Source of the DNA: Verrucomicrobiota bacterium
GTDB lineage: Bacteria > Verrucomicrobiota > Verrucomicrobiia > Opitutales > UBA953
DNA: 64,000 bases
Direction of reading: 5' to 3'
NCBI GenBank assembly: GCA_015061905.1
Contig: SUVQ01000003.1
Span: forward strand, 1 to 64,000
The position numbers were made by a program, and so were the translations under genes. Positions 1-64,000 of the stretch are shown here, piece by piece (positions within the stretch are counted from its first letter, which is position 1; the number at the start of each line of letters is the position of its first letter). The notes under the pieces are model-generated. The model was not told where the DNA came from. It worked only from the letters and a program-made list of their open reading frames with translations, and did no database searches.

Positions 1-409
1 CCGGCGGAACCGCCATCGAGCGTATTGAAATTACGGATACATTTAAAACATACGGACCGCCCGCGTTCCCGTAGGAAATCGAAAACGTTTCCGTCGCGGA
101 CAAATCGGAAATCTCCGCGTAGGACGAGCGCGCCGCCCCGGGAACGATACGCTTTGCGCTTGCATCCCAATGCGAACTCGCCGAAATCCCGCCGCCGGAA
201 ACCGTCGCCGTATCGTCCGCAGAAACCGAGATTTCGTAAACATTCCCGGCGGGAACGCTCAGCGTGTAATCCGCAGAAAAGCCCGGTCCGGTTGCCGTCC
301 CGCCCGAAAAACTCAGGCTCGTCGTCACGCGACCCGACTTGCCGTCGTCGCTGAACGCGCCGCTCGTCTGCGGCTCCGGTTGAGGCGGAAGAATTTCGCT
401 CGTGCTCAT
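1..409 (-). CDS. Partial hypothetical protein, 3' end beyond the window edge
   Basis: Reading leftwards from an ATG at 409, 136 codons stay open to the window edge with codon use like the neighbouring genes. The start has a good Shine-Dalgarno (AAAGGA on the minus strand, 418-423, 8 nt away). The product starts MSTSEILPPQPEPQTSG and is rich in Ser, Gly, Thr, Ala and Val with alternating small and hydrophobic residues, as in beta-rich adhesin or extracellular repeat domains. There is no N-terminal signal peptide. I do not recognise the family. It contains three copies of the CGGGAACG-type octamer. Confidence 0.65.
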   Translation of the reverse strand, partial: MSTSEILPPQPEPQTSGAFSDDGKSGRVTTSLSFSGGTATGPGFSADYTLSVPAGNVYEISVSADDTATVSGGGISASSHWDASAKRIVPGAARSSYAEISDLSATETFSISYGNAGGPYVLNVSVISIRSMAVPP

Positions 410-749
410 AAACACAATCCTTTCGTTTTCGGGGTTAAATTATTGAAAAGCAAGAATGAAAAAGGAATCCCAACGTCCTTTCTCGCTTTCCGAATTAATC
501 TCAAAAAATCCTACCGCGCAAGAGGTTTAATATTAAAATTTTGAAATATTTTATCCCCCAATTATTGCAATTTTGTAATAATTGTAATGACTATAAAACA
601 ACATCAACCGCGCTCGCCGCACAAAAAAGCGTTCCCGCAACTTTCGCCGCGGGAACGCTTTTTGTTTTAGGTTGAAACTTAAAGAAGAGGGTAAAGGAGC
701 TTTCGGTTTTTGGTTCCTAATTCCCGATTGCCGGCTCTTCTTGTCTTTA
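410..749. other. Intergenic region, about 340 bp
   Basis: Between the edge gene and hisG. It holds the Shine-Dalgarno of the edge gene (418-423), an AT-rich stretch at about 430-600 where that gene's promoter must lie (no convincing -35/-10 pair seen), and the inverted-octamer terminator at 624-663. I see no coding sequence in it. Confidence 0.6.
624..663 (-). terminator. Rho-independent terminator of hisG, made of an inverted octamer pair
   Basis: A perfect 15-bp stem (624-638 with 649-663) and 10-nt loop. The stem core is GCGTTCCCGC / GCGGGAACGC, flanked by A and T runs so that it can work in both directions. It lies downstream of the hisG stop codon. Confidence 0.85.
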
Positions 750-1634
750 TTAATAAACGACTTTATTGAGCGGGTATTCGATGATGCCTTCCGCCTTGCA
801 GGCTTTGAGCGCGGGAATGATGTCGCGCGTGAGCTTGCTGTCGATAATGGTTTCAACGGCGATCCAAGCTTCGTTCGAGAGCGGCGAAATGGTCGGGTTG
901 CGCATTGCGGGAAGTTTTTCGACGACTTCGTCGAGTTTTTCGCGCGGGAGGTTGAATTTCAAACCGACGAGGTGTTTTGCCGTGAGCGCGGATTGAAGCA
1001 TCATGGCGATGGATTCAATTTTGGCGCGTTTTTCCGGATTTTCCCAAGCCTGCTTGTTGGCGATGAGCTTGGTGTTGGTTTTTAAAATTGTATCGACGAT
1101 GCGGAGTTTGTTCGCCTTGATGGAGCTTCCGGTTTCGGTCAAATCGACAATCGCGTCCGCCAAATCCGGAACCTTGACTTCCGTTGCGCCCCAGGAAAAT
1201 TCGACCTGCGCGGTAACGCCGTGGCTTTCGAGGAAGCGGCGCGTTGTGCCGACGAGTTCCGTTGCGATGCGTTTTCCCTGTAAATCCTTAACCGTTTGAA
1301 TGTCGGAGGCTTCGGGAACGCAGATTACCCAGCGGCTTTGAACGTTTGATGCGCGGGAATAAACGAGGTCGCAAACTTCGACGACGTCGGCGTTGTTTTC
1401 CACAACCCAATCGTAGCCCGTCAACCCGCAGTCAAAAAATCCGTGCTCGACGTAGCGGGCGATTTCCTGCGCGCGAACGAAGCGGCCGTCGAGCGCGGGA
1501 TCGTCGAACGACGGGCGATACGAGCGGGAGCTTTTTACGACGGGATAGCCTGCCTTTGCGAAAAGGGCGAGCGTGGATTCTTCGAGGCTGCCTTTGGGCA
1601 TGCCGAGCATCAGAAGCGGTGTGGAGTTTGCCAT
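750..1634 (-). CDS. hisG: ATP phosphoribosyltransferase HisG, long form
   Basis: First enzyme of histidine synthesis: condenses ATP with PRPP to phosphoribosyl-ATP in the cytoplasm. The start at 1634 gives 294 residues beginning MANSTPLLMLGMPKGSL, the usual HisG N-terminus; upstream in-frame codons do not look coding. The PRPP-binding loop DLTETGSSIKANKL is at residues 164-177. The C-terminal 75-80 residues match the regulatory (ACT-like) domain of long-form, HisZ-independent HisG, which is usually feedback-inhibited by histidine. It is followed by the octamer-stem terminator. No other his gene is in the window. Confidence 0.96.
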   Translation of the reverse strand: MANSTPLLMLGMPKGSLEESTLALFAKAGYPVVKSSRSYRPSFDDPALDGRFVRAQEIARYVEHGFFDCGLTGYDWVVENNADVVEVCDLVYSRASNVQSRWVICVPEASDIQTVKDLQGKRIATELVGTTRRFLESHGVTAQVEFSWGATEVKVPDLADAIVDLTETGSSIKANKLRIVDTILKTNTKLIANKQAWENPEKRAKIESIAMMLQSALTAKHLVGLKFNLPREKLDEVVEKLPAMRNPTISPLSNEAWIAVETIIDSKLTRDIIPALKACKAEGIIEYPLNKVVY

Positions 1635-1762
1635 GTTGGTCAAATATAAAAAAATGAAAGGAATGAGCATCTATGGCTTGCCGATGCTTGTCAAGAAACA
1701 AGCTCGGTTTCTGAATTTTGATTGACAAGGCAAACCCAAGATGAAAATCTTTCCGGCAGAGG

Positions 1763-1790
1763 TTGCACAACGCGACCTCGTTGTTATTCT
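1763..1790 (+). promoter_or_regulatory. Possible sigma70-type promoter of the lipoprotein gene
   Basis: TTGCAC (1763-1768) and TATTCT (1785-1790), 16 nt apart, about 40 nt upstream of the lipoprotein start. Each box matches consensus at 4 of 6 positions, so this is only a candidate. Confidence 0.3.
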
Positions 1791-1830
1791 CCATCCATAA
1801 ATTATCCCACTCTTTTACAGGTTTTTAGCT

Positions 1831-2613
1831 ATGAAAAAAGCTCTCCTTGTCCTCGCCTCCCTTGCTGCGGTCGCTTTTGCCGGTTGCGCATCTTCGTCCA
1901 ACAATCCCTGGGCGACGCCGGATTCCAAGCCGCTTCCGAAAGCCCAGCCGACGGCTCCCGCTGCTGCGACGACGGAAACGCCGAGTGATGTTCTCTTCAC
2001 GGAAGAGGCGGCTGTCGAGGAAGCTCCCGCCGTTGCCGATGTTGCGGCTCCGGCACAGGGTGACGATTTGTTGGCGGATTTCCCGGCGATTCGCCGCGCG
2101 AATCTCGAAAAGGCGTTGAAGGCTCTCAAGGCCGCTTCCGCCGTGGAAGAGCTCCCGATGCCGGAAAAGGGAAATGCACGTATTACGCGCTACAACGATT
2201 TGGTCGGAGTTATCGAATTTATTACGCCGAACACCTACGCGGTGGGCGATCACGTTGTTTTGACGAAAGAAAACAAAGCTGCCCTCGTTACCGTTGTTGA
2301 AGTTGACGGAAATCGTGTGGTTGCGGACGTTGCCGCCGGTGTTAAGGGCGCTCCCGTGTTGAAGCCTGCCGATCACGTTCTTTGCGATATTTACCGCACA
2401 TTGGAAGAACTCGAAAAAATCGCTGCGGAGCAACGCAAGGCTCAGCGCGAAGCGCTTGCCGCCGCACGTGCCGCTGCGCAGGCGGATGCGGATGAAGACG
2501 CTGCGGAAGAAGAAAGCGAAGAAAGCACGGACGAAGAATCCGCTGAAGAAGAGGTTTCCGATGAAGAAGTCGAGACTGAGGACGAAGAATATTCCGAAGA
2601 CGAAGAGTGGTAA
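1831..2613 (+). CDS. Hypothetical lipoprotein with an acidic C-terminal tail
   Basis: 260 residues. The N-terminus MKKALLVLASLAAVAFAGC is a lipoprotein signal peptide with lipobox AFAGC and acylated Cys19, so the mature protein should be membrane-anchored. A Pro/Ala-rich linker (about 25-65) leads to a folded part (about 75-195) with a small beta-rich segment (around 110-165). The last 50 residues are almost all Glu, Asp, Ala and Ser, a strongly acidic low-complexity tail. I do not recognise the family. It is a single-gene unit: candidate promoter upstream, strong terminator downstream. Confidence 0.85.
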   Translation: MKKALLVLASLAAVAFAGCASSSNNPWATPDSKPLPKAQPTAPAAATTETPSDVLFTEEAAVEEAPAVADVAAPAQGDDLLADFPAIRRANLEKALKALKAASAVEELPMPEKGNARITRYNDLVGVIEFITPNTYAVGDHVVLTKENKAALVTVVEVDGNRVVADVAAGVKGAPVLKPADHVLCDIYRTLEELEKIAAEQRKAQREALAAARAAAQADADEDAAEEESEESTDEESAEEEVSDEEVETEDEEYSEDEEW

Positions 2614-2640
2614 TTCGCTTGCGCAAAAGCGCGTAAAAGA

Positions 2641-2677
2641 GCGTTCCCGCCCAAATCACGGCGGGAACGCTTTTTTT
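2641..2677 (+). terminator. Rho-independent terminator made of an inverted octamer pair
   Basis: Stem GCGTTCCCGCC / GGCGGGAACGC (2641-2651 with 2660-2670), 8-nt loop, followed by seven T. Ends the lipoprotein gene. Confidence 0.9.
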
Positions 2678-2867
2678 GTTTCATAAGGAAAATTTTTGCA
2701 AAAATAAATTTATTGCGGGCGACGTAAGAAAACTTCCTTCGCTTCCCGTTTTCTCTTCTTCTGAATATTTGCCGACATTTGCGCGATGTTTCGAATTTTC
2801 GGCATTGACAGCGTTGCCGTTTTTTTGTTCCATCGTTGGCTTTAAACTTTATTTAGAGAAGACCGAA

Positions 2868-3140
2868 ATGGCCAACATCAAGTCAGCACAGAAGAACATT
2901 CGTAAATCCGCGACAAACGCGAAGCGCAATCGCTCCGTGAAAAGCCGCTTGAAAACTATCGCTAAATCCGCGAAAGCCGCTTGCGCTTCCGGAGATGCGG
3001 CTGCGATTGCATCCGTGACCCCGACCTGCGCGTCCGTTTTTGATAAGGCGACGAAGTCCGGCGTTATCCACCCCAACAAGGCGGCTCGCATGAAATCCCG
3101 TCTTGCCAAGGCTGCCAACAAGGCTAAGGCGGCGGCGTAA
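2868..3140 (+). CDS. rpsT: 30S ribosomal protein S20
   Basis: 90 residues from the ATG at 2868: MANIKSAQKNIRKSATNAKR is the typical basic N-terminus of S20, which binds 16S rRNA in the small subunit body. Length and Lys/Arg/Ala-rich helical composition fit the family. Extending further upstream would add a non-ribosomal leader and is rejected. A perfect -35 hexamer TTGACA (2805-2810) lies about 60 nt upstream but no good -10 box follows it. An octamer-based terminator follows directly. Confidence 0.97.
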   Translation: MANIKSAQKNIRKSATNAKRNRSVKSRLKTIAKSAKAACASGDAAAIASVTPTCASVFDKATKSGVIHPNKAARMKSRLAKAANKAKAAA

Positions 3141-3163
3141 GTCTCCCTTTCCCGATTTTTTTG

Positions 3164-3212
3164 AAAACGTTCCCGTCGCATTTTTTCTGCACGGGAGCGT
3201 TTTTATTTTTTT
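3164..3212 (+). terminator. Rho-independent terminator of rpsT
   Basis: Stem AAAACGTTCCCGT (3164-3176) with ACGGGAGCGTTTT (3191-3203), one G-T wobble, then TATTTTTTTT. The left arm is an octamer copy; the right arm is a one-base variant. It ends only a few bases before the next start codon at 3217. Confidence 0.8.
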
Positions 3213-3216
3213 TCAA

Positions 3217-4023
3217 ATGCTGACGTTTCCGCCCCAAACTTTTGAATCGGGCTCAACCTCCGTTCCCGTGATTTTTTGCGGGAACGGGATCGCGGCTCTC
3301 GATAAGCCGTCCGGAGTTCCGATAGACGAACATCCGTGGCACGACGGGCGGGCGACGCTTTGCGGCGAAATACGCAAACGCATTTCGCTCGGGCAACCGT
3401 CCTTTTTGAAGTTGGGATTGCCGCGCCCGGCTCCGGTGATTTTGACGGATTCCGAAATTTCCGGTTGCGTTTTGCTTGCGGATCGGGATTCCGGCGACTT
3501 GGAGCTTTGGCGAAATGCGGTCGGTTCCGAGCAGCTGAAATTTGTGTTCTTTTTTTTGACGCGTCCGGCATCGGGAAACAAAAGGAGCGAGCCGTTCGTT
3601 TGCACATTGCCGGTGGCTTCCCATTTTTCGGAAGCGCGGGCGTTGATTTCTCATAAAACGGGGAAAAAGTCCGAAACGCGATTTTTCCCGGCGGAAAATT
3701 TCGGCGAATATGAACTTTGGCGGGCGGAGACGGCGTTCCCGCGCTTGCACCAAGTTCGTCTTCACGCGCAGGAGTCCGGCTTGCCGATTGTCGGCGACGC
3801 GCTTTACGGTGGCGTTCCTGCTATTTCTAACGCCTATTTCGGGAAGCGCGGGCGTTTGAACAAAGGAGAAGTGCGCCCGATTTACCCGAGTCCGTGCATT
3901 CACTTGGCGAGCGTCGGTGTGCCGACAATGTTCGGGGCTCAAGTTCCGCCGGAATTATCGGCGGCGTTCCCGTCCGGTTTTGAGGCGCTTTTGAAAAAGT
4001 TGCGTTCCCGCCGCGCTTTTTGA
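3217..4023 (+). CDS. RluA-like RNA pseudouridine synthase with a diverged active-site motif
   Basis: 268 residues from the ATG at 3217, just after the rpsT terminator. IAALDKPSGVPIDEHPW (about 25-41) is the family's 'dKPsG' entry. RLHQVRLHAQESGLPIVGD (176-194) followed by ALYGG is the typical C-terminal RxHQIRxH...GDxLYG motif. Where HRLDRxTSG is expected the sequence reads ILTDSEISG (75-83): the catalytic Asp (D78) seems kept but His and both Arg are lost. It is probably a real but divergent synthase with unknown target; reduced activity cannot be excluded. It ends 3 bp from the convergent MCE gene. Confidence 0.75.
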   Translation: MLTFPPQTFESGSTSVPVIFCGNGIAALDKPSGVPIDEHPWHDGRATLCGEIRKRISLGQPSFLKLGLPRPAPVILTDSEISGCVLLADRDSGDLELWRNAVGSEQLKFVFFFLTRPASGNKRSEPFVCTLPVASHFSEARALISHKTGKKSETRFFPAENFGEYELWRAETAFPRLHQVRLHAQESGLPIVGDALYGGVPAISNAYFGKRGRLNKGEVRPIYPSPCIHLASVGVPTMFGAQVPPELSAAFPSGFEALLKKLRSRRAF

Positions 4024-4026
4024 TTT

Positions 4027-4998
4027 TTAGAGAAACAAATTTTTTCCGATATCGATAAGCGGCTCGGAGAGTTTTCGTATTTGTTGAAGAAATTCGATTC
4101 GATGCCGGCTCGGTTCTTCGGAAAGGCTTTCCTTGAGGGTTGTGGCGGCGCGGCGGATTTCCGCGAGCGACAAATTGAGATTTTGCAGGCGTTCCCGCAG
4201 GGCTTGGGTTTCTTTTTCGCCGAGCGCGGTTTTTTGTTCGAGCGAATCGCAAAGCGGGGGCAGTATTTCATTGAGCTCCCGAAGCTTTTGCCGAAAATCG
4301 CTTGCTTCGAGAAACGTGTTGGCAGAGCAGAGCGCTTCGAGAACGCGCCGGTTGAGGGCTCCGGCGTCAATATTTTCCGCGGCGGCGGAGAGCTTGTCCG
4401 TCCTGGCGCGGAAGACGCGTATTTTTTCCGCTAACTCGTAAAGATTTTTGGTTTCGATAAAATGGTTTGTGTTGTCTACGAGCTCGGATGTGGATCTGAA
4501 ATTGGTGGGAATTTCGGGATACTCGGCTCCCGGAGGATTGAGCACGTTTACTGTTTGCCCGGGCGCGAAATAAAGGCTGACGCACAGACCGTTTGCAAGA
4601 AGGGAAGGCATGCGGAGTTGTCCGCAGAGCCCTTGGCGAATGAGCGCGTGCAGCTTGTCGCGAAGAGGCTCTGCTTCGCTTCCGTAGTTTTTAAACACGG
4701 ACGGTTCGACCGAAATCGTTACTGCCGCGTAGTAACTTTTCCGAATATCGTTGGCGGGAACGTGAATAATCCGGATTTCGCTGACTTGCCCGACGGTTTG
4801 CCCGAAAAACCGGACCGGCGCGCCGACGGAAAGTCCGTGAACATTCGACGAAAAATACAGCGTGAAATGATCCTGCGCGGGAACGATAAAGGCGAACCAT
4901 GCCCAAATTCCCGAAAAAATCAGCACCAGCGAAAGCGCGGCGAGGCGAATCCCGCGGCGTCGGATTTTCAGGTAGCGGTTTTGAAAAAAATCGGGCAT
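4027..4998 (-). CDS. MCE/MlaD-domain membrane-anchored protein
   Basis: 323 residues from the ATG at 4998 (MPDFFQNRYLKIRRRG); the in-frame extension upstream overlaps folC and is not coding-like. A basic start, one transmembrane helix (about 16-38), then an MCE domain (about 44-125: FTLYFSSNVHGLSVGAPVRF, GQTVGQVSEIRI) as in the MlaD/PqiB/YebT families that move lipids across the periplasm. The remaining 190 residues are helical, probably a coiled coil or barrel-forming tail. No MlaE/MlaF ABC partner is seen nearby. It follows folC on the same strand after 55 bp. Confidence 0.82.
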   Translation of the reverse strand: MPDFFQNRYLKIRRRGIRLAALSLVLIFSGIWAWFAFIVPAQDHFTLYFSSNVHGLSVGAPVRFFGQTVGQVSEIRIIHVPANDIRKSYYAAVTISVEPSVFKNYGSEAEPLRDKLHALIRQGLCGQLRMPSLLANGLCVSLYFAPGQTVNVLNPPGAEYPEIPTNFRSTSELVDNTNHFIETKNLYELAEKIRVFRARTDKLSAAAENIDAGALNRRVLEALCSANTFLEASDFRQKLRELNEILPPLCDSLEQKTALGEKETQALRERLQNLNLSLAEIRRAATTLKESLSEEPSRHRIEFLQQIRKLSEPLIDIGKNLFL

Positions 4999-5053
4999 GA
5001 GGCGGGAGCGAGAATTTATCCTTTCGCAAATTCTGTCAAGCGGGAAGACGGGC

Positions 5054-6370
5054 TCAGGTGCGCGGCAAAATTTTGTCTTGTAGGGCGGAATCCGTTCCCG
5101 TTCCCGAAAGTGCGGCGAGCACTTCTCCGGCAAGGTAACACGAGCCGGCGACGACGACAGTTTCGCCGTCAGGCGTGGCAATCGCACATTCGTTCGGGCG
5201 CGGGAACAGGGCGGAGACGGAAGTTCTGAAAACCGGAGCTTTAAAATCCGGCGGGAGGCATTGTTCCATTTCCTCAAATGTGCAGGCGCGTTCCTGATCC
5301 GGGCGCACGAAATGAATTGCCGCCGCGTATTTTGCGAACACGGCAATGAGCGGTTTTGCCCGTTCCGCGCCGAGAACACCGGTGATAATTTGCGGACGCG
5401 TTCCCGTTTTTTCAAAAAGCGTTGCCAGGGAGCGGTCGATGGCGGCGGCGCCTTCCGCATTATGGGCAACGTCGAGAATGAGCGTGCGTCCGTCTGCGAG
5501 AGTGATTTTTTCCCAGCGCGCGCGCCAGTCGATTTTTAGAAGGGCGTTCCTCGCTTTTTGTTCGTCAAAGGTTTTACCCGTTTTTTCAAAAAATATTTTT
5601 GCGGCAAGAATTGCCGTTGCGGCGTTCCCGCGCTGATGTTCGCCGAAAAGATTGGTTTTCGGAAAGCAATTCGTATCCGCTTTTCCTTTACAAAAAATTT
5701 CCCGGACGGAAAAAACCGGGGCTCGGCGGGTTCGGGCGACCGCCCGGATTTCCGTTTCCGCTTCTTCCGGAAGCAACCCGATTACGACGGGAACGCCGTC
5801 TTTGATGATGCCCGCTTTTTCCCGGGCAATTTCCGCGAGGGAGTTTCCTAAAAATTCCGTGTGATCCGTGCCGATGGACGTAATGACGCTTACTTCGGGA
5901 ACGACGATGTTGGTGGCGTCCAAACGCCCGCCCAAGCCCGTTTCGATAACGGCGGAGGCGCAGCGTTCCCGCGCGAACCGCAGGAACGCCATCGCCGTCA
6001 TCAATTCAAAGAAAGAAGGGAAATCCTCGTCTCCGGGTTTGCCGAAGGCATTTGCCGCAGCGTAGAGTTTTTCCGCTTCATCGCAAATAGTTTGGTCTGA
6101 AAGCGGAACGCCGTTTACGCGAATGCGCTCGCCGAGCTTGAGCAGGTGCGGCGACGTGTAAAGCCCGTTTCGAAGCCCGTGCGCGCGCAGAACACCGTCG
6201 AGCATCGCCGAGGAGGAGCCTTTGCCGTTGGTGCCGGCGACGTGTATGAGCGGGAACGCGGTTTGCGGCGAGCCGATCGCCTTCGCGAGCAGGCGCATCC
6301 GGTCGATTCCGAATTTACTGCCGTGATTTCGGAGCGCGCATAAGCGCGAAATTTTTTCCGCAGAGGTCAT
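5054..6370 (-). CDS. folC: Folylpolyglutamate/dihydrofolate synthase FolC
   Basis: 438 residues. Adds glutamate to folate (and in many bacteria to dihydropteroate) using ATP. VAGTNGKGSS (44-53) is the ATP-binding P-loop of Mur-ligase-like enzymes. ETGLGGRLDATN (143-154), the family signature, is followed by the metal/ATP motif with HTEFLG and IAREKAGI (about 170-188). The C-terminal ligase domain contains LILDVAHNAEG. Length is normal. It has several octamer copies, including an overlapping pair near its end (about 5094). Confidence 0.95.
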   Translation of the reverse strand: MTSAEKISRLCALRNHGSKFGIDRMRLLAKAIGSPQTAFPLIHVAGTNGKGSSSAMLDGVLRAHGLRNGLYTSPHLLKLGERIRVNGVPLSDQTICDEAEKLYAAANAFGKPGDEDFPSFFELMTAMAFLRFARERCASAVIETGLGGRLDATNIVVPEVSVITSIGTDHTEFLGNSLAEIAREKAGIIKDGVPVVIGLLPEEAETEIRAVARTRRAPVFSVREIFCKGKADTNCFPKTNLFGEHQRGNAATAILAAKIFFEKTGKTFDEQKARNALLKIDWRARWEKITLADGRTLILDVAHNAEGAAAIDRSLATLFEKTGTRPQIITGVLGAERAKPLIAVFAKYAAAIHFVRPDQERACTFEEMEQCLPPDFKAPVFRTSVSALFPRPNECAIATPDGETVVVAGSCYLAGEVLAALSGTGTDSALQDKILPRT

Positions 6371-6606
6371 CGTGTGTAGTGGCGCGTAGACTAAACGGAC
6401 TGTTTCTTCGGAGCAAAGCTCAAATGTTTTTCTTTTGTTTTCGAAGTGCTGTCTTGTATAAATATGTCATTATAAATTGACCAAATTGAGCAACTCGGAT
6501 TTAATCCGTTTCTTCTCAAACTTGAGTCGTCTTGATAACGGAACCTACATTCGCATCTGCTTCCGGAGCCGTTCCCGCGCGGGAATCGGCGGGCGTTCCT
6601 TTGGTA

Positions 6607-6659
6607 ACGGGAACGCATTCTTTAATCTTTAATCTCTAATCTTTCACCTCTCTTCTTTC
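6607..6659 (+). repeat. Pyrimidine-rich leader shared by two flippase genes, copy 1
   Basis: Starts ACGGGAACGCATTC and continues with near-tandem CTTTAAT units and a CT-rich run right up to the ATG at 6660. A near-identical copy is at 25746-25798 before flippase 2. No Shine-Dalgarno is present. Confidence 0.85.
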
Positions 6660-8204
6660 ATGCCGAAGGCAGCGACAGTTTCCGAGAACAACAAGCGTAT
6701 CGCGAAGAATACGCTGATGCTCTACGTGAAGATGGCGTTCACGACTTTTGTCGGGATTTTTGCGACGCGTGTTTTGCTTCAGGCTCTCGGTGCGGAAGAT
6801 TACGGGCTGACGACGGTGATCGGCGGCGTCGTAACGATGTTTGCGTTCCTTTCGGGAACGATGTCGGCATCATGTTCCCGTTTCTTTAACTTTGAGCTCG
6901 GGCAAAAAAACACCGAGCGGCTCAAACAAACCTTTAATCTTACGCAACTTATCTACTTCGGGCTGGTCGTTATCCTGCTTTTGCTTTCGGAAACGATAGG
7001 GCTTTGGTTCTTGGAAAATAAGGTGGTTATCCCGCCGGAACGCGTGAACGCGGCATTCTGGTTTTTCCAATTTTCCGTCATCACGTTCCTTTTAAGCACG
7101 CTTTCGATTCCGTATTCGGCGCTGATTATTTCGCACGAAAACATCAAAACCTTCGCATGGATTACGATTTTTGAATCGGTCGCGCGCCTCGGCATCATCT
7201 ACCTGCTTTCGCTTTCGAGCTTCGATAAACTCGCGTTTTACGGTGCGCTTCTGACGACAATCGGCGTTATTCATTTTTCGCTGAACTTCCTCGTTTGCCG
7301 CCTGCGCTACGCGGAATCGCGTTTTGCGTTTTTCTGGGACAAAAGCCGTTTCGTCGAGCTCCTCGCGTTCGGCGGTTGGAATCTTTGGGGCGCGATGTCC
7401 GGACTATTTAACAATATCTTTATCAACGTTTTGCTGAACAATTACTTTGGCTCTGCCGTGAACGCCGCGCGCGGCGTGTCGCAACAGGTGGCGATGGGAA
7501 TCGTATCGTTTACGACGAACTTCATGACGGCGACGAACCCGCAAATCATCAAATACTACGCGGCGGGCGATATCGCCCAGTCGCACCTGCTGACGATGCG
7601 TGCGTCTCGCGCCGGATTTTTCCTGCTGTTTTTCTTTGCGCTTCCGGCGTGGCTTCTGATGCCGTTTGTCCTTGGTCTTTGGCTTGAAAGCGTTCCCGCG
7701 CACACGCTCTGGTTCACGCGGCTGATTCTTATCCAAGTCCTTATCGACTCGTTTTCGTTCCCGCTGATGACGCAGGCTCAAGCTTCGGGGAAAATTGCAC
7801 TCTATCAAAGCGTGGTCGGTGGCACGCTCTGGCTGACGCTTCCGCTGGCGTGGTGCGTGCTGAAGTTTTTCTCCGCGCCGCCGGAATCGGTAGCTTGCGC
7901 GGCGATTGCGATTTCGTGCGTTTGCCTCGGCTTGAGGCTGATTTTGGTGCGCCGCTGTTCCAAGCTTTCTATCCGCTCTTTCGTTAAAAACGCGATTGTT
8001 CCCGCGTGTGTCGCGGCAAGTGCCGCCGCCGTCGTTCCCGCATGGCTTGCGTTCTCCGTCGTCCCCGTAGCGTCGTGGACACAACTTTTCGTCGTTGGCA
8101 CGGCAAGCGTCGTTTGTACCGTTCCCGCAATCGCATTTCTCGGACTCACGCGCGACGAACGCGCCAAGTTCACGCACATCATTCGTTCCCGTTTAAGAAT
8201 TTAA
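6660..8204 (+). CDS. Wzx-type polysaccharide flippase 1
   Basis: 514 residues with about 12-14 hydrophobic segments, of the MATE/MOP polysaccharide-transport family: flips lipid-linked repeat units across the inner membrane. Typical features are the N-terminal helix, FATRVLLQALGAEDYGL (about 38-54) and paired hydrophobic stretches through to the C-terminus. The first 25 residues (MPKAATVSENNKRIAKN...) and the leader are nearly identical to those of flippase 2, while the rest is only moderately similar. It opens block I. The start lacks a Shine-Dalgarno. Confidence 0.9.
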   Translation: MPKAATVSENNKRIAKNTLMLYVKMAFTTFVGIFATRVLLQALGAEDYGLTTVIGGVVTMFAFLSGTMSASCSRFFNFELGQKNTERLKQTFNLTQLIYFGLVVILLLLSETIGLWFLENKVVIPPERVNAAFWFFQFSVITFLLSTLSIPYSALIISHENIKTFAWITIFESVARLGIIYLLSLSSFDKLAFYGALLTTIGVIHFSLNFLVCRLRYAESRFAFFWDKSRFVELLAFGGWNLWGAMSGLFNNIFINVLLNNYFGSAVNAARGVSQQVAMGIVSFTTNFMTATNPQIIKYYAAGDIAQSHLLTMRASRAGFFLLFFFALPAWLLMPFVLGLWLESVPAHTLWFTRLILIQVLIDSFSFPLMTQAQASGKIALYQSVVGGTLWLTLPLAWCVLKFFSAPPESVACAAIAISCVCLGLRLILVRRCSKLSIRSFVKNAIVPACVAASAAAVVPAWLAFSVVPVASWTQLFVVGTASVVCTVPAIAFLGLTRDERAKFTHIIRSRLRI

Positions 8205-8406
8205 ATTTCGCCCACGAATGACACAGATAGACACAGATTTTTATTTGGGAGGGAAGACATGGCTCCACGCTTTCGCTTACCTGTCTTCGTCGTATGACGC
8301 AGGGACGGCAAGTGTCTCCGGAAATTTCCGCACGCTTTCGTTCGTCTGCGCGTCTCGCGGGGAAGACGAGTACGTCTTCCCGCCCATTGCAAAGGAGGAT
8401 TTTTAA

Positions 8407-9669
8407 ATGATAGTTTTACAACGCAAAGAAGATTGTTGCGGTTGCCACGCCTGCGAAAGTGTTTGCCCGACGCGTTGCATCACGATGCGGGAGGATGCCG
8501 AGGGCTTTCTGTATCCGGAAACGGATGTCTCCAAGTGCATTGACTGCCATCTCTGCGAAAAGGTGTGCCCGGTCATTCAGTCTCCGCTTCGCACGGGAAT
8601 TAACGTTCCGCTTGCCAAAGATTTTCTTGAAACTCCGCGTGTTTTTGCCGCGCGATGCGGGAGCGACGCTTTGCGCATGGCATCCGCTTCGGGAGGGGCG
8701 TTTACCGTGTTAGCCGAGCGAGTCATTCAAAACGGCGGCGTGGTTTTCGGAGCTCGTTGGAATGAGGATTTTACGGAAGCAGTTCATGATTTCACGGAAA
8801 CGCTCGACGGACTTTCCGCATTTCGCGGGAGCAAGTATTTACAGTCGCGAATCGGCGATGCATTCAAAAAATGCCGGGAATTTCTGCTTGCCGGGCGGGA
8901 AGTGATGTTTACGGGAACGCCGTGTCAGATCGCCGGACTTCGCCGCGCTCTGCGTCGGGATTTTCCGAAATTACTCGCCGTCGATATCGCCTGCCACAGC
9001 ACGCCGTCCCCGAAAGTTTGGAAGGCGTTTTGGACGGATTTGTGGGAACGCGAAAGCATCGAGACTCCTGTAGATGTTCTTTTCCGTAAAAAAGTTTTTG
9101 ATACAAAAAACAAGCGCTGGAATTGTGCGATGTTTTCTGTGGAAACGCCTGCAGGAACGGCATTTTGCAAGCCGCTTTACGCAACTTCCTACGGGAAAGG
9201 CTTCGGACAAGGGCTTTTTTCGCGTCCGTCCTGCCACGAGTGCCCGTCGAAAAACCGCACGAGCGGAAGCGACATCACAATCGGGGATTTTTGGGGCGTA
9301 GAAAAATATTATCCGCAACTGAAATCTAACGAGGGGCTTTCCGTTGTGATTTGCAATACAGAGCGTGGGAACACCGCGTTTGATGCGGTAAAATCCGGCT
9401 TTGGCATTTTGCAAGAAGCGCGCTACGAACAAGCCGTTCCCGCCAATGGCGGTTTGAAAAACGAAACGCACCGCCATCCGAGGCGCGAAGCATTTTTCCA
9501 AGCGTTTAACTCCGCAGAAAACGTGCAAACCGCAGTCTCCGTTATCGGCGAATTTACGAAAATTCCGTTCCCGCGCCGCGTGCGCAATTTTGCCGCCCGT
9601 TGTCTCCGCTTCGCGCTCCGCCGCACGGGAACGCTCAACCTCGCAAAAAGAATTTTGAAAAGAAAATGA
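8407..9669 (+). CDS. Coenzyme F420 hydrogenase/dehydrogenase beta-subunit-like iron-sulfur protein
   Basis: 420 residues. Two 4Fe-4S ferredoxin clusters at the N-terminus: C10-x2-C13-x2-C16-x3-CP and C44-x2-C47-x2-C50-x3-CP. They are followed by the FrhB-type N- and C-terminal domains (FTGTPCQIAGLRRAL, TIGDFWGVEKYYP). Such proteins are common in polysaccharide clusters beside pyruvyltransferase genes, as here; their precise reaction is uncertain and F420 use is not implied. Strong Shine-Dalgarno AAAGGAGG. Its stop overlaps the next start (ATGA at 9666), so the two are probably translated together. Confidence 0.88.
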   Translation: MIVLQRKEDCCGCHACESVCPTRCITMREDAEGFLYPETDVSKCIDCHLCEKVCPVIQSPLRTGINVPLAKDFLETPRVFAARCGSDALRMASASGGAFTVLAERVIQNGGVVFGARWNEDFTEAVHDFTETLDGLSAFRGSKYLQSRIGDAFKKCREFLLAGREVMFTGTPCQIAGLRRALRRDFPKLLAVDIACHSTPSPKVWKAFWTDLWERESIETPVDVLFRKKVFDTKNKRWNCAMFSVETPAGTAFCKPLYATSYGKGFGQGLFSRPSCHECPSKNRTSGSDITIGDFWGVEKYYPQLKSNEGLSVVICNTERGNTAFDAVKSGFGILQEARYEQAVPANGGLKNETHRHPRREAFFQAFNSAENVQTAVSVIGEFTKIPFPRRVRNFAARCLRFALRRTGTLNLAKRILKRK

Positions 9670-10829
9670 AAATCGGGATTTTAACGCAGCCGCTTCATAC
9701 GAATTACGGTGGACTTTTGCAGGCGTTCGCGTTGCAGAAGTATTTGCGGGATATGGGGCACGAAGTATTGACGGTGGACTATCGCAAATCTCGTGTGTTA
9801 CGTGTCTTGTATCACTTTGCACGGAGATTTTTTGCTAAATTTTTTTGTGGACATAAAGTCGCTCTTTTCCCAAAGCCTATTTCGAGGGGCGCGGGAAAGT
9901 TTACACAGCGTTTTATCGAAGAAAATATTCGCACGACGAAGAAGATTTTTGCTCCGGCGCGGGAACGCGATTTCGCGGAATACGGTTTTGAAGCGTTCGT
10001 TGTCGGGAGTGATCAGACGTGGCGCCCCGCATATTCGCCGTACATGCCGACGTTTTTCTTAGATTTTCTTGGGAACGATACGGGAACGCGTCGCGTGGCG
10101 TATGCATCCTCTTTCGGGAAAGACGAGTGGGAATTTACTCCGAAAATGACGAAGATTTGCGCCCCGCTTGCGAAGAAATTTCATGCGATTTCCGTGCGGG
10201 AAGATTCCGGAGTTGCACTTTGCGAAAAGTATCTTGGCGTGAACGCAGAACACGTTATTGATCCGACGATGCTTCTTTCCAAGGAAGATTATTGCGATAT
10301 TGTCGCACGGGACGAGGCTCGGGGATTGTTGCCACCAGCGGAAGGGAAAAATCTTTTCTTCTATGATTTATCCGGAACTACACAGAATCGCCGATTTGCT
10401 GATGACGTTGCCGATAAACTTAATCTTAAAGTTGATGCGATTTTGCCGAATCGGGATGTGCGTTTGTCGGGGTTGGTTGCTTATCCGCCTGTGAGTATGT
10501 GGCTACGCGGTTTTCGTGATGCGGAATTTGTGGTGACGGATTCATTCCACGGTTGCGTGTTTTCGATCATTTTCAACAAGCCATTTATCGCGATTGGAAA
10601 TAAATCTGGAGGAATGTCGCGTTTTCACTCTTTATTGAAAACATTTGGATTAGAAGACCGCATTGTTCTTCTTGATAAAAACTTGTCCGCGTGGGAGCGT
10701 ATTCCTGCGTTATGCTTTGGGGAGATTGATTGGGATAAAGTCAACTCTATCCGCGTTTGTGAGCAGGCACGTTCTCATGCATTTCTTAGGGAAGCATTGG
10801 GGGATTGTAAGGAGGTGTCGCATGAGTGA
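9666..10829 (+). CDS. Polysaccharide pyruvyltransferase family protein
   Basis: 387 residues beginning MKIGILTQPLHTNYGGLLQA, typical of the CsaB/WcaK-like family that transfers pyruvate from PEP to a sugar, making a ketal that gives the polymer a negative charge. The C-terminal motif TDSFHGCVFSIIFNKPFI (about 292-309) is the hallmark SFHG signature. It overlaps the upstream Fe-S protein by 4 bp and its last codons overlap the start of the broken polymerase fragment. Substrate sugar unknown. Confidence 0.9.
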   Translation: MKIGILTQPLHTNYGGLLQAFALQKYLRDMGHEVLTVDYRKSRVLRVLYHFARRFFAKFFCGHKVALFPKPISRGAGKFTQRFIEENIRTTKKIFAPARERDFAEYGFEAFVVGSDQTWRPAYSPYMPTFFLDFLGNDTGTRRVAYASSFGKDEWEFTPKMTKICAPLAKKFHAISVREDSGVALCEKYLGVNAEHVIDPTMLLSKEDYCDIVARDEARGLLPPAEGKNLFFYDLSGTTQNRRFADDVADKLNLKVDAILPNRDVRLSGLVAYPPVSMWLRGFRDAEFVVTDSFHGCVFSIIFNKPFIAIGNKSGGMSRFHSLLKTFGLEDRIVLLDKNLSAWERIPALCFGEIDWDKVNSIRVCEQARSHAFLREALGDCKEVSHE

Positions 10830-10989
10830 AGGTTACATATATTTGTTCGTGTTAATCGCAAGTGCGCTTGTGCAAAATGTGTTTGTGTCGGGTAAAGAAG
10901 GACTTGTTAATCCAGTATTCTTTTTCCCGTGATAAACTATTTACATAGTTGGTCTGCAAGTTCTATGGAATTAATGCTTTCACATTAAA
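10822..10989 (+). pseudogene. Truncated, frameshifted 5' fragment of an oligosaccharide polymerase
   Basis: The start MSEGYIYLFVLIASALVQNV and the flanking AAGGAGGTGTCGC ribosome site closely match the intact polymerase at 12783. Relative to it one T is missing in the poly-T near 10922, so translation stops at 10932. After restoring the frame the match continues to about 10980 (..INYLHSWSASSMELM) and then ends abruptly. This is a remnant left by recombination or replacement of a polymerase gene. Confidence 0.85.
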
Positions 10990-11280
10990 AAAGGGATGGT
11001 TGGATCTCTCGAATTCGTGGCAGCGTGAGGGGTTTGGAATATTTTCTCAGCGAATTTTTATCGTTATGTTCCTGTTTTCCAGAGATTGGCGACAAAAAGC
11101 TGTTTTGTGTGCTGTTGCGGATGAGATTAATCGAGGCGATTTTCGGTATTCTTTCGGATACAGAATTTGTGATTCTTCCAATCGGCTATCATCCCCTGTC
11201 AGGGAATTCGCGTGGGGCGTTCTACAGGCGCGTATGCGGTGGAAACAATTTTTATTCAGGAGAAAATAGTAAGAATTTTT
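10990..11280. other. Non-coding or decayed stretch between polymerase fragment and polymerase
   Basis: About 290 bp follow the fragment. Short open frames exist but none has a start, Shine-Dalgarno or recognisable protein signature; it looks like decayed coding sequence of unknown origin. It holds no octamer copy. Confidence 0.45.
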
Positions 11281-12786
11281 ATGATACGATTAGCACAAGT
11301 GGTTCTATTAGCGATTATCGCGTCTTCTGTATTCTTGCCGTGTCCTATCGCGACATCAGGCACGGTTGTTTTGTCTGCAACGTTACTCTTCTTTATAACA
11401 ACATTGCTTGATGGGCGTATTTCTCTCATCGCGGTATTTGTCGCTGCGTTTGCGTATATGGTCCCTCCTGAAGCTATTTTGTTTGGAGAGGAGTTGTCGG
11501 TAAAATGGGGGGTAGACCATGTAGTTGTGGGCTGGCGTGTCCTTGTTCTTTCTTTTGTCGCGGTGTGTATCGGATTTTTACTTTTTAGGAGAAGTTCTTT
11601 GAAAAATACACATTCGGGAAGAGCGGAACTCTTTTCCGGGGCTTTTCAGAAATCAAAGCTCATATTTGGAGGAATTACGGTATTCCTCTGTGTTCTTTTT
11701 TCTCCAATGATTATTTATGGAATGACAACGGGAAGAGGAAGCGCTTCTCTTTTCAATCCGGAGGATGGTGGAGGATTATTGTTTAATGTCGGGCCGGGGG
11801 GGTATTTTCTTGCGTCACTTTGTTATGCCGTTTGCAGTTTCTGGGGATATTATTTCTCAAAACAAGGGAATCGAGCAGAGTTCCTGTTTAAAGCGATAAT
11901 CTATTCGCTCCCAATCCTCCTCATCGGAGTCGCGTCAGGCACACGCTATATGCTTTGCTTTATGTTGGCGTGCCTATTTCTTCCCTGGGTTTATCAGCTA
12001 AATATAAAAAAATTAAAATGGATAGGTGTTGGTGCTGTTTTTGCGATAGTTCTTTTTTCTGCGATGAAAAATTCACGGAATTCCGGATTTGATTTATCGA
12101 CAGCTTTTAATGCGGAAAGTTCAGCAGGAACTCTAATTGAAAGGATTGTCTCTAACGGTTCTCCTGAAGGGTTGATTCGCAATATGGCAATGATTGATCT
12201 TTGGACGGAAACACACTCTCATACATATGGGAAATCCATTGGATTTTTAGGAATCTTTTGGATTCCTCGAGTTATTTGGAATGATAAGCCAGTACAACTT
12301 GATTATTGGCTTATTCGGGAATACGAAAGCGGATTCGGAGGAGGGCATTCGACTGCCTCATCGTTTTGCGGAGAGTTGTTCATGGATTTTGGATATTTTT
12401 GTATTCTCATATGTTTCTTTCTTGGAGGAATAATGGCGAAAATGGATTGCTTTATCGAAAAAAGGTTAATAGTTGGCGGCTTTGTTGCGACTGCGCTTTC
12501 CGGCGTGATGTTAGGATGGGCGTTTTTTATGACACGCTCAATCTTGACTGCTTCATATCCATTGGTTTTAGGGCTTCCTGTGATTTGGTTTTTGAACAAA
12601 GCGGCTGTTAGAGAATTACCCCCCCCCCCGATCGTTGCAATCGGGGAATGCTGTGAGGCACTAATCGCTTGCCTAAAAAAGAAAGTATGCTTCTCGTCGG
12701 TAGACACGATTGCCTGTATAGGGCTGCGGACCTTTCCCTTCCTTCAAGAAAATACGAAGGTCCGGACAAAGGGAGGTGTCGCATGA
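11281..12786 (+). CDS. Wzy-like polysaccharide polymerase 1
   Basis: 501 residues from the ATG at 11281 (upstream in-frame sequence reads like remnant). At least ten hydrophobic helices, a large loop after about residue 240 and AT-rich codon use are typical of Wzy/O-antigen polymerases, which join repeat units in the periplasm; the family is so diverse that the call rests on topology and context. A C11 tract (12619-12629) begins at codon 447; the present frame stays open and ends in an ATGA overlap with polymerase 2. One base fewer or more gives early stops. A G7 tract is at 11796-11802. No octamer copies. Confidence 0.72.
   Translation: MIRLAQVVLLAIIASSVFLPCPIATSGTVVLSATLLFFITTLLDGRISLIAVFVAAFAYMVPPEAILFGEELSVKWGVDHVVVGWRVLVLSFVAVCIGFLLFRRSSLKNTHSGRAELFSGAFQKSKLIFGGITVFLCVLFSPMIIYGMTTGRGSASLFNPEDGGGLLFNVGPGGYFLASLCYAVCSFWGYYFSKQGNRAEFLFKAIIYSLPILLIGVASGTRYMLCFMLACLFLPWVYQLNIKKLKWIGVGAVFAIVLFSAMKNSRNSGFDLSTAFNAESSAGTLIERIVSNGSPEGLIRNMAMIDLWTETHSHTYGKSIGFLGIFWIPRVIWNDKPVQLDYWLIREYESGFGGGHSTASSFCGELFMDFGYFCILICFFLGGIMAKMDCFIEKRLIVGGFVATALSGVMLGWAFFMTRSILTASYPLVLGLPVIWFLNKAAVRELPPPPIVAIGECCEALIACLKKKVCFSSVDTIACIGLRTFPFLQENTKVRTKGGVA
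12619..12629 (+). repeat. Poly-C tract, 11 nt, in polymerase 1
   Basis: Eleven C in the coding sequence encode PPPP near the C-terminus. Right after it, CCCCGAT and ATCGGGG can pair as a 7-bp hairpin. Length change would replace the last ~50 residues by short tails. Confidence 0.9.
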
Positions 12787-14108
12787 GCGAGGTGTACGTA
12801 TATTTGTTCATGCTAATCGCAAGTGTACTCGTGCAAAATGTGTTTGCGTCGAGTAAGGAAGGACTTGTTAATCCGGTATTTCTTTTTTCTGCAATAAACT
12901 ATTTGCATAATTGGTCTGCAAGTTTTGCGGAATTAATGTTTTCTGATTTTTCAAGGGGAGTAGTCCTTATTCAAGTAACGGATTCTCTGTGGGCGAAAAC
13001 GTTACAAATGGCATTGGTAGCGCAGTGGGTGTTTTTTGTTGTTTTCTTATATTTTTCCCAAAGAAAGCAAAAAAGCGGGCTTGGTGGGGACAAGATTATA
13101 ATGCTAATGAAGCATACAAATGTTCAAGGAATGAAAATATTGTATGTGTGTTTTTTACTATGCTTTATTGTATTCTCATTCGCATTTGGTAGTAGAGGCG
13201 CATACGGAAGTGGAATTCAGGCATCAGATGCTTCGCTTGCGTTTACCCCTCTGCAAATTTTGTTTGGACTTCGCGTTTTCGTCTTGGGGATGATTTTGAT
13301 TCGAGATGGATTATGCGGAGAAAAACGTTTTGCGATTTTGAGCTTATTGGCGGAAGCGACTCTCGCGACACTATCCGGTGGGCGTAAAATGGTGTTTCTT
13401 GCATTTCTGATGTATTTGTTTGCCGTTCTTTTAAAAAGCGGAAGGGCAAAATGGATAAAGCCTAAATTCGGGAAAACAATTTTAATTCTTATTTTATCCG
13501 GAGCGTTCGGCGTTTTTTTGGTCGTTTATGTTTTGCGTGTGCGATCCGGCGAAGGTATCGGAGACGCTGCTTTTTCAACTTTGGGAATGATGATCGAACA
13601 GCCCGGATACTTGTTTGCCGCATTAGCGTCTTCTAATTCTCAAGCATTGCAGGCGTGGGTAATCGACTTGGTCGATTCTGGCGAAATTACACCTCTTTAC
13701 GGAAGAAGCTATGTGCAAGCTGTGATCAATATGGTGATATTAAGACCGTTTCAAGGCGATATCGTTGATTGGCAGGCGGCATATGCTTTTAAAACCGTAG
13801 CATATCCTCATATTAACAATCACGGTTGGGATTTTTGCTTTGCCGGAGAAACTTACCTTAACTTTAAGAATTTTTATTGGATTCCATACCTTGTATTTGC
13901 GATTGTGATGAATAAGCTATTCTACTCAAGGTTTGAATCTGTTTTTAAATTATTTTTAACAATAGGTCTTTGGGCTATTTGCTTTGTCGCTTTTCGGAGC
14001 GATTCGACGGCGTTATTCCGTCATCTATCAATGTTTTTAGCCGTATTTTTTATTTTTAATTATTGGTTTAAATGGAAAAAGAATAGTTTGCTTCTAAGGA
14101 GTCCTTGA
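12783..14108 (+). CDS. Wzy-like polysaccharide polymerase 2
   Basis: 441 residues from the ATG at 12783 with Shine-Dalgarno GGGAGGTG; it overlaps the upstream stop (ATGA). About ten to eleven transmembrane helices, as in oligosaccharide-repeat polymerases (WzyE/EpsG/OAG type). Its first ~55 codons are the intact version of the broken fragment at 10822. Two adjacent polymerase genes in one block is unusual; either one serves as a ligase or this block has been assembled from two clusters. AT-rich and free of octamer copies. Confidence 0.72.
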   Translation: MSEVYVYLFMLIASVLVQNVFASSKEGLVNPVFLFSAINYLHNWSASFAELMFSDFSRGVVLIQVTDSLWAKTLQMALVAQWVFFVVFLYFSQRKQKSGLGGDKIIMLMKHTNVQGMKILYVCFLLCFIVFSFAFGSRGAYGSGIQASDASLAFTPLQILFGLRVFVLGMILIRDGLCGEKRFAILSLLAEATLATLSGGRKMVFLAFLMYLFAVLLKSGRAKWIKPKFGKTILILILSGAFGVFLVVYVLRVRSGEGIGDAAFSTLGMMIEQPGYLFAALASSNSQALQAWVIDLVDSGEITPLYGRSYVQAVINMVILRPFQGDIVDWQAAYAFKTVAYPHINNHGWDFCFAGETYLNFKNFYWIPYLVFAIVMNKLFYSRFESVFKLFLTIGLWAICFVAFRSDSTALFRHLSMFLAVFFIFNYWFKWKKNSLLLRSP

Positions 14109-14113
14109 AAAGT

Positions 14114-15133
14114 ATGAGAAAAAATTACGACATCATTTTCCTCACGAACATTCCTGCATTCTATAAGCTTCGTTTGTATGGCAGAATTGCGGAAAAGAAG
14201 AAAATTTTAGTTGTGTTTCTTCGGGAAGGGAATCCGGACAGGAATAAGGATTTTTACCAGGAAGATCGAAATTTTGAGTGGATGGTGCTTCCCGGAGAAA
14301 CACCCCAAAAACAAGCTCTTGAATGTATTCGTTTTTTGAAAAGTCTTGATTATAAAGAGCTGGTTATCGGGGGATGGGATGAACTCGCTTTTTGGGCGGC
14401 GGCGTTTTGTTCGCCTCGGAAGAAGAATGCCGTTGTGGTGGAATCCAGTTATTTGGAGTCTGTAACAACAGGACCGAAAGCATGGATTAAGCGAATATTC
14501 CTTTCGAGAATTTCGAAAGCATATTGTTCCGGGGCATCGAATATCAAACTTGTGGAAATGCTCGGATTTTGCGGGAACGTCGTTAAGACAGGAGGTGTTG
14601 GGCTTTATCGCCGTATTCCGCAATCGGTATTTGAAAGGCGGGAGCGTGTAAAGAATTTTCTCTACGTCGGGCGTCTTTCCCCGGAAAAGAATCTGGAGTT
14701 TCTGGTGCGCGCTTTTGAAAAATTGCCGGAATTGACTTTAAATGTTGTCGGATTCGGACCGCAGGAAGCAGAGTTAAAAGCAATTGCGGGGGCGAATGTT
14801 GTTTTCCATGGTGCAGTCGCGAATGCCGAGTTGCCGAAATTTTATCAACGGAATGACGTTTTTGTGCTCCCGTCAAAATCCGAGCCGTGGGGGATGGTTG
14901 TTGAAGAGGCGTTGAATAACGGTGTTCCCGTTTTGGTGAGCAATCGTGTCGGGTGTGCGGAAGAAATTGTTGTTCACGGCAAAAACGGGATGGTTTTTGA
15001 GTGGGATTCAGAGGAAAGTTTTTTGGCGGCAATCCGAAAACTGCAAGACGTCCGTTTTTATAATGCATTGAGGAAGAACATTGCTCAACGAGATCCGGTT
15101 TCAATCGAGCAACGACAAGTGGATTGCTACTAA
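14114..15133 (+). CDS. GT4-type glycosyltransferase
   Basis: 339 residues from the ATG at 14114, with AAGGAG 12 nt upstream; a TTG at 14105 is an alternative. GT-B fold, retaining family 4-like: donor-site region FLYVGRLSPEKNLEFLVRAF (about 180-200) and PSKSEPWGMVVEEALNNGVP with the E-x7-E motif (about 250-270). It transfers an unknown sugar to the lipid-linked repeat unit at the inner membrane. The C-terminus is a little short, ending just before a glycosyltransferase fragment at 15177. One octamer copy (about 14572). Confidence 0.85.
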   Translation: MRKNYDIIFLTNIPAFYKLRLYGRIAEKKKILVVFLREGNPDRNKDFYQEDRNFEWMVLPGETPQKQALECIRFLKSLDYKELVIGGWDELAFWAAAFCSPRKKNAVVVESSYLESVTTGPKAWIKRIFLSRISKAYCSGASNIKLVEMLGFCGNVVKTGGVGLYRRIPQSVFERRERVKNFLYVGRLSPEKNLEFLVRAFEKLPELTLNVVGFGPQEAELKAIAGANVVFHGAVANAELPKFYQRNDVFVLPSKSEPWGMVVEEALNNGVPVLVSNRVGCAEEIVVHGKNGMVFEWDSEESFLAAIRKLQDVRFYNALRKNIAQRDPVSIEQRQVDCY

Positions 15134-15176
15134 TGCCTAAACCGCTTCTTCAAATAAATACGGCAGATAAAGAATC

Positions 15177-15341
15177 ATGAAAATCTTAGTTAATGCGACG
15201 AATTTGGTGGTAGGCGGCGGTGTGCAGGTGGCAACGTCGTTTATTGTGGAGGCGGTGCGGAGGGCGGAAGCGGATATTAAAAGAGGTGTATCGGTTTTTG
15301 AATCCTATGCTTGCAGTGAGGAGAGGCTTTTGAAAGAATGA
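15177..15341 (+). pseudogene. 5' fragment of a glycosyltransferase (duplicate of 17134)
   Basis: The first ~100 nt, encoding MKILVNATNLVVGGGVQVAT and on to VEAVRRAE, are about 90% identical to the start of the intact glycosyltransferase at 17134. The frame then runs into unrelated sequence and stops after 54 codons. The two copies bracket the AlbA/ATPase gene and the 66-bp repeats, suggesting a duplication made when that cargo was inserted. Confidence 0.85.
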
Positions 15342-15413
15342 AAGCCCAGTACTTAGTAATCATTGAATATTGCTTAATTTGGAATAAAACCCTTCTTGAA
15401 GACAAGCACTGCG

Positions 15414-16862
15414 ATGGAGAATTTGGACCGTTTAGTTAAAGAATTGTGCAAACAACCTAAGGAAACGGGGTGGCTTGAATTCAAACGCAATTATTGTGAC
15501 CCCAGAATGGTAGGGGAAGACATTAGTGCTCTTGCCAATAGTTCGGTTGTTGCCGGAAGGGATTGTGCATACATGCTGTGGGGGATTGAGGATGGCTCCC
15601 ATGACATTGTTGGTACTTCTGTGCGCTTGGCAGAAGAAAAGGTCGGAAATCAGGAGCTTGAAAGTTGGCTACGGTGTATGCTCTCCAAGAATGCTGATTT
15701 TCAAATGTACTCGTTGGATATTGATGATAAGCATGTTGAGGTTCTTATCATTGGGAGAGCTGTCGGTACGCCGGTTGCTTTTGATAAAATAGACTACATC
15801 CGAGTTGGCAGTTACACTAAAAAGCTCCGGGATTATTCAGCTCTGCAAGCGCAGCTTTGGGATCGATTGCGAGGTGGGCAATTTGAAGATATTTGTGCGC
15901 TGGAAGATTTAACGTTTCAGGATCTTTTTAAGCTTTTACATTTGGAGGCGTATTTTGACGTTCTGTCTGTTCCGATGCCGACAACTCCGGAAGGGAGTCT
16001 TCATTATCTCAAGGAGGATGGGATTATAAAATTGCAAGACAACGGGCTTTATTCAGTAACTAATGTTGGGGCGTTGCTGTTTGCTAAACGCTTATCTGAT
16101 TTTCCGCGAATCGGCAGAAAGGCAATTCGAATTGTTCAATATGACGGAAGCAACAGGGTGACCATTTTGAAAGAAGAGGTCTTCGACGAAGGCTATGCGG
16201 TTTCTTTCGAAAAGGCTGTTAAGCTTGTAAGTACGTTACTCCCTTTAAGAGAAGACATAAATTCTGTCCGACGAGTAATCCGTAGCGGCTTCCCGTTGCT
16301 CGCGATTCGCGAAGCGATCGCCAATGCAATTGTTCATCAAGATTTTTTTGTTACGGGGGCATCGCCTATTGTGGAGATTTTTGATGGTAGGATTGAGATT
16401 ACAAATCCAGGGACTCCGTTGATTAACATTATGCGGATAGTGGATAATCCTCCAAAATCCAGAAATGAGAAGCTTGCGACTCTCATGAGGCGGTTGGGGG
16501 TGTGCGAAGAATTAGGGCGAGGGTGGGATCGAATGGTTATTAGTTGCGAACTTTTGCAGTTATCTGCTCCACGAATTGAGATTTATGAAGATTCTACAAG
16601 GGTTGTTCTGTCCTCCTTCGTAGGCTTTTCTCGTCTTACCCAGGAGGATAAGCGGTGGTCTACCTACCTTCATGCCTGCATAAAGTTTATGGAGGGTGGT
16701 GCACTGTCGAATGCGTCTCTTAGGCAGCGCTTTGGGTTGCAGGAATCTTCTTCCGGAAGCATTTCCCGACTTATTAAATTGGCGGTATCCGGTAATCTTT
16801 TAAAACCCCTGGATGCCAATACTGCACCGCGCTACATGAAATACGTTCCGATATGGGCATGA
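15414..16862 (+). CDS. AlbA_2 (Schlafen-type) domain / HATPase protein, putative regulator
   Basis: 482 residues from the ATG at 15414 (a TTG at 15396 is also possible). The N-terminal AlbA_2/Schlafen-type nucleic-acid-binding domain shows GWLEFKRN (about 19-26) and AYMLWGIEDG. A GHKL-type ATPase region shows EAIANAIVHQD (300-310) and IFDGRIEITNPG. A helix-turn-helix-like tail follows (about 430-482). This architecture (COG2865) is common on mobile and defence-associated DNA; function is rarely known. It is not a sugar gene and has no octamer copy, consistent with insertion into the glycosyltransferase duplication. Confidence 0.85.
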   Translation: MENLDRLVKELCKQPKETGWLEFKRNYCDPRMVGEDISALANSSVVAGRDCAYMLWGIEDGSHDIVGTSVRLAEEKVGNQELESWLRCMLSKNADFQMYSLDIDDKHVEVLIIGRAVGTPVAFDKIDYIRVGSYTKKLRDYSALQAQLWDRLRGGQFEDICALEDLTFQDLFKLLHLEAYFDVLSVPMPTTPEGSLHYLKEDGIIKLQDNGLYSVTNVGALLFAKRLSDFPRIGRKAIRIVQYDGSNRVTILKEEVFDEGYAVSFEKAVKLVSTLLPLREDINSVRRVIRSGFPLLAIREAIANAIVHQDFFVTGASPIVEIFDGRIEITNPGTPLINIMRIVDNPPKSRNEKLATLMRRLGVCEELGRGWDRMVISCELLQLSAPRIEIYEDSTRVVLSSFVGFSRLTQEDKRWSTYLHACIKFMEGGALSNASLRQRFGLQESSSGSISRLIKLAVSGNLLKPLDANTAPRYMKYVPIWA

Positions 16863-17075
16863 TTAACTTGCCGACGCGAGGAGTATGGAGGGTGCAGTAC
16901 TGTATTACGTAGGGATTTTAACTTGCTGTTAACTTGCCGATGTGGGGAGTATGGAAGGTGTAGTACTGTATTATGTAGGGATTTTAACTTGCTGTTAACT
17001 TGCCGATGTGGGGAGTATGGAAGGTGTAGTACTGTATTATGTAGGGATTTTAACTTGCTGTTAACTTGCAGGTGT
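16863..17075 (+). repeat. 66-bp tandem repeat, three units plus a partial one
   Basis: Units start at 16863, 16929 and 16995, with a partial one at 17061. Each begins TTAACTTGCCGA and ends TTTTAACTTGCTG. Units 2 and 3 are identical; unit 1 has a few differences. The period is a multiple of three and keeps one frame open, but there is no start or Shine-Dalgarno. It lies between the AlbA gene and the intact glycosyltransferase, in the latter's leader. Confidence 0.92.
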
Positions 17076-17133
17076 AGGGAGAGGCTAATTTGCGTTTTAT
17101 CAACCCTTGTAGTGATTCCGTTAAGTTTTTTTT

Positions 17134-18300
17134 ATGAAAATCTTAGTTAATGCGACGAATTTGGTGGTGGGCGGCGGTGTGCAGGTGGCGACCTCGTTCA
17201 TTGTGGAGGCGGTACGCCGGGCGGAGCCGGACATTGAGTGGACATTTTGCGTGTCGCGAGCGGTGGCGGAGAATGTTAGAAAGATATTGGGTTCGGGTTG
17301 GGAGGGAGAAGTTTTTGAGCAAAATCCGAATCATATTCGAGCGGGGAAAGCGGCACGGGAACGTCTCTCGCAAATTTCGGAAGCCGTTAAGCCGGATTTG
17401 ATTTTTACTGTGTTCGGTCCGTTTTGGAAAAAGTTTGCTGGTCGATTCTGCGGACAGCCAACTGCGCACCTGTGCGGGTGCGCAGTTGGCTGGTCGACGC
17501 ACCCGAATCGCTTGGTTTATGACAAAATCGGTCGTATCCAAACGTTGAAACGCAAGGTGCGGCGCATTTGGGATTTTCTTTGCTTGCGGCGTGCGCAGTA
17601 TTTTTGGATTGAGTTGGATATTGCGCGGGAAGGCTTAAAGCGCGGCGCGGGAACGGATGACGCTCATATCAGGACAATCGGGAATACTTGTGCTCAAGTT
17701 TTCCATGAGGCTCCGAAAGTTGAAGCTGATTTTTCGGGAAAAGAGACTCGGCTGCTTGTCATGGGGGCTCCTTATGTGCATAAAAACTTTGAAATAGTTC
17801 CGGACGTGCTTGCTGCATTGAAAAAACAGGCTCCGGGGCGCAGATTTGTGTTTACGCTAACGGCTCCGGAGAGCGGGAACGAGTGGAAGAATATCAAAGA
17901 GCGGGCGGAAGTGTTGGGAGTGGGCGACGAGGTGCGGACGGTCGGGAAGGTGGTGCTGACGGATTGCCCGAAGCTGTATTCCGATAATCATATTGTTTTT
18001 ATGCCGACGCTTTTGGAAACGTTTTCGGCAACGTATCCGGAGGCAATGGCGATGCGGCGGGCAATTGTGACGACGGATCTGGATTTTGCGCGTAGCATTT
18101 GCGGGAACGCGGCGGTTTATTACTCGCCGTTAGATGCGACCGATGCTGCGGCGAAAATTCTTCGGGTCGTCGAAAATCCTGAACTGAGGGACAACTTGAT
18201 TGCCGAAGGCGGGAAAGTTTTATCCGCTTTGCCGTCCCCTCAGGAAAAATACGAACAACTCGTCGCCTATATGCGGGAGATTGTAGGACGCGGAGCTTGA
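17134..18300 (+). CDS. GT4-type glycosyltransferase
   Basis: 388 residues. GT-B glycosyltransferase of the group-1/GT4 superfamily: N-terminal Rossmann domain starting MKILVNATNLVVGGGVQVAT with a glycine-rich acceptor loop, and a C-terminal donor domain with LVMGAPYVHKNFEIVPDVL and PTLLETFSATYPEAMAMRRA carrying the E-x7-E motif (about residues 291-310). Probably adds a sugar of the block I repeat unit. It contains four octamer copies, unlike the AlbA gene just upstream. A partial copy of its 5' end is at 15177. Confidence 0.88.
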   Translation: MKILVNATNLVVGGGVQVATSFIVEAVRRAEPDIEWTFCVSRAVAENVRKILGSGWEGEVFEQNPNHIRAGKAARERLSQISEAVKPDLIFTVFGPFWKKFAGRFCGQPTAHLCGCAVGWSTHPNRLVYDKIGRIQTLKRKVRRIWDFLCLRRAQYFWIELDIAREGLKRGAGTDDAHIRTIGNTCAQVFHEAPKVEADFSGKETRLLVMGAPYVHKNFEIVPDVLAALKKQAPGRRFVFTLTAPESGNEWKNIKERAEVLGVGDEVRTVGKVVLTDCPKLYSDNHIVFMPTLLETFSATYPEAMAMRRAIVTTDLDFARSICGNAAVYYSPLDATDAAAKILRVVENPELRDNLIAEGGKVLSALPSPQEKYEQLVAYMREIVGRGA

Positions 18301-18354
18301 GGCTATCAGGGGTAAAGCCACTAGAAAATTCAGAGCTGTCTTTCCCGGGCTTTA

Positions 18355-18392
18355 GGGAATAAAAGCTCCCGCAGGATTCCCTGCGGGAGCTT
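18355..18392 (-). terminator. Rho-independent terminator of the HNH gene
   Basis: 13-bp stem AAGCTCCCGCAGG / CCTGCGGGAGCTT (18363-18375 with 18380-18392), 4-nt loop. On the minus strand it is followed by TTTTATT. It lies 4 bp beyond the HNH stop codon and does not contain the octamer. Confidence 0.8.
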
Positions 18393-18396
18393 GGCT

Positions 18397-18732
18397 TTAT
18401 CGATGTATGTTCCGATTTCCGGAGCTCGTTACTTTGCCTTGTGACGGCGGCGGGATTGAGTCTCCTTTGTGGCGATTATTTTCCCATTGGAGCGGTTGCA
18501 GGTTGCTGAGCCTGTCGCTTCCTCCTTTTGATTTCGGGAAGATGTGATCAATCTCCCAACCATATAGGGAATTGATATCTCCATATGCGTTTTTAGCAAT
18601 CCACGCGCCGTAGATGTCTTGTCTGTATTGTGCCGGATCGTACTCCGGAATGATTTTCCCTTTGGCCCAAACCGATTGGATTTCGGCATCGGAGAAGTTT
18701 TCGTTTATTTTACTATATATATTGTAATTCAT
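18397..18732 (-). CDS. HNH endonuclease domain protein
   Basis: 111 residues from the ATG at 18732 (an upstream in-frame ATG at 18795 would add 21 residues). The HNH fold is clear: WEIDHIFPKSKGG (59-71, with D62-H63), SNLQPLQWENNRHK (76-89, with N78 and H88). Such small HNH proteins act as nucleases in restriction, mobile elements or toxins. It lies head to head with the RloA/RloB pair across an AT-rich spacer. No octamer copies. Confidence 0.85.
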   Translation of the reverse strand: MNYNIYSKINENFSDAEIQSVWAKGKIIPEYDPAQYRQDIYGAWIAKNAYGDINSLYGWEIDHIFPKSKGGSDRLSNLQPLQWENNRHKGDSIPPPSQGKVTSSGNRNIHR

Positions 18733-18932
18733 ATTAATTGTGACAGTCCGTTGCCACCGCGGCTTCGGAATGAGCTGTCGGGGGTAAATATGCATTAGTT
18801 GTGCCAGTATGTTGTTCTGTTTTGTGATTTTTTTTCGTTTATGTTCATTTTATTGACTATTTTTTATTAAAATTTGATTATTTTTGAAAATATTTTGAAA
18901 AAATCATAATTTGTTTCCGCTCTCATTTTAGC

Positions 18933-20201
18933 ATGTTTATCGATTTTTCCGTTGAAAATTTTCGTTCGTTTTCGTCGAGGGTGACGCTCTCGGTGGAAGC
19001 GGTTACCGCGTTTAAAGAAGAGGCTCAGAATGTTGTTGAGCCGAAAAAAGCTTTGAAGCTCTTGAGGAGTGCGGCTGTTTACGGGGCGAATTCGAGCGGA
19101 AAGACAAATCTGGTCTTAGCGATGCTGTATATGAAAGGCATCGTACTAAACTCATCCAAGCACAGTTCTGTCGATAAGCTGAAAGTTGATTCGTGTTTAC
19201 TTTCAGAAGACGGAGAAAAAAGACCGAGTTCATTTGAAATTCGTTTTGTTATTGATGATTTTATATATCGTTACGGGTTCCAGGTAACACGGGATGCGGT
19301 TGTTTCCGAGTGGCTTTTACGTTCGGGTGGCGTTCGCGGGAAAGAATTTATTCTTTTTACTCGGGAGGGGCAGAACGTTTCGGTCGGTGATACATTTTCG
19401 GATGCTAAAGAAGTTGATTTTAGCGAACTGTTGCCAAATGTTCTTTGTCTGTCTTTTTTGGATAATCGCAATAAAGAGGTTGCGAAGGCTGTTGTTGGGC
19501 AATTCAGCAATATTGCACTGTTTTCGGGGGTTATTGAGGAGACCTATCAAGGACAGACGTTGGAAGATATTTTGAATAATCCCGCGAATAAGAGGGCGAT
19601 TCTTAAACTTTTGACGTTGGCGGATGGAAGTATTGTGGATGTGGGGATTCGTCCGATGCCGTTGGGAATATGGGAGCAATTCCCCCGGAAAATTCGAGAT
19701 AAGGTTCCGACTGGAAGTGCCGGAGATATTTTTATCCGGCGACAGGTAATTTCAAAAGACGGAGGCTTGAGGATTATGGATTTTTCGTTGGGAGCACATG
19801 AGTCTGTTGGAACTCAAAAGTTGTTTAATTTGGCAACTCCGTGGTTGAGAAGCTTGGCGCGGGGGAGTGTTGTGTTTGTTGATGAGCTGGAAGCGTCGTT
19901 ACATCCGTTGCTGACCCGTTTTTTGGTTCATTTGTTTAATTCTCCGGAGCTCAATCACAAGAATGCGCAGTTGGTTTTTGTGACACATGACACGAATTTA
20001 TTGACTTACGGCGGTTTCCGTCGCGACCAGATTTGGTTATGCGAAAAACGGGGAGACGGAACCTCGGATCTTTATGCTCTTGCGGAAATTGCAAAGGTTC
20101 GCAAAAACGACAAAATTGAGCGGAATTATTTGCAGGGGAAATACGGTGCGATCCCGTTCTTTGGAGGAATCGATTCGTTTGAGGAATATCAGGTGACGTA
20201 A
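18933..20201 (+). CDS. RloA/AbiLi-like AAA ATPase (COG1106)
   Basis: 422 residues. ABC/SMC-like ATPase of the AAA_15/AAA_21 type: N-terminal MFIDFSVENFRSF, Walker A GANSSGKT (51-58), signature-like LSLGAHESVGT, Walker B FVDELEASLHP (315-325) and switch His VTHD (350-353). In RloAB/AbiL and related two-gene systems this ATPase is thought to sense phage or nucleic-acid signals and control the partner. RloB follows after 2 bp. No Shine-Dalgarno is evident and the leader is very AT-rich. The gene lacks octamers and stands out from its polysaccharide neighbours. Confidence 0.87.
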   Translation: MFIDFSVENFRSFSSRVTLSVEAVTAFKEEAQNVVEPKKALKLLRSAAVYGANSSGKTNLVLAMLYMKGIVLNSSKHSSVDKLKVDSCLLSEDGEKRPSSFEIRFVIDDFIYRYGFQVTRDAVVSEWLLRSGGVRGKEFILFTREGQNVSVGDTFSDAKEVDFSELLPNVLCLSFLDNRNKEVAKAVVGQFSNIALFSGVIEETYQGQTLEDILNNPANKRAILKLLTLADGSIVDVGIRPMPLGIWEQFPRKIRDKVPTGSAGDIFIRRQVISKDGGLRIMDFSLGAHESVGTQKLFNLATPWLRSLARGSVVFVDELEASLHPLLTRFLVHLFNSPELNHKNAQLVFVTHDTNLLTYGGFRRDQIWLCEKRGDGTSDLYALAEIAKVRKNDKIERNYLQGKYGAIPFFGGIDSFEEYQVT

Positions 20202-20203
20202 CA

Positions 20204-20881
20204 ATGGGAAGACCTCAAAAGAAAAGCGATAGAGATAAACCGTGGATGCAAAGGTCGCAAAAGCGGCGTGTCGGGAATCGTCAGCCTCGCGTGCGAATTT
20301 TGCTTGTATGCGAGGATACTAAAAGTTCCGTTTATTATTTTAAAAGAATTCAGGAATTGCTTCCTAGTGGTGTTGTCTTTCTGTGTCCGCGGGGGACGGG
20401 GAGGAATACTCAGTCGTTAATAAACGACGTGGAGAATGTTCGTCAAAGAGAGGAGCGGGTAATTGGCACTCGGTTTGACCAAGTTTGGGTGCTTTTTGAT
20501 AAAGACAGCTTCAGTGATGCGCAATTCGATAATGCCATTCGTTCCGGAGAAGCGAAAGGGTATCGGGTTGCGTGGTCGAATGAATGCTTTGAGTTGTGGT
20601 ATCTCTTGCACTTTCAAGAGCAGTCTTCTTCTGTCGGGAGAGAAAAGATTTATGGAGGGTTAGAGGCGCATCTTGGTGTTAACCATTATGGGAAATTAAA
20701 GGGAGAGGCGGGGAAGTCGATTCATCAAAGGATGGCGGAAGATGCAGAGGGACGAAAACATGCAATTAGGCGTGCCAGAAAATTGGATAAGGAGGCTCGG
20801 GGTGCGTTTCACGGACGAAACCCGGTTACGAAAGTGTATCAACTGTTTGAAGTCCTGGATTCATGGATTACGGGGAATTGA
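20204..20881 (+). CDS. RloB/AbiLii-like protein, Toprim-like effector
   Basis: 225 residues. RloB family: basic N-terminus, LLVCEDTKSS with Glu37, and VWVLFDKDSF with Asp99 and Asp101, an E...DxD arrangement as in Toprim nucleases. C-terminal features are NECFELWYLLHF and basic helices. With RloA it forms the pair known from restriction-linked loci and the lactococcal abortive-infection system AbiL. A nuclease effector role is inferred from the fold, not shown. It is translationally coupled to the ATPase gene. Confidence 0.85.
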   Translation: MGRPQKKSDRDKPWMQRSQKRRVGNRQPRVRILLVCEDTKSSVYYFKRIQELLPSGVVFLCPRGTGRNTQSLINDVENVRQREERVIGTRFDQVWVLFDKDSFSDAQFDNAIRSGEAKGYRVAWSNECFELWYLLHFQEQSSSVGREKIYGGLEAHLGVNHYGKLKGEAGKSIHQRMAEDAEGRKHAIRRARKLDKEARGAFHGRNPVTKVYQLFEVLDSWITGN

Positions 20882-21044
20882 TTTCCGAAGATTGCTTTGG
20901 CTAATAATGAATTGTAAATAGCACTCTCTAACCTTTAATCCACTTTTCCCCGCATCAATTGTCAGTTGTTCCTTTTGCAGCCCCGGTCTCCGGGGCCCGC
21001 CTTCGGCTCGCATTCGTGCCATCCGTGGGGGATTTCTTCCGGAG

Positions 21045-22241
21045 CTATTTCCCGATTTGTTCCATCACGACGCGGTAGGCGACTTTGTCGGTCATGTGCG
21101 TTTCGAGATAGCGGCGACCGTTTTCTCCCATTTGCTTGCGTAGCTCGGGAGCGCGGTAGAGCCTGTCGAAATTCGCCTTAAACGCGGGAACGTCTCCGGC
21201 GGGCGACCATAAGCCGGCATTGATGCTTTCCAGGATTTTCCCGTAGTCCGTTGCCGCGTCGAGCGAGGCGAGTACCGGAATTTTCAGATTAAAATACGAG
21301 AGGGTTTTACTCGGAATGTTCGGGATCGTAAAGCGTTCGTTGAGAGAGATGAGCCCGATATCGCACTGCGCGACGAGCTTTTGGTAGTCCTGATACGGAA
21401 TAAAATCTTTTAGAATCGTGTTCGAGAGATTCATTTCCGTAATCATTTTTCGGATACGTGCCTGTTGCACGCCTTTGCCGACAAGCAGAAAAACAACATC
21501 CGGATAGTCCGCTTCGCAGGCTTGGGCGAGCCCGAGAACATTTTCCAGTTTTTGCGGGACGCCCATGTTCCCTCCGAAGATGACGACAAATTTTCCGTCG
21601 ACTCCGTATTTTGCCTTCAAATCCTCTCTCGCGGGAACAAGCGGCTCCACCGTTTGGAAGTTTTCCAAAATGTGGAGTTTTTCCGTCGGCACTTCCGGAT
21701 TGTGTTTGCGGATGTAATCAATATTTCCCTGCGACATGCACCCGATTTTGTCGCAAACGCGATAAAGTTTTTTCTCTTGGCGGCGAAAATGCCAATAGAG
21801 CGGCCACCATTTTTTCATGAAGCCGAGGTCGACCGCATTTTGCGGGAAAATGTCTCGAAGAATCAGATACGTTTTGGCACGGGAACGCTTTTTCATTTTT
21901 GCGACAACGTTCGCAAGTGTAATCGGAGGCGTTGGCGTGATGATGAGATCAAATTTTTCTCCGCGCAAATGCTTGTCGATTGCGCGCTGATAGACAAAAG
22001 GCAACAGAACGTTCGCAATGCCTTTGCGAACGAGGTTTACCCCGAAGAGCGGGAGCGACTTTACCTGAAGTAGTCGAAGATTTTTCTCGATTTCCACCAG
22101 GCGTGTCTCGGGGGCATCGTAAACCGGATTGACGGCGCAGACATCGTGTCCGTTGCGGACAAGTTCTTTGATCAGGGCTCCGTACATATTGGTATTCCCG
22201 TCAAAGCTTAAATTGGAAATGGTAAGGAAAAGGATCTTCAT
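21045..22241 (-). CDS. WbuB-like GT4 glycosyltransferase (probable L-FucNAc transferase)
   Basis: 398 residues from the ATG at 22241. GT-B enzyme with MKILFLTISNLSFDGNTNMYG, YLILRDIFPQNAVDLGF (about 140-157), GGNMGVPQKLENVL (about 225-238) and a C-terminal PSKTLSYFNLKIPVLAS donor-site region. These features resemble WbuB, which transfers L-fucosamine in E. coli O26-type clusters; the FnlABC/WbuC set on this strand at 37-41.5 kb would supply UDP-L-FucNAc. Its leader runs through the left recombinase-type site 75 nt upstream (22317-22343). Confidence 0.85.
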   Translation of the reverse strand: MKILFLTISNLSFDGNTNMYGALIKELVRNGHDVCAVNPVYDAPETRLVEIEKNLRLLQVKSLPLFGVNLVRKGIANVLLPFVYQRAIDKHLRGEKFDLIITPTPPITLANVVAKMKKRSRAKTYLILRDIFPQNAVDLGFMKKWWPLYWHFRRQEKKLYRVCDKIGCMSQGNIDYIRKHNPEVPTEKLHILENFQTVEPLVPAREDLKAKYGVDGKFVVIFGGNMGVPQKLENVLGLAQACEADYPDVVFLLVGKGVQQARIRKMITEMNLSNTILKDFIPYQDYQKLVAQCDIGLISLNERFTIPNIPSKTLSYFNLKIPVLASLDAATDYGKILESINAGLWSPAGDVPAFKANFDRLYRAPELRKQMGENGRRYLETHMTDKVAYRVVMEQIGK

Positions 22242-22316
22242 GGCGAATTGGCTGCTGGCGCTTGCCTGTTGGGATTTGACCATTTGCCGACTACTGACCG
22301 ACGAATTAGCATCAGA

Positions 22317-22343
22317 GCCTAACGAATTACGCATTCGGTAGGC
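22317..22343 (+). repeat. Recombinase-type inverted site, pair 1 left
   Basis: 27 bp: arm GCCTAACGAAT, spacer TACGC, arm ATTCGGTAGGC. The arms are inverted copies of each other with one mismatch. It pairs with 22562-22588. See the tyrosine recombinase at 42500. Confidence 0.85.
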
Positions 22344-22561
22344 AAGGTTTATTTAGTCCGGGAAAGCTCTTAATTCTAAGGCTATTTCTCCCCAGTTCTC
22401 TCTTTTTTTCCAAAGAATTTTGGGAACGAGTTCGAATTCACGACGGACTTTTCTCAATGCGTTCAATGTGCGATTCGAGCGGATATCGTAGTAACAATGA
22501 GCCCTACGGCATCCTTTGATTAAGTGACGTCACCATCGTCTCTTTTTTGTCTAAGCCCGAA
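22344..22561. promoter_or_regulatory. 218-bp divergent intergenic segment between inverted sites
   Basis: Must hold the start signals for the minus-strand WbuB-like gene and/or the plus-strand gene at 22610, since both coding regions lie just outside. I see no strong -35/-10 pair. A perfect palindrome GTGACGTCAC lies at 22524-22533 and could be an operator. It is predicted to invert. Confidence 0.5.
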
Positions 22562-22588
22562 GCCTACCGAATGCGTAATTCGTTAAGC
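22562..22588 (-). repeat. Recombinase-type inverted site, pair 1 right
   Basis: Read on the minus strand: arm GCTTAACGAAT, spacer TACGC, arm ATTCGGTAGGC. It is identical to the left site except one arm base, and in opposite orientation. It ends 21 nt before the ATG at 22610. Confidence 0.85.
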
Positions 22589-22609
22589 TTTCTAAACTGT
22601 CAAAAATTT

Positions 22610-23845
22610 ATGAAAGTTTTAGTAACAGGCGGAGCGAAGGTTCGTGATGGTTTGGAGAACGCGGAGGCAAGGGCCCATAACCTTTCGACGCGTCCGAAAG
22701 TTCTTTTTGTTGCGACGGTTTCTAGATTTGTTTCCGGTTTTTTAAAAGCTCAAGTTGATTGGTTTTTAGTAAAAGGATGGGAGGTTCATGTCGCTTCTCA
22801 CGGAACAGAAGATTTTCCTGTTGGCGTTCGGCATATAGAGGTGCCTTTTGCCCGAAATCCGATATCTCTAAATAATATTCTGGCATTTTTTAAATTGCGT
22901 CGCTTAATTAAAATTGAGCGGTATTCCTTAATCTCCTGTCATACTCCTGTCGGAGGAGCTCTTTCCCGCCTTGCAGCTTTCGGCTTGCGTGGTTCCGATG
23001 GTGTGAAGGTTGTTTATACTCCGCATGGATTTCATTTTTTTCACGGAGCGTCATTAAAAAATTGGATTATCTATTTTTGCGGAGAGTGGATTCTCGCTGG
23101 AATCTCTGATGCTTTGATTACGATTGTTAGAGAAGATTTTAAGATGACGCAGGATTTTCGTTTTCCCTGCAAGCGTATCTACCTTACAAACGGAATTGGT
23201 ATTGAGACGAGTCGACTAAATGCTGTTGTGAATTGTGAAAAACAAGCTCTTCGTAGAGAATTCGGGTATTCGGAAAATGCTCTTATTCTCATTTATGCGG
23301 CGGAGTTTATTGCGCGGAAAAATCATGCACTCATTGTTAAGGCCGTTCCGCGGATCAAGGAGAAATTTCCTCATCTCAAAATCCTTTTTGCTGGGCGTGG
23401 AGCGCTAGAATGCGAGATAAAGGTTTTAGCTAAAAATTTGAGCGTTGATACATACGTCGACTTCCTTGGTTATCGTAGGGACTTACCGAAGTTAATAAAA
23501 CTTAGCGATGTCGGTATTTCTTCGAGTCGCCAGGAGGGGTTACCGATGAATATCGCAGAGGAAATGTACTTGGGGTTGCCGATTGTCGCTTCAAGTGTGC
23601 GCGGGAATCGAGATCTTGTTATAAATAATGAGACAGGGTTGCTTTTCAAGTCCGATGATGTCTCCGATTTTGCCAAAAAAGCGGAGCAAATCTTGGGGGA
23701 CGCTATGATGCGTAAGGCAATGGGAATTGCAGGTAAAAAGCGGGCGGAAGAATTTACAATCGAACGTGTCATCCAAGACATCACTCAAATTTACGAAGGC
23801 GTTTTACGAGGAAACCCAGTTCAAAGAAAGGATTCCGCAAAGTGA
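22610..23845 (+). CDS. GT4-type glycosyltransferase with a grafted epimerase start
   Basis: 411 residues. The first nine, MKVLVTGGA, and the 21-nt leader are those of an NAD-epimerase gene (same as 43624) and do not belong to a glycosyltransferase. The GT domain begins around residue 29 (PKVLFVATVSRFVSGFLKAQ). It is PglA/WbnK-like: TPHGFHFFHG, YAAEFIARKNHALIVKA, ISSSRQEGLPMNIAEEMYLG with E-x7-E. This is a fusion made by recombination at the 5' end that gives the gene the translation start of another family. The stop overlaps the GTG start of the regulator (GTGA). AT-rich, no octamers. Confidence 0.85.
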   Translation: MKVLVTGGAKVRDGLENAEARAHNLSTRPKVLFVATVSRFVSGFLKAQVDWFLVKGWEVHVASHGTEDFPVGVRHIEVPFARNPISLNNILAFFKLRRLIKIERYSLISCHTPVGGALSRLAAFGLRGSDGVKVVYTPHGFHFFHGASLKNWIIYFCGEWILAGISDALITIVREDFKMTQDFRFPCKRIYLTNGIGIETSRLNAVVNCEKQALRREFGYSENALILIYAAEFIARKNHALIVKAVPRIKEKFPHLKILFAGRGALECEIKVLAKNLSVDTYVDFLGYRRDLPKLIKLSDVGISSSRQEGLPMNIAEEMYLGLPIVASSVRGNRDLVINNETGLLFKSDDVSDFAKKAEQILGDAMMRKAMGIAGKKRAEEFTIERVIQDITQIYEGVLRGNPVQRKDSAK

Positions 23846-24378
23846 AGCATGAATTTGCTGTAAAGCGTGTTCTTGTCCCCGTGATTCCCGAGTGGGAATT
23901 GGCGGTGCTCGATGTGTTTGTGCGGGCGGCGGCGATGTTCGGTTTCCGCAAGTCCGTCGCCTTGGTTTACGGCGTACTTTATTGTTCCCGCGAGCCGCTT
24001 TCGGCGCAGGAAATTCAGGAACGGCTTCAAATATCGCGCGGTTCGACCGTCGAGGCGCTTTTGTTTTTGCGTCGGTTGGGTGCGGCGCGGGTTTGCCTCA
24101 AAATCGGGGAACGCCGCGATTATTTCACGGCGGAAACGGATCTGAAGAAATTTGTTCAAGGCTTTTTGAAGGAAATCCTCGTTCCCGCGCTGGAAAAAGC
24201 GGACATCCGTCTCGCGCAAGCCGAAGAATCCGCCGGAAAAAATTCTGCCGTTCCCGCCGCCGATGCCGCGTTTGCGCGTTCCCGCGTCGCCGAACTCACG
24301 CTCTGGAAATCCCGCCTCACCGAAGCCCTCCCGCTTCTCGACGGGCTTTTAAACACCAATGGAGGTTTCCGCCGATGA
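23842..24378 (+). CDS. GbsR/MarR-like winged-helix regulator, copy 1
   Basis: 178 residues from a GTG overlapping the upstream stop. Wing-helix core: EWELAVLDVFVRAAAMFGF, SAQEIQERLQISRGSTVEA (recognition helix, about 53-71), LGAARVCLKIGERRDYF (wing), then a helical dimerisation region as in GbsR-type regulators. It is probably a local transcription factor for the polysaccharide operons. A second copy at 47498, about 95% identical over the shared ~160 residues, lies 24 kb away and also precedes a sugar operon; N-terminal ends differ. It contains several octamer copies. Confidence 0.82.
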   Translation: MKHEFAVKRVLVPVIPEWELAVLDVFVRAAAMFGFRKSVALVYGVLYCSREPLSAQEIQERLQISRGSTVEALLFLRRLGAARVCLKIGERRDYFTAETDLKKFVQGFLKEILVPALEKADIRLAQAEESAGKNSAVPAADAAFARSRVAELTLWKSRLTEALPLLDGLLNTNGGFRR

Positions 24379-24410
24379 CGCAAATTTCTACAGATTTCCG
24401 GGCGGTTTTT

Positions 24411-25532
24411 TTACGGCAATCCAAGCAGGAATCGGCGGAAAAACGGATCTGCAACATGAAAGACGTTGCTTTCTTTTTCGATGATTCCTTGCTCCGTCAA
24501 GACCGTCGCCGCTTTTTGAGTTGCGGAAACGCTTCCGAGGGCAAACTTTTTGATGAATGCTACGGAGAAAATTTCTTTGCCGTTTCGAGCAATAGCGGCG
24601 ACAAGCTTTTTTTGTTGCAGGGAAAGACGGTCGTAGAGCTCGGTGTAGTAATCTTTTTTAAGGGTGATAACCCAATCAACGCCCCGGGAAATCGCGCTTT
24701 CGGAAACAGCGGACTCGTCGCCGTTTTTGACGATTTGCCAAATTTCGGCGGCGAGCAGTTGTATGTAGTAGGGCACGCCGTCGGCTTCATTGATGATTTT
24801 TTGCGCAGCTTCCGAACTCAGCGTTATTCCGGATTTTTTGAAGCGGCGCTTCAGAAAATCGACGGTTTCCGTAAGCGGGAGTTTGGAAATTCTCATTGTC
24901 GCCGCCGAGTTAAAAAACGGGCGGGAACGCCCCGTAAACATTGCGTTCAGCAGGTGCGTTTTGCTTCCGAGAAACAGGTAGGAGACGTTTTTCCTGTGTT
25001 GAATGACGCTTCGCAACAAAGCCTCGAAGCGGATTTTTTCAAAACGGGTAATTTCCTGAAACTCATCAAAAACAATAACGAGGCGCTTTTTCTCGCTTGC
25101 CACGCGCTCCGGAAGTCCCAATACGGCTTCGAGAGCTTCCGGGCTTGGGATTGTTTCCGGAAAATCCAATTCCAAAGAGGCTTTCCCGTCGGCGGAAAGC
25201 GTCAGTTTCGGGCGAGTTCCGCCAAGCCAATCCGCAAGTTTCGCAACGAGTTTTTTCCAACCGCGTTGCTTTTCGAGAATGCGTTGCGTGTAAATACGGC
25301 AAAAATCCCGAACATCGTAAATCGGCAGAAAGTCGAAATAAACACAGTCAATTCCTTGTTTTTCCAGCTCCGCCATTGCTCGGAAAACAAGCGAGGTTTT
25401 TCCGTAGCGGCGCGGAGCAAACAGCACCAAATTGTTGCCGCCGGCGAGCGTTTCGACAATACGAGACGTTTCTTCTTTGCGGTCAAAAAAATATTCTCCG
25501 CGCACCACACTACCGAATTGAAAAGGATTCAT
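24411..25532 (-). CDS. AAA ATPase of the archaeal-type/DUF234-like family
   Basis: 373 residues from the ATG at 25532 (MNPFQFGSVVRGEYFFDR). Walker A APRRYGKTSL (about 40-49), Walker B RLVIVFDEFQEI (about 142-153), sensor region SYLFLGSKTHLL, and a C-terminal winged-helix-like region (KLVAAIARNGKEIFS onward). The family is frequent in archaea and in anaerobic bacteria; its role is unknown, sometimes linked to mobile DNA. It is convergent with regulator copy 1 (32 bp gap) and precedes flippase 2 in the opposite direction. Octamer copies at about 24925. Confidence 0.85.
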   Translation of the reverse strand: MNPFQFGSVVRGEYFFDRKEETSRIVETLAGGNNLVLFAPRRYGKTSLVFRAMAELEKQGIDCVYFDFLPIYDVRDFCRIYTQRILEKQRGWKKLVAKLADWLGGTRPKLTLSADGKASLELDFPETIPSPEALEAVLGLPERVASEKKRLVIVFDEFQEITRFEKIRFEALLRSVIQHRKNVSYLFLGSKTHLLNAMFTGRSRPFFNSAATMRISKLPLTETVDFLKRRFKKSGITLSSEAAQKIINEADGVPYYIQLLAAEIWQIVKNGDESAVSESAISRGVDWVITLKKDYYTELYDRLSLQQKKLVAAIARNGKEIFSVAFIKKFALGSVSATQKAATVLTEQGIIEKESNVFHVADPFFRRFLLGLP

Positions 25533-25745
25533 GGAGGGAATCTTCCGCCCCAATCGTTCACTTGTCAATTTCGTAATTATGCCTCGAAGCATAATGCCTT
25601 GAAGCGTAGTCAAACGGACTCGCTCTTGGTGTCCTCAGGCTCCTCCGAAGAAGAAGTTTTTAACCGCTTTGCGGGAACGGCTTTTGCCGGCGGGAAAAAT
25701 CCTGCGTTCAGCGGAAAACTTCATTCGCGTTCATCTGTGCGATAC

Positions 25746-25798
25746 ACGGGAACGCATTCTTTAATCTTTAATCTCTAATCTTTCACCTCTCTCCTTTC
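25746..25798 (+). repeat. Pyrimidine-rich leader shared by two flippase genes, copy 2
   Basis: Near-identical to 6607-6659: ACGGGAACGCATTC, CTTTAAT units and CT-rich run to the ATG at 25799. No Shine-Dalgarno. Confidence 0.85.
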
Positions 25799-27358
25799 AT
25801 GCCGAAGGCAGCGACAGTTTCCGAGAACAACAAGCGTATCGCCAAGAATACGCTGATGCTCTATGTGAAAATGGGCGTGATGATGCTCGTTTCGCTCTAC
25901 ACGTCGCGCGTGGTCTTGCTGACGCTCGGCGTGGACGACTTTGGGATCTACAATGTTGTCGGTGGAGTGGTCGTGCTGTTTTCGTTTTTGAATGCGGCGA
26001 TGTCCTCGGCGACACAGCGCTTTCTGAATTTCGAGCTCGGAAAAAAAGATCTTGTCCAAGTCGGACGTGTGTTCTCTATGTCTCTGACGGTGCACTTCTG
26101 TATCGCGGGGCTTGTTCTTTTTTTAGCGGAAACGGTCGGGCTCTGGTTTTTAAATGCGGAGCTGAACATTCCCGCAGATCGCATGGCGGCGGCCAATTGG
26201 GTTTACCAGTTTTCGGTTGCGACAACTCTTTTGGGGATTCTCCTCGTTCCGTACAATGCGACAATCATTGCTCACGAACGCATGGGCTTCTACGCGTGGA
26301 CGAGCATTGTGAGGGGTCTGCTTCTTTTGGGAATTGTTTATCTGCTTGTTATCGGAAACATTGATAAACTCATCCTCTACGCGGGCTTGGTTTTCGCAGT
26401 TAACGCGTTGATGCAAATTGTCTACATCGCCTATTGCAAACATGCGTTCCCGCAAACGGCGATTTACAAACCGTTTCGCGACAAAAAACTTTTCCGGGAG
26501 CTCATTTCTTTTTCCGGATGGTCGCTTTTCGGCGGTGTGGCGGATATGTGCAATTCCCAGGGCATTAACATGGTGATGAATATTTTCTGCGGCGTTGCCG
26601 TCAACGCTGCCATGGGAATTGCCAATCAGGTGAACGCCGCCGTTTATCAGTTCGTTTCCAATTTCCAAATTGCATTCAATCCTCAACTCGTAAAATCCTA
26701 CGCTTCAAACGAGCGGGAACGTTTTATTTCTCTGATTTTAAGGACATCGAAATTTTCGTTCTTTTTGACCTTCTTTCTTGTTCTGCCGATTTGCTTAAAC
26801 ATCGATTTTATTTTGGAGCTTTGGCTTGGCGACGTTCCCGAATTTACTGCTGAATTTGTCCAACTGACGTTGTTCTACTCTTTGATTAGTTCGATTTCCG
26901 CACCGCTTTGGATGTCTGTTCAAGCCACGGGAGAAATCCGTAATTATCAGCTGATTGTCAGTTTTTTGATCTTGGTAAATTTGCCGTTCGCGTATGTTGC
27001 TTTAAAACTTGGGTTCCCGCCGACATGGGCTTTGGGGATTCGTGTCGCGATGAATTTTTTGACAACGCTTTGGCGGGTTTTCTATTTGCGCGGGAAAATC
27101 GGTTTGCCGGTCGGGAAATTCCTTCGCGGCGTTATTTTCAAAAGCTTTTTCGTCGGAGCTTTGGCAAGCCTGCTTCCTTTGTTTGTTTTTCAAAATATCC
27201 ACAATGCGTGGACTCAGCTCATCGCCTCGGGAACGTGCGCGTGTTTGAGCACGGTGGTGTTTGTTTGGTTTTTCGGATTTGAGAAAAACGAACGGACTTT
27301 CTTTTCAACGTTTTTAGTCGGACGACTTCCTTTTCTTCAAGTTCTAACAAAACGATAA
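25799..27358 (+). CDS. Wzx-type polysaccharide flippase 2
   Basis: 519 residues, about 12-14 transmembrane segments, MOP-superfamily polysaccharide transporter. LYTSRVVLLTLGVDDFGIYN (about 33-52) is the usual N-terminal motif. The leader and first 25 codons are almost the same as in flippase 1, after which similarity drops to that of distant paralogues. Opens block II and is followed 3 bp later by the cytidylyltransferase fusion, so it likely exports the repeat unit carrying that decoration. Confidence 0.9.
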   Translation: MPKAATVSENNKRIAKNTLMLYVKMGVMMLVSLYTSRVVLLTLGVDDFGIYNVVGGVVVLFSFLNAAMSSATQRFLNFELGKKDLVQVGRVFSMSLTVHFCIAGLVLFLAETVGLWFLNAELNIPADRMAAANWVYQFSVATTLLGILLVPYNATIIAHERMGFYAWTSIVRGLLLLGIVYLLVIGNIDKLILYAGLVFAVNALMQIVYIAYCKHAFPQTAIYKPFRDKKLFRELISFSGWSLFGGVADMCNSQGINMVMNIFCGVAVNAAMGIANQVNAAVYQFVSNFQIAFNPQLVKSYASNERERFISLILRTSKFSFFLTFFLVLPICLNIDFILELWLGDVPEFTAEFVQLTLFYSLISSISAPLWMSVQATGEIRNYQLIVSFLILVNLPFAYVALKLGFPPTWALGIRVAMNFLTTLWRVFYLRGKIGLPVGKFLRGVIFKSFFVGALASLLPLFVFQNIHNAWTQLIASGTCACLSTVVFVWFFGFEKNERTFFSTFLVGRLPFLQVLTKR

Positions 27359-27361
27359 ATT

Positions 27362-29167
27362 ATGCAGGCGATAATCTTAGCGGCAGGAATGGGCAAACGC
27401 TTGGGCGAACTGACAAGCGGGAACACAAAATGCATGGTCAAGGTAAACGGGATTCCGTTAATCGATCGGATGCTTTCTCAGCTTTCAAAATTGAATCTTT
27501 CGAAAATCGTTTTAGTCGTCGGATATCAGGCGGAAAACCTGAAAGCACACGTCGGGAACGCAATCGCGGGAACGCCGATTGTTTACGTCGAAAATCCGAT
27601 TTACGACAAGACGAACAATATTTATTCGCTTGCCCTCGCCAAGGATTTCCTCGTTAAGGAAGACACGCTTTTGCTCGAATCTGATCTCATCGTCGAAGAT
27701 GCCGTTCTCAATAAAATTCTCGAAAATCCGTTCCCGAATCTTGCCTTGGTTTCCAAGTATGAAACATGGATGGACGGCACAATGGTGCGCATGAACGATG
27801 ATTGCGACATCGTGAGTTTCATCCCGAAATCTGCATTCAAATATTCGGAAACGGACACCTACTACAAGACGGTAAACATTTACAAATTCAGCGCGGAGTT
27901 TTCCCGCTCGCATTACGTTCCGTTCCTCGAAGCTTACACCAAGGCACTCGGGAACAACGAATACTATGAGCAGGTTCTTCGCGTTATCACGATGCTCGAC
28001 AAAGTTGAGCTCAAGGCGCTTCCGCTCGACGGTGAAAACTGGTATGAAATCGACGACGTGCAGGATTTGGATATCGCCGAAGCGATTTTTGCCGAAAACG
28101 ATCAACGCCTGAAAAAATACTTCTGCCGCTACGGCGGATACTGGCGGTTCCCGCGCTTGCTGGATTTTTGCTATTTGGTAAATCCTTACTTCCCGTCTCC
28201 GCGCATGCGTGATGAATTGCGGGCAAATTTCGACGTGCTTTTGGCGGAATATCCGTCCGGCATGGGCGTGAATTCCCTGCTCGCAGGGAAATATTTCGGC
28301 GTTCGCCAAAGTTCAATCGTCGTCGGCAACGGCGCGGCGGAACTCATTAAGAGTCTCATGGAATCGTTCCCGGGAAAACTCGGCGTAACGTTCCCGACCT
28401 TTGAAGAATATCCGAATCGCCGCGAGAAATCAGAGGTGGAAGTTTTTGTTCCCGCCAATCCTGATTTTTCCTACTCGGCGGAAGATTTAAAAAACTTTTT
28501 TGCCGACAAAGGCATTTCTGCGCTTTTGCTCGTTAATCCGGACAATCCGTCGGGAAATTTTATTTCAAAAAGCGAAATCCTCGACCTTGCCGACTGGGCT
28601 CGGGAACGCAAAATCCGCCTCGTCGTCGATGAGTCTTTTGTCGATTTCGCAATCGGCGACGACAATACCTTGCTACGAAACGATATTCTCGACGCATTCC
28701 CGGAACTCATCGTCATGAAATCTATTTCGAAATCCTACGGCGTTCCCGGACTGCGTTTGGGTGTCTTGGCATCGTCTGACGAAGCGTTGATTTCTCGCAT
28801 GAAGAAAGATGTCGCTATATGGAATATCAATTCGTTTGCCGAGTTTTACATGCAGATTTTCGGAAAATACGAAGGAGACTATCGCAAGGCTTGCAAAAAG
28901 TTTATCTCCGAGCGGGAACGTTTTCAAAAACGGCTTTCAGAAATTCCGTTCCTGCGCGTAATCCCGTCGCAGGCGAATTATTTCCTTTGCGAAATTACGG
29001 AAAGATTTACGGCGGGAGAGTTGACGGCAAAGCTTTTAAACGAGGCGGACATTCTCATCAAAGATTGCTCAACGAAAGCGGCTTTTGACGGGAAAAACTA
29101 CATTCGCCTTGCCGTTCGCGATACCGCAGATAACGACAAACTCGTCGACACCTTGAAAGGGTTTTAA
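27362..29167 (+). CDS. Nucleotidyltransferase::class I aminotransferase fusion
   Basis: 601 residues. Domain 1 (about 1-240) is a sugar-phosphate/LicC-like nucleotidyltransferase: LAAGMGKRL (6-14) with conserved Lys23, ESDLIVED as metal-binding region, and EIDDVQDLDIAEAI near its end. Domain 2 (about 250-601) is a fold-type I PLP enzyme of the HisC/CobD group: NPDNPSGNF, DESFVDF, and SISKSYGVPGLRLG with PLP-binding Lys457. CobD-like enzymes can be aminotransferases or phosphoamino-acid decarboxylases, so the fusion may make and activate a phospho-amine or phospho-amino acid as its CDP form. It resembles PntC-type fusions in plan, but PntC has a class V transaminase. LicD at 31229 is the probable user of the product. 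Confidence 0.85.
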   Translation: MQAIILAAGMGKRLGELTSGNTKCMVKVNGIPLIDRMLSQLSKLNLSKIVLVVGYQAENLKAHVGNAIAGTPIVYVENPIYDKTNNIYSLALAKDFLVKEDTLLLESDLIVEDAVLNKILENPFPNLALVSKYETWMDGTMVRMNDDCDIVSFIPKSAFKYSETDTYYKTVNIYKFSAEFSRSHYVPFLEAYTKALGNNEYYEQVLRVITMLDKVELKALPLDGENWYEIDDVQDLDIAEAIFAENDQRLKKYFCRYGGYWRFPRLLDFCYLVNPYFPSPRMRDELRANFDVLLAEYPSGMGVNSLLAGKYFGVRQSSIVVGNGAAELIKSLMESFPGKLGVTFPTFEEYPNRREKSEVEVFVPANPDFSYSAEDLKNFFADKGISALLLVNPDNPSGNFISKSEILDLADWARERKIRLVVDESFVDFAIGDDNTLLRNDILDAFPELIVMKSISKSYGVPGLRLGVLASSDEALISRMKKDVAIWNINSFAEFYMQIFGKYEGDYRKACKKFISERERFQKRLSEIPFLRVIPSQANYFLCEITERFTAGELTAKLLNEADILIKDCSTKAAFDGKNYIRLAVRDTADNDKLVDTLKGF

Positions 29168-29170
29168 ACA

Positions 29171-30214
29171 ATGGAAATTCCCGGAAAAACACTCTGTATT
29201 TGCGGTGGAGGTTCGCTCGGTCATGTAATCGCGGGAACGGCGGCGGCGCGCGGATTCTGCGTGAACTTGCTTTCCGGACGGGCAGAACAATGGCACGACG
29301 AAATTACGATTCATGCCTGCGACGGAAAAGTTTTTTCCGGAAATCTTTCCAAAAAATCTGCCTCGGCAAGCGACGTTATTCCGGACGCGGATTTCGTTCT
29401 ACTCTGCGTTCCCGGGTATTTGATTCGTGAGACGCTTGAAAAAGTGGCACCCCATCTTCACACGGGAACGCCTGTCGGTTCCGTCGTTTCGAGTTCCGGA
29501 TTTTTCTTTGCGGCGCAAGAAGTTTTGCCTGCGGGAACGCCGCTTTTCGGATTCCAGCGTGTTCCCTATATCGCACGTGTGTCCGAATACGGGAAATCGG
29601 CGGATTTGCTTGGATATAAGAACGAAATTCGTTTGGCGACAAAAGATTTTCCGTCTGCCGACAGCCAAGAAGCATTTCGCCAAAAAATTGAAAAACTTTT
29701 GGATACGCCGACTGCGCTTCTTAAATCATTTTGGGATGCGGCTCTTACAAACTCTAATCCGCTTCTTCATCCGTGCCGCCTTTACGGCATGTGGAACGAT
29801 TGGGACGGAAAAACACCTTACGCGCAGCACACACTTTTTTACGAAGATTGGGATGATTTCTCATCGGAAATTCTTATCGCTGCAGACGAAGAATTTTTTG
29901 CGCTTTTGAAAAAACTTCCCGTAACGCCGGGCGCAATTCCGCGTCTGCCGGATTACTACGAATGCGGGAACGCATCGGAGCTGACACGTAAGCTGAAAAG
30001 CATTCCCGCTTTCCGGAAAATTCGCGCGCCGATGCTTGCTGTTCCCGGCGGATTTATCCCCGACGTGAAGAACCGCTACTTTACCGAAGACATTCCCTAC
30101 GGAATGAAAATTATCAAACAACTTGCACAACAAAATAACGTGGAAACACCGACGATAAATAGAGTGCTTAATTGGGGGCTTCAATTTTTTCCCCCCCCCC
30201 CATTTCGAAAATAA
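29171..30214 (+). CDS. Octopine/nopaline (opine) dehydrogenase-like protein
   Basis: 347 residues. Rossmann start LCICGGGSLGHVIAG (8-22) with GxGxxG-like motif, and a C-terminal NAD/NADP octopine dehydrogenase domain with LLHPCRLYGMW and the substrate-site GAIPRLPDYYE region. Opine dehydrogenases reductively condense a 2-oxo acid with an amino-acid amine. It ends in a C11 tract (30191-30201) just before the stop. One extra C would extend the protein by about 28 residues to a stop that overlaps the ATG of the next gene (ATGA), so the present form may be a phase variant. Follows the fusion gene after 3 bp. Confidence 0.82.
   Translation: MEIPGKTLCICGGGSLGHVIAGTAAARGFCVNLLSGRAEQWHDEITIHACDGKVFSGNLSKKSASASDVIPDADFVLLCVPGYLIRETLEKVAPHLHTGTPVGSVVSSSGFFFAAQEVLPAGTPLFGFQRVPYIARVSEYGKSADLLGYKNEIRLATKDFPSADSQEAFRQKIEKLLDTPTALLKSFWDAALTNSNPLLHPCRLYGMWNDWDGKTPYAQHTLFYEDWDDFSSEILIAADEEFFALLKKLPVTPGAIPRLPDYYECGNASELTRKLKSIPAFRKIRAPMLAVPGGFIPDVKNRYFTEDIPYGMKIIKQLAQQNNVETPTINRVLNWGLQFFPPPPFRK
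30191..30201 (+). repeat. Poly-C tract, 11 nt, at the end of the opine dehydrogenase gene
   Basis: Eleven C encoding PPPP, four codons before the stop. C12 (or C9) reads on without stops to TGA at 30295-30297, overlapping the next start codon; C10 ends two codons later than now. Confidence 0.92.
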
Positions 30215-30293
30215 AAAGTAATGCGATACGGCTATTTGCAGTTCATAGGCTTTACCGCGACGCGTCCTTTACGCTTGAGGAAAGGAGCGCGGC

Positions 30294-31232
30294 ATGAAGC
30301 TTATCGATTTTTCGGAAATAGCGGCGTTAAAAATTTCGCCGAAGGATTGTTTCGCGTGGGTGAAAGATGCGTTTTTGATCAAGCCGAAATCGCTTCTGCC
30401 GCCGAAAATCAGCACCAAGCAGGAGGGGAATGTTTTCTTTAATACAATGCCGTGTCTGATTCCGCAGATTGAACGCTTCGGCGTGAAAGAAGTTTCCCGC
30501 TTCCCGAATCGCGTTCCCGCACTGAAAAGCGATTTGATGCTTTATGATGCCAAGAGCGGAGAGCTTCTGTCCGTTATGGACGCGACTTGGATTACCGCGA
30601 TGCGCACCGGCGCCGTTGCGGCTCTTGCCGTTAAGACATTTCGCAGAAAAGACGCGAAAATTTACTCGTTTGTCGGCTTAGGAAATACGGCTCGGGCAAC
30701 GTTACTTTGCTTGCTTGAAAATACGGATACGCAAGAAAGACAGACGATTCGCCTTCTAAAATACAAAGGGCAGGAAAAACTTTTCGCAGAACGATTTTCA
30801 GGCTACGGGAACGTGTGTTTCGAATTTGTCGATTCGATGCGGGAGCTGATTGTCGGTGCGGATGTCGTTGTTTCTTGCGTGACGGCGTTCGATTCTCCCG
30901 TCGCTAAGGACGAATGGTTTAAGGAAGGCGTGCTCGTCGTTCCCGTGCATACGAGAGGATTTCAAAACTGCGATTTGTTTTTTGACAAAGTTTTTGCCGA
31001 CGATCGCGGGCATGTGGAAGGTTTTAAGTATTTTTCAAAATTTAAACAATTCGGAGAGCTTTCGGACGTGCTTCTCGGAAAAATTCCCGGCCGCGAATCC
31101 GAACGGGAACGTATCTTGGCTTACAACATAGGTATCGCTCTCCATGACGTTTATTTCGCGTCAAAAATCTACGAGCGTTCCCGCGCAGAAGAACACAATT
31201 TAATCACAAAACAGGAAAAATTTTGGGTATGA
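30294..31232 (+). CDS. Ornithine cyclodeaminase/mu-crystallin family protein
   Basis: 312 residues. Family features: KEVSRFPNRVPALKSDLMLYD (about 65-85, in parts), SVMDATWITAMRTGA (93-107), NAD-binding FVGLGNTARA (126-135), and DVVVSCVTAFDSPV. Members deaminate and cyclise ornithine or act as opine- or imino-acid reductases (for example SbnB). Adjacent to the opine dehydrogenase-like gene, a role in making an unusual amino acid or opine is likely. Shine-Dalgarno GAAAGGAG upstream. Its stop overlaps the LicD start (ATGA). Confidence 0.87.
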   Translation: MKLIDFSEIAALKISPKDCFAWVKDAFLIKPKSLLPPKISTKQEGNVFFNTMPCLIPQIERFGVKEVSRFPNRVPALKSDLMLYDAKSGELLSVMDATWITAMRTGAVAALAVKTFRRKDAKIYSFVGLGNTARATLLCLLENTDTQERQTIRLLKYKGQEKLFAERFSGYGNVCFEFVDSMRELIVGADVVVSCVTAFDSPVAKDEWFKEGVLVVPVHTRGFQNCDLFFDKVFADDRGHVEGFKYFSKFKQFGELSDVLLGKIPGRESERERILAYNIGIALHDVYFASKIYERSRAEEHNLITKQEKFWV

Positions 31233-32047
31233 GAGAAATAACACACGAAGAACTGAAACAAATTCAGCTCGGAATCTTGGACAAAGTTCACGATTTCTGC
31301 GAAAAAAACGGAATTACCTATTTCCTTTCGAGCGGAACTCTTATCGGTGCCGTGCGTCATAAGGGCTACATCCCTTGGGACGACGATCTCGACCTCTACA
31401 TGCCGCGCTCCGATTACGATAAATTCATCAAACTGTTTTCCGCCAACTCCCCGGAACACACAAAACTCCTCTCCCTCGAAACCGATAAAAAGTACTATTA
31501 TGCGTTTGCAAAGGTTATAGATCTTCGAACGGAAATGATAGAGCCGTCCTTGCCCGAAAAAATAGGAGTTTTCATTGATATATTCCCGTTGGAGAATGTT
31601 CCGTCTGGGAATTTTGCATGTTTGGTGTGGTATTGGATATGCTTGTTCCTCATTCAAGCACAAGCAAGTGTGTGCCTTTCTCAAACACGGAACTGGATAT
31701 GGCTTGTCAGATCTCGAACCTCACTAACGACTATGATAAAAGCTGTTCTATTTCCATTCTTGTGGCTATTCCCGATAGATTTGTTTGGTAAGCTGTATGG
31801 GATTTTTGTGAGGTTAATTCCACCTAGCACATATGTCTACAATATGAGTGCAGGAATAGGAATACACGGGCGTTTTCGCAACTCTGTCGTTGAGCGTTCG
31901 GTCGATATTGAATTTGAGGGAAAACTCTATAAGACAATGCATGGCTTTCGAGAGTATCTTTATGTGACTTATGGCGATTTTTCTGTATTGCCCCCACCGG
32001 AGAAAAGAGTGTTTGGGCATGGCTTTCCTGCGTGGTGGAAGAGCTAG
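31229..32047 (+). CDS. LicD family phosphotransferase
   Basis: 272 residues from the ATG at 31229 overlapping the previous stop. LicD signature: YFLSSGTLIGAVRHKGYIPW (31-50) and WDDDLDLYM with D51, D52, D53 and D55. LicD enzymes move phosphocholine or a similar phospho-group from a CDP carrier to a sugar on the cell surface polymer. The CDP-carrier is probably made by the fusion enzyme at 27362, as in LicC/LicD pairs. A hydrophobic segment follows at about 130-150. AT-rich downstream half. Last gene of the presumed decoration module. Confidence 0.9.
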   Translation: MREITHEELKQIQLGILDKVHDFCEKNGITYFLSSGTLIGAVRHKGYIPWDDDLDLYMPRSDYDKFIKLFSANSPEHTKLLSLETDKKYYYAFAKVIDLRTEMIEPSLPEKIGVFIDIFPLENVPSGNFACLVWYWICLFLIQAQASVCLSQTRNWIWLVRSRTSLTTMIKAVLFPFLWLFPIDLFGKLYGIFVRLIPPSTYVYNMSAGIGIHGRFRNSVVERSVDIEFEGKLYKTMHGFREYLYVTYGDFSVLPPPEKRVFGHGFPAWWKS

Positions 32048-32087
32048 TGCTGTATCTAATAAGGAGCTTTCTTAAGAGCCATTCTTA

Positions 32088-32096
32088 CCCCCCCCC
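32088..32096 (+). repeat. Poly-C tract, 9 nt, intergenic
   Basis: Nine C between the LicD stop and the glycosyltransferase at 32138. It is 41 nt upstream of that start, so its length could affect a promoter or leader but not a reading frame. Confidence 0.85.
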
Positions 32097-32137
32097 GCGA
32101 ATGCTTTAATTAAAAATTTTTAGGAGGTTGATAATCT

Positions 32138-33256
32138 ATGAAAATAACTTTCGTTTCTAATTTTTTGAATCATCACCAAACGCCGGTGGCGGACGAGCTT
32201 TATCGGAGATTGGGAGATGGGTATCGCTTTATTTCGACGACGGAGACGCCAGAATCTTTTTTGAAGAGCGGGTATCCGGATTGTCGGGCGTTCCCGTATA
32301 ATATTTTGGCTTACGAAAGTGAGGAGAAGCGGGGGGAGGCGCAGCGATTTGTCGATGAGGCGGATGCGGTGATTATCGGCTCTGCGCCGTATTCTTGGGT
32401 GGAAAAGCGCGTGGAGGCAGGGAAGCAGACGTTCATTTATTCGGAGCGATGGTTTAAGCGCGTGCCGAGAAATTATTTTTCGCCGGGTTTGTGGAAATCC
32501 CTGTTCAAATATCACTTCCGGTGGAGCAGAAAGCCGAACGTTTCGGTGCTTTGTGCGAGTGCGTTTTTGCCGAAGGATTTGGATTTGCTTGGGCTTTATA
32601 AAGGGCGGCGCTACAAATGGGGATATTTTACGGAGTGCCCGAAATTGGATATTTCGGAGATTATCGCAAAGCGAAATCGGGAGCGCATCGATATATTTTG
32701 GTGTGCCCGGTTTATTGGCTGGAAGCGTTGGGATTTGCCGATTCTTTTGGCAGGACATTTAAAACGCGCCGGATACAAATTTCGTCTCCGCATGGCGGGA
32801 ACGGGCGCAGATTGGGAAAAGGCAAAGCGATTGGTAGAGAGACAAGGTGTGGGCGATTGTGTGAAGTTGATAGGAACCCTTCCCAATGCGGAGATTCTGG
32901 AGAAAATGCGGGAAAGCAGTGTTTTTCTTTTTACCTCGAATCGCCAGGAAGGGTGGGGAGCCGTGCTTAATGAAGCAATGGGGAGCGGGTGTGCCTGCGT
33001 CGTCGGAAACGAGATAGGTTCTGCTCCGTATCTTATCAAAGACGGCGAAAACGGTTTTCTGTTTAAGTCTTGCAACTTGGAGGACTTAAAGAAAAAGGTT
33101 CGTCTTCTGCTGGATGATGTTGCGTTGCGGGAACGCATTTCTGTCGCGGCTTACAGGACAATGCAGAATGAGTGGAGTCCTAGGAATGTCGCTTCTCAAT
33201 TTCTTTCATTAAATGAGAATTTAACTCCAAAGAACGGTGTTTGTTCTAAATCTTAA
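32138..33256 (+). CDS. GT4-type glycosyltransferase
   Basis: 372 residues, start preceded by TTAGGAGG. GT-B fold: MKITFVSNFLNHHQTPVADE (acceptor loop), FWCARFIGWKRWDLPILLAG (about 188-207), MAGTGADWEKAKRL, LFTSNRQEGWGAVLNEAMGSG with E-x7-E (about 268-288). Probably adds a block II sugar. It lies between the LicD module and the EpsG-type polymerase (10-bp gap). Confidence 0.87.
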   Translation: MKITFVSNFLNHHQTPVADELYRRLGDGYRFISTTETPESFLKSGYPDCRAFPYNILAYESEEKRGEAQRFVDEADAVIIGSAPYSWVEKRVEAGKQTFIYSERWFKRVPRNYFSPGLWKSLFKYHFRWSRKPNVSVLCASAFLPKDLDLLGLYKGRRYKWGYFTECPKLDISEIIAKRNRERIDIFWCARFIGWKRWDLPILLAGHLKRAGYKFRLRMAGTGADWEKAKRLVERQGVGDCVKLIGTLPNAEILEKMRESSVFLFTSNRQEGWGAVLNEAMGSGCACVVGNEIGSAPYLIKDGENGFLFKSCNLEDLKKKVRLLLDDVALRERISVAAYRTMQNEWSPRNVASQFLSLNENLTPKNGVCSKS

Positions 33257-33266
33257 AAGATAAAAT

Positions 33267-34367
33267 ATGGTTCAAATAGTCCTTATCTTAATTGCATGTT
33301 TATCGGTATTTGTTTTTCCGAGCTCTTTTTCGGAGGGGAAGAAGCGCGCGTGTGTGATAGCATTGGTGATGTTTCTTTGTTTTTTGATAGGAGGATTGCG
33401 TCACGAAGCAGTTGGCGCGGACACTATTTCTTACAGGTTTTGGTTTGAGCGAGTTGAGTTGCAGTCTTGGGGGGAAATTTTTTCGGGGCTGTTTACTTCA
33501 TGGGGTGCGGAGGACAGAGTTCGAGATCCGCTTTATGCGCTTTATACAAAGACATTCCAAATTTTTTCGACGAACTATCGGGCATTTATGTTTTTTGTTT
33601 TGGGATGCTTTTATTTGCCGTTTGCGCGGTGGCTTTATAAATACGTTTTGAGTTTCGACGGTTTAATTCTTGCATTCGTATTTTTCTTAACGATGTTTTT
33701 TCCGTTTGTGATGACGGGATACCGCCAAACGTTGGCACTTGCAGTATGTTTGGTCGCGTATGATTTTATTGTAAAGAGGAAGCTTGGTTGGTTCTTATTG
33801 TTCATGGCGGTTGCTGTGTTGTTTCATAAGAGTGCGGCGGTATTCTTGCCTTTTTATTTTCTTTCGAGGATAAAGCAAACATCGCTCGTTTTGTGGGTTG
33901 CTTTATTGGCATTTCCCATAGTTTTTTACTTTAGGACTCAGTTTGCGGTTTTTCTTGCAGGAATCGCAGCCGACGAAAATTATATGAATTATGCGCTGGG
34001 AGAAGGGGAACTTGGGGCTCCGGTGAATTTTACTTTGCTATTTTTAGTAGTAGCACTTTTTTCTGCAATAATGTCTTCTCCGACGTGTCGGAGCCTGCCG
34101 GACTCGCGACCCTATTTTGTTGCGGTTGCATTGGCTCTCTTATTTTTACCGTTGCCGTGGCTTAATCCTGTGCTCATGCGTGTGGTCATGTATTATGCCG
34201 TATTTTTGCATCTATGCCTTCCGGCAATTGGTCAATCATGGGAACGAAGAGCTTCCGGAATGGGGCGAACGATGGTGCTTGTTTCTGTCGTTACCGTGAT
34301 TGCTTTTACATTTCTTCGAGGAGGAGCGTTTTTCTTCATGTGGGAGCATGTTCCCGGACACTACTAA
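33267..34367 (+). CDS. EpsG-type polysaccharide polymerase
   Basis: 366 residues, about ten transmembrane helices. The loop GGLRHEAVGADTISYRFWF (about 47-65) corresponds to the 'R..vGtDt..Y' signature of EpsG family proteins, which act as Wzy-like polymerases. It would join block II repeat units exported by flippase 2. AT-rich, without octamers, so probably imported. Confidence 0.85.
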   Translation: MVQIVLILIACLSVFVFPSSFSEGKKRACVIALVMFLCFLIGGLRHEAVGADTISYRFWFERVELQSWGEIFSGLFTSWGAEDRVRDPLYALYTKTFQIFSTNYRAFMFFVLGCFYLPFARWLYKYVLSFDGLILAFVFFLTMFFPFVMTGYRQTLALAVCLVAYDFIVKRKLGWFLLFMAVAVLFHKSAAVFLPFYFLSRIKQTSLVLWVALLAFPIVFYFRTQFAVFLAGIAADENYMNYALGEGELGAPVNFTLLFLVVALFSAIMSSPTCRSLPDSRPYFVAVALALLFLPLPWLNPVLMRVVMYYAVFLHLCLPAIGQSWERRASGMGRTMVLVSVVTVIAFTFLRGGAFFFMWEHVPGHY

Positions 34368-34382
34368 GCGAAAGGTTGTACT

Positions 34383-35600
34383 ATGAAAATCTTCCATATA
34401 AATTCGACGAGTCATGGAAGCACGGGAACGATTGCGCGGCAGATAATTTCAGCGTGCGAGGCGGCAGGGCACACGGGATATTTCGCACACGGCTTGGGAA
34501 AGATTTTTTCCGAGCGGGAGTATGTGCTGAGTTCCGTATGGCGAACGCGGTGGCATAATCTCTGTTCCCGTATTACGGATAGACAGTGCTTTTTTTCTAA
34601 GAAAGATACTTTGCGGCTAATTGATTTAATTCGAGCGGCGAATCCGGATATTATCCATCTGCATAATTTACACGGACATTATCTGCATATTGGTGTTTTG
34701 TTTGAGTTTTTAAAAACGTTTCCGGGGAGGGTAGTTTGGACGCTTCATGATTGTTGGTTGTTTACGGGGCATTGCGCTTATTTTGATTTCTTGAAGTGTG
34801 AGAAATGGCGGAATGGGTGTGAAAAGTGCCCAGGGCTTACACGCTATCCTCCGAGCTTTATTGCAGACGCCTCCAAACGAAATTGGAGAGACAAACGGGA
34901 GCTGTTTTCTTCTGTAGAGAAATTAATACTCTGTCCGGTTTCGGACTGGCTTGGTGTGCTTGTAAAAGGCTCATTTCTGAAAAATAAAAGAGTTTGTCGT
35001 ATCCATAATGGCGTAGATGTAGAAATATTCCAACCGGTTGATGCTACGGAAAAAATTCGAAAAAACTATTCCCTCGGGGCGCAGTTAATGGTTTTAGGCT
35101 GTGCAAGTGGATGGGAAGAGCGTAAAGGCCTTCCGGATTTTATTAAATTGCGGGAACGGTTTTCGGAAGGAGATTTGGCGATTGTTTTGGTCGGCTTAAC
35201 GGAAAAGCAGATAAAGGAATTGCCGGCGGGAATTGTTGGAATCCGTCGGACGGGAAGCGCGGAGGAGCTTGCGGAATTATATTCGGCGGCGGATTTGTTT
35301 GTGAATCCGACATACGAGGATAATTTTCCGACCGTGAATATTGAGGCTCTTGCGTGCGGCACTCCGGTTTGCACTTATCGCACGGGAGGTTCTCCCGAGG
35401 CAGTTGATTCGGTGACGGGTTTTGTGGTCGAGCAGGGCGATATCGACGGAATCGTTTCGGCGATTGAGACGGTGCGTTCCCGCGGGAAAGCGGCTTATTC
35501 GGCGGCATGTCGTTCCCGTGTGTTGAATTGTTTCCGCAAGGAAGATCGCTATGCGGAATATGTAAGCCTTTATGAAAAATTAGCCCGCGAATTGCACTGA
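34383..35600 (+). CDS. GT4-type glycosyltransferase
   Basis: 405 residues. MKIFHINSTSHGSTGTIARQ, IIHLHNLHGHYL (about 97-108), WTLHDCWLFTGHCAYFDFLKC, LGCASGWEERKGLPDF and PTYEDNFPTVNIEALACGTP with E-x7-E are typical of WcaC/WcaL-type group 1 transferases of colanic-acid-like clusters. Substrate unknown. It has several octamer copies in its 3' half and few in the 5' half. Confidence 0.87.
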   Translation: MKIFHINSTSHGSTGTIARQIISACEAAGHTGYFAHGLGKIFSEREYVLSSVWRTRWHNLCSRITDRQCFFSKKDTLRLIDLIRAANPDIIHLHNLHGHYLHIGVLFEFLKTFPGRVVWTLHDCWLFTGHCAYFDFLKCEKWRNGCEKCPGLTRYPPSFIADASKRNWRDKRELFSSVEKLILCPVSDWLGVLVKGSFLKNKRVCRIHNGVDVEIFQPVDATEKIRKNYSLGAQLMVLGCASGWEERKGLPDFIKLRERFSEGDLAIVLVGLTEKQIKELPAGIVGIRRTGSAEELAELYSAADLFVNPTYEDNFPTVNIEALACGTPVCTYRTGGSPEAVDSVTGFVVEQGDIDGIVSAIETVRSRGKAAYSAACRSRVLNCFRKEDRYAEYVSLYEKLARELH

Positions 35601-35647
35601 TTTCACAAACTTATATTGGTGGTATTTGTGAAATTTGTGGGAGGAAG

Positions 35648-36976
35648 ATGAATTCTAAAATGAAAAAACAAGATGCTAAAATTTTGATATTGAGCTCGGA
35701 TCCTTGGCGGGATCAAGGCGGCGATAATACGTCGCAACAACTTTTTTCCGATTGTCCGAAAGAAAACCTGTATTCGCTTTACTTTTCTCCGGAGATGCCG
35801 GATACGAAATCCTGCGGGAAGATTTTCAGGATTAATGAAATCGGGTTTCCGAAGAAGCTTTTGTCTCCGCCATTTCAGGTTGGACGCGAATTGGCGAAAG
35901 AAGAATTTTTGAATCCTCGATCGGTAGCCGGATATGCGCAGAACCCGAAAAAGAAGTTGTTTAAAAAGCTGTCTCAAAACTCATTCGTGAGTTTTTTTCT
36001 AAATTGTGCTCGCGAATGTGCGTGGGCATTGGGTTTGTGGAAGGAGCATTCGCTGAAACGCTTTCTCAAAGAAAATCCTGTCGATGTGATATTTTTCCCT
36101 GTTTCAAAATGGGCATTTCAGAGCTTGGTTGTGAAGTGGATTTTGAAGCAGTGCGGGGCGCGATTGATACTGTTTTTTGTAGATGATTCTTTCACTTATA
36201 AATCGGTGCCGCCGTATTATTACTGGAAGCAGTTTCTGTTTCGGCGTTTGCAATTAAACCTCGTTCGTCGGGCGTCGCAGGTGTTTGTCATCTCGCCGAA
36301 GATGAAGCGGGAATACGATGCGGTGCTTTGTAGGGAAACGGTATTGCTTACTAAGCCGATTGAAAGCGTTCCCGAGGACGCGGGAACGGGCGCACTTGAA
36401 AACTCCGACGCTATGACATTCCTTTATGCGGGAAATTTACTTTACGGACGCGACCGCATTTTGCTGAAAATCGCGGAAGCGTTGCGCGATTACAATAAGA
36501 CGCACGGAACAGCGCATCGGCTGAAAATTTATTCCCGGGATCCGCTGACGCCGCAGGTTTTGCACGCGTTTCGTGCTGCGGGAAGAGCCTGTGAACTTTG
36601 CGCGGCGGTTCCGTATTCGGAGTTGCAGACGATAATAAAAAAATCCTGCGACGTGCTTGTTTTTCCGGAATCTTTTGACAAGAACGAGAAGCGAAAAACG
36701 TGGCTTTCGTTTTCCACGAAGATTACGGATTATTTTAAGAGCGGGAAGCTCGTTTGGGCTGTCGGACCACGCGATGTATCTTCCATCGAATATTTGGAAG
36801 AAAACGATTGTGCGTTTGTTGCCGGCGATTTGCCGTCAATTTCTCAAACCCTGGAAAAAATCGTTTCCGGACGTTCGGAACATGCGAAGAAAATAGAAAA
36901 TGTGAAATCGGTTGCGCTGCGGTTTCACTCCCGGGAAAAGATTTTGGACAGCTTAAATACGGCTTTCGGGGAGTAG
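35648..36976 (+). CDS. Glycosyltransferase, GT-B fold (divergent)
   Basis: 442 residues from the ATG at 35648. No close family is recognised, but ILILSSDPWRDQGGDNTSQQ at the start, VFVISPKMKREYD (about 215-227), FLYAGNLLYGRDRILLKIAE and FPESFDKNEKRKTWLSFSTK (about 338-357) match a GT-B donor-site layout. Probably acts on the block II repeat unit. A 9-bp inverted repeat (TTTCACAAA, 35601 / 35625) sits in the spacer before it. Confidence 0.75.
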   Translation: MNSKMKKQDAKILILSSDPWRDQGGDNTSQQLFSDCPKENLYSLYFSPEMPDTKSCGKIFRINEIGFPKKLLSPPFQVGRELAKEEFLNPRSVAGYAQNPKKKLFKKLSQNSFVSFFLNCARECAWALGLWKEHSLKRFLKENPVDVIFFPVSKWAFQSLVVKWILKQCGARLILFFVDDSFTYKSVPPYYYWKQFLFRRLQLNLVRRASQVFVISPKMKREYDAVLCRETVLLTKPIESVPEDAGTGALENSDAMTFLYAGNLLYGRDRILLKIAEALRDYNKTHGTAHRLKIYSRDPLTPQVLHAFRAAGRACELCAAVPYSELQTIIKKSCDVLVFPESFDKNEKRKTWLSFSTKITDYFKSGKLVWAVGPRDVSSIEYLEENDCAFVAGDLPSISQTLEKIVSGRSEHAKKIENVKSVALRFHSREKILDSLNTAFGE

Positions 36977-36997
36977 TAATTGCCGGTCGGAGAGAGG

Positions 36998-37408
36998 TTA
37001 GTTCCCGGCGGGTAGCAGGTCGATGTCTTGGAAGGGGAGGTAGGGACCGGGTTTGATTTCGAGGATGGCGGTATCGGGTTCGAGAACGGTGAAGGAATGC
37101 CATTCGTCGGGAAGGATTTCGGCGATGAGATTTCCGCTTTCGCGGGAGAGAATATGGGATTCGCGGACGCTCCCGTCGTCGTTGTAGATTTTCAATTCGA
37201 GTGCTCCTGCAAGCATGACGAAGGTTTCTTTTTTCGGAGGGTGCAAATGCCGGTGAATCGGCATGAGCGTTCCCGGCTGGAGTGAGTTCACGAGCTTGTG
37301 GACGTTTTCGTCCATCGTTTCGTGGAGATTGTAGTTCATGCGCAGACGCGGGCTTGCCTTGGCTTGTGCGTGAACGTCGTCGAGGATTTGTTGTGAAATG
37401 ATTTTCAT
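36998..37408 (-). CDS. wbuC: WbuC family cupin metalloprotein
   Basis: 136 residues. Cupin fold with metal-binding HRHLHPPKKE (52-61) and the WbuC-type N-terminus with RLRMNYNLHE and the phrase MPIHRHLHPPKKETF. WbuC is found beside FnlABC in L-FucNAc-containing O-antigen clusters; its function is not established. It is the last gene of the minus-strand FnlA-FnlB-(GxxExxY)-FnlC-WbuC unit. Confidence 0.9.
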   Translation of the reverse strand: MKIISQQILDDVHAQAKASPRLRMNYNLHETMDENVHKLVNSLQPGTLMPIHRHLHPPKKETFVMLAGALELKIYNDDGSVRESHILSRESGNLIAEILPDEWHSFTVLEPDTAILEIKPGPYLPFQDIDLLPAGN

Positions 37409-37426
37409 GGTTACGCTTTTTTATTC

Positions 37427-37489
37427 TCACGCAGATCGCGCAGATAGACGCCGATTTTTTATCTGAGTTATTTGAGAAATCTGTGTGAG
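37427..37489 (+). repeat. CTCACGCAGAT-type interspersed repeat
   Basis: CTCACGCAGATCGCGCAGATAG-like sequence and an inverted part (ATCTGTGTGAG) fill the spacer between wbuC and fnlC. Related copies are in the other spacers of this operon (38694, 39135, 40395-40475). Confidence 0.7.
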
Positions 37490-37508
37490 ATAAATCGGGA
37501 GGTGTTGT

Positions 37509-38684
37509 TTAAAACTTGCGCCAGACCATTTTGTCGACAACGCCGGTGTAGCTTTGAATGAGCTTCACGACTTTGTTCGAAACATCTTCCGTGTAGACGG
37601 GAACGGGAATGCCGTGGTCTCCGTTGCGGTTCATTTCGACGGCAATGTCGACGGCTTGCAGGAGTGATTTTTCGTCGATTCCGGCGAGAACGAAGCAGGC
37701 TTTGTCGAGCGCTTCCGGGCGTTCGGTGCTCGTGCGGATGCAGACAGCCGGGAACGGTTTGCCGACAGAAGTGAAAAAGCTGCTTTCCTCCGGAAGTGTG
37801 CCGCTGTCGCTGATAACGGCAAACGCGTTCATTTGCAGGCAATTGTAATCGTGGAAACCGAGCGGCTCGTGTCGGATAACGCGTTTGTCCAGGTGGAAGC
37901 CGCTTTGCTCCAAGCGGTTGCGGGAACGCGGGTGGCAGCTGTAAAGAATCGGCATGTCGTATTTTTCCGCCAGCGCGTTAATCGCATTGAACAGGCTCGT
38001 GAAATTTTTTTCCGTATCGATGTTTTCTTCGCGATGGGCACTGAGGAGCATATAGCGCCCTTTTTCCAAGCCGAGGCGGGCGTGAACGTCGCTTGCTTCA
38101 ATGTCTTTCAAATTTGCGTGAAGGACTTCCGCCATCGGCGATCCCGTAACGTAAGTGCGCTCCTTCGGCAAGCCGTTGTCCGCCAAATAACGGCGCGCGT
38201 GCTCGCTGTAGCAAAGATTGACGTCGCTGATGATATCGACGATGCGGCGGTTGGTTTCTTCCGGAAGACATTCGTCTTTGCAACGGTTTCCGGCTTCCAT
38301 GTGGAAAATCGGGATGTGGAGGCGTTTTGCGGGAATGGCACTGAGGCAGCTGTTCGTGTCACCGAGAATGAGCATAGCGTCGGGTTTGATTGCCGCCATC
38401 AGCTTATAGGAAGCTGCGATGATGTTCCCGACGGTGGAGCCGAGGTCGTCGCCGACGGCATCCATGTAAACTTCGGGATCGGCGAGTTTTAAATCTTTAA
38501 AGAAAACGCCGTTGAGGTTGTAGTCGTAGTTTTGTCCGGTGTGGGCGAGAACGACGTCAAAATATTTGCGGCATTTGTTGATGACGGCGGCGAGGCGGAT
38601 GATTTCCGGGCGCGTGCCGACGATGATGAGCAGCTTGAGCTTGCCGTTGTTTTTAAAGGATACAGAGTCGTAGTTCGTTTTCAT
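37509..38684 (-). CDS. fnlC: UDP-N-acetylglucosamine 2-epimerase family, FnlC/WbjD/CapG-like
   Basis: 391 residues. Non-hydrolysing UDP-GlcNAc 2-epimerase fold: GTRPEIIRLA (23-32), HMEAGNRC and PEETNRRIVDIISD (about 138-158), GSPMAEVL, and SDSGTLPEESSFF near the end. Together with the FnlA- and FnlB-like genes upstream it should make UDP-N-acetyl-L-fucosamine as the last, C2-epimerising step. Length and motifs are intact. Confidence 0.92.
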   Translation of the reverse strand: MKTNYDSVSFKNNGKLKLLIIVGTRPEIIRLAAVINKCRKYFDVVLAHTGQNYDYNLNGVFFKDLKLADPEVYMDAVGDDLGSTVGNIIAASYKLMAAIKPDAMLILGDTNSCLSAIPAKRLHIPIFHMEAGNRCKDECLPEETNRRIVDIISDVNLCYSEHARRYLADNGLPKERTYVTGSPMAEVLHANLKDIEASDVHARLGLEKGRYMLLSAHREENIDTEKNFTSLFNAINALAEKYDMPILYSCHPRSRNRLEQSGFHLDKRVIRHEPLGFHDYNCLQMNAFAVISDSGTLPEESSFFTSVGKPFPAVCIRTSTERPEALDKACFVLAGIDEKSLLQAVDIAVEMNRNGDHGIPVPVYTEDVSNKVVKLIQSYTGVVDKMVWRKF

Positions 38685-38698
38685 GGATGTCGATTTTT

Positions 38699-38709
38699 CT
38701 CACGCAGAT
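38699..38709 (+). repeat. Inverted repeat beside the GxxExxY gene, downstream copy
   Basis: CTCACGCAGAT at 38699-38709, with related sequence to about 38728. The inverted partner is at 39157-39167, so the pair brackets the GxxExxY gene. Confidence 0.75.
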
Positions 38710-38732
38710 TTTGCAGATATCCGCAGGTTTTA

Positions 38733-39119
38733 TTATTTCAAATTGTTTACGATGCGGTGAATGTTTTCAGCGATATTTTCAGAGTTGAAATTTACTAAAA
38801 TTCCCAGTCGCTTTTGGGTTAGACGAAGGTAGGTGAGCAATTGCTTGTGGTGGAGCGGGATTAGTTTTTCTACGGATTTGATTTCGACGATAACTAAATC
38901 ATCAACCAATAAGTCCACACGAAGAGAATTGTCGAGAATTTGTCCGTCGTAACAAACGGGAACTTCTACTTGCGTTTCAATTTTGCTCCCGATTTTTTTC
39001 AATTCATATGCTAATGCTTTTTCGTAAATGCTCTCCAGTAGACCGGGCCCGAGCGCATTGTAGACGTTAAATATCGCTCCGCGGATTTTGAAAGAAACTT
39101 CGTTTTCTATAATATTCAT
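38733..39119 (-). CDS. GxxExxY family protein
   Basis: 128 residues. The family signature G26-x-x-E29-x-x-Y32 (LGPGLLESIYEKAL) is intact. LRVDLLVDDLVIVEIKSVEK (about 66-85, D and ExK) resembles a PD-(D/E)xK nuclease core. The family is widespread in Bacteroidota, Verrucomicrobiota and Lentisphaerota, often in several copies; its role is unknown. Here it interrupts the FnlB-FnlC gene order and is bracketed by inverted CTCACGCAGAT repeats, as if inserted. Confidence 0.88.
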   Translation of the reverse strand: MNIIENEVSFKIRGAIFNVYNALGPGLLESIYEKALAYELKKIGSKIETQVEVPVCYDGQILDNSLRVDLLVDDLVIVEIKSVEKLIPLHHKQLLTYLRLTQKRLGILVNFNSENIAENIHRIVNNLK

Positions 39120-39156
39120 GTTCTTTCTTTTAAGTGAAATCTGCGAGCTTTGCGAT

Positions 39157-39167
39157 ATCTGCGTGAG
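39157..39167 (-). repeat. Inverted repeat beside the GxxExxY gene, upstream copy
   Basis: ATCTGCGTGAG on the plus strand, the reverse complement of 38699-38709; similarity extends to about 39135. Confidence 0.75.
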
Positions 39168-39179
39168 CTTAACCGAGAA

Positions 39180-40382
39180 TTATTCTACCGGGTCAAAATA
39201 CGTGTCCGGACGGGCGGGATCGAAGGCTTCGTTTGCCCACATGACCGTGACAAGGTTTTCCGTTTCCGAAAGATTGATGATGTTGTGCGTGTAGCCCGGA
39301 AGCATGTGCACGGCTTCGATTTTTTCTCCGGAAACTTCAAAGTTCAGCACTTCCTCCGTGCCGATTTTTCGTTGTTGGATCAACGCTTTCCCCGCAACGA
39401 CGATGAAAAATTCCCATTTCGTGTGATGCCAATGCTGACCTTTTGTGATGCCGGGTTTGCTGATGTTGACGCTGAATTGTCCGCATTTTTGCGTTTTCAG
39501 AAGTTCCGTAAAACTTCCTCGCGCATCGACGTTCATCTTCAGCGGGAACGCCGCTTTCTCTTTCGGCAGGTAGCTCAGATAAGTGGAATAAAGCTTTTTT
39601 GCGAAAGAATTTGCCGGGATTTCCGGCATCAGAATCGTCGCGGGAACGTTTTTGAATTGTTCAAGCAAATCGACGATTTCGCCGAGCGTAACATGGTGCG
39701 TGACGGGAGCGGCGCAGTAGCGTCCGTTTTCCGTTAAAACCGTTTTCACGCCGTCGAACTCGCAGCGATGTTCTTCTCCTTTGAGTGCGGCAATCATTTC
39801 CGCGACGAGGTCGTCAATGTAGAGCAATTCGAGCTCGATTGCGCGATCGTTGACGGTAATCGGCAGATCGTTTGCCGTGTTGTTGCAAAATGTCGCGACG
39901 GCGCTGTTGTAGTTCGGGCGGCACCATTTTCCGAAAAGATTCGGGAAGCGATAAACCAAAACTTTCGCTCCGGATTCTTTCGCGTAATCAAAGAAAAGCT
40001 CCTCGCCTGCAAGCTTGCTTTTCCCGTAATCGGATTCGCCGTAGCGACCGATGAGCGTCGCCTGAATCGAGCTGCTCAGCATGACCGGGCACGCGTTCCC
40101 GTGCTTTTTGAGCGTGTCGAGCAGCGTGGAGGCAAAGCCGAAATTGCCCGCCATGAACTCGCTTTGGTCTTTGGGACGATTTACTCCGGCGAGATTAAAA
40201 ACGAAATCTGCATCCGCGCAAAATCCGTCCAGCGAAGCCGGATCGGAATCGATGTCGTATTCGAAAATTTCTTCAATTTTCAAATCTCCGTAGCAACGCG
40301 CCTTCCCGTCGCGAATATTTTTCAACTCGGCGCAAAGATTTTTTCCGACAAATCCTTTCGCTCCCGTAACTAAAATTTTCAT
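39180..40382 (-). CDS. fnlB: UDP-sugar reductase with cupin domain, FnlB/WbjC/CapF-like
   Basis: 400 residues from the ATG at 40382; a GTG at 40397 is a second choice. N-terminal SDR domain (MKILVTGAKGFVGKNLC, Rossmann; SDYGKSKLAGEELFF with Y-x3-K) and C-terminal cupin (about 270-400; KGQHWHHTKWEFF). As in CapF it should act on the FnlA product, with epimerase and NADPH reductase steps towards UDP-N-acetyl-L-talosamine. It is the second step of UDP-L-FucNAc synthesis. Directly follows fnlA after a repeat-containing spacer. Confidence 0.93.
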   Translation of the reverse strand: MKILVTGAKGFVGKNLCAELKNIRDGKARCYGDLKIEEIFEYDIDSDPASLDGFCADADFVFNLAGVNRPKDQSEFMAGNFGFASTLLDTLKKHGNACPVMLSSSIQATLIGRYGESDYGKSKLAGEELFFDYAKESGAKVLVYRFPNLFGKWCRPNYNSAVATFCNNTANDLPITVNDRAIELELLYIDDLVAEMIAALKGEEHRCEFDGVKTVLTENGRYCAAPVTHHVTLGEIVDLLEQFKNVPATILMPEIPANSFAKKLYSTYLSYLPKEKAAFPLKMNVDARGSFTELLKTQKCGQFSVNISKPGITKGQHWHHTKWEFFIVVAGKALIQQRKIGTEEVLNFEVSGEKIEAVHMLPGYTHNIINLSETENLVTVMWANEAFDPARPDTYFDPVE

Positions 40383-40394
40383 ATCTTCTTTTTT

Positions 40395-40475
40395 CACGCG
40401 GATTCGGCGGATATTCGCAGAACCTGCATTATCTTATGAGTTGAGTTTAATAAAAATAAAATCTGCGGGAATCTG
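40395..40475 (+). repeat. CACGCGGAT/CTGCGGGAATCTGTGCG interspersed repeat
   Basis: In the 100-bp spacer between fnlA and fnlB, CACGCGGATTCGGCGGATAT and an inverted AATCTGCGGGAATCTGTGCG are of the same family as the repeats at 37427, 38699 and 39135. Confidence 0.6.
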
Positions 40476-40482
40476 TGCGTAA

Positions 40483-41502
40483 TTATATTTTGACTTCTTC
40501 GCGAATCATTTCCAGCTTCAGCAAAAGCTTCTTCATCCCTTCAACATCCAAGCGTGCCGTGTTGTGCGAATGGTAGTCTTCGATGACGGAAACTTTTTCC
40601 TGCCCGTCCACAAAAAATTTATCGTAATTCAAGTCGCGCGTGTCGCAGGGAATGCGGAAATATTCGCCCATATCTTCGGCTTTCGCCATTTCTTCGCGGC
40701 TGACGAGCGTTTCGTAAAGTTTTTCGCCGTGGCGCGTGCCGATGACGCGGACGGTCGCGTCGCTTTTGTAGAGCTCTTTCAGCGCGTCGGCGAGGACATC
40801 GAGCGTTGCCGCCGGAGCTTTTTGGACAAACAAATCGCCGCCGTTCCCGTGCTCAAAAGCGTAGAGCACCAAGTCCACGGCGTCGTCGAGCGTCATCATA
40901 AAGCGCGTCATATTCGGGTCGGTAATCGTGATGTCGTTCCCGGCTTTGATTTGATCAACCCAAAGCGGAATTACGCTCCCGCGGCTCGCCATCACGTTCC
41001 CGTAACGCGTGCAACAGATGGTCGTTCCCGCGTTTTTGCCGAGCTGGCGTGCTTTGGCGACGGCAACTTTTTCCATCATCGCTTTGGAAATTCCCATCGC
41101 GTTGATCGGGTAGCAGGCCTTGTCCGTCGAAAGCACGACCACGTTTTTCACGCCGTGTGCAATCGCGGAGTCGAGGACGTTTTCCGTGCCGTAAACATTG
41201 GTTTGAACTGCCTGCATCGGGAAAAATTCGCAGGACGGCACCTGCTTCAGCGCCGCTGCGTGGAAGATGTAATCCACGCCGACCATCGCGCCGTCAACCG
41301 AGCGGCGATCCCGCACGTCGCCGATGTAAAATTTAACCTTCGGACTTTGCAACTGGTGTCGCATATCGTCCTGTTTTTTTTCGTCGCGCGAAAAAATGCG
41401 GATTTCGCGGATATCCGAATCCAAAAAACGTTTCAGGACAGCGTTCCCGAAAGAGCCCGTTCCCCCTGTAATTAACAGTGTTTTATCTTTGAAAATAGAC
41501 AT
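40483..41502 (-). CDS. fnlA: UDP-GlcNAc 4,6-dehydratase/5-epimerase, FnlA/WbjB/CapE-like
   Basis: 339 residues. SDR enzyme starting UDP-L-FucNAc synthesis: ITGGTGSFGNAVLKRF (11-26) binds NAD(P). The catalytic position reads NAMGISKAMMEK, i.e. Met136-x3-Lys140 in place of Tyr-x3-Lys, a substitution described for the CapE-like subgroup. Normal length. First gene of the minus-strand operon; its start is only 16 nt from the inverted site at 41519-41545, so its leader passes through that site. Confidence 0.94.
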   Translation of the reverse strand: MSIFKDKTLLITGGTGSFGNAVLKRFLDSDIREIRIFSRDEKKQDDMRHQLQSPKVKFYIGDVRDRRSVDGAMVGVDYIFHAAALKQVPSCEFFPMQAVQTNVYGTENVLDSAIAHGVKNVVVLSTDKACYPINAMGISKAMMEKVAVAKARQLGKNAGTTICCTRYGNVMASRGSVIPLWVDQIKAGNDITITDPNMTRFMMTLDDAVDLVLYAFEHGNGGDLFVQKAPAATLDVLADALKELYKSDATVRVIGTRHGEKLYETLVSREEMAKAEDMGEYFRIPCDTRDLNYDKFFVDGQEKVSVIEDYHSHNTARLDVEGMKKLLLKLEMIREEVKI

Positions 41503-41518
41503 AGTTCTAACCCGGGAA

Positions 41519-41545
41519 GCCTAACGAATTTCCCATTCGGTAAGC
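41519..41545 (+). repeat. Recombinase-type inverted site, pair 2 left
   Basis: 27 bp: arm GCCTAACGAAT, spacer TTCCC, arm ATTCGGTAAGC. Same arms as pair 1 (one base different), different spacer. Partner at 43576-43602. Confidence 0.87.
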
Positions 41546-41658
41546 AAGGTGATTTTCGGAAAAGCGTTGTGTTTCGGATGGCACGGGGAGGGCGGAGTTG
41601 TTGCGGAGGTTACCCGAAGCTTATTCTTTGGGTGTGGTTGCCCCACGCTCACATATCA

Positions 41659-41745
41659 GCTTGAAAAGCCGGACAACAATAACCGTAGGTAACTGCGTTA
41701 CCTACGGGATCTGCATAAAGATACGATGCGCTTGGAAAGCGCAAC
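41659..41745 (+). repeat. REP-like hairpins, left side of the Y1 transposase
   Basis: CTTGAAAAGCCGGACAACAA followed by hairpin CCGTAGGTAA / TTACCTACGG (41683-41692 with 41698-41707) and hairpin TGCGCTT / AAGCGCA (41727-41733 with 41737-41743). Mirror copies are at 42268-42356. Confidence 0.85.
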
Positions 41746-41764
41746 GATGCCGCGGCTTCGAGAC

Positions 41765-42217
41765 TTAGTCTTTCAGCCAATATTGTTCGTCCGGATTGAT
41801 ACCGTTTTCCTGCAGTATTTTTCTGTATTCGTTCTCAAAATTTACGACCTTGTGATGTTCCCGCTGCCGGGCAATGTAGGCGACGACACGCTCTTTGTCG
41901 GCTTCGCTCACGGCAAGCGCGGCGTATTGGCTTCCCCAAGCAATGAAATCCGGAAAAATTGTATGCTGTTTTTTCAGCCAGGCGTGAGTTGAGGTTTTTA
42001 ATTCTTTTACAAAATCGGAGACTGCAATCGAGGGATGAAGATCGACCAAAAGATGAAGGTGATTGGGGATTCCGTTTATTCTGTGAAGTACGCATTTCTT
42101 TCCGCGAACAAATCCCCAAATATAACGGTAGAGCTTTTCCGCGTGTTCGTTCGGGAACGCGTCGCGACTGTATTTGGTGCGAATGATAACGTGGAGAAGC
42201 AGATTCGTGTAACTCAT
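41765..42217 (-). CDS. IS200-like/REP-associated Y1 (HUH) transposase
   Basis: 150 residues from the ATG at 42217. HUH motif H53-L-H55 within PNHLHLLVDL, and catalytic Tyr114 in VVAYIARQREHH with Gln118. Single-strand transposases of this type move or spread hairpin-bearing elements. No TnpB is adjacent; instead two hairpin types are mirrored on both sides, fitting a REP-associated tyrosine transposase. It lies inside the segment bounded by inverted site pair 2, beside the tyrosine recombinase. Confidence 0.88.
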   Translation of the reverse strand: MSYTNLLLHVIIRTKYSRDAFPNEHAEKLYRYIWGFVRGKKCVLHRINGIPNHLHLLVDLHPSIAVSDFVKELKTSTHAWLKKQHTIFPDFIAWGSQYAALAVSEADKERVVAYIARQREHHKVVNFENEYRKILQENGINPDEQYWLKD

Positions 42218-42267
42218 GGATAAGAAAAAACGACAAAGAAAATCGTTTTTAGCGTAACGGCAACACA

Positions 42268-42356
42268 ATGTTGCGCTTTTTAAGCGCATTTCCCCTTGCC
42301 GGTCTCCGCAGGTAACTTGCTTTACCTGCGGTTATTATTGTCCGGCTTTTTAAGCC
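42268..42356 (-). repeat. REP-like hairpins, right side of the Y1 transposase
   Basis: Hairpin TGCGCTT / AAGCGCA (42272-42278 with 42282-42288) and CCGCAGGTAA / TTACCTGCGG (42306-42315 with 42322-42331) followed by TTATTATTGTCCGGCTTTTTAAG; an inverted copy of 41659-41745. Confidence 0.85.
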
Positions 42357-42499
42357 GTTCGGATTTCGGGGAGCATTGCCTTTTGCAATCAAAGAAAGGT
42401 GTTCTGTCGCGGAGGATAATCATGCGGATATTGTTCCCGACGGACTTTCGGAACAACGGTTTTGTTGCGTTTTTCGAGACAGTTGACTGAGGGGAAACA

Positions 42500-43552
42500 T
42501 CACCCGAACGTTCCCGCCCAAAAACGCTCGGCGGCGGCAAACGTCACTCCGCGCATTGATAAATAGCGCGTGCGCAAAAGGCGCGGGGACGAGTGCCCCA
42601 TCTCGCATTGGAGCTGCGGGAGGTTTTTGAAAAATTTCAAATGATAGCTCGCGAACGTGTGGCGTAGCACGTCCTGTTGCCACGGGTTTTCCGGTGAGCT
42701 CCAGCCGGCGGTGCGACGAATGCGTTTCCACTTGCGTTGCCAGTTCGGCGGACAAATTTTTTCGTCGGAAAAACGGGGACGCGCGGCAAGCAATTTTTCT
42801 AAAACCGGCAGAATGCTGACATGCCGGCTTCCGCCCGTTTTGCTGTGTAGCGGCGAAATCGAAATCACTTTTTCTTCCCAATCGATGTCGCTCCAGTAGA
42901 GGCGCTCGACTTCGCGAGGACGAATGCCCGCAAACAGCATCAGCGCGATCGCGGGAACGCATTCCCGCAAGTTCAGCTTCCGCGCGGCAGTGAAAATTGA
43001 CGCGATTTCGCCGAGCGACAACGGACGGATTTCACGCTCCTTCGGAATCGGAAAATCCGTCGCCGTTATCGGGTTTTCCCGGCACCACCCGTGCCGCACA
43101 CAATAGGCAAAAAACGAATGAAGCACGGCGCGCGCCTTGCGCCGCTGGCGCGGGGTGTTGAATGCGATTTCAAGAATTTTTCCGAAGGTCGGTGTATCCG
43201 CTGTATGGATACGCATAAGCGAACTTGTCGGGAATTGAGACAAAATCGAAGAAAAAACTTGCCGATAATCACAAATTGAGCGTTCCCGCAAGTGGCTTTT
43301 GGAAACGAGGAATTTCTTAAAAGCTTTGCGAAAATTCGGCGTGCGGCGTTCCCGCGAGGCAGCATCGCAACCGATGCGAAAAATGCTCCGCAAGCGACTC
43401 AGCTTTTTCGTGCGCCCGAGCTCGCTGAGTTCTTTGACGAAACGCGCGGCATCAAGCACGCCGATATCCGTATTTTCGAGGATTTTCTGCGCACTCGCCG
43501 CCTGTGCCACGAGCTCTTTGCTGACCCGAATTTTAAAGCCTTTCGTTTTCAT
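42500..43552 (-). CDS. Tyrosine recombinase (integrase/Xer-like)
   Basis: 350 residues. Core-binding domain about 70-165 and catalytic domain from about 175. Active-site residues are in place: Arg211 (MLFAGIRPREVERLYW), Lys238 (LHSKTG), Arg297 within DVLRHTFASYH (the usual His is Asp294), His320 (MGHSSP) and Tyr330 (TRYLSM). It lies wholly between inverted sites at 41519 and 43576, its start 24 bp from the right one. It is therefore the natural candidate for inverting this segment and the 218-bp one at 22.3-22.6 kb. Octamer copies show it is not a very recent arrival. Confidence 0.9.
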   Translation of the reverse strand: MKTKGFKIRVSKELVAQAASAQKILENTDIGVLDAARFVKELSELGRTKKLSRLRSIFRIGCDAASRERRTPNFRKAFKKFLVSKSHLRERSICDYRQVFSSILSQFPTSSLMRIHTADTPTFGKILEIAFNTPRQRRKARAVLHSFFAYCVRHGWCRENPITATDFPIPKEREIRPLSLGEIASIFTAARKLNLRECVPAIALMLFAGIRPREVERLYWSDIDWEEKVISISPLHSKTGGSRHVSILPVLEKLLAARPRFSDEKICPPNWQRKWKRIRRTAGWSSPENPWQQDVLRHTFASYHLKFFKNLPQLQCEMGHSSPRLLRTRYLSMRGVTFAAAERFWAGTFG

Positions 43553-43554
43553 AG

Positions 43555-43809
<255 letters not shown>

Positions 43810-43860
43810 AGTTCTCATGCTCCTAGACGGAACGACTTCAATTCAAGAAATATTTCTCGA

Positions 43861-45108
43861 ATGAAACATCATCTTATGACAATTGCAGTTGCGGGAACGG
43901 GGTACGTGGGGATGAGCCTTGCGGTTTTGTTAGCTCAGAGAAACAAAGTTGTTGCTGTTGACATTGCTCCGGAGCGGATTGAGCTGGTGAATGCGAAAAA
44001 ATCGCCGATCCGGGATGCAGAGATTGAGGATTATCTCGCGAATAAAACGTTGGATTTACAGGCGACAGAGGATTGGCGAACTGCGTACGGGAACGCAGAT
44101 TTTGTCGTCGTAGCGACTCCGACAAATTACGACCCGCAGAAAAATTTCTTCGATTGCTCTGCGGTAGAAGATGTTGTCGAAAAAGTTTTGTCGGTGAATC
44201 CGTCGGCGACGATCGTTATTAAATCGACGATTCCTGTCGGCTACACGGAGCGAGTAAAGCAACAATTCGGGACGAAGAATATTTTGTTTGCGCCGGAATT
44301 TTTGCGGGAGGGGAGAGCGCTTTACGACAATCTTTATCCGTCGCGCATTATTGTCGGCTACGATCAGGAGAACAGCGAGGCAGAATCTCGCGCGAAAACG
44401 TTTTCGGAGCTATTGAAAGCATGTTCTCTCAATCCAAATGTTCCTGTGCTTTTCATGGGGTGTACGGAAGCCGAGGCTGTGAAGCTGTTTGCGAATACTT
44501 ACTTGGCGTTGCGTGTGAGCTACTTTAACGAGCTGGATACCTACGCTGTTATGAAAGGCTTGGATGCGCGTCAGATTATCGAAGGCGTGGGTTTAGATTC
44601 GCGCATCGGTTCTCACTACAACAATCCGTCTTTTGGTTACGGGGGCTATTGCCTTCCGAAAGATACGAAACAGCTTTTGGCTAATTATGCTGATGTGCCG
44701 CAGAATATGATGAGCGCGATTGTGGAAAGCAACAGCACGCGTAAAGATTTTATAGCGGATCAGGTTTTGGCAAAGGCGGGCTATTACACAAGTTCAAGTT
44801 CGTGGGAGGCTTCACGAGAGCACGAAACGATAATTGGTGTGTTTCGTCTGACGATGAAAAGCGGTTCGGATAATTTCCGACAAAGCGCGATTCAGGGTGT
44901 GATGAAACGTATCAAAGCCAAAGGTGCAAAAATCATCATTTACGAACCGACTTTGGAAAACGGAACGATGTTTTTCGGAAGTGAAGTCGTGAACGATTTA
45001 GCGGTGTTTAAGGCAAAATCGCATGCGATTATTGCAAATCGTTACGATGCTGTTTTGTCGGATGTAAAAGCAAAAGTCTATACACGAGATTTGTTCAGGA
45101 GGGATTGA
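43861..45108 (+). CDS. ugd: UDP-glucose 6-dehydrogenase
   Basis: 415 residues (an ATG at 43876 is an alternative start). Oxidises UDP-glucose to UDP-glucuronate. NAD-binding [11 protein letters not shown] (10-20), [33 protein letters not shown] and the catalytic [14 protein letters not shown] with Cys264 and Lys267. Length suits the single-domain-pair form. The next gene should convert its product to UDP-galacturonate. Confidence 0.95.
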
Positions 45109-45111
45109 TCA

Positions 45112-46170
45112 ATGAAGGTTTTGATAACAGGTGTTGCTGGTTTTGTCGGAGCCAATTTAGTAAAGTCTCTGATAAGAAAGCATCCGAGCGTTCAGATCGT
45201 CGGACTCGATAACATGAACGATTACTACGATGTTTCGTTAAAAGAGTTTCGTCTTCGTGAAGTTGAGAAATGCGTTGATGATTTTCCGGAGTGCGAATGG
45301 ACTTTCGTAAAAGGTGATATCGCAGATGCCGATTTAATTAAAAAGGTGTTTCGCGAATTTTCTCCGGAAATCGTTGTTAACTTGGCCGCGCAAGCGGGTG
45401 TGCGGTATTCCATTACCAATCCCGATGCTTACGTCGCATCCAACATCATTGGGTTTTATAATATCTTAGAAGCGTGTCGGCATTCTTACGACGACGGGAA
45501 CGCGGGAGTTCAACACTTAGTTTATGCTTCGAGTTCTTCCGTTTACGGATCGAATGCGAAAGTTCCTTATTCTACGGACGACAAGGTTGATAATCCGGTA
45601 TCTCTTTATGCTGCAACTAAAAAGAGCAATGAGTTGATGGCGCATGCGTATAGCAAACTCTATAACATCCCGTCTACCGGCTTACGTTTCTTTACTGTTT
45701 ACGGACCTGCAGGGCGTCCGGATATGGCGTATTTCGGGTTTACTAATAAACTTTTAAGCGGAGAAAAAATAAAAATTTTCAACTACGGGAATTGTAAACG
45801 GGATTTTACTTACATCGACGATATCGTTGAAGGCGTTATTCGCGTGATGGAGAAAGCCCCTGAGAAAAAAACTGGCGGTGATGGTCTCCCGATTCCTCCG
45901 TATAAGGTTTACAATATCGGAAACAGCAATCCGGAAAATCTCTTGGATTTTGTTAGCATCTTACAGGAAGAACTTATTCGAGCAGGTCTTCTTCCTGAAG
46001 ATTACGATTTTGAAGCGCACAAAGAGCTTGTTCCGATGCAGGCGGGAGACGTTCCCGTGACGTTTGCCGAAACATCAGATTTGGAAAAGGATTTCGGATT
46101 TAAACCGTCAACGTCGCTTCGGGATGGCTTGAGAAAATTTGCCCGGTGGTATCGGGAATTTTATGTGTGA
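45112..46170 (+). CDS. UDP-glucuronate 4-epimerase-like SDR
   Basis: 352 residues. MKVLITGVAGFVGANLVKSL (Rossmann), ASSSSVYGSN, and Tyr166-x3-Lys170 in SLYAATKKSNELM, as in UDP-glucuronate epimerases (CapI type); NCKRDFTYIDDIVEG (about 226-240) is also typical. With ugd 3 bp upstream it should give UDP-galacturonic acid. Its last ~140 codons have a second, diverged copy fused to a glycosyltransferase start at 55055. Confidence 0.92.
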   Translation: MKVLITGVAGFVGANLVKSLIRKHPSVQIVGLDNMNDYYDVSLKEFRLREVEKCVDDFPECEWTFVKGDIADADLIKKVFREFSPEIVVNLAAQAGVRYSITNPDAYVASNIIGFYNILEACRHSYDDGNAGVQHLVYASSSSVYGSNAKVPYSTDDKVDNPVSLYAATKKSNELMAHAYSKLYNIPSTGLRFFTVYGPAGRPDMAYFGFTNKLLSGEKIKIFNYGNCKRDFTYIDDIVEGVIRVMEKAPEKKTGGDGLPIPPYKVYNIGNSNPENLLDFVSILQEELIRAGLLPEDYDFEAHKELVPMQAGDVPVTFAETSDLEKDFGFKPSTSLRDGLRKFARWYREFYV

Positions 46171-46183
46171 GAAAGCACTAAAG

Positions 46184-47452
46184 ATGGATAATAAGAAAAA
46201 AATTCTTATTGCTTCTAGCGGAGCAAGCTCGCTCAACGGTTTTCGTCTGCCGCTGATCAAGCATTGGCGCGCGTTGGGATATGAGGTGGTGGCGACTGCT
46301 TGTGAAGACAGCACCGCAACAGCGAAAGACTTGGAAGCCATCGGTGTGAAATTTGTTCCGATTCCCGTCGGGCGGGCTTCTCTGAATCCGTTCGCGGATG
46401 TTTCTTTGGTTCTGCGTATGGCGGAATTGATGCGTCGGGAACGCATTGATGTCGCATTTCTGTTTCAGCAGAAGGCTGTTATTTACGGTGGCTTGGCTGC
46501 AAAATTTGCCGGAATCCGGAAAACATTCGCGATGGTGACCGGCTTGGGTTACGCATTTACTGAATCCTCCGGATTGAAATACAAAATTGTAAATAAGGTT
46601 GCCTCACTTCTCTATCGCTTCTCCGTTAAATGCTTTGACGGAATGATTTTCCAGAATCCGGATGACATGGAATTTGTTCAGAAAAATTTTTTGAAGCGTT
46701 CCCATATACCATTAAAACGTGTTTATGGCTCCGGAGTAGGACTGGATGATTTTTCTTATTCTTCGGATTTTGATAAAGAAACATTTTTGTTCATTGGACG
46801 GTTGGTCGCGAACAAGGGAATTCGGGAATATATTGATGCCGGAAAAATACTCACAGCTTTCGGGAAAACGGCAGAATTTCGAATTCTCGGCGGTTTGGAT
46901 GTCAACCCAACTGCAATTACGAAAGCACAATTGGATGAATGGGAGGGAAAACACGTATGCCGCTACCTTGGAACGAGTCGTGATGTTAGACCGATAATCC
47001 GTTCGAGTGCTGTATTTGTTCTTCCGTCGTATTACGGAGAAGGCACTCCGCGCTCTGCGCTTGAAGCGATGGCTATCGGGCGTCCCGTGATCGTTGCGAA
47101 TACGCCCGGTTGCCGCGAAGTTGTTTTCTTTGAAAAAGCTTGCCAGCGTTACGATTGGGAGAGCGGGAAGTTTGTTGATTTACCGCTCCCCGTGAACTCG
47201 CGCGAACACGAAGGCGAAATTTTGATGGGAGACAACGGATTTCTCGTTCCCGCAAAAAATGCCGAAGCACTTGCTGTGGCGATGAAGTTTTACCTCGAAA
47301 ATCCGGAAAGCGTTCTCGTGCACGGTCGCGAGAGCCGCCGCCTTGCCGAGAAGTATTACGACGTCAATGACGTAAATCGTCAAATTACCGAATTCGTTTC
47401 CTTAGCACCCGAGAGCTCCAAGGCATCCCAGGCGAATTTTATGAAAATTTAA
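46184..47452 (+). CDS. GT4-type glycosyltransferase
   Basis: 422 residues from 46184; an ATG at 46163, overlapping the epimerase stop, is equally possible. Group-1 transferase: KILIASSGASSLNGFRLPLI, VTGLGYAFTES, FLFIGRLVANKGIREYIDAG (about 188-207), LPSYYGEGTPRSALEAMAIG with E-x7-E. Resembles PglA/WbpX-like enzymes that act early in repeat-unit assembly. Follows the UDP-uronate genes in one operon. Confidence 0.87.
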   Translation: MDNKKKILIASSGASSLNGFRLPLIKHWRALGYEVVATACEDSTATAKDLEAIGVKFVPIPVGRASLNPFADVSLVLRMAELMRRERIDVAFLFQQKAVIYGGLAAKFAGIRKTFAMVTGLGYAFTESSGLKYKIVNKVASLLYRFSVKCFDGMIFQNPDDMEFVQKNFLKRSHIPLKRVYGSGVGLDDFSYSSDFDKETFLFIGRLVANKGIREYIDAGKILTAFGKTAEFRILGGLDVNPTAITKAQLDEWEGKHVCRYLGTSRDVRPIIRSSAVFVLPSYYGEGTPRSALEAMAIGRPVIVANTPGCREVVFFEKACQRYDWESGKFVDLPLPVNSREHEGEILMGDNGFLVPAKNAEALAVAMKFYLENPESVLVHGRESRRLAEKYYDVNDVNRQITEFVSLAPESSKASQANFMKI

Positions 47453-47497
47453 AAGAGGCTCTTAAGAAATTCATAAAAATTTAATCGAAAACATATT

Positions 47498-48019
47498 TTG
47501 AATACCGAAGTTTCAGTTAATCCTGCGGAAAAATCCGTGATTTCCGAGTGGGAATTGGCGGTGCTCGATGTGTTTGTGCGGGCGGCGGCGATGTTCGGCT
47601 TTCGTAAGTCCGTCGCCTTGGTTTACGGCGTGCTTTATTGTTCCCGCGAGCCGATTTCGGCGCAGGAAATTCAGGAACGGCTCCAAATATCGCGCGGCTC
47701 GACCGTCGAGGCACTTTTGTTTTTGCGTCGGTTGGGCGCGGCGCGGGTTTGCCTCAAAATCGGAGAACGCCGCGATTATTTCACGGCGGAAACGGATCTG
47801 AAGAAATTTGTTCAAGGCTTTTTGAAAGAAATCCTCGTTCCCGCGCTGGAAAAAGCGGACATCCGCCTCGCGCAAGCCGAAGAATCCGTCGGGAAAAATT
47901 CTGCCGTTCCCGCCGTCGATGTCGCGTTTGCGCGTTCCCGCGTCGCCGAACTCACGCTCTGGAAATCCCGCCTCACCGAAGCCCTCCCGCACCTCGACGG
48001 GCTTTTAAACACCAAATAA
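47498..48019 (+). CDS. GbsR/MarR-like winged-helix regulator, copy 2
   Basis: 173 residues from a TTG at 47498. From EWELAVLDVFVRAAAMFGF on, it is about 95% identical to copy 1 at 23842, with synonymous and a few amino-acid changes; the first ~15 residues differ. Lies just upstream of the rmlA operon (21 bp). The similarity points to recent duplication or ongoing gene conversion; the two may be redundant or sense different signals. Confidence 0.82.
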   Translation: MNTEVSVNPAEKSVISEWELAVLDVFVRAAAMFGFRKSVALVYGVLYCSREPISAQEIQERLQISRGSTVEALLFLRRLGAARVCLKIGERRDYFTAETDLKKFVQGFLKEILVPALEKADIRLAQAEESVGKNSAVPAVDVAFARSRVAELTLWKSRLTEALPHLDGLLNTK

Positions 48020-48040
48020 TGATTTAAGAAAGGACGTAAT

Positions 48041-48925
48041 ATGAAAGGTATTGTTTTAGCCGGAGGCTCGGGGACACGCCTCTATCCTATTACCAAAGGT
48101 ATTTCGAAGCAGCTTTTGCCTGTTTTTGACAAACCGATGGTTTATTACCCGATTTCCGTGCTGATGCTTGCCGGAATTCGTGAGATTCTCATTATTTCGA
48201 CCCCGCAAGACCTTTCCGGTTTCCGTCGCTTGCTCGGCGACGGAAGTGATTTCGGCGTCCGTTTTGAATATGCGGAACAACCGTCGCCCGACGGGCTTGC
48301 GCAAGCTTTCATCATCGGCGAAAAATTTATAGGGAGCGACAGCGTTGCACTCGTTCTCGGGGATAATATTTTCTATGGGCAAGGTTTCCCGCTTATTCTT
48401 GCTGATGCAGTCCAAAATGCGGAAAAAAACGAGAAGGCGACGGTTTTTGGTTATTACGTGACGGATCCGGAGCGTTACGGGGTTGTTGATTTTGATGAAA
48501 GCGGGCAAGCTCTTAGTATTGAAGAAAAGCCTACGAATCCGAAGTCGAATTTTGCCGTAACCGGACTTTATTTTTATCCGAACAGCGTCGTTGAAGTTGC
48601 TAAAAATGTAAAGCCGTCGGCACGCGGTGAACTCGAAATCACCTCCGTCAACCAACATTACCTCGCTGCGGGAACGCTTAAAGCCGTCCAACTTGGACGC
48701 GGCTTCGCTTGGCTTGATACGGGGACGCATGAATCACTTCAAGAAGCGGGGGCGTTTGTCGAAGTTTTACAAAAACGCCAAGGCATGCGCATTTCCTGTC
48801 TCGAGGAAATTGCATGGCGCAAAAAATGGATTACCTCGGAGGATTTGCTACGACTTGCCGAACCGATGAAGAAAAACGGCTATGGACAATATCTTATTAG
48901 CCTCGCGGAAGGGAAAATCCGATAA
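48041..48925 (+). CDS. rmlA: Glucose-1-phosphate thymidylyltransferase
   Basis: 294 residues. Makes dTDP-glucose from dTTP and glucose-1-phosphate. [13 protein letters not shown] (6-18) with Lys23, [23 protein letters not shown] and [19 protein letters not shown] are full RmlA motifs. Shine-Dalgarno AGAAAGGA. First of a run of five genes (rmlA to the DegT aminotransferase) making a dTDP-3-amino sugar. Confidence 0.97.
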
Positions 48926-48937
48926 GGAGTAAAATTC

Positions 48938-50071
48938 ATGTCGTTCAAACGTAACATTCTCATCACCGGCGGAGCGGGCTTTATCGGCTCGCACGTTGTT
49001 CGCCTTTTCGTCAAAAAATATCCCGAGTATCGTATCGTCAATCTTGACAAGCTGACCTACGCGGGAAATCTCGCGAATCTTTCCGACATTGAAAATGCCC
49101 CGAACTACGTATTCGTTCGAGCCGATATTTGCGATATCGATCGCGTGCGCGAAATTTTTGACGAATATAAAATCGACGGCGTTATCCACCTTGCGGCGGA
49201 ATCGCATGTCGATCGCTCCATTAAAGATCCGTTCACATTCGAGAAAACCAATGTGCTCGGGACGCTTTCGCTTCTTCAGGCTGCGCGGGAACGCTGGAGC
49301 GGCAATTACGAGGGAAAACTTTTTTACCATATTTCGACCGACGAGGTTTACGGGGCACTTGAATTGACGCATCCCGAAGGCATTGAGCCGCCGTTTTCGA
49401 CAACGGCATCGTCCTCCGAACATCATCTTGCCTACGGAAAAGACTTTTTCTACGAAGATACGAAATATAATCCGCATTCTCCCTATTCGGCGAGCAAGGC
49501 AAGTAGCGACCATTTCGTGCGTGCGTTCCACGACACTTACGGGCTACCGACACTCGTTACGAATTGCTCGAATAACTACGGACCGTATCAGTTTCCGGAA
49601 AAACTCATCCCGCTCTTTATTAACAATATTCGCCACGGGAAGCCGCTTCCCGTTTACGGAAAAGGCGAGAACGTGCGCGACTGGCTTTTCGTCGAAGACC
49701 ATGCCCGCGCGATTGACGTCATTTTTCATCGCGGGAAAATCGCCGACACCTACAACATCGGAGGTTTTAACGAATGGAAAAACATCGATTTAATTAAGGT
49801 GATTATTCGAACGGTAGACCGTTTGCTCGGCAATCCGGCGGGAACGTCGGAAAAGCTCATCACTTATGTTACCGATCGTGCCGGACACGACTTGCGCTAC
49901 GCGATTGATTCGACGAAACTTCAAAAGGAACTCGGCTGGGAACCGTCTTTGCAGTTTGAAGAAGGCATCGAAAAAACCGTTCGTTGGTATCTCGACAATC
50001 AGGCGTGGCTCGATTCCGTCACATCCGGCGAATACGAAAAATACTACGAAAAAATGTATTCTGGACGATGA
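48938..50071 (+). CDS. rmlB: dTDP-glucose 4,6-dehydratase
   Basis: 377 residues. [13 protein letters not shown] (9-21), STDEVYGAL, and Tyr183-x3-Lys187 (YSASKASSDHF) are typical; NCSNNYGPYQFPEKLIPLF and the C-terminal RHxLRYAID-like GHDLRYAIDSTK also fit. Converts dTDP-glucose to dTDP-4-keto-6-deoxyglucose. Its stop overlaps the next start (ATGA at 50068). No rmlC or rmlD is present, so rhamnose is not the end product here. Confidence 0.96.
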   Translation: MSFKRNILITGGAGFIGSHVVRLFVKKYPEYRIVNLDKLTYAGNLANLSDIENAPNYVFVRADICDIDRVREIFDEYKIDGVIHLAAESHVDRSIKDPFTFEKTNVLGTLSLLQAARERWSGNYEGKLFYHISTDEVYGALELTHPEGIEPPFSTTASSSEHHLAYGKDFFYEDTKYNPHSPYSASKASSDHFVRAFHDTYGLPTLVTNCSNNYGPYQFPEKLIPLFINNIRHGKPLPVYGKGENVRDWLFVEDHARAIDVIFHRGKIADTYNIGGFNEWKNIDLIKVIIRTVDRLLGNPAGTSEKLITYVTDRAGHDLRYAIDSTKLQKELGWEPSLQFEEGIEKTVRWYLDNQAWLDSVTSGEYEKYYEKMYSGR

Positions 50072-50835
50072 AATACAAACTCATAGATTTACACGTCAAC
50101 GGAGATGAGCGCGGGAAACTTGTCGCAATTGAGAAGGGCCCGAATTGTCCGTTCGAGATCAAGCGTGCATTTTACATTTTCGGAGCACGGGGAGAAACCC
50201 GACGCGGATGCCATGCAAACCGCAATTCCGAGTTTCTCTTTGTCGCATTGAAAGGCTCGTGCCGAGTGGAATTTTCTGACGGGAACGTGAAAGAAACCAT
50301 TCTTTTAAATTCTCCGACACAAGCACTTTGGCTCGGAAAAATGATATGGAAGGAAATGTATGATTTTTCCGAAGATGCCGTTTTACTCGTTCTTGCCAGC
50401 GAAAAATACGATGCGGGAGAATATATACGAAATTTCTCTAAATTTAGACATTTGTTGAAAATGGGGGGGTATGCAATGATTTCTCTTGAATTAAGCGGGA
50501 ATGCAGAAAGTGTCTGCTCAATTTCTGCTCCGCGTGCTTACTACATTTACGAAACTCAAGCCGGTGTCGAACGCGGATTCCATGCCCACAAAAATTTACG
50601 CCAACTCTGTACTTGCGTTTCCGGGGCTTGCGACTTCGTCCTCGATAACGGACGTTCCCGCGAAACCGTCCACTTGGATTCTCCGGAAAAAGGGCTTCTG
50701 ATCGGAAATAACATTTGGCGGGAAATGAAGAATTTTTCCTCAGATTGTGTTTTACTCGTTCTCGCAAGCGAACACTACGACGAAGCGGACTATATCCGTG
50801 ACTACCAAGAATTTCTAAAAGGGCTTGTAGGATGA
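50068..50835 (+). CDS. Tandem FdtA/QdtA-like (WxcM) dTDP-sugar 3,4-ketoisomerase
   Basis: 255 residues with two cupin domains of the same family. Domain 1 (about 1-130): ARGETRRGCHANRNSEFLFV, LWLGKMIWKEMYDFSEDAVL. Domain 2 (about 137-255): VERGFHAHKNLRQLCTCVSG, IGNNIWREMKNFSSDCVL. Single-domain FdtA/QdtA move the keto group from C4 to C3. His residues differ (GCHANRN against GFHAHKN), so one domain may have lost activity. A G7 tract (50463-50469) joins them; one base more or less stops translation at once, and an in-frame ATG at 50476, 6 nt after the G-run, could restart domain 2. Confidence 0.87.
   Translation: MKYKLIDLHVNGDERGKLVAIEKGPNCPFEIKRAFYIFGARGETRRGCHANRNSEFLFVALKGSCRVEFSDGNVKETILLNSPTQALWLGKMIWKEMYDFSEDAVLLVLASEKYDAGEYIRNFSKFRHLLKMGGYAMISLELSGNAESVCSISAPRAYYIYETQAGVERGFHAHKNLRQLCTCVSGACDFVLDNGRSRETVHLDSPEKGLLIGNNIWREMKNFSSDCVLLVLASEHYDEADYIRDYQEFLKGLVG
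50463..50469 (+). repeat. Poly-G tract, 7 nt, in the tandem ketoisomerase gene
   Basis: Seven G between the two cupin domains. G6 gives M-G-G-M-Q-stop and G8 stops a few codons later, leaving domain 1 alone. Confidence 0.8.
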
Positions 50836-51494
50836 GTAAAAAAGTTCTCATTATCGGTGGCGAAGGTAACGGAGGTATTGTTGCTGCGTGTATCGAAGAT
50901 AATCGTCGCCGTTTTAACGACGATGAATGGGAAGTTGCCGGCTTTATCAATGACTATGAAAAAAATGTTGCCGGCTATCCCGTTCTTGGCGGAACGAACG
51001 ATGTTAACGTGTTATTGGAGAATCCGGAATATTATTTTGTTTGGGCGATTCATATGATTGGGAGAAATATTCTGACGGAGAAGGTTTTCCGTCGTGTGAA
51101 TTTACCCAAAGACCGTCTCGCGACGGTTATTCATAAAAGTGCTTTTGTCGCTCATGATGCAATTATCGAGCCCGGAGCGTTCATTATGTCGAATGCTTAT
51201 ATTTCGTCTCGATCCGTTTTGGGAAGTTGTTCGTTGATGATGGCTAATTCGTTAGTGGGGCACGATACAAAGATTGCTCCGCTTTGCCATTTATCAATGG
51301 GGTCAACGACAGGCTCCTATGTTTCCGTTGGACTGTGCTCTGACGTAACGGTTGGCGCACAGGTTTTGGAAAAGCGAAAAATCGGTAACTTCGCGGTTGC
51401 AGGTGCCGGAAGTTTGGTTACGCGAGACATCCCCAACTACGAAATCCATGTTGGGATTCCGGCTAAATTTTTTAAAAGGGTTAGAGAGGATTAA
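50832..51494 (+). CDS. FdtC/PglD-like hexapeptide acyltransferase
   Basis: 220 residues; start overlaps the previous stop (ATGA). N-terminal Rossmann-like VLIIGGEGNGGIVAACIED as in the NeuD/PglD family, then a left-handed beta-helix with hexapeptide repeats (about 100-205) ending IPNYEIHVGIPAKFFK. In this operon it should N-acylate the 3-amino group of the dTDP-3-amino-3,6-dideoxyhexose, as FdtC does. Acyl group not predictable. Confidence 0.87.
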   Translation: MSKKVLIIGGEGNGGIVAACIEDNRRRFNDDEWEVAGFINDYEKNVAGYPVLGGTNDVNVLLENPEYYFVWAIHMIGRNILTEKVFRRVNLPKDRLATVIHKSAFVAHDAIIEPGAFIMSNAYISSRSVLGSCSLMMANSLVGHDTKIAPLCHLSMGSTTGSYVSVGLCSDVTVGAQVLEKRKIGNFAVAGAGSLVTRDIPNYEIHVGIPAKFFKRVRED

Positions 51495-51497
51495 ACC

Positions 51498-52598
51498 ATG
51501 GTCAAATTTCTTGATCTTCAAAAAATTACGGCGAAGTATGCCGACGAAATCCATGCGGCAACGACCCGTGTAATTGATTCCGGTTGGTATCTCCAAGGTA
51601 AGGAAAACGATTGCTTCGAAGCGAATTATGCGAACTACATCGGCTCTAAGCATTGCATTGGCTGTGCGAATGGTTTGGATGCGTTGATTTGGATTTTCCG
51701 CGCCTACATTGAACTCGGCGTGATGAAGCCCGGAGACGAAGTTGTCGTTCCCGCAAATACGTATATCGCGACGATTTTATCCATAACGGAAAACGGTCTC
51801 GTTCCCGTGCTCGTCGAACCGGATGAAGACACGCTCCAAATCGACGATTCTAAAATCGAGACCGCAATCACGCCTAAAACTAAAGCCGTTTGTATTGTTC
51901 ACCTTTACGGTCGTTGCGCCTATACGGAAAGAATCGGTGAAATTTGCCGTTCCCGCGGGCTGAAACTTATTGAGGATAACGCCCAAGCTCACGGATGCCT
52001 TTTTAACGGGATAAAAACCGGAAATCTTGGTGACGCCGCCGGACACAGTTTTTACCCGGGAAAAAATCTAGGAGCGTTCGGCGACGGCGGTGCGGTAACG
52101 ACCAACAACGCCGAGCTTGCCGCCACAATCCGCTCGCTTGCCAATTACGGTTCTTCGAAAAAATACGTCTTTAAATACTGCGGACGCAACAGCCGCCTCG
52201 ACGAAATCCAAGCAGCGATTCTCGACGTGAAGCTCGCGCATCTCGACGACGACCTCGCGGCACGTAAGGCTGTCGCGAAATATTACGTCGAAAATATCAA
52301 GAATCCGGAGATTCGCGTTCCCGCGATTAGCGATTGGGATGCGCACGTTTTCCACCTGTTCCCGATTTTCTGTTCCCGGCGAGACGAGCTTCAAAAGTTC
52401 CTTGTGGAGAACGACGTTCAAACGCTTATCCACTACCCGATTCCGCCGCACAAACAAGAATGCTACACGCAATGGAATCACCTGTCGTTCCCGATTACGG
52501 AGCGTATTCATGCGGAAGAGCTTTCTCTACCGATGTCGCCTGTCATGACGGAAGAAGAAATCCGCACTGTCGTCGAAATCGTAAATAAGTTCTGTTAA
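51498..52598 (+). CDS. FdtB/DegT-family sugar 3-aminotransferase
   Basis: 366 residues. PLP-dependent DegT/DnrJ/EryC1 family: [34 protein letters not shown] and [15 protein letters not shown] with PLP-binding Lys189. It should aminate the 3-keto sugar from the FdtA-like step to give dTDP-3-amino-3,6-dideoxyhexose (Fuc3N or Qui3N). It closes the rmlA-rmlB-fdtA-fdtC-fdtB-like run and is followed 3 bp later by flippase 3. Confidence 0.94.
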
Positions 52599-52601
52599 TT
52601 A

Positions 52602-54098
52602 ATGTCGGGCGATTCGAAACAGTCCTCTTACCGCCAAGTCTTCAAAGCAACGAGCATCTTTGGAGGAGCACAAGTTTTCACGATTTTAATCGGAATTGTG
52701 CGCTCCAAGCTTGTTGCCGTCTTTTTGGGGACTGCCGGAGTCGGAATAAACGGATTGTTTACTTCGCCATTGGCGTTGATTAGCTCGATTTCAAGCTTGG
52801 GAATTCCGTTCAGCGCTGTGCGGGATATTGCGCATGCGAATGAGCAGGGAAATGCGGAGGGCGTTTCGAAGATCATTTTGGCGTTTCGTCGATGGGTTTG
52901 GCTTACAGGTCTCGTGGGAGCGGTGATTACGCTTTGTCTGTCTCCGTGGCTGAGTGAGTGGAGCTTCGGAACGCGGGATTATACCTGGGGATTTGTTGTC
53001 CTTTCGCTCATGGTGTTCGTATCCGCAATTTCCGGAGGTCAGCTCGGGCTTTTGCGCGGGATGCGGAAAATGAAGGAAATGGCATTGGCAAGCATCATCG
53101 GCGGGAGCTTGAGTTTGGCGGTTGCCGTTCCGCTTTATTGGATCTACGGAACAGCTGGAATTGTTCCCGCGATTCTTGGCGGTGCGCTTGCTACTTTGCT
53201 TGTTTCCTGGTGGTATTCCCGCAAGATTTTTCTCGAAAAGGTGGCGCAATCGTGGAAGGAGAGTTTTTCTCTCGGAAGCGGAATGGCGAAACTCGGTATA
53301 CTGATAACCGTTTCGGGAATGGTAACGCAACTCGCCGGTTGGGGAATTTATATTTTTGTTCGCCATGTAGGCGGACTCGAAGAGGTCGGTCTCTATGCCG
53401 CCGGCTGGGGAATGACCAATCAATATGTCGGAATGGTTTTTTCCGCGATGGGGGCAGACTATTTGCCGCGGCTTTCCGGCGTACGCGATAACAATGCTAA
53501 AATTCGTGAATATGCGAATCAACAGGCGGAAATTTCCGTGTTGATTTTGACTCCGGCAATGGTGCTTTTCATGGGAGCCTTGCCTCTGGCGGTTTGGATT
53601 CTTTTTACGGAAGATTTCATGCCGATTATTCCGTTTGTTTCCTGGATGTTGGCGGGAATGCTTCTGAAAGCCGTTTCGTGGTGCTTGGGCTTCATCATTT
53701 TGGCAAAAGGAGACTCTAAAATGTTCCTTTATACGGAGGTGGGAATAAAGTTTATTTCCGTCCCTGCCTACCTCTTAGGATATTACTATTGCGGCTTGAG
53801 CGGAATCGGCATCGCATTTGTGGGAATCTACGCATTTTACTCGATATTGATGTTCTTCGTTTGCCGTAAAAATTATGAGTTCACGTTTTCGAGGGAGCTT
53901 TTGACGGTAACGGGTATTAGTACAGGGATTCTTTTAATCGCATTTATTCCCGCAATTATTTGGGGATTTCCCGTTGCTTATCTTTCGGGAGCTACGGCAT
54001 TTTTGCTGGCGGGAACGTACTCGCTGTTCGAGTTAAACAAACGGATGAATCTTGTGGCACTCTGTTCGCGAGTGAAACAGAAATTTATTAGGAGATAA
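52602..54098 (+). CDS. Wzx-type polysaccharide flippase 3 (WzxE-like O-antigen translocase)
   Basis: 498 residues, about 12-14 transmembrane helices, O-antigen translocase type: FKATSIFGGAQVFTILIGIVRSK-like start and FLGTAGVGINGLFTS. It is a different subfamily from flippases 1 and 2 and lacks their shared 5' end. Placed directly after the dTDP-sugar genes and before the glycosyltransferases and polymerase of block III, whose unit it should export. Confidence 0.9.
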   Translation: MSGDSKQSSYRQVFKATSIFGGAQVFTILIGIVRSKLVAVFLGTAGVGINGLFTSPLALISSISSLGIPFSAVRDIAHANEQGNAEGVSKIILAFRRWVWLTGLVGAVITLCLSPWLSEWSFGTRDYTWGFVVLSLMVFVSAISGGQLGLLRGMRKMKEMALASIIGGSLSLAVAVPLYWIYGTAGIVPAILGGALATLLVSWWYSRKIFLEKVAQSWKESFSLGSGMAKLGILITVSGMVTQLAGWGIYIFVRHVGGLEEVGLYAAGWGMTNQYVGMVFSAMGADYLPRLSGVRDNNAKIREYANQQAEISVLILTPAMVLFMGALPLAVWILFTEDFMPIIPFVSWMLAGMLLKAVSWCLGFIILAKGDSKMFLYTEVGIKFISVPAYLLGYYYCGLSGIGIAFVGIYAFYSILMFFVCRKNYEFTFSRELLTVTGISTGILLIAFIPAIIWGFPVAYLSGATAFLLAGTYSLFELNKRMNLVALCSRVKQKFIRR

Positions 54099-54100
54099 TC

Positions 54101-55042
54101 ATGAAAGAAGATTACAATCCTTTGGTGACAATCGGAGTTTTGACCTACAACTCTGCAAAATACGTTTTGGAGACGTTGGAGAGCGCCAAGGCTCAGACGT
54201 ACAAAAATATCGAACTCATAATTAGTGATGATTGCTCGACGGACAACACCGTCGAACTGTGCCGAAACTGGGTTGCAAAAAACAAAGATCGCTTTGCGCG
54301 TTGTGAGATTCTTACTGTCGAAAAGAACACGGGTATTCCCGCGAACTGTAACCGACGTTTGCGGGCATCCAAAGGCGAATGGATAAAAGGAATCGCCGGA
54401 GACGATATTCTCGCTCCTGATTGCATTGAAAACTTCATCAACTTTGTGAAGCAAAATCCGGAGGCAGAGTGGGTGAATTCCCAGGTGCAGTACTTCCAGG
54501 CTGATTTTAAACCGGAAAGGTTTGGGAGGTTATTAGATGAAAGCTACCATTCTTTTTATAACGAGAACAAAACTCCCCAAGAACAATATCGAATTTTGTT
54601 ACGAGGAAATCCAATTCACGCTCCGGGTGTTTTCGTCAAAAAGGCGCTTCTTAATTCCGTTGGAGGTTACGACGAACGATTTTCGTTTATTGAGGATCAC
54701 CCGGTGTGGTTGAAGTTAACGAAAAGCGGTAAAAAATGCTTCTACATGAAAAAACGTACGATTTTCTATCGTCTACACGATTCGTCTATTTTTGCGACAA
54801 GAAAACCAAACACATTGTTTAATAGTTTTTATAAAAAACGTTTAAATTTTGATAAGGAATATCGTCTTCCGTTTTTGGGGATATGGGCAAAACTTCTTTA
54901 CTATAAGAATTATTATCTCTGTTGTTGCATGGATAAGTTCGGTTTAAACAAATCTAATTTTCTCTGCAGAGCTCTTTATTGGGGAGGGCATCCGATTCTA
55001 GTCCTCCGTTTTTTTTTCCGAAAAGTTTTTTCTAAAAATTAA
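54101..55042 (+). CDS. GT2 family glycosyltransferase
   Basis: 313 residues. GT-A inverting transferase: VTIGVLTYNSAKYVLETLES (7-26), ISDDCSTDNT (about 44-53), IAGDDILAPDC (about 105-115, DxD-like) and HAPGVFVKKALLNSVGGYDE. Shine-Dalgarno TTAGGAGA. Inner-membrane associated, adds a sugar to the block III unit. The second half is AT-rich and lacks octamers. Confidence 0.88.
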   Translation: MKEDYNPLVTIGVLTYNSAKYVLETLESAKAQTYKNIELIISDDCSTDNTVELCRNWVAKNKDRFARCEILTVEKNTGIPANCNRRLRASKGEWIKGIAGDDILAPDCIENFINFVKQNPEAEWVNSQVQYFQADFKPERFGRLLDESYHSFYNENKTPQEQYRILLRGNPIHAPGVFVKKALLNSVGGYDERFSFIEDHPVWLKLTKSGKKCFYMKKRTIFYRLHDSSIFATRKPNTLFNSFYKKRLNFDKEYRLPFLGIWAKLLYYKNYYLCCCMDKFGLNKSNFLCRALYWGGHPILVLRFFFRKVFSKN

Positions 55043-55054
55043 TCGAAAAATACG

Positions 55055-55828
55055 ATGATTAATTTCGGCGAAAAAGTTTGGGAGTCTCCCAAGGTTTCGG
55101 TGATTGTTCCGGTGTACAAGGTGGAAAAATACCTACCGGAATGCATCGGTAGTATTCTTGCTCAGACGTTTACGGATTTTGAGCTCATCCTCGCCGACGA
55201 CGGATCACCCGACAATTCCGGAAAAATCTGCGACGACTACGCCGCCCGCGACTTCCGCATCCGCGTCTTCCATAAAGAAAACGGAGGAGTATCTTCTGCT
55301 CGAAATTTAGGGATTGATAATGCTCGTGGTGAGTGGATTGCTTTTGTTGATTCGGATGATTGGATTGGAAGAGATTTCCTTTCTGCATTTTTCTTTGAGA
55401 AAAAGCTTTTGAAGGGTGAAAAAATAAAGATTTTCAATTACGGGAATTGCAAACGGGATTTTACGTACATCGACGATATTGTCGAAGGGATTGTCCGCAT
55501 TATTGAGAAAGCCCCGAAGAAAGAGGTCGGCTCTGACGGTCTCCCGATTCCTCCCTACAAAGTTTACAACATTGGGAACAGCGTCCCGGAAAATCTCTTG
55601 GACTTCGTTAACATCTTGCAGGAAGAGCTTATTCTGGCAGGTGTGCTTCCCGCAGATTACGATTTCGAATCTCATAAAGAACTCGTTCCGATGCAAGCGG
55701 GAGATGTTCCTGTGACGTTTGCGGATACGTCCGATTTGGAGAAGGATTTCGGATTCAAACCATCGACATCGCTTCGGGAAGGGCTTCGTAAGTTTGCTGT
55801 ATGGTATGCGGCGGCCCAAAGACACTAG
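55055..55828 (+). pseudogene. Chimera: GT2 N-terminus fused to an epimerase C-terminus
   Basis: 257 codons, uninterrupted. Residues 1-110 are a GT2 start (VSVIVPVYKVEKYLPECIGS, LADDGSPDNSG, FVDSDDWIG) cut off halfway through its catalytic domain. From about 55400 (KLLKGEKIKIFNYGNCKRDF) the rest is the last ~140 residues of a UDP-glucuronate epimerase, about 85% identical by eye to 45747-46160. Neither half can be catalytically complete: the epimerase part has no Rossmann motif and no Tyr-x3-Lys. It is a recombination product and possibly untranslated baggage. Confidence 0.85.
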
Positions 55829-55846
55829 TTCAAAAAGGAAATTATA

Positions 55847-56791
55847 ATGCCAAAGATAAGTGTAATTATTCCTGTTTATAATTCGGAAAGATATATTGAA
55901 CGCTGTTTAAAGTCGGTTTTGACTCAAGATTTCAACGATATTGAGGCTATTGTTGTAAATGATGAGACCCCAGATCAATCGATGGAGATTGTCTCTCGAA
56001 TAGCGAAGCAAGATTCTAGGATTCGTATAATACACAATGTTGTTCGATCAGGGCCTGGGATTGCTAGAAAACAAGGATATGAGGCCTCAAGAGGAGACTA
56101 TCTTTGCTTCCTTGATGGAGATGATACACTGCCGCACAATGCTCTCGAAATCCTTTATGGTCATGCTGTTAGTACTGATGCGGCTATCGTGAAAGGAAAC
56201 ATTGAATTTGTCAAAGAGACGGGGTACCGGTACTCGTGGCGTAAAAATTCTCTTCCGTTTGGAAATACGAAAGAGGGGGTGTTTCAGGCTCTACTTGTAG
56301 GAGCAATATCTCACAATCTTGCGGGTACCCTTTTTAAGCGAGATTTATTTGTATCCGGTGAATACATTACGATTCCTGGCATGACAAATGGAGAAGACGC
56401 ATTGCTTTTTTATCAGATTGTAAAAAAAACAGATGGAAGCGTATTTGTGTGCGATGATCTTGTTTACCATTATCATGAAAATTTGTTGTCTAGTACACAC
56501 GTTAAATTATCACAGAATGCGATTGATAATTTAGTTTATCTATATGGTTTTATTTATAGAAATCTTTCCGATTACTCTCACATTCAGAAAGAATTAATTG
56601 CTTACACCGTTCGCCATTTGAATGAGTTGTATTTGAACTATACTCCAGAAAATGTACGTACAAAAGCGCAGGAGTGTTGTTGTGATCAGTTTCTCTCTTT
56701 CCGATACCGCCTGTCTTGTTTAACCCCGAGGGAGAATATTCGGTGGTGCTTAAAAGCCGCGATATATTCCTTAGGATTTAAGAAAAGATAA
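55847..56791 (+). CDS. GT2 family glycosyltransferase
   Basis: 314 residues. ISVIIPVYNSERYIERCLKS (4-23), VVNDETPDQSMEIV, YLCFLDGDDTLPHNA (about 84-98) and NGEDALLFYQIVKKT are canonical GT2 motifs with DxD. Adds an unknown sugar in block III. AT-rich with no octamer copies, as are the four genes that follow. Confidence 0.9.
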   Translation: MPKISVIIPVYNSERYIERCLKSVLTQDFNDIEAIVVNDETPDQSMEIVSRIAKQDSRIRIIHNVVRSGPGIARKQGYEASRGDYLCFLDGDDTLPHNALEILYGHAVSTDAAIVKGNIEFVKETGYRYSWRKNSLPFGNTKEGVFQALLVGAISHNLAGTLFKRDLFVSGEYITIPGMTNGEDALLFYQIVKKTDGSVFVCDDLVYHYHENLLSSTHVKLSQNAIDNLVYLYGFIYRNLSDYSHIQKELIAYTVRHLNELYLNYTPENVRTKAQECCCDQFLSFRYRLSCLTPRENIRWCLKAAIYSLGFKKR

Positions 56792-56799
56792 TAATTTTT

Positions 56800-57708
56800 A
56801 TGAGATTTACTATGAATAAGCTGAGGAAATTATCGGACTGGAGGTTTATTGCAAGATTCATCCTTTCTCGACTTTCTGTTTGGTTTTCCGATGAGCTATA
56901 CATTCGCTTGCTCTATCGGTTAGCATTTGGACGAAAAATAAATTTAGTCAATCCACAAGGATTCAACGAAAAACTTAACTGGTTGAAATTAAATTTTAGA
57001 AATCCGAATTTCACTGTAATGGCAGATAAGTTTTGGGTGAAACGTTACGTTGCTAAAATAATCGGAGAGCAGTATGTGGTTCCGTGCTACGGGAAATGGA
57101 AATCTGTCGAGGATATAGATTTTACAAGTCTGCCAACTCAAGTGTTTCTTAAGTCAACGCATGATAGCGGTGGCGGTGTCTTAGTCGATCAAGGAAAAGG
57201 TGTAGATTATAAGATATTAAAAAAACGATTTAACGAGCGGACACTAAACCGGAAGAATTGGTATTGGCACTTGCGTGAATACCCTTATAAGCACATTGAG
57301 CCTTTTATTATTGCTGAGGCATACTTAGATGAGGGAACGGGGTATGAGATTCGGGATTATAAATTCTACTGTTTTGGGGGGATTCCGAGATACATGTACA
57401 TTACAAATAAAGGAAAGAAGATTTACGAGAATTTTTATGACATGGATTTTCTTCCTGTAGATATTTGGCATGGACATGAGAGATTAAGACCAGAGTATGA
57501 AAAACCGGCCGAATTTGAACAAATGAAGGAATTAGCTCGGGTGCTTTCTTGTTCTATTGATTCTCCCTTTGTTCGAGTTGATTTCTTTTGTGTTAATAAT
57601 AGGGTCTATTTTGGTGAATTTACCTTTTACGACTGGGGTGGGATGAGTCCCTTTTCTGATCTATGGGAGAAGAAATTGGGAGATATGGTAAATTTGGAAA
57701 ATATTTAA
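56800..57708 (+). CDS. TupA-like ATP-grasp protein
   Basis: 302 residues. TupA-like ATP-grasp family: NPQGFNEKLNWLKL (about 49-62), DKFWVKRYVAKIIGEQYVVP (ATP-binding entry), FLKSTHDSGGGVLVDQGK, FIIAEAYLDEG, and the C-terminal metal-site FVRVDFFCVNNRVYFGEFTF (about 266-285). ATP-grasp ligases in capsule loci may join amino acids or similar acids to sugars, but the reaction of this subfamily in polysaccharide loci is unknown. It sits between a GT2 and the polymerase. Confidence 0.87.
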   Translation: MRFTMNKLRKLSDWRFIARFILSRLSVWFSDELYIRLLYRLAFGRKINLVNPQGFNEKLNWLKLNFRNPNFTVMADKFWVKRYVAKIIGEQYVVPCYGKWKSVEDIDFTSLPTQVFLKSTHDSGGGVLVDQGKGVDYKILKKRFNERTLNRKNWYWHLREYPYKHIEPFIIAEAYLDEGTGYEIRDYKFYCFGGIPRYMYITNKGKKIYENFYDMDFLPVDIWHGHERLRPEYEKPAEFEQMKELARVLSCSIDSPFVRVDFFCVNNRVYFGEFTFYDWGGMSPFSDLWEKKLGDMVNLENI

Positions 57709-57720
57709 GAGGAAATACAT

Positions 57721-58995
57721 ATGTATAGTTTTCAGCGTATATTGGTGTTTTTGGTTGGAATAAGTATTCCTTTTAACCAAATTACCGCTTCATTCGCAGG
57801 GCGTAATTGGTCTCTGGGAATATTTTCCTGTTCATTATATTTCTTGTCTATTCTTCCGTGGATGGGGGGGGGCGTGAAGTTGGCGCGAGCTTACGGCTCT
57901 TCTATTTGGAACATTGTTTTTTGGGTAATTCTTTTGCAGATGATGAACATGCTCTATTTTGATGGAGGGACTTTTTACTATCCAGTATCACTGGTCATGT
58001 GCATCGTTTTTTTTATTACTCTGCTCTTACATGATTTATATGACCGTGGAGCTATTCGATGGGTGATTTATGGAATGGGCTTTGGAGGAATCCTTGTTGC
58101 TGTATTGTTTATGCTTGGCGTTGGTGTTTCAATAAATCCAAACTCAGGGAGATTAGAAATGTTTGGAGAAAACCCTAATGTTATGGGGATTTATATGGGG
58201 ATTTCTTCAATAGTCGTTTTAAATGAATTTATTCTAAGAGATGTGTTCCGTCTACGGGCAGGACGTTACGTGTTATTTGGAACTTATGTCCCAATGGTAT
58301 ACTTAATTTTGGAGACAGGCTCGCGTACGGCTTTCCTCATTTTTGCAGCATCGCTTATTGTAACAGTTGGCTTGTTGCCCGCAAAGACTAAGCTTTTGAA
58401 AGTTTTGTTGTTTTTTGGGGGGGTGATTATCTTGTTCTTTTTGGGAAAATGGTTTCTTGATTCAGATATCTCTGTTTTACGACGATTGACGGAAACTGTT
58501 GAGTCTAATGATACTTCGGGCCGCGACGAGCTGATTCTCGGGTATATGCCAACCATTCTGACGCATCCACTTGGCGTTGGACAAACAGGCGCAGTAGAGA
58601 TTTCCAGAAAAGTTTTTGGGGGAACTCATGTTTTTCTGGGTATTGAGTCGTGTTATAGCCCGCATAATGTCATTGTTGAAATTCTACTTTATACTGGTGT
58701 TTTGGGGCTTGTTCTTTGGGGCATGTTTTGGGCTAACGTCTCAAGGTGTGCATGGAGGGCATTTAAGGATGAAAAGAACCTGACACCAATTCTTTTACTT
58801 TTGCCTGTGGCGGCAGTTATTTTATCTGCACAGGTATTAACAGAAAAGTGGGCGTATATTATTTATGCATATATTCTCAGTGCTGGCCATTCCCCCAGTG
58901 CGATTCCTTTGAGAAAGAGGACATTGTTAAGACAAATTAGCTGTGTAAGAGACGGCCGTTGCTATAGTTCGTCACATGGGAGCAAGGGCCGTTAA
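57721..58995 (+). CDS. Wzy-like O-antigen polymerase/ligase
   Basis: 424 residues, about ten to eleven helices. GRLEMFGENPNVMGIYMGI (about 143-161) and ETGSRTAFLIFAASL are typical of the O-antigen ligase/polymerase (Wzy_C/PF04932) family, with a long periplasmic loop containing the ESCYSPHNVIVEIL site (His). A G9 tract (57864-57872) in codons 48-51 is early in the gene; loss of one G gives an immediate TGA. A second tract (G7) is at 58417-58423. A strong candidate for on/off phase variation of block III polymer. Confidence 0.85.
   Translation: MYSFQRILVFLVGISIPFNQITASFAGRNWSLGIFSCSLYFLSILPWMGGGVKLARAYGSSIWNIVFWVILLQMMNMLYFDGGTFYYPVSLVMCIVFFITLLLHDLYDRGAIRWVIYGMGFGGILVAVLFMLGVGVSINPNSGRLEMFGENPNVMGIYMGISSIVVLNEFILRDVFRLRAGRYVLFGTYVPMVYLILETGSRTAFLIFAASLIVTVGLLPAKTKLLKVLLFFGGVIILFFLGKWFLDSDISVLRRLTETVESNDTSGRDELILGYMPTILTHPLGVGQTGAVEISRKVFGGTHVFLGIESCYSPHNVIVEILLYTGVLGLVLWGMFWANVSRCAWRAFKDEKNLTPILLLLPVAAVILSAQVLTEKWAYIIYAYILSAGHSPSAIPLRKRTLLRQISCVRDGRCYSSSHGSKGR
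57864..57872 (+). repeat. Poly-G tract, 9 nt, early in the block III polymerase
   Basis: Encodes M-G-G-G at residues 48-51. G8 reads ATG GGG GGG GCG TGA, a direct stop. Confidence 0.9.
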
Positions 58996-59051
58996 GTTGT
59001 GGGCGTTCGAGTCACTTTCCGAAAATTGTCGGATTTTAATTCTTTTTCAAA

Positions 59052-60119
59052 ATGAAAATCTTTTTTTACATTAATTCTCTCTCACGAGGTGGGGCAGAGC
59101 GAGTGATGACTAATCTTGCAGGCGAAATGTCTAAAAGAGGACACGACTGTTCGTTGATAACTACGTTTCGCACAAATTGTGAGTATACGATGAGCGAGGC
59201 CGTTAAACGGTATTCTTTGTTTGAAGAACGTCCGTTGAGCTTCTTTATTCGAAATGTCGTAACAATGCTAAGGCTTAGGCAACTTCTCAAAAAAGAGAAA
59301 CCGGATTTGCTTGTGACTTTTATGGGGGAACCGAATTTCCGAGGGATTATTGCTACGCGCGGTTTACCCGTAAAAACGGTGATTTCTGTTCGCAATACGC
59401 CGGAGTCTGAGTATGGAACCGGGATGTTTGCACGTCTTGCTAAGATTCTTTTCCGCTTTGCTTCTTTCACAATATTCCAAACACAGGATGCTAAAGACTG
59501 GTTCCCGGAGGCTATTCAGGAGAAATCGGCGATAATTTTTAATCCTGTAGATAAAATTTTTTATGAAAGTACGCGTGCTATCAGCCTTCGAGGGATAATA
59601 ACAGTAGGGCGTTTGGTTCCGCAGAAAAATCACCGACTTCTGATTCGAGCGTATTCCAAGATTGCAAATAAAACTTCTGAGGATCTGACGATTTATGGAG
59701 GAGGAGATGCATCATCTCTTAAAGCTTATGCTGATTCATTAGGTGTTGGAAAACGTGTTCATTTCCCGGGGCAACATCCGAATATTTCGGAAGTTTTAAG
59801 TGGGGGCCGAGTCTTTGTGCTTTCTTCGGATTTTGAAGGAATGCCCAACGCTCTCATGGAAGCGATGGCGGTGGGTGTTCCGTGTATTTCCACTAATTGT
59901 CCTTGTGGAGGTCCCCAAATGCTTTTTCCGGATTCGATAAAATCATTTCTTGTTCCCGTCGGGGACGAGGTGATGTTGTCTCAAAGGCTTTTACAGGTGC
60001 TTTCAGATTCTAAGACTGAAGAATATTTGGCCGCAGAATGCCGAAAAGCATCTTTAGTCTTTGAATCGTCAAAGATATTCGATGAGTGGGAACGCGTTTT
60101 TGAGAGGTGCGCAAAATGA
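59052..60119 (+). CDS. GT4-type glycosyltransferase
   Basis: 355 residues. MKIFFYINSLSRGGAERVMT (1-20, acceptor loop), ITVGRLVPQKNHRLLIRAYS (about 180-199), VHFPGQHPNISEVL and SSDFEGMPNALMEAMAVGVP with E-x7-E. Similar to PglJ/WbnE-type retaining transferases. AT-rich, no exact octamer. Its end overlaps the next gene (ATGA at 60116). Confidence 0.9.
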   Translation: MKIFFYINSLSRGGAERVMTNLAGEMSKRGHDCSLITTFRTNCEYTMSEAVKRYSLFEERPLSFFIRNVVTMLRLRQLLKKEKPDLLVTFMGEPNFRGIIATRGLPVKTVISVRNTPESEYGTGMFARLAKILFRFASFTIFQTQDAKDWFPEAIQEKSAIIFNPVDKIFYESTRAISLRGIITVGRLVPQKNHRLLIRAYSKIANKTSEDLTIYGGGDASSLKAYADSLGVGKRVHFPGQHPNISEVLSGGRVFVLSSDFEGMPNALMEAMAVGVPCISTNCPCGGPQMLFPDSIKSFLVPVGDEVMLSQRLLQVLSDSKTEEYLAAECRKASLVFESSKIFDEWERVFERCAK

Positions 60120-61192
60120 AAATTCTACACGTCATTAATTCGCTTTCGACGGGCGGGGCGGAGAAGTTAGTCGCGGATTTGGCTCCGCTCCAACGGGAAC
60201 ACGGACATGAGGTGGAAGTGCTTTTGTTCCGCGGTGGAGAAAGCGTGTTTAGAGAGGGTTTAGAAAATGTGGGAATCCGGGTTTATGATTTCGGTGCGGG
60301 AACGTCGGTTTATTCTCCGCTGAATATTTTTCGCCTGATTCCGTTTATGCGGAAATATGACGTGATACACGTTCATCTTTTCCCTGCGCAGTATTGGGTT
60401 GCGATTGCGAAATTACTTTCTCTCTCAAAAGTGCACTTGGTAACTACTGAGCATTCTACAAATAATAGGAGGCGAGGCTCTCTAATTTGGAAAATTTTCG
60501 ACAGCGCGGTTTATGCATGTTACTCATCCATAATCTGTTGTGCGGATATGGCGAGAACGAGTCTTTGTCGCCATATCGGAAATTGGAAGCGAATTTGTTC
60601 TATTTCTAATGGAGTCGACATTGAAAAGGTTTTCCAATCGGTAATTTCTTCCAGAGGAGATTTTGGGATTTGTGAAGACGTGTTCCTAATGTGTCAGGTG
60701 GCACGGTTCGTTTTTCCAAAGGATCAAGAGACTGTTGTTCGATCCTTGTCTTTGTTGCCGAAAAACATACATGCAGTATTTATTGGAGATGGTGAACGGC
60801 GGGAGAATTGTGAAAGCCTTGCAGAGAAGCTCTGCGTACGGGAACGTATTCATTTTCTTGGTCTTCGTCCGGATGTTCCCGGTTTGTTGAAAATGTCAGA
60901 TTTAGTAATATGTTCGTCTGCGTATGAAGGGCTTTCTTTGGCTTCCGTAGAAGGACTTGCTTCGGGAAAAACGGTTCTCGCTTCGGATGTCCCCGGGCTT
61001 GCGGAAGTAGTCGGCGGAGCGGGAATCCTTTTCCCGCAAGGCGATGAAAAGGCACTCGCTGGGGCGGTTTCAAGGCTTGCTTCGGACAAGGAATTTTACA
61101 ACGAAACGGCAACTGCTTGTTTACGGCGTTCCCGGGATTTTGATATTCGCAAAACCGCCGAGGCGTATTTGGCGGTGTATGAAAAAGCGTGA
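60116..61192 (+). CDS. GT4-type glycosyltransferase
   Basis: 358 residues from the ATG at 60116. MKILHVINSLSTGGAEKLVA, IHVHLFPAQYWVA, HLVTTEHSTNNRRRG, CQVARFVFPKDQETVVRSLS and CSSAYEGLSLASVEGLASGK with E-x7-E. GT-B fold; last sugar gene of block III. Its ends carry octamer copies while the middle does not, a mosaic look. Confidence 0.9.
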   Translation: MKILHVINSLSTGGAEKLVADLAPLQREHGHEVEVLLFRGGESVFREGLENVGIRVYDFGAGTSVYSPLNIFRLIPFMRKYDVIHVHLFPAQYWVAIAKLLSLSKVHLVTTEHSTNNRRRGSLIWKIFDSAVYACYSSIICCADMARTSLCRHIGNWKRICSISNGVDIEKVFQSVISSRGDFGICEDVFLMCQVARFVFPKDQETVVRSLSLLPKNIHAVFIGDGERRENCESLAEKLCVRERIHFLGLRPDVPGLLKMSDLVICSSAYEGLSLASVEGLASGKTVLASDVPGLAEVVGGAGILFPQGDEKALAGAVSRLASDKEFYNETATACLRRSRDFDIRKTAEAYLAVYEKA

Positions 61193-61352
61193 GGCTGTTT
61201 GTTTGCGCGAAAAGCGCAGGAAAAGGGCGAGGTTTGTAAAAAAAATAATTTTTTTTCAAAAAAAAACTTGCGTCGTGATAAAAACAATGACTACCTGTTA
61301 GGTAGAGTATTTATTATTCTTACTCCAAAACTTAACTTATACAAAAAACAAT

Positions 61353-62219
61353 ATGAAATTGTTGTTCCCGCCACGTTCGTTTTGCAGATTGATTGCTTGG
61401 AGTGCGTTGGCTCCGGTTGCTTCTTTTGCGGCGAATGTTGGCGGGAACCCGTCATTTTATGATACCGACAATTGGTATGGCTATCGGAGCAACAGCAACA
61501 TTCAGTTTTCATCGACGGAAGCGTCGATTCAATTCACGCAGTTAGACAAATCTTCTTATCTTTGGACTTATTTTGACCCGATAACGCTCTTTGTCGGAGA
61601 AAAACTTTCGTTCTCGGGAACGTTTACTTTCGGCAACATCGCTTCCGGCGGCGTCTTTTCTCTCGGCTTTTTTAACAGTGGAAGTTGCGGAAAAGAGCAA
61701 ATGATTACGCATACTTATCAGTCGGGAACGTCTGTGTCTTCTATGGCGAATTATAGGGAAGGGAAAAATGCGGTTTCTACGGCAACCGGCGGAATGATCG
61801 GCGTCTCCGCAAGCAACGAAAAAGCTTATTTGAGGACAAACGCCGGTTCTTCCACGGCTTTTCTTTCCGCATCCGGCGGAGCTCAGCAAAAAACGGTTAC
61901 GTTGTCTTCCGGATTTTCTGCGCCGGTCGCCGCTCAGCCTTACGAGGTTGCTCTTGAAATTTTAAAAACGGTGAAGGGTTTGGATTTTTCCGTTTCATTT
62001 GGCGGCGGAGCTTTCCAAACTGTTTCCTTTGAAACGGATATTTCGACTTTTGATGTTTTCGGGATTCGCTCTCCCGTAACGGCAAGCGGGAACGGTATTA
62101 CGCTTTCAAAAATTTCTCTGACGGAAGCCGTCGTTCCCGAACCGTCGGCGTTCGGCGGCTTTATCGGTATTTTTTCGATAATGTTTGCGGCGATGTCTCG
62201 GCATCGTCGGACAAACTAA
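61353..62219 (+). CDS. PEP-CTERM sorting-domain secreted protein
   Basis: 288 residues. Sec signal peptide (1-26, cut near ASFA-A), a beta-rich middle with many Ser, Gly and Phe, then the C-terminal sorting signal: VPEP (261-264), hydrophobic helix (about 267-281) and basic tail RHRR (283-286). PEP-CTERM proteins are processed by exosortase and delivered to the outer surface or extracellular matrix, in organisms that make exopolysaccharide. No exosortase gene is in the window. Terminated by an octamer-stem terminator. Confidence 0.92.
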   Translation: MKLLFPPRSFCRLIAWSALAPVASFAANVGGNPSFYDTDNWYGYRSNSNIQFSSTEASIQFTQLDKSSYLWTYFDPITLFVGEKLSFSGTFTFGNIASGGVFSLGFFNSGSCGKEQMITHTYQSGTSVSSMANYREGKNAVSTATGGMIGVSASNEKAYLRTNAGSSTAFLSASGGAQQKTVTLSSGFSAPVAAQPYEVALEILKTVKGLDFSVSFGGGAFQTVSFETDISTFDVFGIRSPVTASGNGITLSKISLTEAVVPEPSAFGGFIGIFSIMFAAMSRHRRTN

Positions 62220-62280
62220 AAACCTAAAGGCGTGCTCGCTTATCAAACCGCCCTCGTTTCCTTTTCGGGAACGGGGGCGG

Positions 62281-62319
62281 GCGTTCCCGTGGCTTCGGTT
62301 GCGGGAACGCTTTTTTTTT
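62281..62319 (+). terminator. Rho-independent terminator made of an inverted octamer pair
   Basis: GCGTTCCCG (62281-62289) pairs with CGGGAACGC (62302-62310), 12-nt loop, then nine T. Ends the PEP-CTERM gene. Confidence 0.9.
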
Positions 62320-62480
62320 CGCGCGAAGCCGCCAAGCCGCGAAGTTTTTAAAAAGGTAAAAAAAAGGAAACCACGAATAGACACGAATTTTCACGAATGA
62401 TTTTCGCGCAAAGCCGCCAAGTCGCGACGTTTTTTTTAAGGAGGAAATCTGCGGATATCTGTTTTGTCTGCGGAAAAAAT
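62319..62480. repeat. Interspersed intergenic repeats before lysC
   Basis: Two direct copies of TTCGCGCRAAGCCGCCAAG followed by YCGCGA (62318-62343 and 62402-62427), with CACGAATAGACACGAATTTT between them and AAATCTGCGGATATCTG after. The spacer 62220-62687 holds only these, the terminator and, further on, low-information sequence; I see no gene in it. An ACAGATAGACACAGATTTTT relative is at about 8222-8242. Confidence 0.75.
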
Positions 62481-62687
62481 AATTAGCCATAAATAAAAAC
62501 TCTGCAGCTTTGTGTCTCCGTGAGAATTGCTTAAAAAGCTTTTGCGTCTTCGGCATCCAACTAATTTTACAAAAAACATTCGGTGCACTTTATGACGAGG
62601 CAACGCGTCCGTGGTTCTTTTGTGTCTTGGTGCTTGCGGTTTGGCGGCGGTCGCTTTTTAATGACTGCCTCTGTTTAGCAAAACAAA

Positions 62688-63902
62688 ATGCTGATTGTTC
62701 AAAAATATGGCGGAACTTCCGTGGGGAATGTCGACCGCATTAAAAACGTTGCCGCGAAGATCAAGAGCTATTGGTCCGAGGGGCATCAGGTCGTGGTTGT
62801 GGTTTCTGCACGTAGCGGCGTAACGAATGAGCTGATTGCGCGGGCAAAATCGATTTCGGCGGCTCCGAGCGAGCGCGAAATGGATATGCTACTCGCGACG
62901 GGCGAACAGGAAACCATCGCGCTGACGGCACTCGCGCTTCATTCTATCGGCGTTCCCGCCGTTTCCCGCACGGGCGCGCAAGCGGGCATTATTACGGATA
63001 CTTTCCACTCGCGCGCGCGCATTTCTCAGCTGACGGGCGGCGACATCAAAGAACGCCTCAACGAAGGCAAAGTCGTTATCGTTGCCGGTTTTCAGGGAAT
63101 TTCGTCGGAAAGCGAAATTACGACTCTCGGTCGCGGCGGCAGTGATTTGACGGCGATTGCCTTGGCGGCGGTGCTCAAGGCGGATATTTGTCAGATTTTT
63201 ACGGATGTGGACGGCGTTTATACGGCGGATCCCCGCATCGTGCTCGACGCGCGAAAGCTGAATCATATTTGCTACGAAGAAATGCTGGAGCTTGCGGCGA
63301 GCGGCTCGAAGGTGATGCAGTCCCGCTCTGTCGAATTTGCTCAAAAATACGGCGTTCCTTTTGAAGTGCGCTCTTCCTTTAACGATCAACCCGGAACTAT
63401 TGTGAAAGCTTTTGAAAAAACGATGGAAGACGCCCTTGTTTCCGGCGTCGCTCTCGACCGCACGCAAACGCGCGTAACGGTGGGAGATTTGCCCGATTCT
63501 CCGGCTGCGTTTGCGGCAATTTTTGATGCGCTCGGCGAATCCTCGGTCAGCGTTGATATGATTGTCAAAAACGTGGCACCGATTCCCGGCAAGGCGAATT
63601 TGACCTTCTCGGTCAATACCGACCAAGTGGGCTACGCGGAAAAAGTGATTACCGCCGCGCTGAAAAAACTCGGAGCGGGAACGTTCCGTTCTTCGGGGGA
63701 AATCGCGAAAGTTTCCATCGTCGGCGTCGGCATGACTTCGCATCCGGGGGTGGCGGGAACGCTTTTCCGCGCGCTTTCGGAAGCGGGAATTAATAGCGAG
63801 CTGATCACGACTTCGGAAATTAAAATTTCCGTCGGGATTGCCCCCGATAAGGCGGACCTTGCCGTGCGCTCCATTCACAGCGCATTCGGCTTAGATAAAT
63901 AA
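62688..63902 (+). CDS. lysC: Aspartate kinase
   Basis: 404 residues. Phosphorylates aspartate, first step to lysine, threonine, methionine and diaminopimelate. MLIVQKYGGTSVGNVDRI (1-18) is the KxGGTS motif; GRGGSDLTAIALA (about 149-161) and DVDGVYTADPR are substrate and nucleotide sites. Two ACT domains at the C-terminus (about 255-404) give feedback control. Length matches monofunctional bacterial LysC. No Shine-Dalgarno. The last 98 bp of the window hold an 11-bp imperfect hairpin (CCGGAGAA / TTCTCCGG) without a T-run. Confidence 0.96.
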   Translation: MLIVQKYGGTSVGNVDRIKNVAAKIKSYWSEGHQVVVVVSARSGVTNELIARAKSISAAPSEREMDMLLATGEQETIALTALALHSIGVPAVSRTGAQAGIITDTFHSRARISQLTGGDIKERLNEGKVVIVAGFQGISSESEITTLGRGGSDLTAIALAAVLKADICQIFTDVDGVYTADPRIVLDARKLNHICYEEMLELAASGSKVMQSRSVEFAQKYGVPFEVRSSFNDQPGTIVKAFEKTMEDALVSGVALDRTQTRVTVGDLPDSPAAFAAIFDALGESSVSVDMIVKNVAPIPGKANLTFSVNTDQVGYAEKVITAALKKLGAGTFRSSGEIAKVSIVGVGMTSHPGVAGTLFRALSEAGINSELITTSEIKISVGIAPDKADLAVRSIHSAFGLDK

Positions 63903-64000
63903 ATCCTTTTGCGCCGGAGAAGCGGCAAGCCTGTCGTTTCTCCGGATGGCGGGAACACCGCCGGCGGCGAAAATTTGCCGAGTCGCGTTTGACGGAAAAT

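Follow-up and report, generated by a model that had tools for sequence, protein, structure and literature searches.

Does the short DNA segment between two divergent glycosyltransferase genes of a ruminant-gut Opitutales bacterium (Verrucomicrobiota) turn over, and would this change the surface polysaccharide that the cell makes? The window, i.e. the whole stretch of DNA analysed here, is 64,000 nucleotides in length. Within it, two 28-nt arms at 22316–22343 and 22562–22589 lie 218 nt apart in inverted orientation and match at 27 of 28 bp (96% complementary). The initial annotation had described inverted copies matching at 26 of 27 bp around the 218 bp, and the repeat thus stands and is slightly longer. 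Each site is an imperfect 11-bp arm pair that flanks a 5-bp spacer, GCCTAACGAAT-TACGC-ATTCGGTAGGC. It had been likened to the crossover site of a tyrosine recombinase; the 11-5-11 layout is confirmed, and spacers are matched in every pair found. The features of this locus, termed switch 1, are as follows.

21045–22241, minus strand: glycosyltransferase of the GT4 type; its counterparts in the relatives G004 and G005 close the FnlABC-type operon
22316–22343, plus strand: L1, left site of switch 1, AGCCTAACGAAT-TACGC-ATTCGGTAGGC, inverted match to R1 at 27/28 bp
22344–22561, no strand: putative invertible segment 1, 218 bp, with a 58-codon open frame (22356–22529, minus strand)
22562–22589, minus strand: R1, right site of switch 1, spacer TACGC as in L1, inverted orientation
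22590–22647, plus strand: conserved R leader, 5′ UTR and first codons (10 protein letters, not shown), common to R2 and relatives
22610–23845, plus strand: glycosyltransferase (GT4 type), which opens operon R1; its N-terminal codons are common to an epimerase gene

Both flanking genes are of the GT4 type and divergent, in agreement with the initial annotation, which had placed the sites in the leaders of two outward-facing glycosyltransferase genes; but the most likely start of the left gene is 22241, outside the site, which gives this gene a leader of ~75 nt. On the right, 20 nt separate the site from the gene start at 22610. The 58-codon frame of segment 1 has no Pfam match and no relative in the genus. 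The idea that segment 1 is a reduced copy of the segment with the recombinase, described below, was rejected, as the similarity stops at the ends.

A search of the genome with the switch 1 stretch reveals more copies at 41518–41550 and 43574–43650. These belong to a second inverted pair, 19 kb away, which is absent from the initial annotation and has arms as in switch 1 but the spacer TTCCC instead of TACGC. When inverted pairs of comparable spacing within the window are ranked, the two switches score 26 and 25 and the next real pair 16; the highest score in 25 Markov-shuffled windows is 19. The second pair, switch 2, encloses a recombinase gene as well as a gene for an IS200-type transposase.

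41517–41545, plus strand: L2, left site of switch 2, spacer TTCCC
41765–42289, minus strand: IS200/REP-associated (Y1_Tnp) transposase within segment 2, probably a hitch-hiker
42500–43552, minus strand: tyrosine recombinase (PF00589), proposed invertase of both switches, enclosed by L2 and R2
43576–43604, minus strand: R2, right site of switch 2, spacer TTCCC, inverted orientation
43590–43618, minus strand: possible weak promoter of the recombinase gene, TTTGACA (in the outer R leader)-16 bp-GAATTT (within the site), seen also in G004 and G005 and in weaker form in G001

The recombinase has 350 residues, and its Phage_integrase domain scores 41.5 bits against a Pfam cut-off of 27.1. Alignment of orthologues shows that R211, K238, R297, H320 and Y330 are retained and that the first His of the HxxR motif is Asp294. 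Searching the PDB by sequence gave no match; a predicted model of low confidence (pTM 0.42) has folds that match tyrosine recombinases, e.g. the Tn1549, lambda and Xer enzymes. The nearest relatives of the protein are in the same genus, and the named records are Opitutales bacteria of goat rectum, water deer rectum and water buffalo colon. The transposase gene has imperfect inverted repeats on either side (41659–41692 and 42322–42355), reminiscent of REP-like elements with their transposase.

The recombinase cassette is phylogenetically conserved. Orthologues enclosed by an inverted pair are present in G004 (97% identical), G005 (73%), G001 (70%) and G002 (about 55%), the frame is intact in all five species, and the spacer of the cassette is always TTCCC in this genome and in the four other species of the genus. 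In G002 the cassette has 39-bp perfect repeats. An orthologue in G006 and a second copy in G001 are without flanking sites.

Other site pairs are found away from the recombinase gene. A third pair of this genome is on contig C16, at 85712 and 85995, with the spacer TACTC. It occupies 85712–86015 of that contig (L071:7711–8018), between a Sel1-repeat gene and a small gene that by sequence is an XRE-type regulator, beside threonine synthase; the regulator frame has an apparent early stop in this genome. Orthologous loci are L082:6238–6485 and L083:6619–6791, and the spacer in G005 is TTCTC. A pair with spacer TGCAA in G002 (contig C150, L084:2432–3139) has inverted, diverged copies of one several-hundred-base flank on both sides. 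Furthermore, G004 has a shorter inverted pair 1.8 kb apart (contig C7, L080:6222 and 8060) with spacer TCCCT, and a lone site with the same spacer is present on contig C3 of G005.

Within every pair found the spacers are equal and inverted, and between pairs they vary: TACGC, TTCCC, TACTC (C16 of this genome and G007), TTCTC (the C16-orthologous locus of G005) and TGCAA (G002). As the C16 locus has TACTC here and TTCTC in G005, and is matched in each, both spacers of an orthologous pair have changed together. Tyrosine recombinases require an identical spacer in both partner sites. Since the spacers of switch 1 and switch 2 differ, recombination between the two switches should be prevented, and the layout predicts that flipping is exclusive to spacer-matched pairs.

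The linked recombinase, conservation in the genus and the within-pair spacers together strongly support invertible sites of the tyrosine-recombinase type between outward-facing polysaccharide operons. The reading of the locus as a tyrosine-recombinase inversion switch for alternative surface polysaccharides is given a probability of roughly 0.8, from sequence analysis. It rests on a linked recombinase that is flanked by the same type of site, on the conserved arrangement and on spacers that are matched within pairs only. The recombinase would bind the 11-bp arms, recombine inverted sites with matching 5-bp spacers and turn over the intervening DNA; with TACGC as the mark of switch 1 and TTCCC that of switch 2, each would flip independently. 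Points against this reading are that all assemblies have one orientation, that the catalytic His of HxxR is replaced by Asp294, and that segment 1 has no recombinase, so that its inversion needs an enzyme that acts in trans. The sequence itself gives the sites, the matched spacers, the link to the recombinase, conservation and the operon contents; from these we infer actual inversion, the enzyme that acts on switch 1, promoter function and the phenotype.

The genes that would be controlled form long operons, with an L operon on one side of each switch and an R operon on the other.

22610–36976, plus strand: operon R1, with glycosyltransferases, a regulator-like gene (23842–24378), a MatE-type flippase (25799–27358), LicD and an EpsG-type polymerase (33267–34367)
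36998–41502, minus strand: operon L2, with an FnlA-like dehydratase (40483–41502), a WbcJ/FnlB-like reductase (39180–40397), a gene at 38733–39119, a UDP-GlcNAc 2-epimerase (37509–38684) and DUF6016 (36998–37408)
43624–61192, plus strand: operon R2, with an epimerase remnant, UDP-glucose dehydrogenase, glycosyltransferases, a regulator-like gene (47498–48019), a Wzx-type gene (52602–54098) and a Wzy-type gene (57721–58995)

Operons R1 and R2 each have their own flippase-type and polymerase-type genes. They share 76 bp of site plus leader, which include the first codons of an epimerase fused to different genes. The remnant at 43624–43809 has 61 codons of this epimerase, the first of which are those of the shared R leader, and the gene is intact in G001. 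In G004 and G005 the FnlABC-type operon runs straight into the glycosyltransferase that is found here to the left of switch 1. Compared with these genomes, 14.7 kb are cleanly inserted here between the FnlABC-type operon and the glycosyltransferase; the insertion contains operon R1 and has switch 1 at its front end. A site-bounded insertion of operon R1 was considered and rejected, as there is no site at the right border (36976–36998).

Several other properties of these operons were observed. The small regulator-like genes at 23842–24378 and 47498–48019, one in each R operon, are 90% identical and are also present in the R operons of three relatives; that at 47498–48019 has no Pfam match. UpxY and UpxZ of Bacteroides set a hierarchy between operons, and by analogy the regulator-like genes may do the same here. 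An open reading frame at 23892–25778 was discarded as a single gene, because its start overlaps the real gene 23842–24378 in a different frame. At 18933–20881 an AAA_21 ATPase gene is followed by an RloB-like gene, possibly an anti-phage pair inserted among the polysaccharide genes. The frame at 55055–55828 is an apparent chimera of a GT2 N-terminal half and an epimerase C-terminal part, the latter 82% identical to that of 45112–46170.

How inversion might alter expression depends on where the promoter is. The candidate motifs are listed below.

22340–22346, minus strand: candidate −35 CTTGCCT at the inner edge of L1; this position is kept in 6/6 L-type sites
22316–22321, minus strand: candidate −10 TAGGCT in the L1 outer arm, separated from the −35 by 18 bp and directed at gene 21045–22241
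22584–22589, plus strand: −10-like TAAGCT in the R1 outer arm, without a −35 in the assembled orientation
41542–41548, minus strand: candidate −35 CTTGCTT at the inner edge of L2, the same L-type place
41518–41523, minus strand: candidate −10 TAGGCT in the L2 outer arm, 15 nt from the FnlA-like start codon
43598–43603, plus strand: −10-like TAAGCT in the R2 outer arm

In the outward direction, CTTG lies at the inner edge of each of the six L-type sites and is followed after 18 bp by the outer-arm hexamer TAGGCT or TATGCT. The 25 nt upstream of CTTG show, for the most part, no relation from one lineage to another. CTTG is absent from all R-type sites, where AAAG or GAAG is present instead and the outer −10-like hexamer is kept. 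The tRNA promoters of this genome have the form CTTG[CA]..-17-.AT..T. Scoring used a matrix from the 11 tRNA promoters only, since a de novo search by expectation maximisation failed to settle on anything promoter-like and was set aside, and an iterated matrix drifted. By this matrix the G002 sequence CTTGCCA-18-TATGCT is near consensus (14.3, matched by 0 of about 4000 background stretches). L1 has a modest score of 7.9, which 2.5% of background stretches reach, and scores of at least 7.5 occur at 1.3 sites per kb per strand. At L2 the best-scoring alignment is another one (5.5), and at R2 a competing outward promoter, CTTACCG-18-CTTTCT, scores 8.1. The pattern CTTGC-N4-CGAAT-N5-ATTCG-KTANGC occurs at five places among 273 genomes of the order, and each of these is an L-type site of this genus. 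Most flanking operons have their start codon 14–20 nt from the site; this leaves no room outside, and a promoter must therefore span the site into the segment. A whole sigma-70 promoter was sought in segment 1, and none was found by consensus and none that is strong by the tRNA-derived matrix.

These data suggest a split promoter in addition to the inversion switch, with the −35 in the segment, a −10 kept by each operon and the site as the spacer; judged from sequence, the odds of this are about even. The −35 CTTGC would lie at the inner edge of one segment end, the site would act as an 18-bp promoter spacer, and a −10-like hexamer would be present in both outer arms. In the assembled orientation a complete promoter would then face left in both switches, so that gene 21045–22241 and the FnlABC-type operon (36998–41502) would be on and operons R1 (22610–36976) and R2 (43624–61192) low. 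Once inverted, the segment would present its −35 to the opposite operon, which would reverse this state, and the cell would switch its surface polysaccharide. The suggestion in the initial annotation that inversion swaps which gene is supplied with a promoter fits this outcome, but the promoter seems not to be wholly in the segment: the −35 alone would be inside, with a −10 in each outer arm. The layout also predicts that a recombination site which doubles as promoter spacer has its length fixed by both jobs.

The modest promoter scores in the window leave some room, well short of an even chance, for an ordinary inversion switch, in which the sites invert but CTTGC/TAGGCT is not a promoter; a whole promoter would be inside the segment, or transcription would come by read-through from the recombinase gene or from an outside promoter. 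There is a rightward candidate outside L1 (TTTGCCG-17-TAGCAT, 22283–22312) and there are weak ones inside segment 1, the recombinase and transposase genes read towards the FnlABC operon, which makes read-through possible, and segments of the C16 type are without the split form. However, the two scans of segment 1 revealed no strong promoter, the position of CTTG is conserved while its neighbouring bases are not, and start codons crowd the sites.

The remaining alternatives concern the inversion itself. Perhaps the sites and the shared R leader serve mainly to swap whole polysaccharide operons between strains, with inversion as a by-product. The 76 bp common to R1 and R2, with epimerase codons joined to different genes, and the clean insertion of operon R1, one end of which has switch 1, are as expected from this, but the other end of the insertion has no site, the sites occur as inverted pairs, and the different spacers of R1 and R2 would hinder direct exchange; we regard this as unlikely. 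The pairs might also be static, the borders of an ancient mobile cassette that was carried by its recombinase and has ceased to invert, with segment 1 as a shrunken leftover. The opposite orientation was sought among relatives and not found, all five recombinase cassettes and the orthologous C16/C42 segments having one orientation, and segment 1 has no recombinase and is unlike the recombinase segment beyond its ends. A fossil is nevertheless rather improbable: spacers are matched in pairs and jointly changed between orthologous pairs, the arms are near-perfectly identical and the recombinase frame is intact in five species. As to a chance palindrome, or one related to transcription such as a terminator or regulator site, the arms are indeed palindromic and located in leaders, but scores far above those of shuffled windows, matched spacers and recombinase linkage in five species make this very hard to sustain.

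The proposed inversion switch has partial counterparts in other bacteria. In Akkermansia muciniphila, the cps1 inverton has inverted repeats upstream of a capsule locus, and both reads and PCR show the two orientations, with the capsule ON or OFF (PMC13343947); the phylum of Akkermansia is described as rich in such invertible elements (PMC13343947; see also PMC11892184). The present bacterium is of the same phylum and also has inverted repeats next to a capsule locus, and the demonstrated Akkermansia switch speaks in favour of the one proposed here. The Akkermansia repeat motif, CGGATT..AATCCG, differs from the CGAAT-N5-ATTCG found here, and the Akkermansia paper (PMC13343947) names no recombinase. 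The present locus has two linked switches, each between divergent operons, and one of them holds the recombinase gene.

The initial annotation had drawn a comparison with capsule promoters of Bacteroides, and this holds for one of the two B. fragilis systems (PMC4747536, PMC3090145). Tsr19 (BF2766) is a tyrosine recombinase that acts on promoters of polysaccharide and surface genes, inverting one nearby and another at a distance; its gene is near, not inside, the invertible DNA, and host phylum and sites are other than those here. For the main capsule promoters the enzyme is instead Mpi/FinA, a serine recombinase that acts at many loci (PMC4747536, PMC3090145). That system resembles the present locus, as proposed, in that invertible promoters precede several capsule operons that contain wzx and wzy, but the enzyme linked here is a tyrosine recombinase, and the spacers are specific to each pair. 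An invertible segment that encloses the recombinase gene has been proposed earlier for Providencia stuartii, a putative fimbrial switch of 844 bp; it is near a fimbrial locus and has 14-bp imperfect repeats, unlike the polysaccharide locus described here (PMC5903667).

Inversion switching as such is thus already known, and what seems to be different here is a flipping site in the middle of a promoter. A search of the literature library used here found no paper on such switches in Opitutales. The full arrangement, i.e. a capsule switch with a site-split promoter, a recombinase inside one segment and switches kept apart by private 5-bp spacers, we hold to be evenly poised. There is almost no genetics of the Opitutales of the ruminant gut. 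If the proposal is true, these bacteria switch their surface polysaccharides as do Bacteroides and Akkermansia, which bears on phage resistance and on contact with the host.

Follow-up and report, generated by a model that had tools for sequence, protein, structure and literature searches.

Surface-glycan genes predicted to make and attach an opine-modified phosphoethanolamine: a cytidylyltransferase–PLP fusion and its opine dehydrogenase, OCD and LicD partners

Four adjacent genes in a 64,000-nucleotide window (the whole stretch of DNA analysed) are proposed to make an opine-modified phosphoethanolamine and to attach it to a surface glycan, a reading to which we assign a probability of about 0.6. 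They encode a fusion of a cytidylyltransferase (CTase) with a PLP enzyme, an octopine-dehydrogenase homologue (ODH), an OCD/mu-crystallin homologue (OCD) and a LicD-family phosphotransferase. In the predicted first step, the fusion would form CDP-ethanolamine from O-phospho-L-serine and CTP, with the N-terminal domain transferring CMP and the C-terminal CobD-like domain removing CO2, in either order. ODH, or OCD in other strains, would then join a 2-oxo acid, of which pyruvate is the simplest candidate, to the amine of CDP-ethanolamine (or of phosphoethanolamine), and NAD(P)H would reduce the imine to N-(1-carboxyalkyl)ethanolamine. Finally, LicD would take the N-(carboxyalkyl)ethanolamine phosphate off CDP and place it on a capsule or O-antigen sugar, the acceptor glycan presumably being the product of the surrounding genes. 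The proposal builds on observed domain families, conserved catalytic residues, gene partnership and fused proteins.

All four genes are complete, intact open reading frames on the plus strand, spaced as an earlier note on this DNA had described, with gaps of 3 and 79 bp and an ATGA overlap; the domain assignments of that note are matched by Pfam profiles. The fusion (27362..29167, 601 residues) matches NTP_transf_3/NTP_transferase over residues 3–122 and Aminotran_1_2 over residues 310–598, and is followed by ODH (29171..30214, 347 residues; Octopine_DH, E = 3e-32), OCD (30294..31232, 312 residues; OCD_Mu_crystall, E = 3e-33) and LicD (31229..32047; LicD, E = 3.1e-38). LicD may start at a TTG at 31223 or at the ATG at 31229 that lies within the overlap with OCD. 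Upstream, in the same transcriptional run and only 3 bp from the fusion, is a probable polysaccharide flippase (25799..27358, plus strand; a weak match to MatE, E = 6.5e-6). Downstream, open reading frames and Pfam matches identify two glycosyltransferases, an EpsG-family polymerase and a weakly matching glycosyltransferase-like gene (32138..36976, plus strand). The setting is a capsule/O-antigen locus.

The fusion joins a LicC/PntC-like cytidylyltransferase (approximately residues 1–250) to a CobD/SMUL_1544-like PLP domain (approximately residues 258–601). Residues K23, E106, D108, E203, K457, R582 and R586 are invariant in an alignment of 23 relatives; K457 is the candidate PLP-lysine, and K23 is the catalytic lysine of the nucleotidyltransferase consensus, equivalent to K38 in FrbH and K25 in PntC (PMC6697681). 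The choline pocket of LicC (Asp105/Asp192) is absent, its place being taken by the invariant Glu106 and Glu203. E106 aligns directly with PntC Glu104, which faces a primary amine, and E203 aligns with LicC D192 but is offset by one residue from Glu196 in the PntC alignment. The locus shares LicC-like CDP-activation and a LicD transferase with the lic pathway of phosphocholine decoration but differs from it in having a Glu/Glu rather than an Asp/Asp amine pocket, and in a predicted de novo synthesis and amine alkylation of the head group; genes of the LicA/LicB type, for choline uptake or a choline kinase, were not seen at the window locus.

The PLP domain is predicted to be of the decarboxylase type. 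It resembles decarboxylases of phosphoserine or threonine phosphate: in both sequence and fold its nearest neighbours are SMUL_1544 (2e-67) and CobD (9e-47), although CobD-type substrate binding is only partly retained, since the position of CobD R323 is a lysine (K567) in the fusion. A published precedent is FrbH of FR-900098 biosynthesis, which by description also carries an N-terminal cytidylyltransferase and a C-terminal PLP decarboxylase in one chain and converts an amino acid into a CMP-activated primary amine, with cytidylylation as the first step; its substrate, 2-amino-4-phosphonobutyrate, is an isostere of phosphoserine (PMC8007912, PMC8976061). The pathway of FrbH leads to a phosphonate antibiotic, whereas the fusion described here lies in a surface-polysaccharide locus, in a genome without a PEP mutase, and is partnered by ODH/OCD and LicD.

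Alternatively, the PLP domain could be an aminotransferase, with the fusion activating another amino-alcohol phosphate whose amine is then alkylated by ODH/OCD; serinol phosphate, for example, is made from dihydroxyacetone phosphate for Campylobacter capsules. Histidinol-phosphate aminotransferases are among the matches of the PLP domain, and the top whole-chain Foldseek match of the fusion is PntC-AEPT from Treponema denticola (PDB codes 6PD1 and 6PD2), likewise a cytidylyltransferase fused to a PLP enzyme with a Glu directed towards a primary amine, although the global superposition is poor (TM 0.36). We consider this alternative unlikely, as the two decarboxylases score clearly above the best annotated HisC (1e-36, leaving out 3ftb, whose annotation is uncertain), FrbH with the same architecture is a decarboxylase and AEPT is a class V enzyme. 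PntC-AEPT also differs in making a phosphonate product, whereas the genome of the window lacks PEP mutase.

The proteins predicted to act on CDP-ethanolamine retain the hallmarks of their families. ODH scores above the PF02317 cut-off and keeps the NAD-binding glycine motif, and its AlphaFold2 model (pLDDT 93.8) has octopine dehydrogenase as its best structural match. Its invariant H200, R302 and D307 align with H212, R324 and D329 of the scallop enzyme (PDB code 3C7A), which we take to be the catalytic His/Arg/Asp. Family, fold and these positions are common to ODH and other opine dehydrogenases, but identity to the scallop enzyme is only about 25%, the predicted amine is CDP- or phosphoethanolamine, and ODH is coupled or fused to the cytidylyltransferase and LicD; we propose that it carries out reductive N-carboxyalkylation of the ethanolamine amine. 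ODH relatives on Paraburkholderia and Mesorhizobium plasmids adjoin tyrosinase genes, a context that is uninformative on glycans. OCD scores above the PF02423 cut-off and shares the invariant motifs of the SbnB/OCD family (K65 and the R104-T-G motif); SbnB lies in a diaminopropionate operon, whereas OCD stands beside the fusion and LicD. It is a predicted NAD(P)H imine reductase and might serve as an alternative N-carboxyalkylating or other imine-reducing enzyme. LicD, above the cut-off for PF04991 and with a DDD-type motif (WDDDLDLY) in its translation, is predicted to transfer the CDP-activated group to the glycan; against this, other members of its family transfer choline phosphate or ribitol phosphate.

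The gene set recurs far outside the window genome, as the co-occurrence check called for in the earlier note has now established. We compared the 80 loci carrying the closest relatives of the fusion, mostly from gut Bacteroidales but also from Akkermansia, Fibrobacter and one Clostridia MAG; these were chosen by similarity to the window, so that the proportions are not population frequencies. ODH lies near the fusion in 48 of the 80, OCD in 20 (in 19 of them in the place of ODH), both in one and neither in 13. LicD is present in 62 and was not seen within the stretch read in the other 18. Some loci have TagD- or IspD-like cytidylyltransferases close to LicD. Both observations count against the proposed pathway. 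Cultured carriers include Hoylesella timonensis, with ODH, and Bacteroides cellulosilyticus DSM 14838, with OCD. The usual unit is therefore the fusion, either ODH or OCD, and LicD; the complete four-gene set that the note had put forward is an exception, because ODH and OCD are normally alternatives. In a Bacteroidales sample not chosen by similarity, the fusion was found in 13 of 393 genomes, accompanied by ODH in four, OCD in three and neither in six.

Fusion and ODH genes usually overlap at an ATGA or are separated by only a few bases. In three related contigs (L058, L066 and L078; pairwise 83–88% identical) CTase, PLP domain and ODH form a single protein of about 945 residues (943 in L078), and in five loci (L067, L096, L113, L118 and L123; pairwise 55–91% identical) ODH and LicD are a single protein, which assigns ODH and LicD to the same pathway as the fusion. 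From the partnership and these fused proteins, an opine-type group other than choline, as originally suggested, appears to be the best reading. We judge it quite improbable that plain ethanolamine (or choline) phosphate is what the fusion and LicD attach, with ODH/OCD as mere neighbours acting on unrelated metabolites: the fused proteins, the tight gene coupling and the repeated exchange of ODH for OCD at one position all speak against it. The fusion does occur where both ODH and OCD are missing, in most cases next to LicD (13/80 loci, and 6/13 in the Bacteroidales sample, five of these six with LicD), and at such loci plain phosphoethanolamine is plausible.

ODH and OCD are mutually exclusive across the 80 loci (Fisher p = 4.8e-9, in a test that ignores kinship), and at least 15 ODH/OCD changes are needed on the fusion tree. 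In one Akkermansia-like genus, three genomes have the fusion with ODH and three have it with OCD. Such repeated replacement suggests that the two probably carry out equivalent chemistry. The earlier suggestion of an opine-type group is supported in part, with ODH and OCD normally serving as alternatives rather than successive steps. More tentatively, ODH and OCD may be interchangeable modules that put different versions of one surface group on CDP-ethanolamine, either with the newly formed carbon in the opposite stereochemistry or from different 2-oxo acids; a locus with both, such as that in the window, might then give a pair of variants, or else an ethanolamine that is N-carboxyalkylated twice.

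Opine amino acids also occur as amide substituents, such as carboxyethyl-lysine in some O-antigens, and ODH/OCD could make a free opine amino acid to be amide-linked to a uronic acid. The window contains a UDP-sugar dehydrogenase gene (43861–45108). However, Pfam identified no ligase-type gene from the probable flippase to 36976, and ODH is physically fused to the cytidylyltransferase and to LicD in relatives, making this route highly improbable. A phosphonate substrate such as aminoethylphosphonate, suggested by the PntC-like domain and by a Rhizobium plasmid cluster joining PEP mutase, LicC-like, PLP and ODH genes, is largely refuted and scarcely credible, since PEP mutase is absent by TIGR02320 from nine carrier genomes (that of the window and eight others); the weak PF13714 matches seen in carriers from Akkermansia and Bacteroidales probably represent other members of the superfamily.

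The fusion was not found outside the window's own genome among the 95 closest genomes, nor ODH among 372 genomes of the same order, so that the set is patchy and was probably acquired horizontally. In Fusobacterium a DUF1015 gene adjoins that organism's own fusion gene; its candidacy as a serine kinase found no support, and a limited search found no literature on a DUF1015 serine kinase.

If ODH uses pyruvate, the predicted product is N-[(R)-1-carboxyethyl]ethanolamine phosphate, which has been reported in the Proteus mirabilis O-polysaccharide as a chemical structure only (PMC9630907). A limited literature search found no description of the whole gene set, nor anything linking opine dehydrogenase with O-antigen or phosphoethanolamine, or octopine dehydrogenase with LicD. 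The earlier statement that no characterised pathway is known to have this set stands to that extent, but is tempered by the FrbH precedent and by the decoration known in Proteus (PMC9630907). The reports consulted on A. muciniphila LOS mention no N-carboxyalkyl-ethanolamine phosphate, the material described being de-acylated LOS. A Proteus ODH from a plasmid collection sits beside an SbnA-like gene in what we take to be a siderophore-type operon, not in an O-antigen cluster, and has no bearing on the Proteus O-antigen link, though it is presumably a precedent for the interchange of ODH and OCD/SbnB chemistry.

If the proposal is correct, it assigns genes to a phosphodiester of opine type that is already on chemical record from bacterial O-antigens, and many commensals of the gut (Bacteroides, Prevotella, Akkermansia, Fibrobacter) would be predicted to carry the group. 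CDP-ethanolamine would be made directly from phosphoserine, with no need to import ethanolamine or to use a kinase, and ODH, OCD and LicD sequences would become markers from which glycan chemistry could be read in genomes. The charge of the group (amine, carboxylate and phosphate) should affect immune recognition and phage binding; if ODH and OCD are indeed interchangeable modules, a single-gene swap would give gut bacteria, Akkermansia included, a new antigen.

The earlier note proposed a four-gene decoration pathway, and its gene models are borne out: four complete open reading frames lie at the places claimed, encoding a cytidylyltransferase–PLP protein (the fusion; 27362–29167, +; 601 aa), an octopine-dehydrogenase homologue (ODH; 29171–30214, +), an ornithine-cyclodeaminase/mu-crystallin homologue (OCD; 30294–31232, +) and LicD (ending at 32047, +), and the sequence confirms the spacing, with gaps of 3 and 79 bp followed by an overlap at ATGA. 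The families named were all matched by Pfam above cut-off (Octopine_DH, OCD_Mu_crystall, LicD and, for the fusion, an N-terminal nucleotidyltransferase and a C-terminal class I/II PLP domain). Further Pfam matches reveal a probable flippase on one side and glycosyltransferase/EpsG genes on the other, placing the set, as judged from its neighbours, in a surface-polysaccharide locus. This region also holds an AAA ATPase and an RloB-like protein in adjacent genes (18933–20881, +), which match the AbiL abortive-infection pair of PADLOC (AbiLi, E 7e-93; AbiLii, E 3e-26). A protein with Schlafen/AlbA_2 and HATPase_c_4 domains (15396–16862, +) has glycosyltransferase genes on both sides.

In the window genome (2.08 Mb, 98% complete) ODH occurs once, as does a convincing OCD, and there are two LicD genes. 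The fusion was absent from the 95 near relatives searched and ODH from 372 genomes of the same order, the window genome excepted; the set was therefore probably acquired horizontally. An IS200-like transposase and a phage-type integrase (41765–43552, −), which fit such an origin, separate two polysaccharide blocks, the second of which (43861–58995, +) has its own NDP-sugar genes, an aminotransferase and a PglD-like gene, a flippase and an O-antigen ligase/polymerase-like gene.

A search of genome contigs gave 80 loci with the closest fusions (60–69% identical), picked by similarity and mostly from gut Bacteroidales, with Akkermansia, Fibrobacter and one Clostridia MAG. The co-occurrence suggested by the earlier note holds in part: the fusion recurs with ODH (48 loci), OCD (20) and LicD (62 of 80), but ODH and OCD stand together in only one, and 13 have neither. 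The fusion–ODH junction is usually a 4 bp overlap. Because these loci had been selected by similarity, 393 Bacteroidales genomes were also sampled; 13 carry the fusion, four with ODH, three with OCD and six without either, LicD adjoining in five of these six. In a phylum-wide sample, fusions 59–66% identical were found in one further genome of the phylum and in a second, Akkermansia-like genus of the same class, where ODH follows in three genomes and OCD in three; a named Akkermansia record (L098) has the fusion–OCD pair. No published description of the set was found in open-licence papers. In a Fusobacterium vincentii capsule-type locus (L019, 7023–12869) a fusion 52% identical lies between genes for a formyltransferase-like protein and a DUF1015 protein; LicD is upstream, and neither ODH nor OCD was noticed there. 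In two Akkermansia-like loci (L042, 7765–9120; L043, 12535–13890) the ODH/OCD gene adjoins a 451-residue CTP_transf_like and GFO/IDH/MocA fusion, an additional, unexplained CDP-activating enzyme.

We treat ODH and OCD as ALTERNATIVES: the two are strongly exclusive of each other (Fisher p = 4.8e-9 over the 80 loci, kinship ignored), and the fusion tree requires at least 15 changes of ODH/OCD label. The simplest reading is that both take the same amine and carry out an equivalent imine reduction. For four loci that lack ODH (L048, L055, L074, L108), the rest of the genome yielded no ODH either. In a siderophore-type operon of Proteus mirabilis (L026, 8985–13955) an octopine dehydrogenase follows an SbnA-like gene, presumably the place of the OCD-family SbnB in such operons, and this equivalence of position provides a precedent for replacement. 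Both genes are present in the window and in one comparison locus (L079), and equivalence by itself leaves these two cases unaccounted for.

Fused proteins give a further link. In three loci (L058, L066, L078) a single protein of 943–946 residues combines cytidylyltransferase, PLP domain and ODH (83–88% pairwise identity; ODH part 45–48% identical to that of the window), and in five (L067, L096, L113, L118, L123) one protein combines ODH and LicD (55–91%). Such identities mark them, at the sequence level, as distinct genes from separate assemblies with no single assembly error behind them, though each kind may have only a single or a few origins. Together they tie the fusion to ODH and ODH to LicD; OCD is tied to the set by position and ODH replacement only.

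The PLP domain is nearest, by profile and by fold (predicted model, pLDDT 86.5), to the phosphoamino-acid decarboxylases SMUL_1544 and CobD; lysine K567 lies at the position of CobD R323, a departure from CobD-type substrate binding. FrbH, which has the same cytidylyltransferase-then-PLP order as the window fusion, cytidylylates and decarboxylates 2-amino-4-phosphonobutyrate (PMC8976061, PMC8007912). Since this substrate is an isostere of O-phosphoserine, the phosphate version of the reaction, from O-phosphoserine, would by analogy give CDP-ethanolamine. The cytidylyltransferase domain has LicC and PntC as its nearest relatives; in PntC, Glu104 and Glu196 face a primary amine, and the corresponding residues of the choline-specific LicC are Asp105 and Asp192 (PMC6697681). 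In contrast to LicC, the window fusion has a glutamate pair, E106 at the first pocket position, in the place of PntC Glu104, and E203 aligned with LicC D192 (our own alignment numbering) but one residue off in the PntC alignment; both are invariant, which favours a small primary amine as the predicted substrate. In Gloeothece, genes for a methyltransferase and LicD come after a more distant fusion, as would be expected if the product of that fusion goes on to methylated ethanolamine. A phosphonate substrate is unlikely, as PEP mutase (TIGR02320) had no match in nine carrier genomes, that of the window among them. A Rhizobium sp. 007 plasmid cluster (L024, 1462–12815) with PEP mutase, a LicC-like protein, a CDP-alcohol phosphotransferase, PLP enzymes, octopine dehydrogenase and a methyltransferase possibly makes an opine-type phosphonate natural product. 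Priestia megaterium pBM700 (L021, 7992–11638) carries a distant homologue of the fusion close to an additional 1-deoxyxylulose-5-phosphate reductoisomerase, an arrangement reminiscent of a fosmidomycin/FR-900098-type cluster in which a target copy would give self-protection.

The predicted ODH model (pLDDT 93.8) has octopine dehydrogenase as its first structural match, and H200, R302 and D307, invariant in 28 relatives, align with the catalytic H212, R324 and D329 in scallop octopine dehydrogenase. Opine dehydrogenases couple an amine with a 2-oxo acid. A figure covering the capsules of Klebsiella pneumoniae and the O-polysaccharides of P. mirabilis lists N-[(R)-1-carboxyethyl]ethanolamine phosphate (PMC9630907). 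By analogy, with CDP- or phosphoethanolamine as the amine and pyruvate as the 2-oxo acid, ODH would yield N-(1-carboxyethyl)ethanolamine phosphate. The R form belongs to the Proteus O-polysaccharide (P. mirabilis O14); the product of scallop octopine dehydrogenase has a D centre, which would agree with the R configuration of the Proteus group.

Follow-up and report, generated by a model that had tools for sequence, protein, structure and literature searches.

The locus and its poly-C tract

The window analysed here is a stretch of 64,000 nucleotides (contig C5) from the 2.08 Mb genome of a gut bacterium of the Verrucomicrobiota. The locus is a surface-polysaccharide operon read on the forward strand. 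It comprises a nucleotidyltransferase/aminotransferase fusion (27362..29167), an opine (octopine/nopaline-type) dehydrogenase, ODH (29171..30214, 347 aa as sequenced), a protein of the ornithine-cyclodeaminase/mu-crystallin family, OCD (30294..31232; Pfam OCD_Mu_crystall, 3e-33), a LicD-family phosphotransferase (31229..32047; Pfam LicD, 3e-38) and glycosyltransferases, the last assigned by sequence. The fusion gene lies directly upstream of ODH, an order shared with Akkermansia relatives. An earlier, sequence-only reading of this DNA had described start/stop coupling elsewhere in the operon. We found it between OCD and LicD, which overlap by ATGA at 31229, but not between the aminotransferase gene and ODH, which are separated by a 3-nt gap. 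Because of its ATGA overlap, LicD belongs to the same coupling chain as OCD. Beyond LicD, a C9 tract (32088-32096) lies between its stop (32047) and the next gene (32138), without effect on any frame. Elsewhere in the window, positions 16863-17081 hold a tandem repeat of 3.3 copies of a 66-bp unit, 94% alike.

The reading frame of ODH is set by a long homopolymer, a poly-C tract of 11 C (30191-30201, forward strand) that begins five residues after Trp335, an invariant residue ending the conserved domain. Its three phases give three different ends. Translated as sequenced (11C), ODH stops 13 nt beyond the tract with the C-terminus ...PPPPFRK, and with 10C it stops 20 nt beyond the tract with PPPHFENKK. 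With 12C, or equally 9C, and in this phase only, a linker of 31 codons plus TGA (30202..30297, forward strand) is open. The stop then lies 96 nt beyond the tract, and its TGA (30295-30297) overlaps the ATG of OCD at 30294. An overlap of upstream stop and downstream start is thus confined to the 12C/9C phase, and the stop of the sequenced phase lies 80 nt upstream of the OCD start. These phase translations bear out what the sequence-only reading had proposed, namely that C11 decides the end of ODH, that 12 or 9 C would add exactly 31 codons and the TGA/ATG overlap, and that the sequenced state is the uncoupled one.

The length of a homopolymer in an assembly can be wrong by one. Viewed by itself, the open 12C frame is unremarkable, since the ODH linker stayed open in 21% of dinucleotide shuffles (P=0.21). 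The layout at ODH and OCD is significant because the whole arrangement recurs at other tracts of the genus.

The dehydrogenase appears complete before the tract

ODH matched Octopine_DH (PF02317, E 3e-32 in Pfam; 3c7a, 2e-31 in phmmer), and the best Foldseek match of its predicted structure was octopine dehydrogenase (3iqd/3c7d, TMq 0.83). By domain and fold it belongs to the octopine/nopaline dehydrogenase family, with a predicted opine-forming activity. In the AlphaFold model (mean pLDDT 92.5) the last helix spans residues 327-337, and the chain is disordered from residue 344, with residues 344-347 below 50.

We compared 80 homologous loci. Short, non-fused homologues carry 5-15 residues after the conserved Trp, and ODH in the 11C phase carries 12. 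In 10 homologues ODH does not end at the position of the tract but continues as a fusion, with a LicD domain or longer, and most of the closest homologues (52-54% identity) are among these 10. A separate class has a long conserved tail (GKEYL...GKDI...IIQNFGI). We rejected the idea that 12C restores this tail; against a profile of the long tails, true members scored 36-72 bits and the 12C tail -2.5 bits, which does not exceed the scores of its shuffled versions. In a Verrucomicrobiota relative (L067) the gene reads ...TTC TCC CCA TTT CGG AAG AAA TAA, keeping P-F-R-K in the 11C frame of ODH.

These comparisons bear on a conventional contingency locus, in which the natural ODH would end at the ATGA and the 11C form would be a C-terminally altered (OFF) enzyme. 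One phase does reach the kind of ATGA overlap that is typical of operons, and the 12C tail, 40 aa after the Trp, has the same length as the tails of the long-tailed homologues. However, the nearest homologues are either short or joined to LicD at this position, the 12C tail scores at the level of shuffled sequence, L067 retains PFRK, and the corresponding tail of a sister NeuD gene shows no codon constraint (see below). We therefore regard this reading as unlikely. We found no support for the longer C-terminus being the ancestral or functional form of ODH. Its homologues stop close to where the sequenced frame does, the fold is predicted to be complete before the tract, and none of the homologues has a tail like that of 12C; for the same reasons the 11C form of ODH is not broken. 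A frame shift here does not truncate or ablate the tract-bearing protein, as it does at classical coding-type loci, and the tract appears to sit behind a complete enzyme, as judged from homologue ends and the structural model. The 'off' phase proposed earlier would therefore concern the downstream gene, which stands as a candidate target, and not ODH.

The seven genus relatives contain no ODH orthologue, and an initial search of genomes and viral contigs that used ODH by itself gave no match. Bacteroidota supply the closest homologues, and ODH was likely acquired by horizontal transfer. In Prevotella/Bacteroidaceae relatives (L078-L081, L083, L084, L093, L094, L107 and L120) ODH and a LicD-like domain form one protein, and three of these fusions carry a further C-terminal region; the fusions thus link opine-type products to LicD transfer.

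The layout recurs at other glycan genes of the genus

Tracts of at least 11 C/G are plentiful in this genome, and tracts of at least 9 C/G were found in all eight genus genomes (5 to 37 each; in G006 many fall at the ends of contigs, possibly as artefacts). Where a tract lies close to the 3' end of a gene and the following gene points the same way, one phase repeatedly ends on that next start, as ATGA or TAATG. The layout seen across the genus consists of a complete glycan gene, poly-C, a linker that one of the three phases leaves open, and the motif GAAAGGMNNNCSGC-ATGA at the next start. Genes with such junction tracts encode a NeuD-like acyltransferase (C10 phase, 4-5 genomes), an ATP-grasp protein, a hexapeptide acyltransferase, an SDR and others.

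The linkers vary in length and sequence, and many end in the common motif GAAAGGMNNNCSGCATGA. At ODH and OCD the junction motif is GAAAGGAGCGCGGCATGA (30280..30297, forward strand), which holds the Shine-Dalgarno, a hairpin arm and the ATGA start/stop overlap. We found nine copies of the exact motif GAAAGGMNNNCSGCATGA in the eight genus genomes, every one downstream of poly-C, and none of the reversed control. Seven copies lie within 170 nt of the poly-C and two about 740 nt from it, at the ATP-grasp gene. The motif was absent from ATGA junctions without a tract. A role as a general ribosome-binding site was rejected within the genus, since copies occur only behind poly-C and other ATGA junctions lack them. 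A small number of variants of the string recur in a sister genus (g2), in genomes mostly without tracts.

All eight scored linkers were open in the coupling phase, with a shuffle product of about 3e-4; a ninth case, the SDR with its TAATG junction, was left out of the scoring. These results weigh on the simplest account, in which this is an ordinary short intergenic region whose third frame is open by luck and whose tract length is uncertain. For the ODH linker alone the probability of an open frame is high enough to allow this, homopolymers are error-prone, and an N gap follows another tract of this genome. Against this, the layout repeats at several genes and in several species, together with a motif found nowhere else in the genus, and the product for the eight linkers is small. 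Chance or assembly error is, in our judgement, quite unlikely.

The coupled-phase tails also raise the idea of a phase-variable degron, in which ends of the type ER(S/L/T)AA, like the tmRNA tag (...ALAA), would destabilise the upstream enzyme. The -AA end is recurrent among these tails and the tmRNA tag of this genome ends in ALAA. However, some coupled-phase tails end in -SA or -VA, and the Shine-Dalgarno, hairpin arm and ATGA account for the same bases, so that we hold a degron to be very unlikely. The tmRNA gene (L271, 1501-1883) encodes the tag GKNNTIAFERSNAFALAA, whose FERS resembles the ERS of the tails, probably by coincidence.

A second junction tract of the window, C11 at 12619..12629 (forward strand), is found late in a Wzy-like polymerase gene (11212-12786), close to its 3' end. 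Its sequenced phase is the coupled one, running 55 codons on to the ATGA at 12783, and this junction has no hairpin. Poly-G tracts inside domains (for example L218 and L208) look like a different class, resembling classical in-gene switches. A G9 tract at 57864-57872, about codon 48 of a Wzy_C/O-antigen ligase gene (57721-58995) that is open as sequenced, likewise looks like a classical in-gene contingency tract. In another genome, locus L261 (G006 C121) has a pair of modules whose linkers are similar. Behind each lies a mini-ORF of 25 codons (MTTNARTFSTTMPFVATTNERRVAA, then stop) that shares an ATGA with the following gene, so that coupling could take two routes.

A predicted hairpin encloses the downstream start

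RNA folding predicted a hairpin over the Shine-Dalgarno and start codon of OCD (30249..30300, forward strand). Among 14 starts examined across the window, the OCD start was the most structured, with a predicted -20.7 kcal/mol over 60 nt, and the segment 30240-30310 folded at z -2.4, with 5 of 200 shuffles as good. The predicted structure thus gives OCD the occluded start expected of a translationally coupled gene.

The same tendency was seen at the other junctions. Pairing at the start was 0.72 in 12 modules against 0.44 in 65 control starts drawn from the same loci (p=3e-5), and folding energy was -18.7 against -10.1 (p=1e-4). The modules are partly orthologous, so that some of their counts are not independent, and we chose these comparisons once the pattern had been noticed. 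The hairpins enclose the Shine-Dalgarno, usually in the loop, with the spacer and start codon paired. The idea that the Shine-Dalgarno itself is paired was rejected, as in most modules it lies in the loop and is more open than in controls. ODH-OCD is an exception, its Shine-Dalgarno being mostly paired, and here the pairing that encloses it is not significant alone, with 31% of shuffles equally strong. Two of the 12 modules have little or no hairpin (ATP-grasp in G000, and window position 12783). In the NeuD hairpin two pairs change on both sides with pairing kept, a hint of covariation among three orthologues that 60 of 500 shuffles also reach. With its good Shine-Dalgarno, the OCD start might also initiate independently.

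Sister tracts differ in length, and a diverging tail keeps its frame

In the region of about 7.6 kb that holds the NeuD and ATP-grasp genes, G000 and G004 are 97-99% identical with three indels. Two of the three fall in tracts, C10 against C11 in NeuD and C12 against C14 in ATP-grasp, and across the orthologues the NeuD tract reads C10/C11/C10. These differences, which swap the coupled and uncoupled phases at both genes, suggest replication slippage at the tracts. The ATP-grasp (PylC-like) protein of G000 has its C12 at L044 7351-7362 and ends at 340 aa; the frame of its G004 orthologue, with C14 at L188 7109-7122, continues for about 250 codons to an ATGA overlap. The ORF in this long linker gave no Pfam match. 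Also in L044, at 5238-5395, an N gap stands beside C14/G8 and C15 runs where the G004 orthologue has a single C14, and the assembler probably broke on the tract.

Furthermore, the NeuD tails of G000 and G005 differ at 21 of 65 nt without an indel, the differences falling 10/6/5 by codon position, against 20/7/93 in the gene body. The tail has preserved its frame and length while its peptide has changed, and it evolves free of codon constraint.

The frame kept in these diverging tails also speaks to action of the tract on the mRNA, for example as a C-rich Rho-binding site or as an sRNA target setting polarity. Poly-C RNA is a classic Rho ligand, and at most of the junction tracts it is the sense strand that carries the C. 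However, such action would leave unexplained both the preserved frame and the open phase to the ATGA with its common motif, and we judge it highly improbable.

A candidate switch of translational coupling

Taken together, we think it probable that C11 works as a slipped-strand contingency tract and thereby switches translational coupling from ODH to the next gene, with a predicted effect on expression. In this proposal ODH, which homologue ends and the predicted fold place as finished before the tract, would be made in every phase. With 12C or 9C, ribosomes would read on through the 31-codon linker, which encodes no conserved protein, and melt the hairpin occluding the OCD start. They would terminate at the ATGA and could reinitiate on OCD, the presumed switched gene, and then on LicD through the ATGA at 31229. 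With 11C (as sequenced), 8C or 14C, and with 10C or 13C, termination would fall 73-80 nt upstream of the OCD start and 28-35 nt short of the hairpin, and OCD and LicD are predicted to be low.

We lean, somewhat less firmly, towards the wider proposal that this is a modular switch used at several glycan junctions within one genus. Each module would place poly-C behind a complete gene, followed by an unconstrained open linker and a hairpin-hidden Shine-Dalgarno/ATGA. Slippage would then turn the downstream branch on or off, with the upstream enzyme made throughout.

If correct, slippage would switch a gene that has no tract of its own by controlling the arrival of the upstream ribosome, a distinct target of phase variation. 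Such a switch is easily overlooked, as annotation shows just an intact gene with a harmless C-terminal tail. The junctions provide a signature for searches, poly-C followed by GAAAGGMNNNCSGCATGA. The proposal would also suggest that these gut bacteria, a group little studied so far, switch the decoration of their surface glycans in a heritable way.

Comparison with known systems

Slipped-strand contingency loci and translational coupling are each already established; in GeneTack they form alternative classes (PMC3711429). In the open-access literature searched, which takes in few subscription papers, we found no description of a tract behind a complete gene that switches coupling. In Akkermansia muciniphila, homopolymers occur in capsule genes, including a (C)10 acyltransferase, and phase variation has been suggested (PMC3048395). 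These mononucleotide repeats are of the same class as the tracts here, and the portion of that paper considered describes no junction module. A scan of three Akkermansia-family genomes gave at most one similar case, and we rejected the view that their tracts form the same module.

The locus resembles the homopolymeric-tract contingency loci of Campylobacter, Helicobacter, Neisseria, Haemophilus and Bordetella in that a long G/C tract in surface-glycan genes sets the frame and in that its length varies between relatives, here at the sister tracts. Classical tracts lie inside the switched gene or its promoter, whereas here the tract comes after an upstream domain that is complete, and the gene that follows is the predicted target. 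In meningococcal siaD, slippage in a capsule gene gives phase variation with polarity, the tract lying inside siaD and translation being stopped early. The present locus would be alike in placing slippage in a surface-glycan operon, but siaD itself is truncated and the upstream product here is complete. With start/stop-overlap coupling to an occluded downstream start, the locus shares the ATGA overlap, a Shine-Dalgarno within the upstream frame and a predicted start hairpin. Known coupling of this kind is constitutive, whereas here a mutable tract would decide whether the upstream ribosome arrives.
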